A stretch of DNA of 28,891 nt from a virus: the IMG/VR virus record IMGVR_UViG_3300040806_001781, positions 1 through 28,891 of that record; one strand, 5' to 3'. A program made the translations under genes and the position numbers. A model generated the notes under the pieces. That model saw only the letters and a list, made by a program, of their open reading frames with translations. It was not told the DNA's origin and did no database searches. How positions within the stretch are numbered: position 1 is the first letter of the stretch; every line of letters begins with the position of its first letter. Below are positions 1 to 28,891 of the stretch, piece after piece.

Positions 1-1201
1 ACCGGTTGACAACTGGTTTAATACTTTTTACAGATATATTGATAAGAAAGATGTAATTTATTTAACTGACCTAGATATCGATTCTGATGATATTATTATA
101 TACCCATTTGAAATTATGAATGTTGATTCAATATATCAAGAATTTATTATAAAAGGAAAAGGCGAGACATATGACAAGGGTGTATATCTCGTAGATACTA
201 TACCCGGACAAATTTTAAATCATATTAAGTCCGGTAGAATAAAAATTTTGTTTAATCAGATACAAGATCCGTTTATGCTTTCAACTGCACATGGTCTTAA
301 CAAAGGGATAGAATTTCTTGAATCCCTGGGTATTGACAGAAAGAACGTTATCTTTTTAGCAGGAAGCGAGCAAGCGTATGGATGTAATTATAATGTATTT
401 ACAAGTGATACATTTTTTGCTAAAGAGTGTGCAAGAGAAATGAGCGAAATGCCATTTACTGGCGGACTAGGATATGTAAGCGATTATATTCGTACTACAG
501 AATTAGATAAAAATCAATACAGAAAAAGTAAATTTTTATCGTTTAATAGAAACCTCGGTCATAGAGAACATAGAGTTTGGTTACTATATAATAGTGTAAA
601 AAACGGTTGGATAAATCAAGGACTATTTTCTTTTATTGAAGATATACATGTACCATGGGATAAATTTCCTAAGAATAATGAAGATTTAAAGTCTAACATA
701 GTAACAATATGTCAAAATCTTTTACCTTTAGAAATAGATACAATGAAAATCCCAAGAAATCAAAAACGAGGATTTCCAACTAATAATAACAAAAAAGAAT
801 TATATACTGATACGTATATTCATATCACTTCAGAAACTAAATTCTTTGACGGAGAAGTCTTCTTTTCTGAAAAGACATTTAGGCCTATAATAAATTTACA
901 ACCGTTTATATATTTAGGTGATTTTGGCGCTCTTAAAAAATTGCAAAAACTGGGGTTTAAAACGTTCCATCCTTTTATTGACGAAACCTACGACACTGTA
1001 GAAAATCCAATAGATAGGTTAAATTTAATAGAAAAAGAAATTAATAAAATAGCAAAAATGACACTTGAAGAAGTTCACGAATTGTATTATAATGTAGAAG
1101 ATATATTAATACATAACCAAGAACACTTAAAAATATTTAATGATGTTAATCCTCTTGATCCTGTTTTTAAAAAAATAAAGGAAATGTATAATGGAAATTA
1201 A
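1..1201 (+). CDS. Glycosyltransferase-like protein, 5' end cut by window
   Basis: The frame is open from base 2 (first complete codon), with 38 codons before the first ATG at 116. The gene therefore almost certainly begins outside the window and 116 is an internal Met. The visible part is 399 codons. The C-terminal third carries a segment (FFSEKTFRPI, then PFIYLGDFGALKKL, then GFKTF and an FIDETYD tail). I associate this segment with uncharacterised proteins of marine phages and polysaccharide loci, where it resembles the donor-binding end of fucosyltransferase- or exostosin-type glycosyltransferases. No DxD motif can be assigned with confidence. It opens a block of nucleotide-sugar genes and overlaps the next gene by 11 bases. 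The sugar-transfer role is inferred from this weak resemblance and the context. Confidence 0.5.
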   Translation, partial: PVDNWFNTFYRYIDKKDVIYLTDLDIDSDDIIIYPFEIMNVDSIYQEFIIKGKGETYDKGVYLVDTIPGQILNHIKSGRIKILFNQIQDPFMLSTAHGLNKGIEFLESLGIDRKNVIFLAGSEQAYGCNYNVFTSDTFFAKECAREMSEMPFTGGLGYVSDYIRTTELDKNQYRKSKFLSFNRNLGHREHRVWLLYNSVKNGWINQGLFSFIEDIHVPWDKFPKNNEDLKSNIVTICQNLLPLEIDTMKIPRNQKRGFPTNNNKKELYTDTYIHITSETKFFDGEVFFSEKTFRPIINLQPFIYLGDFGALKKLQKLGFKTFHPFIDETYDTVENPIDRLNLIEKEINKIAKMTLEEVHELYYNVEDILIHNQEHLKIFNDVNPLDPVFKKIKEMYNGN

Positions 1202-2156
1202 AGAAAAAAATATTTTAATAACAGGAGCAAATGGGCTAGTAGGTATTCCTACTGTAGAAAAGTGCTTAATTGAAGGTGCAGCTAATGTCTATGCTGTTGA
1301 TATAAAAACTGATAAATTAGAAAAAATAGTTGCAAACAATCTGCACATTGTCAATACAGATTTAACATACTTGGATAATTGCGAAAAATTATTTACAGAC
1401 TTTGATATTGACATAGTTTTACATATTGCTGGAATAAAAGGTTCTCCATCTAGAACAGCAAAGTGTCCTGCTGATTACTTTTTTCCAATGTCTATGTTTA
1501 ACAATAATATGATGTTGGCAAGTTATAAAGCAAATGTTGATTGGTTTGTATATTTGTCGTCAGTTGGAGTATATCATCCTGCAGACATTATGCACGAAGA
1601 TGACGTATGGAAAACTTTCCCTTCTAATAACGATTGGCACCCGGGTTGGACTAAACGTATGGGAGAATTAGCACTAGATGCATTAAAAATACAATATGGT
1701 TGGGATAATTGGACTATTTTACGACCGTCTAACATATACGGTTTAAACGATAACTTTGCTCAAGATGCTACGGTAATTAGCAGTAACATATGGAAATTAA
1801 AAAATGTTCCAGGAAATATAGTTGCATGGGGTAATGGTTCATCAAAAAGAGATTTTGTTTTTGGCAATGATGTTGCACAAGCAACAATCGATGTAGTCAA
1901 GAAAGAAGTAAAAGATACTATAAATTTTGGATGCGGAGAAGCTGTTACAATAAAAGATACTATCGAAGCAATTGCTGATGCGTATTACGAAATTACTGGA
2001 GAACGTAAAGACATAGAATGGGATGAAACAAAACCAAACGGTGATCCTATAAGATGTCTAAGTGCAGATAAGCAAAAGAAATATAACATATTACCTGCTA
2101 CGTCATTAAAAGAAGGAATAAAACTAACTGTAAAACATTACTTGGAGGTACAATGA
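1191..2156 (+). CDS. Extended SDR NAD-dependent epimerase/dehydratase, catalytic Tyr absent
   Basis: A 321-residue nucleotide-sugar epimerase/dehydratase-type protein. The N-terminal Rossmann motif TGANGLVG (residues 11-18) is the GxxGxxG NAD(P) site. SSVGVY (123-128) is the active-site Ser strand, and RPSNIYG (178-184) is the usual substrate-domain motif. The active-site helix reads PGWTKRMGE: Lys155 is in place, but the Tyr expected four residues earlier is Pro151. The enzyme may therefore use another acid/base, or the protein may no longer do the classical redox step. An AAGGAA ribosome site lies about 6 bases before the ATG. It overlaps the previous gene by 11 bases and the next by 4 (ATGA). 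The exact sugar substrate cannot be read from the sequence. Confidence 0.85.
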   Translation: MEIKEKNILITGANGLVGIPTVEKCLIEGAANVYAVDIKTDKLEKIVANNLHIVNTDLTYLDNCEKLFTDFDIDIVLHIAGIKGSPSRTAKCPADYFFPMSMFNNNMMLASYKANVDWFVYLSSVGVYHPADIMHEDDVWKTFPSNNDWHPGWTKRMGELALDALKIQYGWDNWTILRPSNIYGLNDNFAQDATVISSNIWKLKNVPGNIVAWGNGSSKRDFVFGNDVAQATIDVVKKEVKDTINFGCGEAVTIKDTIEAIADAYYEITGERKDIEWDETKPNGDPIRCLSADKQKKYNILPATSLKEGIKLTVKHYLEVQ

Positions 2157-3145
2157 AACACACAGATAAAATTTTAGTTACCGGAGCTAGTGGATTTATT
2201 GGCTCTCACATTTTAAGGACCTTGTACCAACAAGGATTTACAAACTTACGTGCATCTTCTTATTCGAGAGATTTACGCAATGACTTCGATGGTTGCGAAA
2301 CTATTGAATTAGTAAAAGGAGATTTAAGAAACGAAGATTTTTGTAATCAAGTATCTAAAGATGTTGACGTTGTATTTCATTGTAGTGCTAATACCACAAA
2401 CGCATTAGATACGAAAGAAAATCCTCTATTGCACGTTACTCCTAATGTACAAATGAATGTAAATTTGATGGAACAAAGTTGGAGAAACAGTGTAAGAAAG
2501 TTTATTTTTATTTCGTCAAACACAGTATATCCGGAAATGGGAGACGAATACTGTTCAGAAGAAATAGACGTACCAAAAACAGATCTAATACCTGTATACA
2601 AAGCAGTAGGAGGAATGAAACGCTACGGAGAGTCGCTTTGCGATTTCTTTAGCAATCAAATTCATAATCCTATGCAGTGTGTTGTAATACGTCCTGGCAA
2701 TGCATATGGTCCTAATGATAAATTTGATTTTGAAAAATGTCATGTTACACCTGCAAGTGTTCGTAAAATTGCTGATAATATGAATCCTATTCCTGTGTGG
2801 GGAGACGGTAGTGACATTAGAGATTTGTTATATGTAGAAGATATGGCAGAAGGTATTGTCTTTGTTGCAGAACATGTAGACACATACGACTATTATAATG
2901 TGTGCTATGGTAAAGGACACAGTGTTAATGAAGTATTACACATGCTTAAAGAAATAGATGGTAATAATAATCCAATTGAATATGGAACTAATAAGGCCTT
3001 TATGATAAGCAAAAGATTGCTTTCTAATGAAAAAGTGAAAGAACTAGGTTGGGAACCTAAGTATACACTAAAAGAAGGTTTAGCAAAAACATTAGAATGG
3101 TATAGGGAGAATCGTCATTTGTACGATCCAAATTCAAAATTATGA
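2153..3145 (+). CDS. Extended SDR NAD-dependent epimerase/dehydratase, second copy, catalytic Tyr absent
   Basis: A 330-residue extended SDR protein. TGASGFIG (10-17) is the nucleotide-binding glycine motif, SSNTVYP (121-127) the Ser strand, and RPGNAYGP (180-187) the substrate-side motif. In the active-site helix, AVGGMKRYGE places Lys156 correctly, but the residue four before it is Val152 instead of Tyr. A Tyr at 149 is out of register. A strong ribosome site (GGAGG) lies 4 bases upstream of the ATG. It overlaps both neighbours by 4 bases (ATGA), so it is part of one translationally coupled run with the other two SDR genes. It likely works on a nucleotide sugar; whether it is catalytically normal is uncertain. 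Confidence 0.85.
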   Translation: MKHTDKILVTGASGFIGSHILRTLYQQGFTNLRASSYSRDLRNDFDGCETIELVKGDLRNEDFCNQVSKDVDVVFHCSANTTNALDTKENPLLHVTPNVQMNVNLMEQSWRNSVRKFIFISSNTVYPEMGDEYCSEEIDVPKTDLIPVYKAVGGMKRYGESLCDFFSNQIHNPMQCVVIRPGNAYGPNDKFDFEKCHVTPASVRKIADNMNPIPVWGDGSDIRDLLYVEDMAEGIVFVAEHVDTYDYYNVCYGKGHSVNEVLHMLKEIDGNNNPIEYGTNKAFMISKRLLSNEKVKELGWEPKYTLKEGLAKTLEWYRENRHLYDPNSKL

Positions 3146-4074
3146 TAAAAGTATTAATAACAGGCGGAGCAGGATATTTAGGATCAACAGCAGCAGAATA
3201 CTTACTTAGTAAAGGGTATGCTGTTACTGTGCTTGACAACTTAATGTACAAGCAATTATCCTTGCTACATTTATTTAAAAATGAAAACTTTAAATTTATA
3301 AAAGGTGACGTTCGTAATGTTGAACTTTTACAATCACTAGTAAAAGATCATGACGTTGTTATTCCTTTGGCAGCAATAGTAGGAATGCCTGCGTGTGCAG
3401 CAAATCCTGAACTTACTGTAGAAGTTAATCACAAGCAAATAGATAATATACTAGAAGTAGTAACTCATCAAAAACTTATTATTCCTAATACAAACAGTCA
3501 GTATGGATCTAGTCCTGACATTATCACTGAAGAAAGTCCTTTTAAGCCACTTAGTTTATATGCGAAAACTAAGTGTGATGCTGAAGATGCTGTACTTGCA
3601 AAAGGTGGTATAGCATTAAGACTAGCAACAGTATTTGGTGTAGGAACACGTATGCGTCAAGACTTGTTAGTAAATGATTTTGTATACAAGGCAATGGTAG
3701 ATGGTTATTTAGTGTTGTTTGAAGCACATTTTAAACGAAATTATATTCATGTACAAGACATTGCAAGAACATTTGAGTTTATGATCGAAAACTATGACAA
3801 GTGTAGTGGACAACCATTTAATGTAGGTCTTTCAACTGCAAATCTTAGTAAACTTGAACTAGCAGAAAAAATTAAAGATCATATTCCAAATCTTGTAATT
3901 AAGCAAGACGAGTTTAAAAAAGACTTTGATCAACGTAACTATATTGTAAGTAATGAAAAAATAGAAAGTCTTGGTTGGAAACCTATGTATGATTTAGATT
4001 ATGGTATTAAACAACTAATACACGCTTACGATATAGTTATTACACATAACAATAGGAGTTTTACAAATCTATGA
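3142..4074 (+). CDS. Extended SDR NAD-dependent nucleotide-sugar epimerase/dehydratase (intact active site)
   Basis: A 310-residue SDR protein. TGGAGYLG (7-14) is the NAD-binding motif. The active site is canonical, with YAKTK giving Tyr140 and Lys144, and the N-T-N-S-Q-Y strand precedes it (116-121). RLATVFG replaces the RPxNxYG motif. Of the three tandem epimerase-like genes this is the only one with the complete Tyr-Lys pair, so it is the best candidate for an active epimerase/dehydratase in the cluster. It starts within the ATGA overlap with the previous gene and ends in the same kind of overlap with the next. Family assignment is firm; substrate is unknown. Confidence 0.88.
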   Translation: MIKVLITGGAGYLGSTAAEYLLSKGYAVTVLDNLMYKQLSLLHLFKNENFKFIKGDVRNVELLQSLVKDHDVVIPLAAIVGMPACAANPELTVEVNHKQIDNILEVVTHQKLIIPNTNSQYGSSPDIITEESPFKPLSLYAKTKCDAEDAVLAKGGIALRLATVFGVGTRMRQDLLVNDFVYKAMVDGYLVLFEAHFKRNYIHVQDIARTFEFMIENYDKCSGQPFNVGLSTANLSKLELAEKIKDHIPNLVIKQDEFKKDFDQRNYIVSNEKIESLGWKPMYDLDYGIKQLIHAYDIVITHNNRSFTNL

Positions 4075-4493
4075 GTAAGAAAAAAGAAAGAAAATATTTA
4101 CATACACTAGGTGATCTTATTGATAGACTTAGTATTGTACAGTTAAAAGAAGTGTTTATTCCTGAATTTAAAGATGAATATGCTCAAGAAATAGACGACA
4201 TAGTACATGACATACAAATCATATTAGATGACAAAGAAGTAGTACTTGATGCAGAAACTATTAGAGCAATAGTTGTTTGTTCGCAAATGAATCTTCATAT
4301 TTGGCATAACGAGTCAAATTATAGACGAGGTATAAAAGACGGAAATAATTTAGAACTAACGCATGGGCTAAATGGAATAAGAAATACTAGTAAAAATATT
4401 ATTCAAGAAAGTGTCGGCGGAAGAAAAGATTATAAAGTTGATTGCCTAGCAGCAGAATTTAACGATTGGGAAATTAGCTGGAAGCGTAAATGA
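4071..4493 (+). CDS. Small conserved protein, possibly DUF4254-like
   Basis: A 140-residue, charged, probably all-helical soluble protein with no signal peptide or membrane segment. The start (LGDLIDRLSIVQLK, about residues 13-26) and a middle segment QMNLHIWHNESNYRRG (about 93-108) recall the DUF4254 family of small proteins found in lipopolysaccharide and surface-sugar loci. I cannot confirm this without a profile search. A GGAG ribosome site lies 13 bases before the ATG, and the start overlaps the previous stop (ATGA). Placement between an epimerase and an SGNH hydrolase suggests a role in the same sugar pathway. No catalytic motif is recognised. Confidence 0.45.
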   Translation: MSKKKERKYLHTLGDLIDRLSIVQLKEVFIPEFKDEYAQEIDDIVHDIQIILDDKEVVLDAETIRAIVVCSQMNLHIWHNESNYRRGIKDGNNLELTHGLNGIRNTSKNIIQESVGGRKDYKVDCLAAEFNDWEISWKRK

Positions 4494-5380
4494 TTCTAAA
4501 AAGTAAGAAAAAACAAAAAGGAATGATTTTTGCAGGATGTTCTTTTACGTGGGGACAAGGATTATATTTTTATTCAGGAATGAATACACTAGTAAACCCT
4601 AAGCCACACGAGTTTAACGAAAGTGACGTTCAATATTCTCATGTAGAGTTTACAAAGTCTAGAAGATTTCCTAGATTAGTTGCTAATCATTTTAATTCCT
4701 TTGAAGTTTGCCAATCGTGGAATGGAGGGTCTTATCCAAGCATAATGAATTATTGGAACAATGCGCTATCTTCTACATATGCTCCGCCGTTTAATAAAAC
4801 AATGGATAGTCACGATTATTGGAATCAAGGCTATGAATACGAAGATTTTGAATATATAGTTTTTCAGATGACTATGTGGAATCGTAGTAATATACCATTA
4901 ACTTGGGCACAAAAATATTTTAGTAGAGATACTGTTGAATATTGGAGTCTTTTACAAAGAGAAATGAGGTTAAAGCAAATTTTAAAAGAAAATGAAATGA
5001 CTTTAGGAGAACTTATTCATAAAGCTAAAAAAGATGTGATAGTAAGTACTAAAAGTTTTTTAAAAAACTTTGAAGAAAAAGGAATAAAAGTAGTTTTACT
5101 TTGCTGGCCAGATGATCTAGTTACCTATATTCAAAACGATACTTGGATGAGAAAAAAACTAGTTACACTGACTTACAAAAAACATAATTATAATTCTATA
5201 GAAGACATGATGAACGCACGATTACCGTCTAACACTGGAGATGCTAATCCTGAACTAACAATATATAAAGATACTGAATATTTTGAAGTTCCACCTGTTG
5301 ATCATCATCCATCTTTGACTTGTCATCAAGTAATTGCAGATAATATAATACAACACATTGGGAGAAGATACGGTGGATAA
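4490..5380 (+). CDS. SGNH/GDSL-type hydrolase-like protein
   Basis: A 296-residue protein. Near the N terminus, GCSFTWGQG (16-24) is a block I with candidate nucleophile Ser18. Near the C terminus, DHHPS (271-275) is the DxHP form of block V, giving Asp271/His273 as the acid-base pair, followed by a helix with His279. VVLLCWPDD is a central strand of the fold. Proteins of this type add or remove O-acyl (often acetyl) groups on glycans. Here it sits inside a nucleotide-sugar block, so acting on a surface sugar is a reasonable inference. No signal peptide is seen, so it is probably cytoplasmic. The start overlaps the previous stop (ATGA), and the stop overlaps the next GTG start by 8 bases. Confidence 0.72.
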   Translation: MILKSKKKQKGMIFAGCSFTWGQGLYFYSGMNTLVNPKPHEFNESDVQYSHVEFTKSRRFPRLVANHFNSFEVCQSWNGGSYPSIMNYWNNALSSTYAPPFNKTMDSHDYWNQGYEYEDFEYIVFQMTMWNRSNIPLTWAQKYFSRDTVEYWSLLQREMRLKQILKENEMTLGELIHKAKKDVIVSTKSFLKNFEEKGIKVVLLCWPDDLVTYIQNDTWMRKKLVTLTYKKHNYNSIEDMMNARLPSNTGDANPELTIYKDTEYFEVPPVDHHPSLTCHQVIADNIIQHIGRRYGG

Positions 5381-5903
5381 TACTGTTTACAAAGATGAAC
5401 TTACTAGAGCAATGACATTATTAGGAAGTAAATCTGATACAAAATTTATAGGACAACAAATTGTATATCCTGGAAATCCGATGAGCGGAACATTAGGAGG
5501 AGTTGACAATTCTAAAATGATCGAAGTTCCGGTGTTCGAAGAAACACAAATGGGAATGAGCTTAGGCTATGCAGCAACAGGAAAATTTGTTATTACTTTT
5601 TATCCTAGGTGGGACTTTTTAGTTTGTGCAACTAATCAGTTAGTAAATCATGTTGATAAATTTGAAAATATGACAGGAAAACGTGTTGGTATGATAATAC
5701 GTCTAGGTAAAGGATCTGATAAGCCTTTAGATCCAGGACATCAGCATAAAGGTAATTATTTTAAAGAATTTCAGTCAATGTGTCCTAATATAAAGTTTCA
5801 TGATCTTACAGATCATAATTTAATTTACAATACTTATGAGACAGCATATAATGAAGGCGGTATACATGTAATTGTAGAGTATCCTGAACTTTATTATGCT
5901 TAG
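5373..5903 (+). CDS. Thiamine-diphosphate enzyme pyrimidine domain (transketolase / E1-beta type), stand-alone
   Basis: A 176-residue protein made of one domain that resembles the pyrimidine-binding domain of transketolase and of pyruvate-dehydrogenase E1-beta. IEVPVFEETQMGMSLGYA (about 50-67) matches the E1-beta segment carrying the Glu (here probably Glu57) that protonates the cofactor ring. It is followed by the FYPRWDFLVCATNQLVNH stretch typical of the subunit interface. The C-terminal transketolase domain is missing, and no diphosphate-binding partner domain lies in this window. A start at GTG 5373 is preferred over TTG 5358: GGGAGAAG lies just before the GTG and the overlap becomes 8 bases, as at several junctions here. 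It likely needs a partner encoded outside the window to build or condense a sugar precursor. Confidence 0.72.
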   Translation: MDNTVYKDELTRAMTLLGSKSDTKFIGQQIVYPGNPMSGTLGGVDNSKMIEVPVFEETQMGMSLGYAATGKFVITFYPRWDFLVCATNQLVNHVDKFENMTGKRVGMIIRLGKGSDKPLDPGHQHKGNYFKEFQSMCPNIKFHDLTDHNLIYNTYETAYNEGGIHVIVEYPELYYA

Positions 5904-5911
5904 GGAGGTAT

Positions 5912-6310
5912 ATGAAAAAGATATTTGTAAATGGTACGTTTGATATATTGCATCCAGGACATATGGCTTTGTTTGAATATGCAAAGCAGCAAGGTGATTA
6001 TTTGTTAGTTGCAATTGATGCAGATAGTAGAGTAAAGCAATTTAAAGGTGATTCTCGACCTATTAACAATCAAGAAACGAGAAAGCGTATGTTAGAGTGT
6101 GTAAAATTTATAGACGAAGTTAGTATATTTGACAGTGATGAAAGTCTAACTAATACTGTAAAAAATTATTCACCTGACTTAATGATAGTTGGATCTGATT
6201 ATCGTAATAAAAGAGTAATAGGAAGTGAACATGCAAAGGAACTCTTTTTCTTTGAACGAGACGAAAGATATTCTTCAACAAAAGTCATTGAGACTGTTGA
6301 TAGTAGGTGA
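5912..6310 (+). CDS. Cytidylyltransferase-like nucleotidyltransferase (HldE C-terminal / TagD type)
   Basis: A 132-residue protein with the full small-nucleotidyltransferase signature. NGTFDILHPGH (7-17) contains the HxGH motif, and RYSSTKVIE (119-127) is the ISSTKI-like motif. Length matches single-domain glycerol-3-phosphate cytidylyltransferase (TagD) or the C-terminal domain of HldE. The next gene is an HldE N-terminal-like kinase, so activation of a sugar 1-phosphate (heptose type) to a nucleotide sugar is most likely. TagD-type chemistry remains possible. A strong ribosome site (GGGAGG) lies upstream of the ATG. The 3' end overlaps the likely start of the kinase gene. Confidence 0.85.
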   Translation: MKKIFVNGTFDILHPGHMALFEYAKQQGDYLLVAIDADSRVKQFKGDSRPINNQETRKRMLECVKFIDEVSIFDSDESLTNTVKNYSPDLMIVGSDYRNKRVIGSEHAKELFFFERDERYSSTKVIETVDSR

Positions 6311-7049
6311 CGGGTGTTGTGATTATAACCATTTTGGAAGTGTTAAGCGACTAAGTGAAGAAGCACCAGTTCCTATATTTAATTTAGAGTATTCTACTGA
6401 CAAGTTGGGAATGACATATAATGTTAAAGAAAACTTTCAAAATCTAGGTGTAGAAGATATAGACTTACACACATTTGTTATAGAAAACAAGCATCGTTAT
6501 ATAGAAAAACGCTTTTCACAGCAATTATATCGTATAGACGAAAAAACTCAAACTAAAGTTGATATAATTAATGATGTATTAGATGACATAAAAGATAAAG
6601 AGTATGATGCTGTAGTAATATCTGATTACGACAAAGGTACGCTATCTTATGAAGATATTGAATTAATAATTAATTCAGTTGGAACTACTCCTGTTTTTAT
6701 TGACACAAAAAAGACAGATCTAAAAAGATTTAAAAAATGCATTATTAAAATTAATGAAAATGAATATAATAATTCTATATCTTATAGCGAAAGTATGATA
6801 GTTACACGTTCAGACAAAGATGTCATTTATGTTAAAGATGGGAAAGCAACAGAAAACTTTCCTGTAGATAAGGTAGATTTACATGATGTTACAGGAGCAG
6901 GAGATAGCTTTTTAGCAGCGTTTGTTGTTTACTATGTTACAACAAATAACTTTAAAAATGCTATAAACTTTGCTATTAGATCAAGTCAAATAACAGTTCA
7001 GCAGTTCGGTGTATATGCACCTAGATTGGAGGAAATATGTCAAGACTAA
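6231..7049 (+). CDS. PfkB-family sugar kinase, HldE N-terminal-like (heptose-phosphate kinase type)
   Basis: A 272-residue PfkB/ribokinase-type kinase. LLIVGDGCCDYNHFG near the N terminus, followed by RLSEEAPVPIF, follows the order seen in HldE/RfaE1 (GDVMLD, then R-x-S-x-EAPVP). DVTGAGDSF (219-227) is the PfkB signature 2 with catalytic base Asp225. It is some 40-50 residues shorter than the usual kinase domain. The start is ambiguous: GTG 6225 opens the frame, ATG 6231 has GGAAG just upstream and is preferred, and TTG codons near 6280 would remove most of the long (80-base) overlap with the nucleotidyltransferase gene. Together the two genes make a split HldE-like pair for activating a phosphorylated sugar. 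Confidence 0.8.
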   Translation: MQRNSFSLNETKDILQQKSLRLLIVGDGCCDYNHFGSVKRLSEEAPVPIFNLEYSTDKLGMTYNVKENFQNLGVEDIDLHTFVIENKHRYIEKRFSQQLYRIDEKTQTKVDIINDVLDDIKDKEYDAVVISDYDKGTLSYEDIELIINSVGTTPVFIDTKKTDLKRFKKCIIKINENEYNNSISYSESMIVTRSDKDVIYVKDGKATENFPVDKVDLHDVTGAGDSFLAAFVVYYVTTNNFKNAINFAIRSSQITVQQFGVYAPRLEEICQD

Positions 7050-7396
7050 AAGGCGAAGTAGAAAAAGGTTGGGGCAGTGAAACTATATTTGCTACAAACG
7101 ATTTGTATTGTGGCAAACTACTAAACTTTAACGCAGGTGCTAAGTTTAGTATGCACTTGCATAAAGAAAAAGACGAAACTTGGTATGTGCTCAAAGGAAA
7201 GTTCCAAGTAACTATCATTGATACACGAGATGCAACCCAGACTACTTACAACCTTAATGAAGGCGACAAATGGCATAATCCTCCTATGATGCCGCATCAA
7301 CTTTTATGTATAGAAAAAGGGACTATAATAGAAGTTAGCACACCTGATAGTGTTGAAGATAATTACAGAGTAATGCCAGGAGATAGCCAACGTTGA
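7037..7396 (+). CDS. Cupin-fold protein, sugar-isomerase-like
   Basis: A 119-residue single cupin. Motif 1 has Gly34, His40, His42, Glu47 and Gly54. Motif 2 has Gly77, PPMMPH (82-87) and His87. The three His and one Glu would bind one metal. Small cupins of this kind occur in mannose-6-phosphate isomerase (ManC C-terminal-like) and sugar 3,4-isomerase families. Its position between a sugar kinase and a HAD phosphatase suggests it isomerises a pathway sugar. GGAGG lies 5 bases before the ATG, and the start overlaps the kinase stop by 13 bases. Reaction direction and substrate are unknown. Confidence 0.78.
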   Translation: MSRLKGEVEKGWGSETIFATNDLYCGKLLNFNAGAKFSMHLHKEKDETWYVLKGKFQVTIIDTRDATQTTYNLNEGDKWHNPPMMPHQLLCIEKGTIIEVSTPDSVEDNYRVMPGDSQR

Positions 7397-7677
7397 TTTA
7401 TATTGTAGACATAGACGGCACAATATGTAAAAGTATTAACAGCGATTATCCTAATTCCACTCCTTATCAAGATCGTATACAAAAAATCAATAAACTATAC
7501 GATGAGGGAAATACAGTTATATACTGGACAGCAAGAGGCGCTACATCAGGCATTGATTGGTCTGATCTAACAAAACAGCAACTTGATAAATGGGGCTGCA
7601 AGTATCACGAAGTACGTATGCAAAAACCTCATTACGATGTTTGGGTAGACGACAAAGCAAATTGGATATTTGATTGA
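7393..7677 (+). CDS. Mini HAD-superfamily phosphatase, TTG start
   Basis: A 94-residue compact HAD protein. DIDGT (6-10) gives nucleophile Asp6 and acid/base Asp8. TARG (46-49) is the motif II Thr, Lys78 (QKPHYD) fits motif III, and WVDDKA (84-89) is the motif IV acidic pair. There is no cap domain. The start is TTG, forming a TTGA overlap with the preceding TGA stop, the TTG equivalent of the ATGA junctions used elsewhere here. Among HldE-like and cupin genes, it could supply the GmhB-type step (removal of a sugar bisphosphate phosphate), although it is much smaller than GmhB. The family call is firm; the role is inferred. Confidence 0.8.
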   Translation: MIYIVDIDGTICKSINSDYPNSTPYQDRIQKINKLYDEGNTVIYWTARGATSGIDWSDLTKQQLDKWGCKYHEVRMQKPHYDVWVDDKANWIFD

Positions 7678-7702
7678 CAAATAAACAAAAGTAGTTTATA
7701 AT
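7674..7702 (+). promoter_or_regulatory. Consensus sigma70-like promoter, possibly giving a leaderless mRNA
   Basis: TTGACA at 7674-7679 and TATAAT at 7697-7702 are separated by 17 bases, a perfect match to the bacterial vegetative consensus. The expected start site is about base 7709, the A of the ATG of the 848-codon gene. No Shine-Dalgarno sequence lies before that ATG. The -35 element overlaps the stop codon of the HAD gene. TATAATAA (7697-7704) also resembles the T4-late box, so the sigma factor that uses it is uncertain. Confidence 0.6.
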
Positions 7703-7708
7703 AACAAA

Positions 7709-10255
7709 ATGTATGATATCTTTTATATTGGAAAACGTGATAATAATTGGAAAAGCTTTAAAGAAAATTATATCACAGCTAAACAAGCCGATTCTATTTT
7801 AGATGCACAAAGTAAAAGTTTAACAGACTTTTTCTATGCTGTACCTAACGATGTAATTGTTAACGATTTTGATTTTGACTACACTCCTGATAATTGGAGT
7901 AAAGAATACGTTCATGTTTTTAAAAACACAGAAAAATTTGACGGTATTGCACTAATACCTAAACGTATTCCGATACTTAACAGAGAATGGGACTATAGAT
8001 TTTTTGTTAATAAAAAAGAAGTAGACCAAGTTGTAAGTAAACCAAAGCCATATGATATATTTGAAATAGATTCATATGAGCAGTATCAGTATGCACTAGA
8101 AAATAGTACTACTGATATGTTTTGGATGGTTAGCTCTGAAATAAAATATAACAAAGAATTTTTAGATAATTTTTATATTAGTCATCACGATTCTTCCTTG
8201 CGTAAACAAACACATGCTTTTGGACATCAGTTAGAAGACGAAGTTGTTTATAATGGTGTATTTTTGTGTTCTAAACAACTTCCCTTGTCAAAAAGAGAAG
8301 TAGAATATAGGTTTCCTGTTAACAAGATTGAACATGAAGAAATTATATCAGAACCTAGATTGTATGATATCTATAATATAAAAAATTATGAAGATTATAA
8401 AAGTATACTAGACAGCACTAACAGAGAACTGTTTTGGCTTGTTCCAGATGATGTAGAACCTAATGCAGACTTTTTCTTTGACTTACATTTTCCTTTTGAA
8501 AACGAGTATGATAGAAAAATTAATCATGTATTCTTGAATGGTGAAGTTTATGACGGAATCGTACTAGCATCTAAGCATACTCCTATACTCAAAAGAGAGT
8601 TTGAGCATAGATTTATTATTAGCAAAAAAGAACACGCTGTTCAAGCAAGTACTCCGAAGTCTTTTCCTAAGTATGATTTTAAAACGTATGATGAATATAT
8701 AAACACCGTTGAAAAATGTACTGTTGATATGTTTTGGTGGACACCGGATGATGTTATTGTAGAAAATTTTGATTATAGTATGTATATAGATCATCATAAC
8801 AGTTACGATAGAAGTATTAATCATGTTTTTAAAAATGGTGACTACTATGACGGAATAGTACTTTTTAGTAAAAAATCAATTATAACACGTAGAGAATTTG
8901 AGCATAGATTTATAACACATAAAAAAGAACACGATATAATTGCAAGCAAGCCTAAGCCTTATGATGTATTTGAAATAGAAACACTTGACGATTATCAGAA
9001 TGTATTGCAAGAAACATCTCAAGACATGTTTTGGATGAGTTCTCCAAATATACGTGTAAACAATGATTTGATTAATAACTTTACAATTAGTCATCATGAA
9101 AGTGTAGATAGAAAACAAAATCATAGTTTTATTCATCAAGTAGAAGATCGTATGTTAAGAAATGGTCTATACTTATGTACAGTACATACTCCGGTAACTG
9201 AACGAGAAATAAAATATAGATTTTTAGCAAATCGTAAAGAGTGGGACGAAGTTGGATCTTATCCAACTAACTATGATGTATTTGAAGTTGACAGCTACGA
9301 AGAATATGAATATGCACTGAATAATTCATATACTGAGATGTTTTATGCAGTACCGAGTCATATAAAGGTAAATAACAGCTTTAAATTTGATGATTATTTT
9401 TCACATGATAACGAATTTGATCGCACAGTTACCCATGTATTTAAAAACGGTGAGTATCACGACGGTTTAAAATTATTTTCTAAACATAGTCCTATTGCTA
9501 GCAGAGAATTTGAATACGGGTTTATCATACATAAAAAAGAACTAGATATTACAGCAAGTTTACCTGCAGAGTTTGATGTTGTTTTTATTAGTTATAATGA
9601 GCCTAATGCAGACGAAAATTATGAAAGATTACTTTCTAAATTTCCAAACGCAAAACGTGTACACGGTGTAAAAGGCATTCACCAAGCACACATTGAAGCA
9701 GCAAAAATATGTACAACAAAGATGTTTTTTGTAGTAGACGGTGATGCACAACTGGTTGATGATTTTACATTTAATTATCAAGTACCTTTATGGAACATGG
9801 ATATGGTGCATGTATGGCGAAGTAAGAATCCCGTAAACGGATTAGAGTACGGTTATGGCGGCGTAAAATTATTACCTAGAGAATTAACAATTAATGTTGA
9901 TATTAATAGTCCTGATATGACTACTAGTATTAGTAATAAATTAAAAGTTGTAGAGTCAGTTTCAAATTATAGTATGTTTAATACTGACGAGTTTAGTACT
10001 TGGAAAAGCGCATTTAGAGAATGTGTAAAACTATCATCTAAAACAATTAGAGGACAAGTAAATGAAGACACAGAAAGAAGACTTAAAATTTGGTGTGAAA
10101 GGGGATCTTCGGCAGAATTTGGAAGATATTCTATTAGTGGCGCTTGCAGCGGCCGTGATTACGGTTATGACAATCGCGATAGGCCAGATAAGTTAAATTT
10201 AATAAACGATTTTGATTGGTTATATGAACAATTTTCAAAACATACCCTGGGATAA
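7709..10255 (+). CDS. Large repeat protein with C-terminal glycosyltransferase-like domain
   Basis: An 848-residue protein built from six tandem units of about 100 residues, starting near residues 2, 115, 219, 322, 418 and 522. A longer C-terminal unit runs from about 622 to 848. Each repeat runs YDVFEI..., then MFWMVPDDV, then NHVFKNGxYxDGI, then KREFEHRF and KKEHD. The terminal unit keeps the same order but has FVVDGDAQL (674-682), a plausible DxD metal/nucleotide-sugar site, and a longer N-terminal half. The repeats therefore look like shortened, DxD-lacking copies of that domain. I recall large repeat proteins of this kind (labelled VrlC-like) in T4-like cyanophages. There is no signal peptide or membrane segment. 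A role in glycosylation or as a large structural/adhesive protein is inferred. Confidence 0.65.
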   Translation: MYDIFYIGKRDNNWKSFKENYITAKQADSILDAQSKSLTDFFYAVPNDVIVNDFDFDYTPDNWSKEYVHVFKNTEKFDGIALIPKRIPILNREWDYRFFVNKKEVDQVVSKPKPYDIFEIDSYEQYQYALENSTTDMFWMVSSEIKYNKEFLDNFYISHHDSSLRKQTHAFGHQLEDEVVYNGVFLCSKQLPLSKREVEYRFPVNKIEHEEIISEPRLYDIYNIKNYEDYKSILDSTNRELFWLVPDDVEPNADFFFDLHFPFENEYDRKINHVFLNGEVYDGIVLASKHTPILKREFEHRFIISKKEHAVQASTPKSFPKYDFKTYDEYINTVEKCTVDMFWWTPDDVIVENFDYSMYIDHHNSYDRSINHVFKNGDYYDGIVLFSKKSIITRREFEHRFITHKKEHDIIASKPKPYDVFEIETLDDYQNVLQETSQDMFWMSSPNIRVNNDLINNFTISHHESVDRKQNHSFIHQVEDRMLRNGLYLCTVHTPVTEREIKYRFLANRKEWDEVGSYPTNYDVFEVDSYEEYEYALNNSYTEMFYAVPSHIKVNNSFKFDDYFSHDNEFDRTVTHVFKNGEYHDGLKLFSKHSPIASREFEYGFIIHKKELDITASLPAEFDVVFISYNEPNADENYERLLSKFPNAKRVHGVKGIHQAHIEAAKICTTKMFFVVDGDAQLVDDFTFNYQVPLWNMDMVHVWRSKNPVNGLEYGYGGVKLLPRELTINVDINSPDMTTSISNKLKVVESVSNYSMFNTDEFSTWKSAFRECVKLSSKTIRGQVNEDTERRLKIWCERGSSAEFGRYSISGACSGRDYGYDNRDRPDKLNLINDFDWLYEQFSKHTLG
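7715..9572 (+). repeat. Six tandem ~100-codon repeats inside the 848-codon gene
   Basis: Coding repeats of about 290-340 bases, recognisable by recurring codon blocks for MFW, DD/N-x-x-V, NHVFKNG, DGI, SKxxP, REFEHRF and KKEHD. Divergence between units is considerable at the DNA level, so this is an old amplification instead of recent slippage. Two antisense reading frames (around 8564-8824 and 8876-9139) look alike only because they lie opposite equivalent repeat segments. Confidence 0.8.
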
Positions 10256-11213
10256 TATTACTGAGTTTGGCCAGAAAACTCTCCTAAAGAGCCATCTTTT
10301 CACGGTTTCGTGGATCACCACTAGATATTGTAATTATGAGTGCAGTTATTGCTGGCCTCACGCTAGATCTAGTACCCCAGATCCAAAGCCAACAGAATTG
10401 TACTTAAACACAATGGATAGTATCAAGGCACAGGCAAGAGCTAATGGTTTTACTGATTTCCACTTCAGTTTTAGTGGAGGCGAACCTACTGTGAATAAAC
10501 AGTTCTTACCCTTAGTAGAACACTACTGTAAAGACGAAGCACCTGAGTATCAAAGCATACATATGACCACAAATCTAAGTCCAGGAAGCAAGTGGTGGAA
10601 TAAATACTTAGAAGCAACACAAACTTTACAGCGCAGAAGTATAACAGCAAGTTTTCACGACGAATTTGCTAAAGAACAAGAGTTTGGTGATAAATGCTTA
10701 CAACTTATAAATGGAGGAGTTTTTGTTACAATCAATCAAGTTATGGTTCCAGAAAAGTTTGAAGAACTTTACGAACGCTTGGAACGATTTGCCGCCAGAG
10801 GTATTAACGTCACTCTCAAGCCACAGTCCGATCCTACCGCCAGCTTCGTGGTACATGGATACAGCGATGAGCAAATACAAAAAATGCGATCAGGATTCCC
10901 TCAAACATGGAAAGGTGAACAAGTCGCACAAATCTTACTTAAAGACGATAAAGGAATAGAGTACGAATTAGACCAAGCAGAACGTTTTAATGCATTTGGC
11001 TTTAACAAGTTTCAAGGGTGGACTTGCAATGCAGGTTATCAAGGCATAATTATTCGTGACAACGAAGTTAGAAGAAGTCACAGTTGTCACGACGAAATAT
11101 TAGGAACAGTATCAAACGGGTTTGAATTATTTAAGAAACCTGCGAAGTGCATAACACCTAGTTGTATGAGTAGTGCAGATAGTAAATTGCCAAAGGTAAA
11201 GTATGAAAGTTGA
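10224..11213 (+). CDS. Radical SAM enzyme with C-terminal SPASM/twitch-like Cys module
   Basis: A 329-residue radical SAM protein. CNYECSYC (Cys36, 40, 43) ligates the [4Fe-4S]-SAM cluster, and SGGEP (84-88) binds the SAM amino group. A C-terminal module GWTC (Cys268), HSC (Cys288) and Cys309/Cys314 followed by LPK suggests an auxiliary Fe-S cluster. Three further genes in this window share this module. Such enzymes commonly modify peptides or sugars by C-H activation. The frame opens at TTG 10212, but ATG 10224 is preferred; neither has a clear ribosome site, and both overlap the previous gene. Parts of the gene (about 10250-10400 and 10790-10870) have visibly more G and C at third positions than neighbours. 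Confidence 0.87.
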   Translation: MNNFQNIPWDNITEFGQKTLLKSHLFTVSWITTRYCNYECSYCWPHARSSTPDPKPTELYLNTMDSIKAQARANGFTDFHFSFSGGEPTVNKQFLPLVEHYCKDEAPEYQSIHMTTNLSPGSKWWNKYLEATQTLQRRSITASFHDEFAKEQEFGDKCLQLINGGVFVTINQVMVPEKFEELYERLERFAARGINVTLKPQSDPTASFVVHGYSDEQIQKMRSGFPQTWKGEQVAQILLKDDKGIEYELDQAERFNAFGFNKFQGWTCNAGYQGIIIRDNEVRRSHSCHDEILGTVSNGFELFKKPAKCITPSCMSSADSKLPKVKYES

Positions 11214-11823
11214 TATAGAAGACGTATTGTTTTGGATGGATGCTATTCGCAACAGCGAAGATAGATATCGCACACTCGAAAGTTTTTGGAAAGGTCAAGT
11301 ACATAGTAAAGTATGGCTTGTTGAACAACTTGAAAAAATTTTACTTCAGTACCATAAAGAAAAAACAATAGCAATATACGGTGGCTGGAATGGCGTATTA
11401 TCTAGTATACTATTCAATAGCAAAATTAATATTAAACACATCACAAGTATTGATATTGATCCTGTTTGTGAAGAAATTGCAACAACAATTAATAGACGTC
11501 AAGAAATAGAAGGACGATTTAGTGCAATTACTTCTGATATGGTATATCATTACGAAAATGTTGATATTGTTATTAATACTAGTTGCGAACACATTACACA
11601 AGAACAATACGTCAAGTGGTTAAAAAATCAACCTGATGATGCAGTTATTGTACTACAAAGCAATAATTACTTTGATCACGAAGAACATATACGGTGTTCG
11701 ATTGACTTAAATGATTTTACAAAAATGAGTGGCATAAAACCTTTATATAGAGGTATTATGGAAACACCTAAATATGAACGTTATATGATTATTGGAAAGA
11801 AAAAATTTAATGAAGTTTTATAA
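11203..11823 (+). CDS. Class I SAM-dependent methyltransferase-like protein
   Basis: A 206-residue Rossmann-fold protein. IAIYGGWNG (57-65) is motif I, SIDIDP (82-87) supplies the acidic residues that bind the SAM ribose, SDMVYH (111-116) fits the adenine-binding motif, and VDIVINTSCEH (120-130) is the motif IV strand. The Gly-Trp-Asn form of motif I is unusual but in place. AAAGG lies 6 bases upstream of the ATG, and the gene overlaps the preceding radical SAM gene by 11 bases, implying joint translation. The methyl acceptor is unknown. Its stop is shared, in a TTATAA palindrome, with the stop of the opposing gene. Confidence 0.78.
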   Translation: MKVDIEDVLFWMDAIRNSEDRYRTLESFWKGQVHSKVWLVEQLEKILLQYHKEKTIAIYGGWNGVLSSILFNSKINIKHITSIDIDPVCEEIATTINRRQEIEGRFSAITSDMVYHYENVDIVINTSCEHITQEQYVKWLKNQPDDAVIVLQSNNYFDHEEHIRCSIDLNDFTKMSGIKPLYRGIMETPKYERYMIIGKKKFNEVL

Positions 11824-12465
11824 GTATAATGCGTAATCTTTATATTTTTCTAAACTTCTTTTAAGTAATTCTTCGTGCTTATCGTTATCAACTATTCCTG
11901 CAATACTAAGAATAATCTTAGGACGTTTAGTTGCAATAGCACCGTGCCAAACGTCTGCATTATTAAATGCAAAGCACGGAGATACTAGATTAGGATACAC
12001 TTTGTTCTCTCCTGTTTCGTCTGGACAAAAATAAAATGTATTATATCTAGGATCTGTTAGATAGATTGTATAGCGTCTAGGCTCTGTTGGATTGTTCTTG
12101 TCATGGGTGTCTTGATGCGGCGGAATTTCTCCCATTTGATATAACATTCCGCCAACTGTTAGTTGTTTAAAAGGTAGTTGCCTAATACAGTTTGCAATAC
12201 TAGGAAATGTTTCTTCAAACCCAGGATGAAATAACACACCTTCGTTTATGCCTTCTTCTCGTCTATTTCCCCACATTTCAGGATCGAATCGATGCCAGTC
12301 TTTTGGTTCTACACATGATGCTGCTAATGCCCAAGTGTGTCTATTAGACTCGTACTCCCAGTAATCAGTATCTAAAAACTTATGGTTGTGAAACCAGTCA
12401 ACTATAGTAGCTTCGTCTGGCCATTCTACATCAATATCGATTGGAAGGTATACTAGATTTTTCAT
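11818..12465 (-). CDS. 2OG-Fe(II) oxygenase-like protein (aspartyl/asparaginyl hydroxylase type)
   Basis: A 215-residue double-stranded beta-helix protein. PPHQDTHD gives His117/Asp119, and ADVWHGA gives the distal His174, together the 2-His-1-carboxylate iron site. The basic stretch KRPK (180-183) supplies the likely 2-oxoglutarate ligand. RYTIYL and FAFNNADVWH follow the strand order of the aspartyl/asparaginyl beta-hydroxylase group. The start at ATG 12465 is preferred over 12477 because GAGGAT lies just before it and the previous gene stops one base upstream. The hydroxylation substrate is unknown. It ends face to face with the methyltransferase gene. Confidence 0.8.
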   Translation of the reverse strand: MKNLVYLPIDIDVEWPDEATIVDWFHNHKFLDTDYWEYESNRHTWALAASCVEPKDWHRFDPEMWGNRREEGINEGVLFHPGFEETFPSIANCIRQLPFKQLTVGGMLYQMGEIPPHQDTHDKNNPTEPRRYTIYLTDPRYNTFYFCPDETGENKVYPNLVSPCFAFNNADVWHGAIATKRPKIILSIAGIVDNDKHEELLKRSLEKYKDYALYL

Positions 12466-12466
12466 G

Positions 12467-12970
12467 TTAATCCTCATATGTGCTTATTTGTAAAACTATA
12501 CGCGGCGAATAACCGATATTTGAAGCACCATGTATAGCAGACGAGTTTACATATTCGTATAAGTCGCCTTTCTTATAATTAGTAATTACTGTATCTTCAT
12601 ACAGAAATAAATGACCCGGTTCGTAGTCTTGCCACGGCATCCAATACCGTTTGCTGTTCTTTTGAAACTTAGTATGCGGATCAACGTGTATTGGCATAAA
12701 GTTTCCAGGTAACATTTTGGTAATCCACCAATGGAAGTTGTCTTGTATAAAGGGCGGAGCAACATTAAATGTAGTATTATTCTGTGTAAACATATAAAAG
12801 AATATGTCATCGTCTTTAAATCCTGCTGCCCTTGCTTTTGCGTATTCTGCTTCTTCTTCAGGACTGTCTGGTTTCTTGCCCTCAGCAGGTCTGGCAGTAC
12901 CACGATTAGATAGTATTTCTTCTACCCATTCGTCCTTAATCCAATCTGAAAAGTTACCAATAAACTTCAT
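12467..12970 (-). CDS. 2OG-Fe(II) oxygenase-like protein
   Basis: A 167-residue oxygenase fold. MPIHVDPHT gives His95/Asp97, SAIHGASN gives the distal His147, and SPRIVLQIS gives Arg157 for 2-oxoglutarate. The full HxD...H...R set is present. A short, charged, probably disordered segment (RPAEGKKPDSPEEEAEYAKA, about 27-46) interrupts the N-terminal part, and its codons are richer in G and C than the neighbourhood. The start lies in an ATGA overlap with the upstream radical SAM gene, so the two are translated together. The substrate may be the product of that enzyme, but this is inference. Confidence 0.8.
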   Translation of the reverse strand: MKFIGNFSDWIKDEWVEEILSNRGTARPAEGKKPDSPEEEAEYAKARAAGFKDDDIFFYMFTQNNTTFNVAPPFIQDNFHWWITKMLPGNFMPIHVDPHTKFQKNSKRYWMPWQDYEPGHLFLYEDTVITNYKKGDLYEYVNSSAIHGASNIGYSPRIVLQISTYED

Positions 12971-14250
12971 CTATACATCCTTATGTAAGGAAAAATCTTT
13001 TCATAATCTACGTTTCTAATACGTTTATACAAATCAAACACTCTAGTACGTTCTTTAACTTCTGCATCAAAGTTTTCAATATTTGCATACAAGTGAGCCG
13101 GAATAGACTTTAAATAATTAAGTGTGGCATTATTATTCTTAAACATAGGATGATCTTTGTTGTTCAGAGTATATGTTTCGATACGTCTTTTTAAGTCTTG
13201 TTTTTGATCGTCTTCTAAAAACTTTATATCTAAGTAACTAGGATCTTTAACAATATTAAATCCAATACGCATACCGTCTTTATATATAGATTTAAAGTTT
13301 TCAAATATGTCCTCAAAGTCTAAAATATTTAAACAGTTAAATGTAGTTGAAATATCTAAATTAATATCAGGGTCTTCTAATATCAACTCAACATTCTTTT
13401 TAAATTTAACATAATCTGTTGGAAAACGAATTGCTTTTAATTTCGCAGGATCTACATGATCGTAGCTCGCTACCAGTGTTGCAGATTTAAACTTTTTTAG
13501 TACACGTAGTTGTTTTTTGTTTATTAGTGTAAAATTTGAAATCATTTTAATGTGTATATTTTTTGCTAGATCCGTCTCTACTAATTTGTCTAGCAACTTA
13601 ATAGCAAAAGGATTTACAAATGCCTCTCCGCCTAACAATTCTAAATCGTGACAAACTTTTAATGCTGGTTCTAATTGTTCAATTACTTTTTCGGCATTGT
13701 CGTGACTAGCAAGTCCTGCAAAGTTTCTTAATGTTTCGTCTACTTTTTCTGCTTCGACGTCTACAAATTTTTGCCAAGCAGGAAGCTCTTCTCCGAGTAT
13801 TTTAATTTCTTGCACTTCATCTTGTATTTTACTACTAGCGAGTTGATTACACATTATGCATTTTAAATTACACAAGTTTCCAATTTTTAAGTCAATGTAT
13901 TTTGGTAGGGAAGTAATATGGCCATTGTTGTTATATGCTTCTTCAACTATATCTTCGTCTAGTACCACATCCTTTAAAGATTTTTGTCTGTATGAAAATC
14001 CGCCTGCATCTTCAATTTTCCAACAGTTATCACAATGACTATTACGCACTCCGTTGATTAGATCCATACGTAACTGTTTGTAATATTCATGATTCCACAT
14101 ATCTTCTATACCTACTTCAAGAATAGAAAAATATTCGCCTTTGTGTATGATGACAGGATAACTCATGCAGCATAACTTATAATGCCCGTTTGGAGACGAG
14201 TTAATGTGATTGAAAGGAATTTTGCAAAATGTACTTTCGCTTTTGTGCAT
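12967..14250 (-). CDS. Radical SAM enzyme with N-terminal twitch domain
   Basis: A 427-residue protein with two cysteine sets. The N-terminal module (Cys9, Cys27/28, Cys73 and Cys76, with NHINSSPNG and KLCCMS between) is the arrangement of radical SAM proteins with an N-terminal twitch auxiliary-cluster domain. The catalytic core has CNLKCIMC (Cys127, 131, 134) and LLGGE (205-209). Two homologues lie at 16120 and 21062. The first gene of its block, it is preceded by AAGGA and a TATAAATA box on the minus strand. The substrate is unknown. Nearby oxygenases and the methyltransferase suggest a multi-step modification. Confidence 0.87.
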   Translation of the reverse strand: MHKSESTFCKIPFNHINSSPNGHYKLCCMSYPVIIHKGEYFSILEVGIEDMWNHEYYKQLRMDLINGVRNSHCDNCWKIEDAGGFSYRQKSLKDVVLDEDIVEEAYNNNGHITSLPKYIDLKIGNLCNLKCIMCNQLASSKIQDEVQEIKILGEELPAWQKFVDVEAEKVDETLRNFAGLASHDNAEKVIEQLEPALKVCHDLELLGGEAFVNPFAIKLLDKLVETDLAKNIHIKMISNFTLINKKQLRVLKKFKSATLVASYDHVDPAKLKAIRFPTDYVKFKKNVELILEDPDINLDISTTFNCLNILDFEDIFENFKSIYKDGMRIGFNIVKDPSYLDIKFLEDDQKQDLKRRIETYTLNNKDHPMFKNNNATLNYLKSIPAHLYANIENFDAEVKERTRVFDLYKRIRNVDYEKIFPYIRMYR

Positions 14251-14266
14251 TTAAGTAGTGTCCTTG

Positions 14267-14283
14267 TGTAAATAATATTTATA
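14267..14283. promoter_or_regulatory. Divergent T4-late-like promoter boxes
   Basis: The minus strand carries an exact TATAAATA at 14283-14276, and the plus strand a one-mismatch TGTAAATA at 14267-14274. The inner edge of each box is 26 bases from the start codon it would serve (14250 on minus, 14300 on plus), so the two are almost symmetrical. Start sites six bases past the boxes would leave roughly 20-base leaders; the minus leader contains AAGGA. A chance match to an eight-base AT motif is quite possible in this sequence, but the position supports function. Confidence 0.5.
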
Positions 14284-14299
14284 ATAGTAGTGGTTAATA

Positions 14300-15385
14300 A
14301 TGTTTTTATTTGAAGAACTTAAACAAGTACATATAGAAATTACAACTCGTTGTCAAGCAAGTTGTCCAATGTGTAGCAGAAATTATCACGGAGGACTTGA
14401 AAATCCTAATCTACGCTTAAATGACTGGACTTTAGACGAGTTTGTTTCTATTTTTGACAATACGTTAGTTAATCAACTTTCGGGTGTGTACTTTTGTGGA
14501 AACTTTGGCGACCCAATTATTAACAATGATCTTGCAGAAATGTGTAATCATTTAACTATTAATAATCCTAAAATGAGTGTTCGTATACACACTAATGGAA
14601 GTGCAAGATCATTAGACTGGTGGAAAAAGTTACCTTCAAAGTTACCTAAAGACCATGTTGTTGTATTTGCCTTAGACGGACTAGCAGACACACATCACAT
14701 TTATCGTATTGGTACTAAGTTTGAACAAATACTTAAAAATGCACAAGCATTTATACAAGCAGGCGGAATTGCTGAATGGGTGTTTATTAAATTCAAGCAC
14801 AACGAGCATCAAGTCGACGAAGCGCAGCGTATAGCTACAGAAATAGGTTTTCAAAGATTTAGTGTTAAGAATAGTTCAAGATTTTTAACGGATGATAAAT
14901 TTGATGTATACGACGAAACTGGAAATATAATTTACCATTTAGAACCGCCTAGCGAAAATGAAATACAGTTTATTTCAAAAGATATTGTAAACAATGTTGA
15001 CAAATGGCTCGACAATGTTGAAATAGAATGTTATGTTAATAAACACAAAGAAATTTATATGGATGCTCATAGAATGTTATGGCCCTGTTGTTTCTTAGCA
15101 TCAACACCGTATAATCATAACGAGCCTTCTAGTATTATACATCAATTAAAAATACGAGCAGTTGACGAATACAATGACGTAGTTAAATATTTTGGTAGCG
15201 AAGATGCATTAGACTTAACTAAACATCATGCTAAAGATATAATCAATTCTACAGCTTGGCAAAATATTTGGCAGGAAAAATGGTCAAAGAAACAATTACT
15301 AGTTTGTGCTAAAACTTGCGGCAAGTCAAAAGTTAAAGAGTTTTCAAAACCTACTGAACAAATTATTCAAAGGATTAATTTATAA
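14300..15385 (+). CDS. Radical SAM/SPASM-like enzyme with GNFGDP motif
   Basis: A 361-residue radical SAM protein. CQASCPMC (Cys18, 22, 25) binds the catalytic cluster. The usual GGEP is replaced by CGNFGDP (66-72). The C-terminal part has Cys244, the pair Cys263/264 (WPCCFLAS) and Cys336/340 (VCAKTCG), an arrangement consistent with a SPASM-type auxiliary cluster domain. It has a different architecture from the other seven radical SAM proteins here. It heads the plus-strand block, 50 bases after a divergent start, with a weak ribosome site. A 12-codon micro-ORF immediately follows its stop. Confidence 0.84.
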   Translation: MFLFEELKQVHIEITTRCQASCPMCSRNYHGGLENPNLRLNDWTLDEFVSIFDNTLVNQLSGVYFCGNFGDPIINNDLAEMCNHLTINNPKMSVRIHTNGSARSLDWWKKLPSKLPKDHVVVFALDGLADTHHIYRIGTKFEQILKNAQAFIQAGGIAEWVFIKFKHNEHQVDEAQRIATEIGFQRFSVKNSSRFLTDDKFDVYDETGNIIYHLEPPSENEIQFISKDIVNNVDKWLDNVEIECYVNKHKEIYMDAHRMLWPCCFLASTPYNHNEPSSIIHQLKIRAVDEYNDVVKYFGSEDALDLTKHHAKDIINSTAWQNIWQEKWSKKQLLVCAKTCGKSKVKEFSKPTEQIIQRINL

Positions 15386-15423
15386 TGAGCATGTCAAGAT
15401 TAATACAGGGTTTTAAAGAATGA
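15385..15423 (+). CDS. 12-codon micro-ORF, coupled on both sides
   Basis: An ATG at 15385 begins inside the previous stop (TAATG), and the 12-codon frame MSMSRLIQGFKE ends in a TGA that overlaps the next gene's ATG (ATGA). It exactly fills the only gap of its block. AGGA lies 10 bases upstream. It may be a translated spacer that carries ribosomes between two genes, a very small peptide (even a substrate of the flanking enzymes), or chance. Nothing but geometry supports translation. Confidence 0.3.
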   Translation: MSMSRLIQGFKE

Positions 15424-16127
15424 TAGATAAAATTCCTTTTGATAGTAGTTGGAAAAATATTGGCATAAGTTTAAGCGGTGGTGCAGATAGCGCACTACTT
15501 GCATATTTATTATGTTCAAAAGTAACAACTACTAATGTTCACATATTAAGTCATGTGCGTATGTGGAAGACACGCCCGTGGCAACGTTATGATAGTTTAG
15601 GTGTATATAATTGGTTAGTTAACCGTTTCCCGCATATAAAATTTACAAGACATGAAAATTTCATTCCACCAGAAATGGAATATGGTAATAAAAAAGAACA
15701 ATTATATGACGAGTACGGCAATTTTCGTAGTGGCGATCAAATTATTGTAAGGGCACATGCAGAATGGATTGCTATGACCGAAAAGTTAGATGCTTGGTAT
15801 GCAGGTAAAACTAAAAATCCAAGTGATCCTACAATTACAAAAGGTATGCCTGATAGAAATGTTATAGAAGAAGATACTAACGAACTTGTTAAAGAACATC
15901 TGGGCGTTAAAGTTTGTCATCCATTTTTATATACCGAAAAAGATTGGATAATTTCCCAGTATATCAAACATGACATCTTAGATTTATTAAATATCACACG
16001 CAGTTGTGAAGGCGACTTTAAAGATTTAGATTATACAAATTATATACCAGGACAAGAAGTACCAGAATGTGGAGAATGCTTTTGGTGCCAAGAGCGTAAA
16101 TGGGCAATGGATAAAAATAATGTCTGA
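15420..16127 (+). CDS. QueC/ExsB-like PP-loop ATP pyrophosphatase
   Basis: A 235-residue N-type ATP pyrophosphatase. SGGADS (19-24) is the PP-loop that binds ATP phosphates. Near the C terminus, Cys196 (RSCEG), then Cys217, Cys220 and Cys223 in CGECFWCQERKWA, form a four-Cys site like the zinc site of QueC (7-cyano-7-deazaguanine synthase). QueC adenylates a carboxylate to make an amide and a nitrile. Here no other 7-deazaguanine genes are present, so only the carboxylate-activating chemistry is suggested. Members of the wider family are often called phosphoadenylylsulfate-reductase-like. It lies between two radical SAM genes, overlapping the next by 8 bases. A paralogue is at 18487-19161. 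Confidence 0.8.
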   Translation: MIDKIPFDSSWKNIGISLSGGADSALLAYLLCSKVTTTNVHILSHVRMWKTRPWQRYDSLGVYNWLVNRFPHIKFTRHENFIPPEMEYGNKKEQLYDEYGNFRSGDQIIVRAHAEWIAMTEKLDAWYAGKTKNPSDPTITKGMPDRNVIEEDTNELVKEHLGVKVCHPFLYTEKDWIISQYIKHDILDLLNITRSCEGDFKDLDYTNYIPGQEVPECGECFWCQERKWAMDKNNV

Positions 16128-17511
16128 TTTAGAAAAATATCAAGCAGAAATAGCAAAAGTGTCTGGTACAGCTACTTTTTGTATTTTACCTTGGATACAT
16201 TTTGCAACACGACCAAATGGCGACATGCGATTATGTTGCAGTGCTAATGCTAGTGGTGCAGGTAATGATCATGAAATAGGCCTTGTTAAAATGGAAGACG
16301 GCCGACCTGCTAACTTTGGACATCATACTCCTATGGAAGCGTGGAATAACGATTATATGAAAAGTGTACGCCGCACGATGTTAGCAGGAGAAATACCAGC
16401 AAGTTGTACTAAATGTTTTGAAGAAGAAGATAAAGGCATTGTTAGTAAGCGTATTTGGGAAACAGGCACTTGGCATCAAGATGAAGATGCAGGTATAGAT
16501 ATTCCAGAACTTATAAGACAAACTAAAGAGGACGGAACAGTACCAGAAGAGTTAAAGTATTTAGATTTACGATTAGGTCATACTTGTAATATTAAGTGTG
16601 TTATGTGTAGTCCTCATGATAGTTCTAAATGGGTAAGTGATCACAAGAAACTTATACCTGTACTACAAGATCCCGAAGTAAAAAGGCAGATGCAATGGGA
16701 TCGTAAAGAGTTTAATAACTTTTGGCACGAAAAGGATACATTCTGGGAAGAAATGTATGCTCAAATACCTAACCTAAGACAAGTATACTTTGCAGGCGGC
16801 GAACCTCTAATGATCAAAGAACACAAACAGTTCATTGAAGAAATAGTGCGTCAAGGTTATCAAGACAAAATACTGTTACGTTATAACTCTAACGGATTGC
16901 TTGTAGACGAAGATTTAATTGAGTTATGGAGTAAATTTAAAAAAGTTAAATTTGCTATTAGCATGGATGCTAGTCACGAACGTGACGAGTATATACGATT
17001 TCCTACTGATTTTGAAACTGTAGAACGTACACTACATATGTTAGACAATACGCCCGACAACATACAAACTAGCCTAGCAACTGCTATACAAATTTTTAAT
17101 GTTAAACACTTGCCTGATTTTATGAAGTGGAAAGTAGAAAGTGGATTTAAAAAACTAAACAGCGGTACAGTACCAGGTGGTGTGCAGATGGGCGGAGGCT
17201 TAGTCAATATGCACTTGTTATACATTCCTACGTTTTTAAGCATACAGATTCTACCTAAAGAAGATAAGCAAGAAGTTGAAGAACGTTTTATGGATTTTAA
17301 AGATTGGCTATGGAAAAACTATAGACAAGATGACGATTACTGGAAGCATAATCCTTATGGTTGGAAACGTTGGGAAGCAGTTCTTAATCATATGAATGCA
17401 CAGGATAATAGTTATCTACTTCCTGGCTTTAAAGAGTATACAAACAAATTAGATGCAATCCGCGGCCTCAGCGCAGCAAAAATATTCCCAGAATTGGCAC
17501 ATTTATTATGA
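16120..17511 (+). CDS. Radical SAM enzyme with N-terminal twitch domain
   Basis: A 463-residue protein, the longest of the three N-twitch enzymes. The N-terminal cluster ligands are Cys21, Cys39/40 (MRLCCSA) and Cys96/Cys99 (SCTKCFEEED). The core motif CNIKCVMC gives Cys156, 160, 163, and AGGEP (225-229) is complete. CILPWIHFATRPNG is the N-terminal signature shared with the 21062 gene. The start is ATG 16120, which makes an ATGTCTGA 8-base overlap with the ATPase gene; an upstream in-frame ATG at 16069 would overlap it by 59 bases. Coupling to the QueC-like ATPase suggests work on the same substrate. Confidence 0.87.
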   Translation: MSDLEKYQAEIAKVSGTATFCILPWIHFATRPNGDMRLCCSANASGAGNDHEIGLVKMEDGRPANFGHHTPMEAWNNDYMKSVRRTMLAGEIPASCTKCFEEEDKGIVSKRIWETGTWHQDEDAGIDIPELIRQTKEDGTVPEELKYLDLRLGHTCNIKCVMCSPHDSSKWVSDHKKLIPVLQDPEVKRQMQWDRKEFNNFWHEKDTFWEEMYAQIPNLRQVYFAGGEPLMIKEHKQFIEEIVRQGYQDKILLRYNSNGLLVDEDLIELWSKFKKVKFAISMDASHERDEYIRFPTDFETVERTLHMLDNTPDNIQTSLATAIQIFNVKHLPDFMKWKVESGFKKLNSGTVPGGVQMGGGLVNMHLLYIPTFLSIQILPKEDKQEVEERFMDFKDWLWKNYRQDDDYWKHNPYGWKRWEAVLNHMNAQDNSYLLPGFKEYTNKLDAIRGLSAAKIFPELAHLL

Positions 17512-18485
17512 TTAAAGAAATTATAGAAGTAAAAGCAACACACAAGGATGTATTACGTATATATTGCGACTTTAGTAATGTTTGTAATTACAAGTGCTGG
17601 TATTGCTTCCCAGATTCAAATACAGGCACACATCCTTGGCCCAATGATGATGTTATTAAAGAAAACATTGTTTCTTTAGTAAACTTTTACAATAATAGCG
17701 GTATTATTAATAGAGTAGAGTTGCATTTATTAGGAGGCGAACCTACTTTATGGAAAGATTTAGGAAAGTTTGTAAAATATGTAACAGAAAACTGTAAATG
17801 TGCTATTAAAATTTTAACAAATGGTAGTAGAACTCTACGTTGGTGGAAAGAGTACTCGGATTATTTTGAAGCTATACATATTACTGTGCATCACGAAAGG
17901 GTTGATTTAGAGCATATTGAAAATTTATCTAAACTTTTATTAGAAAAAGATTCATTGTTTGAGTTAAAAGTCCTAATGGATTTTAAAAATTGGGATAAAT
18001 GCGTATCTATAGTGGATAGATTGTCTAATTTTGAAGAAGATATTTTACTAAGAATAGAACCTATACACATTAATGGTGAGTCTTTTTATACAGATGAACA
18101 AAAAACATATTTTGAAGAAAGCATCAGGAAAAAGCCAAGTCCTAAAATGATAGAAAGGTGGATGCAGCAGCCAATGAGAAAGTACAGTGTTATCACAAGT
18201 GATAGGCAAGAGCACGAAGTAAATTCAGACGGATGGTTTTCTTTAAATAACTTAAACCATTTTGAAGGCTGGAAATGCAATTTAGGGATTAACTATTTGT
18301 ATATAAGCAGAGACGGAGTTATATCTGGAACATGTAAACAAAAGTTATTTGAGATAGACGGATACTATAATATAAAAGACCCGGACTTTAAAAATAAATT
18401 TTCACCTGAGCTAAAACCTGTAATATGTCAACAAACGGTATGCATGTGTGCAGGAGAAGCATCTTTACCTAAGTGTAAACAATAA
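17508..18485 (+). CDS. Radical SAM enzyme with C-terminal GWxC Cys module
   Basis: A 325-residue radical SAM protein. CNYKCWYC (Cys26, 30, 33) and LGGEP (75-79) form the core. The C-terminal module has GWKC (Cys257), GTC (Cys276), Cys307 and CMC (Cys312/314), then AGEASLPK. This matches, segment by segment, the tail of the 10224, 19158 and 20164 proteins. The start overlaps the previous stop (ATGA). Its stop is separated by one base from the opposing gene's stop. Family is sure; the substrate is unknown, although the clear paralogy implies related substrates or sequential steps. Confidence 0.87.
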   Translation: MIKEIIEVKATHKDVLRIYCDFSNVCNYKCWYCFPDSNTGTHPWPNDDVIKENIVSLVNFYNNSGIINRVELHLLGGEPTLWKDLGKFVKYVTENCKCAIKILTNGSRTLRWWKEYSDYFEAIHITVHHERVDLEHIENLSKLLLEKDSLFELKVLMDFKNWDKCVSIVDRLSNFEEDILLRIEPIHINGESFYTDEQKTYFEESIRKKPSPKMIERWMQQPMRKYSVITSDRQEHEVNSDGWFSLNNLNHFEGWKCNLGINYLYISRDGVISGTCKQKLFEIDGYYNIKDPDFKNKFSPELKPVICQQTVCMCAGEASLPKCKQ

Positions 18486-18486
18486 T

Positions 18487-19161
18487 TTAAAATTTACCAA
18501 ATGCCCAAAGGCGTTCTCTACAATTCCAACACTTTTCGCAATGTGTGTTTGCTGGACTGTGGCCGCCGCAACTATTTGTTAACGGAAATAGCGTATCTAA
18601 TAAGTTATGTTGTTTATAAATTTCAGCTATTTCTTTTTTATCCATCATTATAAATGGGCGGATATCTCCAAACTCGTAATCTGTGTTATCAATTTCTATA
18701 ACTCCGCACAAAATTTTAAGTTTGTTGACCATACTTCCTCGAATATTTTGTACTTCTGGAGATATCTCCCATCCATTAGTGTACGCTTCAATATCAGGAG
18801 ATTGATTTATACCGCTATAAATATAGTTATACCTTCCTTCTTTTATATGACTATTTCGAACATTAGAAAAACTTTCATCGTATTCTTGTTTAGTTTCTGG
18901 ACAGTGTACAATGATATCTAAGAATAATTCACTACAGTTTAAATCTTGTTTAATAAAATTTAAAACATCTAAATGACATGTGTCGCCCTTGCGCTTCAAT
19001 ATAGATACCGGCTGAATTTTATAATCTAAATTATTTTCTTTTATATGTTTAGCTAGTAGATAGCATAGTATACTACTATCAGCACCTCCAGATAACCAAA
19101 TTCCAAGAGTGTTATTTTTTTCTAAAAAAACGTTATTAGGTATATAAAAATTGATATTCAT
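18487..19161 (-). CDS. QueC/ExsB-like PP-loop ATP pyrophosphatase, second copy
   Basis: A 224-residue protein with the PP-loop SGGADS (24-29). A C-terminal four-Cys site is formed by Cys198 (NSCGG) and Cys208, Cys211, Cys214 in CEKCWNCRERLWA. The ending closely parallels that of the 15420 protein (C-x2-C-W/FWC-x-ER-x-WA), although the middle is very different, which fits old duplication and new specificity. The start overlaps the stop of the 19158 radical SAM gene (ATGA), with AAGGAA five bases before it. As with the first copy, it probably activates a carboxylate or related group with ATP. Confidence 0.8.
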   Translation of the reverse strand: MNINFYIPNNVFLEKNNTLGIWLSGGADSSILCYLLAKHIKENNLDYKIQPVSILKRKGDTCHLDVLNFIKQDLNCSELFLDIIVHCPETKQEYDESFSNVRNSHIKEGRYNYIYSGINQSPDIEAYTNGWEISPEVQNIRGSMVNKLKILCGVIEIDNTDYEFGDIRPFIMMDKKEIAEIYKQHNLLDTLFPLTNSCGGHSPANTHCEKCWNCRERLWAFGKF

Positions 19162-20177
19162 ATTAATTCCTTAAATGTAATAATGTCCTTTGCTTTAGGC
19201 ACACACATTCCACAGCCGCAACGATTATTAGGACAAACAATAATCTTATCTTTATTTTCTGCAACATAGTCTAGTATTGAAGATGTGTTATTTAAGTTAC
19301 CTATAGGGCCTCTACGACCGTCGTGTAGTGCTTGACACGTTTGATGATGGTACACGTTACCTGTATGTTGATCAATGTGTAAAAAGTACTTGTTTACACT
19401 ACAAAACCACCCTTTAAAATTTGTATTAACAAAGTCAACATCCTGCCATTCACCGTTAACTTTTCCTTGTACACAACGCCCGCCACAACAGTTGCGTCCT
19501 TCTTTAGGTTCACTTATACCTAAGTAATTAAAATACCATTGTTTTTGATTTTCGTTATACTCATGACTTGTGCGCCTCTCGCTTCCGTCTGTGTCAATAA
19601 ACCAACCTTTGCGTTCAATATTACCATCACCTATCGGTCTTGGATTATGCTTGATCCCCAATTCTTTTAATTCTGCACAAATGCGTTCGCACTCTGTAAA
19701 ATGATCAACATGCATCATTACATTGACTTGTAACCATATACCTGTTTTGTACAGTAGTTTAATATTGTCCATGGTTTGCTTTTTAAGTATTTCTGCACCT
19801 TCAGCATGGTAACTAACAGTTACACCTTCAAACCATTTAGCAATGCGATCTGTATTTTTGGGATGCCACGCACCATTAGTAGTTAAACTTAATCTAAAAC
19901 GTGTTTCAGTTTCGTATATGTGTTCTGCTAGTTTCCAAAACGCATTATTAACTGTAGGCTCTCCGCCTGTAAAATTAATATTGACTAATTGATCGCCTGT
20001 ATATTCTTTTATAAATTTAAAAGTTTTTAATAGTTCATCGTATGAATGTAAAGGACTAACATTGTCATGTCGTGTTGCTTCGCAGTATGTACAATCAAAA
20101 TTACATCTACGTCCGGTATCCCACGTAACCATGAAGCGTTCTGTGTTTGGTAATCTTATAGCACTAGTCTTTAACAT
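19158..20177 (-). CDS. Radical SAM enzyme with C-terminal GWxC module and extra Cys insertion
   Basis: A 339-residue radical SAM protein. CNFDCTYC (Cys25, 29, 32) and TGGEP (70-74) make the core. An insertion with Cys230, Cys231 and Cys235 (RNCCGGRC) precedes the C-terminal module GWFC (Cys259), TC (Cys281), Cys315 and C-x-C-x2-C (Cys320, 322, 325) and VPKAKD. The additional Cys set sets it apart from its three paralogues and might hold a further metal site. It overlaps the upstream radical SAM gene by 14 bases and the downstream ATPase by 4, so all three should be made together. Confidence 0.87.
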   Translation of the reverse strand: MLKTSAIRLPNTERFMVTWDTGRRCNFDCTYCEATRHDNVSPLHSYDELLKTFKFIKEYTGDQLVNINFTGGEPTVNNAFWKLAEHIYETETRFRLSLTTNGAWHPKNTDRIAKWFEGVTVSYHAEGAEILKKQTMDNIKLLYKTGIWLQVNVMMHVDHFTECERICAELKELGIKHNPRPIGDGNIERKGWFIDTDGSERRTSHEYNENQKQWYFNYLGISEPKEGRNCCGGRCVQGKVNGEWQDVDFVNTNFKGWFCSVNKYFLHIDQHTGNVYHHQTCQALHDGRRGPIGNLNNTSSILDYVAENKDKIIVCPNNRCGCGMCVPKAKDIITFKELI

Positions 20178-21069
20178 TTATTTTACTCAACGGAATATCT
20201 GCGGCACATGTACACCATTTACGTGTGCAAGTTACCCACTCTTCAGGAGACTCAAATTCTCCTTTATATATGTTACCTAAACTGCCACCTACACGACAAG
20301 TAGCACGATGTACCTCGCCGTCCCAGTTAATCATTAGACTTTCTATGCCAGCAGCACAACTCCATCCCTCAAACTGATTTAGGTGTTCTTTAATGATATC
20401 ATTGGCATGCATTAGTTCTTTATCGTCAATCACACAGTTAGCTTTAGCGGTAGATTTTTGATCTAGTATCCATTGCAAATCTTTTGGCTGATAACGCATA
20501 TCGTCAAACCAGTCATGCTTCTCTGTCCAGCGTATGCGTCTTACTACATAAGGAATATGATGTCCATCAAACAACGTTGCACAAGTTTTTACTCTATCCA
20601 TATGTTCGTGATGTGCCATTAGATTAACTTGAAATGGTATACCTCTTTCTGTCTCGTTTAGTTGCGTCCAGTATAGCACATTGTTTAAACAACGTTCCCA
20701 GTTGTCATCATCTTCTACATGCAAGCTGAATACGTAATGGTTTACAGGTAGTCTGCCATACAGTTTGTGCGGTAGTGTTCCATTAGTTGTAATGTTAACC
20801 CAGTCTAATTGTTGTACAGCGTGGTCTACTATGTCTATAATATAAGGATGTATGCAAGGTTCTCCGCCTGTTAAACTTAAACGTACAGGCTTTCCTATTT
20901 CTGCAAGTGCATCGATAGTATCTGTCATAACTTTAACTTCAGTGTGAGAACTAAAATTGTCATGTATTTCTGCAGGACAATATGTGCAGTCTAGATTACA
21001 TCGTTTACCAATATTCCACTCAACATGTATACTATCTTGATGCGGCCATTTAGATGTTACTTTATACAT
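20164..21069 (-). CDS. Radical SAM enzyme with C-terminal GWxC Cys module
   Basis: A 301-residue radical SAM protein. CNLDCTYC (Cys24, 28, 31) and TGGEP (67-71) are canonical. The C-terminal module has GWSC (Cys238), ATC (Cys258), Cys281 and CTC (Cys286/288), followed by AADIPLSK. It is the smallest of the four GWxC paralogues. It begins in an 8-base overlap (ATGTATAA) with the N-twitch gene upstream and runs 14 bases into the next radical SAM gene. Three radical SAM enzymes in series on one message suggest an ordered set of modifications; the substrate is not evident. Confidence 0.87.
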   Translation of the reverse strand: MYKVTSKWPHQDSIHVEWNIGKRCNLDCTYCPAEIHDNFSSHTEVKVMTDTIDALAEIGKPVRLSLTGGEPCIHPYIIDIVDHAVQQLDWVNITTNGTLPHKLYGRLPVNHYVFSLHVEDDDNWERCLNNVLYWTQLNETERGIPFQVNLMAHHEHMDRVKTCATLFDGHHIPYVVRRIRWTEKHDWFDDMRYQPKDLQWILDQKSTAKANCVIDDKELMHANDIIKEHLNQFEGWSCAAGIESLMINWDGEVHRATCRVGGSLGNIYKGEFESPEEWVTCTRKWCTCAADIPLSKINVKD

Positions 21070-22327
21070 AAGGTGTAAACTCCGGATTGACGTTAAAGAA
21101 ATTTTGATCTCTAGTTTTATCTAATCTACGATTAAATTCTACACAATCGTTCCAATGCGTATCGTACATACACTTTGCTGTTAAGAAATTAATGTTATCT
21201 TGAATCTGTTGTAATGTTACCTTTTTTAGTATATCGTGTTCTTGTACTAGAGGATATTCTAATACTTCTGTTTTCATTTCTTCTAAACGTTCTACTACTT
21301 GCTTCTTTAGATCTGGCGGCAATACTTGCGCACTTAATGACATAGGATAGTTTACACGATGCGAATAAAACACAATGCCCATTTTATTAATAAAGTAATC
21401 AATTACTTTGTCAATCTGCATAATGTTATTTGCTTGCACAGTGAACGCACCTACTACACGACTTACATTAGGAAAGCTTTTAAATACTTTGATGTTTTCT
21501 TCTACTTCACTAAACTTTCCATTACCTCTAATGTACTCGTAGACATCGTGTATACCGTCTATGCTTACGTTTACTGCGATTGATTTAAACTTGGGCCAAT
21601 AGTCGTGTATTGTACGTCCGCCTTTTATACCTAGCGTAGTGCCGTTTGTAGCATACTTTAGTTCTATGTTATCGCCATACTCTGCAAGTTTGTCTAGTAT
21701 CTTGTAATGATGCGGATCCATTAGAGGTTCACCGCCTGCAAACTCTACTCTACGGAAATACGGCAATAGTTTTTCAAAACTATTCCACCAGTTATCACTG
21801 TTGTCAAATGGACCAATGTACTGTCCGGGCTTGTCTACTAGTGCGTCGATTGTAGGAATCAAGTAGTTGTTTTCTTTTTTGTAAAATTCTGTAACTTGAT
21901 TCCAGTCTTTCCAACTTGTACTATCTAACGGATTACACATACGACACTTTAGGTTACACAAGTTGTTTAGTTTAATCTCCATAGTAGGAAATTCAAAAGG
22001 CATTGTATAATCGTCGTTTAGTGCGTCCAGTGCATCAGGGTATAAGTTGACCCTAGCTTCTGGTATTACCCCTACTGTATGACGCTGTCGTAAGCTCTCT
22101 ACACCCTGATCTTCTAAGTCAAAGCATGGTTTACAAACATCAGGACGTTCGTCATTAAGCACTTGTCTACGTACTTCACGTATAGCATCATTATTCCACG
22201 CTTCTTCTAGAGTTTCATTTTGTATCCAGCTAATAGGTTGACTACGGCAACAAATTTTAATTGCGCCATCCTCTCGTGTAGCAAGACCTGTAAAAGGGTG
22301 CATACAAAATGTACATGACTTATTCAT
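21062..22327 (-). CDS. Radical SAM enzyme with N-terminal twitch domain
   Basis: A 421-residue protein. The N-terminal auxiliary ligands are Cys8 (with Cys5 near), Cys26/27 (IKICCRS) and Cys65/68 (VCKPCFDLED). The radical SAM core has CNLKCRMC (Cys124, 128, 131) and AGGEP (197-201). The start is ATG 22327: GGAG and GTGGA sit upstream of it and it forms an ATGAATAA 8-base overlap with the previous gene. An in-frame ATG at 22345 is less likely. It is closest in layout to the 16120 protein. The minus-strand order (unknown two-domain protein, this enzyme, two GWxC radical SAM enzymes, QueC-like ATPase) mirrors the content of the plus-strand block. Confidence 0.87.
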   Translation of the reverse strand: MNKSCTFCMHPFTGLATREDGAIKICCRSQPISWIQNETLEEAWNNDAIREVRRQVLNDERPDVCKPCFDLEDQGVESLRQRHTVGVIPEARVNLYPDALDALNDDYTMPFEFPTMEIKLNNLCNLKCRMCNPLDSTSWKDWNQVTEFYKKENNYLIPTIDALVDKPGQYIGPFDNSDNWWNSFEKLLPYFRRVEFAGGEPLMDPHHYKILDKLAEYGDNIELKYATNGTTLGIKGGRTIHDYWPKFKSIAVNVSIDGIHDVYEYIRGNGKFSEVEENIKVFKSFPNVSRVVGAFTVQANNIMQIDKVIDYFINKMGIVFYSHRVNYPMSLSAQVLPPDLKKQVVERLEEMKTEVLEYPLVQEHDILKKVTLQQIQDNINFLTAKCMYDTHWNDCVEFNRRLDKTRDQNFFNVNPEFTPYV

Positions 22328-23480
22328 AGTAATTCCACTCTCCAATATGCCACGTTGGTTTTGTTAAGTCTTTAATCAATGCACAATCACCACCACCAAA
22401 GCCTTCTGCTGCTCTTCCTGTAATTATCATTGTTGCATTTTTAATATTATCAACATAAAAATTTTCTCTAGCAAGCCTATGCTCTAAACTATGTAATGCA
22501 ACAGTGCCTTCATAGCAAAAAATATTTGAAAGATTAACAAGTGTTGTAAAATCATCATTAATGTGTTCTAGTAAGTTGTCGGTTAACAGATTACATTTTA
22601 TAAACTTTACGTTATAATCCTCTATCTGTGTTTTCCAGTAATTTATACTTTCTTGATTATAATCGTATAGAATAATTTCAACACCTTCGCTGGCATAATG
22701 TTTCCACCAATTGTCACTAGCAGGAGAAACTATTTGTTTGAACTTAGAAACCTTAGGCATAGGGTCTGTACCTTTTGTATGCACAAATTCGTATTGGCAA
22801 TAGTTATATTTTTTATAAATGTCATTAATGCGTTCGTTAAACAATGTTATATTTTCTGGGTAGTAATACATTTTATGTTGCCTAATACTTTCAGGCCAGG
22901 CGTTAATAGTATGTCTGTTTTCTAATGCGCAGTTAATAATATTCCAGCCGTGAAGTCTGTGATTATATTTTGTAGTAACAGATCCGCTTTTAATCCATAA
23001 TGGTGTATAATCATCGTGTATGTTTTCTTCAGATCTAACAGGCATCGTAGTTGTTAAAGGATTACCTAGTGTAACATCGCCAATAATTGGCTGACCTAGT
23101 AATGTATATTTCTCAATGTTGATCAAATAACATTGATGATGTAGTTCGTAGTACTCAGTTTTCCTGTCTAAAATGTGTCCGTACAAAAAGTAATCAGTTT
23201 CTATTAACTTATCGACTTCGTTAAAGAAATTATCTCCATTTACAAATTCTGTTCCTGTAGAAAAAACAACAGCATGTTTGTAATTGTTTTGTGATGCATA
23301 TCGCAACATCTCGTCCTCGTTCTCGGACTGTACTAACGATTTACCTTTATTAAACAAATTAGAAATTGTATAGTCGCTAATATTTTTAGTAACTTCTTTG
23401 GCCCATGCTGACTTATAACTCTGTGTATTGTCCACAAAGCAATAAAGTACTTTTGTATCTTTTTCAAAAAACTTAATCAT
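22320..23480 (-). CDS. Two-domain protein of unknown function: GT-like N-part, methyltransferase-like C-part
   Basis: A 386-residue protein that I do not recognise with certainty. The N-terminal half includes VFSTGTEFVNGDNFF and a GHILDRKTEYYELHHQCYLINIEKY region (about 100-125), which recalls glycosyltransferase-A-like domains of cyanobacterial and phage proteins. The C-terminal half (about 240-375) looks like a Rossmann methyltransferase: a P-A-S-D-N-W-W turn in place of motif I, VEIILYDYN as the acidic strand, KCNLLTD, and TTLVNLSNIFCYEGT as a later strand. A Gly-rich motif I is missing, so SAM binding is doubtful. The start makes an 8-base ATGATTAA overlap with the upstream oxygenase gene. 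Confidence 0.45.
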   Translation of the reverse strand: MIKFFEKDTKVLYCFVDNTQSYKSAWAKEVTKNISDYTISNLFNKGKSLVQSENEDEMLRYASQNNYKHAVVFSTGTEFVNGDNFFNEVDKLIETDYFLYGHILDRKTEYYELHHQCYLINIEKYTLLGQPIIGDVTLGNPLTTTMPVRSEENIHDDYTPLWIKSGSVTTKYNHRLHGWNIINCALENRHTINAWPESIRQHKMYYYPENITLFNERINDIYKKYNYCQYEFVHTKGTDPMPKVSKFKQIVSPASDNWWKHYASEGVEIILYDYNQESINYWKTQIEDYNVKFIKCNLLTDNLLEHINDDFTTLVNLSNIFCYEGTVALHSLEHRLARENFYVDNIKNATMIITGRAAEGFGGGDCALIKDLTKPTWHIGEWNYYE

Positions 23481-24114
23481 TATGATTATTATAACTTCTT
23501 ACAACTAAATTTGCAAATTCTTTTTTCATATTTCCAATCATACAGTGTGCAATAAGATGAATTCTTGGAATATTAGAATTATTTTGAACAGAATGATTTT
23601 TAGTAATGTTTACTATAAACGATTTACCTTCTGCCCACGGCACTCTTTTACCGCCTATATGCATAGTGCATCCTTGCGGATGTGTAATTGCAATATTAAT
23701 AGGCACAATGAATGGATCGTCCATTAGCTTAATTTCTGTATTTGAAAAGCCTCCCGGAGCATCGTTATGTTCGCCAACCCAACCACTAGGTTCTAGTTCC
23801 ATAAATCTAATACGTCCAAATCGTTCGCTTGGAAATTGTTTCCAAAAAGAAGTAATTGTTGGAGTTAAGTCGCTTAGTTCTGTCCAATCAAATACAGCAT
23901 TTTCTGAAAACGCTGTTTTTGTTACACCTTGACCGTGTATAGCACAACTACGCCAACCTTTATGATTTTCGTCTTTTCTGTGTCCTACCATAAATTCTCT
24001 AGCAATTTCAGCTTCTTGTTTCCAAGCAAATAAATCAATATCTAAATCCAACTCTATCCATCCGATATCTTTTTGTAATATTTCTTCTGCTTGTTCTATC
24101 ACACTCATATACAT
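23473..24114 (-). CDS. Aspartyl/asparaginyl beta-hydroxylase-like 2OG-Fe(II) oxygenase
   Basis: A 213-residue protein. RIRFMELEPSGWVGEHNDAP gives His116/Asp118, KNHSVQN gives the distal His174, and IPRIHLIAH gives Arg184 as the 2-oxoglutarate ligand. Among the seven oxygenase-like proteins here this is one of the best matches to the aspartyl/asparaginyl hydroxylase family. The frame opens at TTG 24123, but ATG 24114 (or ATG 24108 two codons later) is the likely start; no strong ribosome site is present. First gene of the minus block carrying three radical SAM enzymes, it may hydroxylate the same substrate. Confidence 0.82.
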   Translation of the reverse strand: MYMSVIEQAEEILQKDIGWIELDLDIDLFAWKQEAEIAREFMVGHRKDENHKGWRSCAIHGQGVTKTAFSENAVFDWTELSDLTPTITSFWKQFPSERFGRIRFMELEPSGWVGEHNDAPGGFSNTEIKLMDDPFIVPINIAITHPQGCTMHIGGKRVPWAEGKSFIVNITKNHSVQNNSNIPRIHLIAHCMIGNMKKEFANLVVRSYNNHND

Positions 24115-24134
24115 ACTTAGCAATTAAATGCGTA

Positions 24135-24148
24135 CATAAATAATTATA
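24135..24148. promoter_or_regulatory. Candidate divergent promoter region
   Basis: Only 33 bases separate the divergent starts at 24114 and 24148. On the plus strand CATAAATA (24135-24142) is one base off the T4-late box and would start transcription at about 24148, the A of the ATG, giving a leaderless message; no ribosome site precedes that ATG. On the minus strand TATAAT lies at 24148-24143, about 29 bases before the oxygenase start. These short AT motifs could arise by chance; position is the main support. Confidence 0.4.
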
Positions 24149-24819
24149 TGGTAATAAAGACTAACATAAAGGTTGATAAAACGTTACTACAAGAATTAAG
24201 TTCTGTAAATGTCGATGTTGATTTTAAACTACCTGTAAATAAACCTAGCGGAGATTTCTTTTACGATCCTTGGGATATAAAAGAAGAATTTAAAGGGACT
24301 GTTTGGGAACGATTGTTAAATGTATTACCAAATAATATAGGCGAAGCACGATTAATTAAATTAACTCCTGGACAAGCATATAGATCACATGCTGACATTG
24401 ACGATAGATACCATTTTAATATTACAGGAGAGAAATCTTTCGTAATTTATACAGATCTTAATACAATATATCCACAAGAACAAACAGAGTATTGGTATGA
24501 AATGGATGCAGGTCCGGTTCACAGTGCAGTTAACACTGGTAGAGTAGACCGTATACAATTTGTAGTTAGAAAATTGTTATTAAAAAATTCACTAAAAAAT
24601 CCTATAACTATAAAAATTACATTACTAGAAGATGCACACGATTGGAGATATCAGTTTGATGCTATAACTAGTGTTTGGCTTAATAAAGCAAACAAAGAAG
24701 GCACTATTACAAATTTTAAATGGGACGGCGAACAAGTACAATTTGACATTGAAGAAAATTGTATTAATGACTTAAAAGCAAATTTAGCAAGGATATTTAA
24801 TGTTGAAATTATACGGTAA
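24148..24819 (+). CDS. 2OG-Fe(II) oxygenase-like protein
   Basis: A 223-residue protein. ARLIKLTPGQAYRSHADIDD gives His81/Asp83, GPVHSAVN gives the distal His125, and GRVDRIQF supplies Arg135 (or Arg132). The first 150 residues hold the hydroxylase-like core. The remaining 70 residues are an extra C-terminal domain of unknown role (starting KNPITIKITLLED). No Shine-Dalgarno sequence lies before the ATG. It overlaps the next oxygenase gene by 20 bases, so the two oxygenases should be produced together. Confidence 0.75.
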   Translation: MVIKTNIKVDKTLLQELSSVNVDVDFKLPVNKPSGDFFYDPWDIKEEFKGTVWERLLNVLPNNIGEARLIKLTPGQAYRSHADIDDRYHFNITGEKSFVIYTDLNTIYPQEQTEYWYEMDAGPVHSAVNTGRVDRIQFVVRKLLLKNSLKNPITIKITLLEDAHDWRYQFDAITSVWLNKANKEGTITNFKWDGEQVQFDIEENCINDLKANLARIFNVEIIR

Positions 24820-25342
24820 TATTAATAGTCTAATAGACTGTGACTTTTTAATTAAGCAATGTATGACGCATACAGTAGAGACCTATGTTGGCCATATGGA
24901 ACAGCCTAAAGATAGTCCGTATTACGATGAATACATTAAACAACATACTGCTGCACTCGAAGCTGGTTATAATGAAAGTGTAGAATTTAGACATTATTAT
25001 CCAGTATTACACTTTAGTGAATCTGTAACTAAAGAATTTGAAAAGTTTACAAACACAAAACATTTACTAAGTTTTGTAAGTGAAATACGTCCTGGCAAGT
25101 GTGCGCCCTGGCATTCAGATATTAATCCTTGGTTAGATGATTATCCTAATGGAGAGTTTGTTAGATATGTTTGTTTCATAGACAAGCCTAAACACGGTCA
25201 AGCATTTATGATTGAAGATACTTGCTTCTACTTAGAAGAACAGGGCAATGTATACCAATATCCTTCTTTAGATTCCTTTCATGCAGGGTTTAATGCAGGA
25301 TTAGAAACTAAATTTTTATATACATACACAGGAATTTTATGA
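24800..25342 (+). CDS. 2OG-Fe(II) oxygenase-like protein with Lys in place of the usual Arg
   Basis: A 180-residue protein. FVSEIRPGKCAPWHSD gives His105/Asp107 and SFHAGFN gives the distal His161. Ten residues later, where Arg usually binds the 2-oxoglutarate C5 carboxylate, the sequence has ETKFLY, so Lys171 probably does this. It may be a variant cosubstrate site. AAGGA lies six bases before the ATG, well inside the upstream gene. Its stop overlaps the next start (ATGA). The substrate is unknown. Confidence 0.75.
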   Translation: MLKLYGNINSLIDCDFLIKQCMTHTVETYVGHMEQPKDSPYYDEYIKQHTAALEAGYNESVEFRHYYPVLHFSESVTKEFEKFTNTKHLLSFVSEIRPGKCAPWHSDINPWLDDYPNGEFVRYVCFIDKPKHGQAFMIEDTCFYLEEQGNVYQYPSLDSFHAGFNAGLETKFLYTYTGIL

Positions 25343-26115
25343 TTATACTTTTAGGAACTAGTCATACTAGAGGCGGCCATATTTCTAAAGGTAACGATAC
25401 TGAGCCACATCCTAGTACATTTTTACATAACTTGTTAGCAGAAACATTAGAGACTAGTGTTATTAATATGGCACAGCCGGGAACTGGTGCAGAAACATAT
25501 GTAGACGACTTTGTGTATGCTTGTAAACACTATACGCCTAAACTGTTTTTAGTTGAGTGTGCTGCTGATCGCAGCGGAATGAACTTTTGGTTTCCAACAA
25601 ATAAAATTACCAATGAAGGATACAAAGATTGGTTTGCACAAGGTATAAATGGAACTAAAGATTACACTTATAGCAAAATATTCCAAGAATCTAGAGTACA
25701 GGCTTTAGTAAACCAAGTTCAAGATCATCAACTTGAAAAATTTAAAAATTCAAAATTACAAGCACACAGTCTTAAAAAATTATTAAAAGAATATGTAAAT
25801 CTCATACCATATAATTACAATCAAGACATTATTAGATTGCGTACAGAAAAGATTTATAATACACTTGAAACATTAAGCGAACTTGTTAATGTACCAATTT
25901 TATATTATAGATACTGGAATGTAGAAAATCCTTATGTAGAAAACTTTACTAAAAGTTTAGGAAATAGATTACTGTCAGAATACGTGTTTGATTGGGCAAA
26001 AGAAAAATTAAACGGTAATCATCTTGCAGATAGTATACACTTAAATCCAGAAGCAGATACGCTTTTAGTTAACGAACTGTTAGCGCCTTTTATTAGTAAC
26101 TATCTAAATGGTTAA
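25339..26115 (+). CDS. SGNH hydrolase-like protein
   Basis: A 258-residue protein. LLGTSHTRGGH (4-14) is block I with nucleophile Ser8, INMAQPGTGAETY is block II with the oxyanion Gly, LVECAADRS sits where block III would be, and ADSIHLNPEAD (230-240) is block V with Asp231 and His234. It probably acts as an esterase or acyl transferase. It differs from the 4490 protein in length and block V form (DxxH versus DxHP), so the two are not simple duplicates. The 3' end overlaps the opposing gene by 23 bases tail to tail. Confidence 0.75.
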   Translation: MIILLGTSHTRGGHISKGNDTEPHPSTFLHNLLAETLETSVINMAQPGTGAETYVDDFVYACKHYTPKLFLVECAADRSGMNFWFPTNKITNEGYKDWFAQGINGTKDYTYSKIFQESRVQALVNQVQDHQLEKFKNSKLQAHSLKKLLKEYVNLIPYNYNQDIIRLRTEKIYNTLETLSELVNVPILYYRYWNVENPYVENFTKSLGNRLLSEYVFDWAKEKLNGNHLADSIHLNPEADTLLVNELLAPFISNYLNG

Positions 26116-26905
26116 TACCCAATTGTGTACGAAATTCATCTGTAAACTTTCCATCAATCCTTAGAGAATAGCTTTGTTCAATAATTTTGTCGCCGCCGTG
26201 CCAGTCTTGATCATTCCACCATGCTGCTCTTGAATTAATGTAAGTTTTATTTTGTGTATCTGGATCCCAAATATAAAAAGGTTTTTTAGTATTAGGACGT
26301 ATATGAATAAATTCATTTCTGTGTGGACTGTATTGGTTATCGTCCCAAACACCGTTATGTTGTCCTAAGTCTCTGTGTTCAAAAGGATAACCGTCGTGTT
26401 CGCAAAAGAATACAATAACACGACCAATATGTTCAAAGATATTGTTGTCAATCATGTCTTGTACCCAGTTTACAGTTTGTGGGAAAAAGCGAGACTCCTC
26501 AGTTGGCTTACGCTCTTTAGTTCTGTCATCCCAATTACCTTCTTCCCACAAAAAGTAATATACATAAGGATCATATGCTCCTAGTGCAATCTTTAAAAAT
26601 CTAGTAAACTTGTTTCTGCTTTTATAGTCTTTAATATTAGTATACAAGTCCCAGCCTGCTTGCTTAATAGGATCGTCGTCTGGTAATGCTAGGTATTCGT
26701 CTAATGCATCAAAGATTGGTTTCCAATGATGTCTGTAGCTCATTTGCTCAAACTTAAACCCTGGCTTCATCCAAGTACCTTCTTTAGCAAATTCTCTTGC
26801 TTCTGCAAACCCGCGAAAAAGTTCAGGTTGTAGTTTATCAAATGTATCCATGTCTAGATACTTTTCTAAATTAAAGTACGGTGTGCCACCAATTCCTCTA
26901 AGCAT
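26093..26905 (-). CDS. 2OG-Fe(II) oxygenase-like protein
   Basis: A 270-residue protein. FEHRD gives His177/Asp179, DWHGG gives the distal His236, and YSLRIDG gives Arg249, a complete HxD...H...R set in the C-terminal third. The first 160 residues are a mostly helical extension with RHHW and YVYYFLWEE segments that I cannot assign. It overlaps the kinase-like gene by 8 bases (ATGCTTAG). Its substrate is unknown. It is the most divergent and longest oxygenase-like protein in the window. Confidence 0.65.
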   Translation of the reverse strand: MLRGIGGTPYFNLEKYLDMDTFDKLQPELFRGFAEAREFAKEGTWMKPGFKFEQMSYRHHWKPIFDALDEYLALPDDDPIKQAGWDLYTNIKDYKSRNKFTRFLKIALGAYDPYVYYFLWEEGNWDDRTKERKPTEESRFFPQTVNWVQDMIDNNIFEHIGRVIVFFCEHDGYPFEHRDLGQHNGVWDDNQYSPHRNEFIHIRPNTKKPFYIWDPDTQNKTYINSRAAWWNDQDWHGGDKIIEQSYSLRIDGKFTDEFRTQLGINHLDSY

Positions 26906-27578
26906 AAATCTTCAACGCCTTTCCTATAAACTCGTCTGAGTAGTTTGTTCTAAATGTATTTAAACAAAACAGTTGTAGTGTGTCTTGTTTTACGGGTTCG
27001 TCCCACGGAATCTGAAATAGTTCTAATGCTGCTTGCATTTGTTCTTGTCTGTCATGACTAAAGTGGCTTTGATAATCTTTTAGTGTAAGTTTACCTTCGT
27101 CTGCATGATGACAGAAAAAATGATTAATGCTTTTTAATTTACCATCAACAACAAAATAACTACTTGGATGTAAACTGTATTTGTATATACCTAGACTTTT
27201 ATATGCTTGTAAAATATTAAGCATTTGTTCTTGCCAATTTGAAACGATGTGAGAATAATCTTTTCCTGTACATCCTGCAAGTTCCCACATATCAGGACCA
27301 TTTATTTCTAAATAGATTTTCTTTTCACTTGTATCTAGCTCGTACTTTGGAACTAGATGCGGGTATTTTACAGACATAAGTGATAGATACTTAACTTCTC
27401 TATGAAATTTATCTTCCATAAGTTCGGGATCAACTACTTGATTTTTTCCTTTATGGTATTCAGTGTCGTTGCTAAACCACTGGCAAAACGTTTTTTGATC
27501 TTCGCTGATTAAACTAGTATAAACTAGATTATTTCTACATTGTCCTTTATCCGGAACGTTGTTGTAATAATAGTTCAT
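26898..27578 (-). CDS. Degenerate kinase-like protein (possible pseudokinase)
   Basis: A 226-residue protein that looks like the C-lobe and part of the N-lobe of a protein-kinase or lipopolysaccharide-kinase fold. REVKYLSLM (60-68) could be the alpha-C helix, IYLEINGPDMWEL (88-100) the hinge, and IYKYSLHPSSYFVVDGKLKS (131-150) the catalytic loop, followed by INHFF (151-155) where DFG is expected. The catalytic Asp and the metal-binding Asn/Asp are absent, so phosphotransfer is unlikely. It is flanked by two oxygenases with ATGA and 8-base overlaps, so it may be a binding or scaffold partner for them. Confidence 0.5.
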   Translation of the reverse strand: MNYYYNNVPDKGQCRNNLVYTSLISEDQKTFCQWFSNDTEYHKGKNQVVDPELMEDKFHREVKYLSLMSVKYPHLVPKYELDTSEKKIYLEINGPDMWELAGCTGKDYSHIVSNWQEQMLNILQAYKSLGIYKYSLHPSSYFVVDGKLKSINHFFCHHADEGKLTLKDYQSHFSHDRQEQMQAALELFQIPWDEPVKQDTLQLFCLNTFRTNYSDEFIGKALKIYA

Positions 27579-28195
27579 ATTTGTCCTTGTAAAAATAATA
27601 TTTTTTTGATATCGTTTCTTTTAATTCTAAAAACAATACCCACTCTATTTTCATTTGATCTATTAAATGTTGCATGTGGAATAATAGTATCTAGTATATA
27701 CGCACTACCGTCTGCTGGAAATGTGATAGTTTCTGTTCTGTCCGGATGATAAACTTCAAATACTGCGTCACTAGGCCAGTATATAGGAATATGTATAGTT
27801 ACTTCATCTTCTTGATCAGAATGCTTTGGAACTGTACCACCTGGTGGTTGTACAAATAACCCCCAACGTGTAGCATAAGGAATCTTTTCTTGTAATCGTA
27901 GAATAAAACCTTTTGCTAGTTCTGTATTCCTGTATTCGCAAAGCTCGTGTGTGCTAATGTTATAAGGAGGAGTTGGAACACTAATATCTACAATATTACT
28001 TTGGATTCCCCAACCCCATCCTAAATCTGCACCAGGAATGTTTAGCATACGATCTTGCCACTCAGACTTTATGTCATCTTTACACTTATCCCAAGACCAT
28101 TTTAACTGTTCATAGTTTTTTTCTAAGTCGTTATAATAGTCAATAAGCTCTTGATGATTTATATTAAATCCAAGTTTCTTATATAAAAAATCCAT
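27575..28195 (-). CDS. Aspartyl/asparaginyl hydroxylase-like 2OG-Fe(II) oxygenase
   Basis: A 206-residue protein. VQPPGGTVPKHSDQED gives His125/Asp127, IIPHATFN gives distal His174, and NENRVGIVFRI gives Arg184. Layout and spacing match the aspartyl/asparaginyl beta-hydroxylase family. An N-terminal helical stretch with several Trp (LKWSWDKCKDD and GWGWG) precedes the core. It begins one base inside the desaturase stop (TAATG) and ends in an ATGA overlap with the kinase-like gene. The substrate is unknown; hydroxylation of a peptide side chain or a lipid/sugar are both possible. Confidence 0.8.
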   Translation of the reverse strand: MDFLYKKLGFNINHQELIDYYNDLEKNYEQLKWSWDKCKDDIKSEWQDRMLNIPGADLGWGWGIQSNIVDISVPTPPYNISTHELCEYRNTELAKGFILRLQEKIPYATRWGLFVQPPGGTVPKHSDQEDEVTIHIPIYWPSDAVFEVYHPDRTETITFPADGSAYILDTIIPHATFNRSNENRVGIVFRIKRNDIKKILFLQGQI

Positions 28196-28891
28196 TAGTG
28201 TTTCTTAATGGCCCAAATAATCCAAGCATTAGGATCTAGTTCCCACCATTTCTCGCCTTGTTTCCAACGTCCAGGATATGCATGATGATTGTTATGCCAT
28301 CCTTCGCCTAGACTCATAAACCAGGCAAGCCAAGAGTTTTTAGAAGTATCCGGAGTATCATAGTTAGTATAACCCCATACATGACCAATAACAGTTAATG
28401 CACTAATTGCAAAATATGCACCACACGCAGGTACAGCATAAACAAAAATAACTAGCCACGGATCAATTGCAGCAAGCACGGCAATCCATGCGAAGATAGT
28501 TTTAAAATAATGTCTATGCAGGAACATTATCATAGGGTCTTTAAGTTCAGGCTTAATAAAGTTACGTGTAAACTTACTAGGCTTCCAGTTATAAAACCAA
28601 GCGTCCCATGCACCAATTTCGTGTGGATTATGCGGATCTTGCTCTTGGTCAGAATGTTTATGATGGAACCTGTGTAAACCTGCCCAACCTAGAATTGAAC
28701 CTACTGTAACAACAGTAGAAAAGAATCCTAATACATAATGCCAAAACTTATTTGTTTCAAACGCTCTGTGTGAAAAGTATCTGTGCAAGCCAACAGTCGT
28801 TCCTAGCATACCAATGCCAAGATAAGATGCAAGTGCTATCCAGAGATAGTTAGTGTCTAGATAACCTGTAAAAATTAAACCAAACCCTGCA
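28195..28891 (-). CDS. Membrane fatty-acid desaturase (delta-9 type), 5' end cut by window
   Basis: At least 231 codons. The frame stays open from the first ATG (28809) to the window edge, adding a hydrophobic 27-residue stretch (including LIFTGY and YLWIALAS) that continues a membrane helix, so the true start lies outside. The three histidine boxes of the acyl-CoA/lipid delta-9 desaturase family are present: HRYFSH, HRFHHKHSD and EGWHNNHHAYPG. Four membrane segments are expected, with two visible in the middle. It would introduce a double bond into membrane acyl chains, which suits adaptation of host membrane fluidity during infection. The stop overlaps the downstream oxygenase start (TAATG). 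Confidence 0.9.
   Translation of the reverse strand, partial: AGFGLIFTGYLDTNYLWIALASYLGIGMLGTTVGLHRYFSHRAFETNKFWHYVLGFFSTVVTVGSILGWAGLHRFHHKHSDQEQDPHNPHEIGAWDAWFYNWKPSKFTRNFIKPELKDPMIMFLHRHYFKTIFAWIAVLAAIDPWLVIFVYAVPACGAYFAISALTVIGHVWGYTNYDTPDTSKNSWLAWFMSLGEGWHNNHHAYPGRWKQGEKWWELDPNAWIIWAIKKH

Follow-up and report, generated by a model that had tools for sequence, protein, structure and literature searches.

What might a phage make with eight radical SAM enzymes and two QueC-like ATPases encoded in close succession? The question is raised by a 28.9-kb viral fragment (IMG/VR record IMGVR_UViG_3300040806_001781, positions 1 to 28,891), which is referred to here as the window. A sequence-only reading had proposed that the ten genes, with the oxygenases and methyltransferase around them, constitute a system for modifying a peptide, a sugar or a nucleotide. 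A multi-step pathway is indeed the best reading and a sugar is favoured as its substrate, with peptide and nucleotide kept as alternatives.

Radical SAM enzymes of the window

All eight radical SAM proteins proposed are borne out: each carries CxxxCxxC in an open frame and scores above the curated cut-off of PF04055. The outer limits of the set also hold, the ATG at 10224 lying inside a TTG frame that begins at 10212 and the ATG at 22327 inside a TTG frame reaching 22345. The eight enzymes fall into three families. Four (10224, 17508, 19158 and 20164) belong to a family with a C-terminal auxiliary cluster, three (12967, 16120 and 21062) to the N-terminal twitch family NF033640, and one represents a third, 14300-type family. 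Extra cysteines, for auxiliary clusters, are conserved in all radical SAM families of the module; in the 10212 family, that of 10224, they are Cys 272, 292, 313 and 318 (numbered from the start of the 10212 frame). Across the seven families checked, 556 of 558 members keep CxxxCxxC intact. At least 97% conservation is seen at 106 of 333 positions in the 82 phage members of the 10212 family and at 141 of 427 positions in the 21062 family. With the motif intact in relatives and the gene set recurring across non-redundant contigs, the radical SAM set is far beyond chance.

The members do not all match one known pathway: only the three twitch proteins reach a curated specific radical SAM model, and no window radical SAM protein matched a sugar-acting model above its cut-off. 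Prokaryotic viperin was rejected, as the best score was 49 bits against the NF038283 cut-off of 180 and the match was local to the radical SAM core.

QueC-like enzymes and other genes of the module

Both PP-loop ATPases have the QueC-type four-cysteine site attributed to them, each combining SGGADS with C(x)nCxxCxxC. Since enzyme B gave no close or confirmed relative as a seed in the viral collection, enzyme A was taken as the seed. The phosphate loop SGGxDS is present in all 76 sequences of enzyme A and in enzyme B. Enzyme A has a signature of its own, comprising SGGADS, W(K/R)T(R/K)PWQ, HP(F/L) and C(x)20 or 27 CxxCxxCxER. The window protein (15420) falls under the PF06508 QueC cut-off (17.2 versus 22 bits); its predicted structure (pLDDT 88) matches NcsA, QueC and Cap9, with QueC and Cap9 among the best. 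A profile of the family found no match among PDB sequences.

Canonical QueC is characterized by a C(x)8CxxCxxC zinc site and the motifs YxQxHxxE, VPxRN and YPDC (PMC13329287). Each of these three motifs occurs in 0 of 76 enzyme A sequences and is missing from enzyme B too. The zinc-site spacing of 8 is likewise found in none of the 76, being 20 or 27 in enzyme A and 9 in enzyme B. An identity as canonical QueC (preQ0 synthase) was rejected on these grounds, as was QatC, whose C(x)19CGxCxxRR site occurs in 0 of 76 enzyme A sequences.

The oxygenases said to surround these enzymes are real, with a match to PF05118 in one case and HxD...H residues that are near-invariant across relatives of 12467, 24148, 24800 and 26093. 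The methyltransferase is recognized by motifs only: the 11203 family has no match in Pfam or in a profile search of PDB sequences, and the latter search found none for the 22320 family either. From 7.7 to 28.2 kb no intergenic gap exceeds 49 bp, and this tight packing suggests joint expression. Conserved small ORFs, which had been thought worth seeking alongside, were found neither in the gaps of the window nor in those of relatives. Biosynthesis of a RiPP from a locally encoded precursor peptide was rejected, because the gaps leave no room and those of relatives hold no conserved small ORF.

Table. Features of the window, with coordinates, strand and the evidence for each assignment
Feature	Coordinates	Strand	Evidence
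848-aa protein, tandem degenerate ~100-aa repeats and C-terminal domain	7709..10255	+	repeats, homologues, alignment
Radical SAM, C-terminal auxiliary-cluster type, core family 10212	10224..11213	+	PF04055 48.8 bits; tree
Methyltransferase-like core protein	11203..11823	+	conserved G61, W62, G64, D84, D86; 35/41 and 22/23 loci
Putative Fe(II)/2-oxoglutarate oxygenase, accessory	11818..12477	-	motif only; relatives in 13 loci
Putative Fe(II)/2-oxoglutarate oxygenase, accessory	12467..12970	-	conserved H95, D97, H147
Radical SAM, N-terminal twitch NF033640, accessory	12967..14250	-	NF033640 286.7 bits (cut-off 170); 5/41 loci
Radical SAM, core family 14300	14300..15385	+	PF04055 35.8 bits; 40/41 and 21/23 loci
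QueC-like PP-loop enzyme A, core	15420..16127	+	motifs; predicted structure
Radical SAM, N-terminal twitch NF033640, core	16120..17511	+	396.7 bits (cut-off 170); 41/41 loci
Radical SAM, C-terminal auxiliary-cluster type, core	17508..18485	+	PF04055 45.8 bits; relatives; conserved Cys
QueC-like PP-loop enzyme B, rare variant, accessory, C(x)9CxxCxxC	18487..19161	-	PF06508 32.6 bits (cut-off 22)
Radical SAM, C-terminal auxiliary-cluster type, accessory	19158..20177	-	PF04055 49.2 bits; 7/41 loci
Radical SAM, C-terminal auxiliary-cluster type, core	20164..21069	-	PF04055 44.7 bits; 41/41 loci
Radical SAM, N-terminal twitch NF033640, core	21062..22327	-	330 bits (cut-off 170); 41/41 loci
Conserved protein of unknown fold, accessory	22320..23480	-	18/41 loci
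Aspartyl/asparaginyl hydroxylase-like oxygenase, accessory	23473..24123	-	PF05118 54.4 bits
Putative Fe(II)/2-oxoglutarate oxygenase, core	24148..24819	+	conserved H81, D83, H125; 41/41 loci
Putative Fe(II)/2-oxoglutarate oxygenase, frequent	24800..25342	+	conserved H105, D107, H161; 36/41 loci
Putative Fe(II)/2-oxoglutarate oxygenase, frequent	26093..26905	-	conserved H177, D179, H236; 30/41 loci
Protein-kinase-fold protein, apparently degenerate, frequent	26898..27578	-	profile match to kinase TTK, E 1e-5; 31/41 loci

A conserved module in phages and bacteria

Co-occurrence was assessed in 41 non-redundant loci seeded on enzyme A. The families of 16120, 20164 and 21062 and the oxygenase 24148 are each present in every one of them. 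Rather than being scattered independently, homologues of the ten genes form a real unit with strong co-occurrence across viral loci, but not all ten genes are core: 12967, 18487 and 19158 count as accessory genes. To the core belong 10224, 11203, 14300, 15420, 16120, 17508, 20164, 21062 and 24148, usually accompanied by 24800, 26093 and 26898.

The module is repeated in uncultivated T4-like aquatic phages. Large phage records contain 8–15 radical SAM genes, mostly in one block and often beside a tail-fibre gene, an extraordinary endowment for a phage genome; within the same capsid clade, two large records without the key gene have just 2–4. Mtd_N tail-fibre proteins flank the block in three loci (L016, L106 and L119) and are present in 9 of 11 large records. 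The idea that the module evolves unusually slowly was rejected by comparison with the capsid protein gp23, which is 78–85% identical between six records, whereas the medians for module proteins are 38–63%. Gene order and accessory content vary between phages, and one record, G320, has a reduced version of the module.

Islands of the same families, about 25–30 kb long, are found on Bdellovibrionota chromosomes, often beside glycosyltransferases. The carriers are some relatives of predatory bacteria. Five genes make up the core there, from the 10212, 16120, 14300 and 11203 families and a family like the C-terminal part of 7709. Family-2 glycosyltransferases lie near the core in L171, L176 and L186, and the L186 island also has SDR, asparagine-synthase and acyltransferase-like genes. 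No phage tail genes were recognized beside the core in the stretches read. The core is common to aquatic T4-like phages and Bdellovibrionota chromosomes, so that an undescribed pathway becomes testable in bacteria and not only in uncultured viruses.

The variable gene order and accessory content, together with reduced versions such as that in G320, might be taken to indicate a gene-capture hotspot in which radical SAM genes pile up and act independently. Against this stand the near-complete co-occurrence of specific orthologous families and the clustering of the same families in bacterial chromosomes, and the absence of any pathway appears very improbable indeed.

A surface glycan or a protein as possible substrate

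In several relatives the C-terminal domain of the 7709 protein (aa 622–848, window 9572–10252) is a separate gene that immediately precedes the 10224-family gene. Its model (pLDDT 92) has 46 PDB matches at E ≤ 0.001, those listed all being glycosyltransferases, at low TM-scores of 0.30–0.46 by query length. This core protein beside the radical SAM genes is accordingly a predicted GT-A glycosyltransferase. As the best fold matches include SunS and ppGalNAc-T, which glycosylate proteins or peptides, the fold leaves the acceptor unfixed. Of the 15 loci with room to show it, only 8 had the GT-A gene at a distance of 6 kb or less from the 10212 family, which speaks against the glycan reading.

Two further observations were set aside. 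The first 7.7 kb of the window encode three SDR sugar enzymes, a nucleotidyltransferase and a PfkB kinase; the epimerase and kinase genes lie outside the conserved module, with relatives in 0–3 of the fetched loci, and because these sugar-nucleotide genes are not conserved with the module they were dropped as strong support for a glycan. A radical SAM–glycosyltransferase fusion in L186 and L188 was considered and left unused, since its N-terminal part shows only CxxxCxxC and weak radical SAM profile similarity (one profile; L186 domain E 0.0035).

A sugar is favoured because of the predicted GT-A glycosyltransferase and the glycosyltransferase neighbours in Bdellovibrionota. Presence of the module versus near-absence within one capsid clade, co-occurrence, tight packing and the tail-fibre flanks, with the islands and the GT-A domain, support a glycan reading, as do the glycosyltransferases and radical SAM cassettes reported in host-recognition islands of pelagimyophages. 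We tentatively prefer a semi-mobile, multi-enzyme pathway in which a sugar is modified by radical chemistry and then joined to a surface glycan. The three radical SAM families, the oxygenases, the methyltransferase-like protein and the QueC-like ATP-dependent enzyme would tailor a sugar or sugar-linked block stepwise. The neighbouring GT-A protein would then transfer the tailored unit to a glycan on the surface of the infected cell or, less probably, of the virion, and the altered glycan may change binding by other phages or predators. We infer a sugar or glycan as product, as well as the sequence of the steps and the advantage for the phage. A surface glycan product would mean that phages remodel host surfaces with radical chemistry.

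Peptides are frequent substrates of auxiliary-cluster radical SAM enzymes, and this counts against a sugar, as does the lack of any above-cut-off match to a sugar-acting model. The module might instead modify residues of a large protein encoded elsewhere (a tail fibre, another virion protein or a host protein), glycosylated by the GT-A enzyme. The extra cysteines of all radical SAM families, the match of the twitch family to SPASM-type regions, the Asp/Asn hydroxylase among the oxygenases, the adjoining tail-fibre genes in several phages and the resemblance to SunS and ppGalNAc-T agree with such a role, as does the modification of a protein N-terminus by the QueC-like Cap9 (PMC13279940). The lack, inside the module and close to it, of a conserved small ORF that resembles a precursor, and a Bdellovibrionota core that often adjoins glycosyltransferases, with no tail genes recognized in the stretches read, make this rather unlikely.

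Relatives of the module add PLP-aminotransferase-like (u290), amidinotransferase-like, halogenase, GNAT, SDR, B12-type radical SAM and kinase-fold genes. Such a repertoire could suit the biosynthesis, in the course of infection, of a diffusible small molecule or cofactor resembling an aminocyclitol or a nucleoside. This is quite unlikely, given that the accessory genes differ from phage to phage and that no dedicated exporter or synthetase was recognized in the window or its annotated neighbours.

The 7-deazaguanine question

The statement that other 7-deazaguanine genes are missing holds for the window but fails for its relatives: GTP cyclohydrolase I (FolE), of which the window fragment has none, is encoded in 6 of 11 large records, with a QueE-like gene close by (four called by PHROGs profile, two by sequence). 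All six also have a T4-type capsid gene and none has a canonical QueC, so that the QueC-like enzyme of the module could act on 7-carboxy-7-deazaguanine. Hypermodification of phage DNA or nucleotides, possibly from phage-made 7-deazaguanine, draws on these genes for its support. It is nevertheless improbable: TGT/dpdA occurs in 0 of the 11 records, some of them possibly incomplete, the canonical QueC motifs are missing from enzyme A, the five other large records with enzyme A show no GTP cyclohydrolase I (they may be incomplete), and the core sits on Bdellovibrionota chromosomes.

In a further, distinctly improbable reading, 7-carboxy-7-deazaguanine or some other carboxylate is activated by the QueC-like enzyme and then linked to an amine on a substrate made ready by the radical SAM enzymes, yielding a nucleobase-conjugated glycan or protein in phages and Bdellovibrionota islands alike. 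The 7-carboxy-7-deazaguanine would in that case be made with the GTP cyclohydrolase and QueE-like enzyme that the phage itself encodes. Conjugation of this kind would then extend outside anti-phage defence, the only setting in which it has so far been reported for QueC-like enzymes, and a nucleobase or protein conjugate would be new chemistry.

Comparison with known systems

Among 50,697 annotated phage records there is no homologue of two core proteins (10224 and 15420), and megablast against phages gave no match. Among large phages, Campylobacter phages CP21 and CPt10 and 250-kb Vibrio phages have radical SAM genes 22–26% identical to 16120, 20164 or 21062, but no match to 10224 or enzyme A. 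NF033640, a subfamily without assigned function, takes in three window proteins above cut-off across the full model; it covers neither the other five radical SAM enzymes nor the module. The QueC-like enzymes of the module share the PP-loop fold, SGGxDS and the Cys4 site with the QueC family PF06508 and with Cap9 and QatC, relatives that modify proteins, but have a longer cysteine spacing and none of the canonical motifs, and enzyme A has its own W(K/R)T(R/K)PWQ.

A close parallel is found in pelagimyophages, in whose host-recognition islands radical SAM cassettes occur together with glycosyltransferases (Zaragoza-Solas et al. 2020, PMC7029224). Both settings involve T4-like aquatic phages in which tail fibres and glycosyltransferases share a hypervariable island with cassettes of radical SAM genes; the passages found there do not say what the cassettes contain or do, and mention no core, QueC-like gene or cellular counterpart. 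Radical SAM and oxygenase genes, which are common yet unexplained in marine viromes, would gain a context from the module. As no description of a matching system was found in the profile libraries and open papers searched, the pathway appears new as a set, whereas its enzyme folds are known and radical SAM cassettes have been seen before in such phages.

The radical SAM and PP-loop proteins

The window is an entire virus record of 28,891 bases from IMG/VR, with a G+C content of 29–39% and no tRNA genes; because no structural gene was recognized within it, the record is considered a fragment. All eight radical SAM proteins claimed in the sequence-only reading are present, with open frames and scores over the PF04055 cut-off, and both PP-loop proteins possess the four-cysteine site together with SGGADS. 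Three of the eight (12967, 16120 and 21062, named by gene start) are members of NF033640, a radical SAM subfamily with an N-terminal twitch, which they match at 287–397 bits (cut-off, 170); the remaining five reached no specific radical SAM model. Profile–profile comparison aligned 10212 (the longer frame of 10224), 17508, 19158 and 20164 almost end to end, including a C-terminal region bearing at least four conserved extra cysteines, grouped 16120 with 21062 and left 14300 separate. The eight enzymes fall into three families, so the set is partly the product of duplication. Of 558 family members checked, 556 have CxxxCxxC intact.

Coordinates of further features in the window and in relatives' loci
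Locus	Position	Product	Observation
Window	7709–9571	Degenerate tandem repeats of ~100 aa	Ahead of the GT-A domain; few relatives have them (L052, L164, L129)
Window	26898–27578	Protein-kinase fold; apparently a pseudokinase	HRD-/DFG-like positions lack the usual aspartates; common in module
Window	28195–28890	Partial gene with fatty-acid desaturase histidine boxes	Contig end; relatives in 14 loci
L106	16097–16387	Fe–S assembly protein (PF01883)	Within one phage's module
L016	3212–4711	Flavin-dependent tryptophan-halogenase type	In module or adjoining
L095	6193–7659	Flavin-dependent tryptophan-halogenase type	In module or adjoining

A conserved module in T4-like aquatic phages

Radical SAM, QueC-like, oxygenase, methyltransferase-like and predicted glycosyltransferase genes form a conserved module in T4-like aquatic phages. 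Scans seeded with 17508 and PP-loop A (the QueC-like 15420) recovered 160 loci on uncultivated viral contigs, 111 once near-duplicates were removed. Within 10 kb each side of the seed, whose choice guarantees that gene alone, the 16120, 20164, 21062 and 24148 families occur in all 41 PP-loop A-seeded loci (each at least 18 kb), accompanied by 14300 (40/41), 24800 (36/41), methyltransferase-like 11203 (35/41), 17508 (32/41), 10212 and 26898 (31/41 each) and 26093 (30/41). The 23 loci seeded with 17508 contain 10212 and 11203 in 22 cases each, 14300 and 16120 in 21, and 20164, 21062 and 24148 in 19. Not all ten genes co-occur as one unit: the core families recur together, and 12967, 19158 and the second QueC-like gene, 18487, are accessory. 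Frequent extras in relatives, several named from motifs judged by eye, are B12-type and zinc-ribbon radical SAM, SGNH, SDR, GNAT, tryptophan-halogenase, amidinotransferase-like and PLP-aminotransferase-like proteins. The Fe–S assembly gene fits a demand for building many Fe–S clusters.

A T4-type major capsid gene is present in six of 25 large records; these capsids are 78–85% identical to one another, and the one searched shows ~72% identity to the capsids of jumbo T4-like phages, Phosso, PA5oct and GAP32 among them. Eleven large records encode 8–15 radical SAM genes each, the majority within one block, and Mtd_N tail-fibre proteins, found in nine of these records, flank the block in L016, L106 and L119. 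Contigs with close capsid genes served as a control: G319 (210 kb) and G320 (176 kb) lack a 10212 homologue and have two and four radical SAM genes, respectively, and G323, a third large record of this clade, has 10212 and eight; even large records may be incomplete. Downstream of a shared anchor gene, the set in G320 is cut down to 14300, 11203, the 7709 C-terminal domain and others, and G319 has an 11203 relative alone close by. Neither the 10224 protein nor PP-loop A had a match among 50,697 annotated phage records.

A chromosomal counterpart in Bdellovibrionota

Bdellovibrionota carry a chromosomal counterpart of the module. A scan for the 10224 family across 84,980 cellular species, one genome each, yielded 22 loci at ~45–56% identity, 19 of them named Bdellovibrionota and another (L169) placed in that phylum. 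L187 and L190 were binned to Acidimicrobiaceae and Gammaproteobacteria, and their 10212 sequences cluster with the Bdellovibrionota clade. Given this assignment and the phage-type genes of L190 (ThyX-like, HNH-like), both may be misbinned phage contigs, and they suggest a second phage lineage bearing the bacterial-type module.

The islands span ~25–30 kb and encode 10212, 16120, 14300, the 7709 C-terminal domain, 11203, the PLP-aminotransferase-like u290, SDR and B12-type radical SAM proteins, joined in several genomes by a QueC-like protein. Of 291 Bdellovibrionota genomes, 17 proved to have a 10212 homologue, and several of these 17 had served as seeds. The split between 82 phage sequences and the cellular ones is fully supported in a maximum-likelihood tree; exchange was therefore not a recent event, and the tree gives it no direction. 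The islands of L207, L211 and L217 share a recurrent pair of proteins, ~160 and 330 aa long, judged by eye to be membrane-like; the longer protein, as tested, had no Pfam match.

Possible substrates

The module is tentatively read as a glycan-tailoring pathway, with a likelihood slightly short of even. The C-terminal domain of 7709 (predicted structure, pLDDT 92) matches GT-A glycosyltransferases, among them sugar, teichoic-acid and peptide transferases; this match, the family-2 glycosyltransferases close to Bdellovibrionota cores in the annotated loci and the tail-fibre adjacency speak for a surface glycan. As relatives do not conserve them alongside the module, the window's own sugar-nucleotide genes lend a glycan weak support. 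No conserved small ORF shows up in the gaps of relatives, and packing is tight (overlaps, or gaps of at most 49 bp), which argues against a local peptide precursor. Radical SAM cassettes have been noted in the pelagimyophage host-recognition island, with no function given in the relevant portion of that report (PMC7029224), and no description of the gene set was found in the literature searched, which was open-access papers with few from subscription journals.

PP-loop A has a predicted QueC-like fold. The canonical QueC motifs YxQxHxxE, VPxRN and YPDC (PMC13329287) are found in none of its 76 members; judged from these motifs, it is not a canonical QueC, and it is a subgroup of its own. GTP cyclohydrolase I and QueE-like proteins are encoded in module-bearing relatives, in which neither a QueC over the cut-off nor TGT was found. 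In L222–L227 these genes sit in the genome core, and several of these phages also encode the conserved small family phrog_17812. This gene complement makes use of 7-carboxy-7-deazaguanine possible: PP-loop A might, by analogy, share this substrate with Cap9, a protein-modifying QueC relative that uses it in defence (PMC13279940).

Follow-up and report, generated by a model that had tools for sequence, protein, structure and literature searches.

The stretch of DNA analyzed here (the window), a 28,891-base fragment of a virus from IMG/VR, carries two genes for QueC-like proteins. Gene A (positions 15420 to 16127, plus strand) encodes a 235-aa protein predicted to be a QueC-fold PP-loop ATPase, and gene B (18487 to 19161, minus strand) encodes a divergent QueC-like paralog of 224 aa that matches the Pfam QueC family. 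Gene B is the last of a minus-strand run of four genes, in which it follows members of families c4, c3, and c15, and it overlaps the preceding gene by 4 nt. A first-pass annotation of the window had described the two proteins as sharing SGGADS and a four-Cys C-terminal ending while differing strongly in the middle, and this description proved accurate. SGGADS occupies residues 19 to 24 of A and 24 to 29 of B and is invariant in the alignments of each, the C termini read 'SCEGDF...CGECFWCQERKWA' in A and 'SCGGHS...CEKCWNCRERLWA' in B, and the two proteins are 23 to 25% identical.

Gene A also encodes the sequence RMWKTRPWQ at residues 47 to 55, and its four-Cys site consists of C196, C217, C220, and C223, which are the only Cys residues invariant among 29 A sequences. 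Neither protein has a full-length match to the Pfam QueC model (PF06508) above the cut-off of 22 bits; B scores 32.6 bits through a match limited to its C-terminal 63 residues (161 to 223), and A falls below the cut-off at 17.2 bits. Across the 29 diverse A homologs 53 positions are invariant, and the dN/dS ratio of A is 0.03 to 0.12, indicating purifying selection. Together with a confident structural model that has QueC as its best match, these values argue that the motifs of A are not there by chance.

The predicted fold of A

We modeled A with AlphaFold2 (pLDDT, 89.6). The best structural matches of the model are QueC proteins (Z scores of 15.2 and 14.5; PDB 3BL5 and 2PG3), with the Z 15.2 alignment covering 181 residues in the model range 11 to 235, and these are followed by Cap9 (PDB 9NTO; Z 14.0) and QatC (PDB 9Y01 and 9Y02; Z 13.2). 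When PDB sequences were searched with a profile of A, the PP-loop motif was all that matched. On the model, in which the PP-loop fold aligns through the C-terminal metal-type site, A is a member of the QueC-fold ATP-pyrophosphatase superfamily. TilS, LarE, and NcsA reach Z scores of 13 to 14, 1 to 2 Z units under QueC, and this closeness means that the fold alone does not settle the function.

These same matches, with NcsA and TtuA among the top Foldseek hits, would fit a sulfurtransferase-type PP-loop enzyme of the NcsA/TtuA/LarE/TilS kind that modifies a tRNA or a cofactor. However, with its invariant Cys residues confined to the C-terminal site, A has neither extra Cys ligands nor a sacrificial Cys at the ATP site, and most alignments with NcsA, TtuA, and LarE end around residue 200, whereas those with QueC, Cap9, and QatC run through the metal site to residues 231 to 235. 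We therefore regard a sulfurtransferase function as distinctly improbable.

A and B are set apart from canonical QueC

Mutagenesis of Escherichia coli QueC has shown that Y35 (in the YxQxHxxE motif), R99 (VPxRN), Y131 (YPDC), and Y189 are essential (PMC13329287). In a profile alignment with QueC, A has no counterpart of YxQxHxxE or VPxRN; at the position of YPDC it has the invariant pair N133-P134, and at the position of Y189 it has the invariant E197. The first-pass annotation had raised a new use of carboxylate-to-amide or carboxylate-to-nitrile chemistry. Amide formation is the best reading of what we see, but nitrile formation is unsupported, because the residues that QueC needs on the substrate side are missing in A.

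The loss of these motifs extends to the relatives of A and B. Among 51 viral QueC-like proteins, none has YxDC and one has VPxRN, compared with 6 and 7, respectively, of 7 true QueC proteins; conversely, the ending C..C[FW].C.ER.[WF] is found in 49 of the 51 and in none of the 7. In an IQ-TREE phylogeny of these proteins, the true QueC proteins are split from the viral proteins by a branch with 100/100 support and the A sequences group together at 95/95, whereas the placement of the window's B, which has a long branch, is uncertain. The motifs, the tree, and the limited PF06508 coverage rule out an ordinary queC gene as the identity of A or B. Instead, A and B appear to be members of a distinct, virus-restricted branch of QueC-fold ATP-pyrophosphatases. 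An annotation pipeline that labels proteins of this kind "QueC," or deduces 7-deazaguanine in DNA from them, would probably be in error.

Gene A within a conserved radical-SAM island

Gene A lies among genes for radical-SAM proteins. Directly upstream is a family c0 radical-SAM gene (14300 to 15385, plus strand; Radical_SAM match at 1.2e-8), and the end of A is overlapped by 8 nt by a family c1 gene (16120 to 17511, plus strand) whose product has an N-terminal twitch/SPASM-type domain. Next come a family c10 gene (17508 to 18485, plus strand) and, beyond B on the minus strand, genes of families c15 (19158 to 20177), c3 (20164 to 21069), and c4 (21062 to 22345), the last again with an N-terminal twitch/SPASM-type domain. 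Two further radical-SAM genes lie to the left, one of family c9 (10212 to 11213, plus strand) and one with a SPASM-type domain (12967 to 14250, minus strand; Radical_SAM, 37.4 bits, and SPASM, 24.5 bits, each above its cut-off). The first-pass annotation had held that the radical-SAM neighbors carry auxiliary-cluster domains, and we could confirm this for the c1 and c4 genes with the NF033640 model (397 and 330 bits, respectively; cut-off, 170); for others, including the c0, c10, and c15 proteins, conserved C-terminal Cys residues support it, and in c10 and c15 these residues are of the auxiliary-cluster type.

The island also encodes several putative oxygenases. An aspartyl/asparaginyl beta-hydroxylase-type protein (23473 to 24123, minus strand) matches PF05118 at 54.4 bits, and three 2-oxoglutarate (2OG)-oxygenase-like proteins are recognized by conserved residue patterns alone: c6 (24148 to 24819, plus strand; HxD...H...R) and c5 (24800 to 25342, plus strand; HxD...H), both with no Pfam match, and c12 (12467 to 12970, minus strand). 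A methyltransferase-like protein of family c8 (11203 to 11823, plus strand) has only a weak PrmA-like Pfam match, and its distant match in Pelagibacter phage Mosig is a putative methyltransferase; a family c7 protein (26898 to 27578, minus strand) has a protein kinase-like fold by a profile match to kinases (E = 5e-7).

We then compared 80 loci that contain A. On average they hold 7.3 radical-SAM genes per ~21 open reading frames (ORFs), tightly packed with overlapping genes (median gene gap, -7 nt). Families c1, c3, and c4 are the most constant neighbors (77, 77, and 76 loci, respectively), and in 50 relatives c4 is the gene immediately after A. Of the 80 loci, 75 have one or more of the 2OG-oxygenase-like families (c6 in 74, c5 in 59, and c12 in 34), and c8, c7, and c9 occur in 66, 64, and 57, respectively. 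Family c13 is found in 38 loci, usually directly upstream of A; profile searches with c13 and c8 gave no match, and c13 was resolved by structure alone, with AlphaFold2 and Foldseek, as a pyridoxal phosphate (PLP) fold-type I protein. The first-pass annotation had overlooked a larger point, that A is a fixture of a conserved island of radical-SAM genes.

A RiPP cluster would have a gene for a short precursor peptide beside its maturase gene. Within 9 kb of A, no conserved ORF of 20 to 69 aa outside the larger genes fits such a precursor, and the few shared short ORFs near A each occur in only 2 to 5 loci. We rejected a RiPP cluster on this ground.

7-Deazaguanine genes in A-bearing phages

The absence of folE, queD, queE, and dpdA from the window, on which the first-pass annotation had remarked, is real but means little in a 28.9-kb fragment with no further genome behind the record, and we therefore turned to relatives. 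We searched 32 A-bearing whole records (41 to 266 kb, many of them fragmentary) for folE, queD, queE, queC, TGT, and dpdA. Adjacent folE and true queE genes (168 to 179 bits) were found in 9 of these records and queD was found in 10 others, but folE never occurred together with queD, and none of the 32 had a full 7-deazaguanine set or a canonical QueC above the cut-off. A negative result with PF01702 was uninformative for phage DpdA, since DpdA of phage 9g itself gives no PF01702 match; when the search was redone with phrog_887, two positive-control records matched and none of the 32 A-bearing records did.

The folE-queE pair sits outside the A island. It is also present without detected A in many related phages, including records of 208, 183, and 136 kb, and among 25 other records selected for queE, only 3 had A-like proteins and 2 had a full-length canonical QueC. 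The pair thus characterizes a broader group of phages, and its co-occurrence with A does not tie A to 7-deazaguanine, although CDG may still be made in some of these phages. The island in the window closely resembles that of record G001, and so the window's virus probably has folE and queE as well.

A DNA 7-deazaguanine system was accordingly rejected, with only parts of one present in the A-bearing records and folE-queE found where A was not detected. The first-pass annotation had named the discovery of the remaining pathway genes as the outcome that would overturn its view, and the search of the 32 records, with no full set, no canonical QueC, and no dpdA, did not overturn it. Its description of QueC-like ATPases lacking a queuosine or 7-deazaguanine pathway therefore stands insofar as A and B lie outside the pathway as known, but it needs amending in that relatives hold parts of the pathway elsewhere. 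These parts, and the rank of QueC as the best structural match of A, could still be explained if A, B, or both were a diverged QueC of a pathway to DNA or tRNA shared with the host, in which the phage supplies folE and queE, or queD, and the host supplies the rest. Given the missing YxQxHxxE, VPxRN, and YPDC motifs, the separation of folE from queD, the lack of dpdA, and the position and wider distribution of the folE-queE pair, we judge such a shared pathway to be rather improbable.

Distribution and genomic settings of the branch

Searches with A found 181 related stretches in IMG/VR but no match in 50,697 phage records, the same records that yielded 303 with E. coli QueC. QueC-like proteins of two other types (L116 and L176) had no match among isolates either. 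A scan of GTDB species genomes by short exact patterns, which would miss distant relatives, found no relative of A or c13. As a single-sequence query, B matched nothing in viral contigs, and an alignment query was needed for its relatives.

The QueC-like relatives of B occur in three settings. Some are in other radical-SAM islands, in distant viruses, and a number of these islands have two QueC-like genes; some lie beside the terminase large-subunit gene in marine phages of the T4-like kind, where an amidinotransferase-like gene is present in certain cases; and some follow nrdA, with nrdB downstream. The third setting is represented by 38 marine loci, in which nrdB is downstream wherever the locus reaches that far, the genes mostly overlap or are separated by a few nucleotides, and thyX is just upstream. 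Loci L164 to L166 have the order nrdA, a radical-SAM gene, two QueC-like genes, and nrdB, and the radical-SAM gene is of family c0, the family found directly upstream of A in the window. This is the smallest partnership of QueC-like and radical-SAM genes that we observed, and it suggests that a radical-SAM enzyme can function as one unit with a pair of QueC-like enzymes. The terminase-linked relatives and most of the nrd-linked ones are without radical-SAM genes, and hence the partnership is not obligatory across the branch.

The link to ribonucleotide reductase genes and thyX would be explained if the branch acted on deoxynucleotides, modifying a nucleotide or a DNA base. The nrd position may, however, be a mere insertion site. 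Moreover, A-type islands hold sugar, oxygenase, and methyltransferase-type genes, and in three large T4-like records (145 to 169 kb, with gp23) they lie apart from the mapped structural genes and gp47. We consider action on deoxynucleotides very improbable.

Discussion

Using ATP, QueC and Cap9 activate the carboxylate of CDG, which is then coupled to ammonia or to the amine at the N terminus of a protein, according to the accounts in PMC13329287, PMC13279940, and PMC11996544. Our main reading, to which we would give an even chance, is that the branch serves a radical-SAM tailoring pathway by activating a carboxylate with ATP and ligating it in an amide-type reaction; this reading draws on the chemistry common to QueC (in its first half-reaction), Cap9, and probably QatC. 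For A, this reading builds on established features, namely, the QueC fold, an intact phosphate loop, the metal-type site, the loss of the QueC substrate motifs, purifying selection, and the constant linkage to auxiliary-cluster radical-SAM genes. By analogy with the fold relatives, A and B would activate a carboxylate with ATP, and attack by an amine would give an amide or an amide-linked conjugate. The substrate may be an intermediate made by the neighboring radical-SAM and oxygenase enzymes rather than 7-carboxy-7-deazaguanine, the paralogs A and B may serve two different partners or two steps, and tailoring could yield a small molecule or modify a phage or host macromolecule encoded elsewhere.

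SPASM-family (auxiliary-cluster) radical-SAM enzymes frequently have peptides and proteins as substrates, and this favors the strongest alternative to our main reading, protein conjugation as in Cap9 and QatC. Here, A and B would couple a carboxylate-bearing small molecule to a protein of the phage or the host, either at its N terminus or on a side chain, and this might serve counter-defense or virion modification. Both Cap9 and QatC are among the nearest folds, and QatC, like A, is without the CDG-recognizing Tyr/Asp pair (PMC13279940). On the other side, a nonsystematic look at the neighbors revealed no constant partner with a Gly motif at its N terminus, no defense-type partner was found, and A does not have the terminal extensions of QatC. 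We therefore think protein conjugation unlikely. Returning to ligation for a tailoring pathway, we put forward more tentatively, as something rather less than an even prospect, that QueC-fold ligases and auxiliary-cluster radical-SAM enzymes form a virus-specific class of enzymes that together build and attach a new type of covalent modification on a protein, glycan, or nucleotide during infection, independently of 7-deazaguanine and with a minimal three-gene form between nrdA and nrdB.

Compared with known systems, A resembles QueC (PF06508; PDB 3BL5 and 2PG3) in fold, in the SGGxDS loop, in the four-Cys C-terminal site, and in length. In contrast to QueC, A and B are without its three substrate motifs and a queC operon, the site of their branch ends in CxxC[FW]WCxERxW, and they fall on their own side of the 100/100 branch. 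Cap9 of type IV CBASS is a carboxylate-activating ATPase that is likewise close to A in fold and of minimal size, but it retains the QueC substrate motifs (PMC13329287) that A does not have; no CD-NTase was found among the Pfam-scanned genes of the window. QatC of QatABCD shares the fold and the loss of the Tyr/Asp substrate pair, but it exceeds 400 aa, with N- and C-terminal extensions, whereas A has 235 aa, and no qatA-, qatB-, or qatD-like gene was recognized among the annotated neighbors, which are radical-SAM and oxygenase-like. The c1 and c4 proteins of the window belong to the N_Twi_rSAM family (NF033640), here with the difference that the two are linked with a QueC-like ATPase.

Phage modules rich in radical-SAM genes have drawn comment since 2010, with no settled function in the accounts given in the available parts of the sources, in Campylobacter phages CP220 and CPt10 (PMC2853527), in a T4-like TARA genome (PMC5332604), and in the host-recognition cluster of pelagimyophages (PMC7029224). 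They are like the islands described here in belonging to large phages and in forming a variable module with as many as 12 radical-SAM genes, but the available parts of those three papers do not mention a QueC-like ATPase, whereas A with c1, c3, and c4 forms a constant core across 80 loci. In the isolated phage Mosig, a comparable cassette that has no A lies between tail-fiber and baseplate genes and includes oxygenases, methyltransferases, and aminotransferases. The 2026 survey of the QueC family, in the parts available, covers QueC, QatC, Cap9, and metabolic clusters and does not describe the viral branch of A and B, and the pairing was not found described in a search of the literature on radical SAM, QueC, phage, and SPASM and on the N_Twi family in phages. 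The finding thus joins two known things, the QueC family and the radical-SAM phage modules, in a way that we have not found described. Recent work reports that bacterial immunity has twice put QueC to new use as an enzyme for protein conjugation. If our reading is true, a large and apparently virus-restricted branch that has different substrate residues and is firmly linked to radical-SAM enzymes would be the third such case, possibly viral and host directed, and the constant core of A with c1, c3, and c4 would offer an entry to the radical-SAM islands that await explanation in aquatic phages and in those of Campylobacter.

QueC-like genes between nrdA and nrdB

Members of the virus-only branch of QueC-like genes that includes A, the QueC-fold PP-loop ATPase of the window, occur in marine phage loci with the order nrdA, QueC-like gene, nrdB (loci L160-L161, L163-L169, and L171-L199; for example, L176:4200-7595). 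The QueC-like gene of these loci is in translational proximity to both nrdA and nrdB, and thyX and an SGNH-type gene usually lie upstream. At L164-L166, the order is nrdA, a radical SAM gene of the family that directly precedes A in the window (c0), two tandem QueC-like genes, and nrdB. This arrangement is a minimal form of the radical-SAM/QueC-like pairing.

An amidinotransferase-like gene, which matched SxtG/AGAT with an E value of 4e-8, lies near terminase-linked QueC-like genes and is also present in some A islands (L117:6304-7380; L125-L127, L130, and L147; L081:6707-7924). Adjacent folE and queE genes are widespread in large aquatic phages, partly T4-like (L206-L245 and the records G001, G012, and G025), and we found no queD, queC, or dpdA near the pair at these loci.

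Genes accompanying the A island

The window carries a sugar-nucleotide-type cassette (1191-7677) comprising three epimerases, a cytidylyltransferase, a PfkB-type kinase, a transketolase-like fragment, and cupin-like and HAD-like genes. It also encodes an 848-aa protein (7709-10255) that is built from repeats of ~110 aa, has a glycosyltransferase-like C-terminal part with a DGD motif, and gave no Pfam match; its family, c14, is found close to many A islands. A fatty-acid-desaturase-like gene sits at the window edge (28195-28890), and other islands too have desaturases nearby.

Among the relatives, 25 of 80 A loci carry c16, a radical SAM family that bears a zinc ribbon of the hydroxymethylpterin methyltransferase type (56.3 bits; for example, L042:3115-4173). 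The c3 radical SAM family has detectable relatives among isolates only in Campylobacter phages, such as CP21 (L083); these phages could be used as a model in culture for the radical-SAM component.
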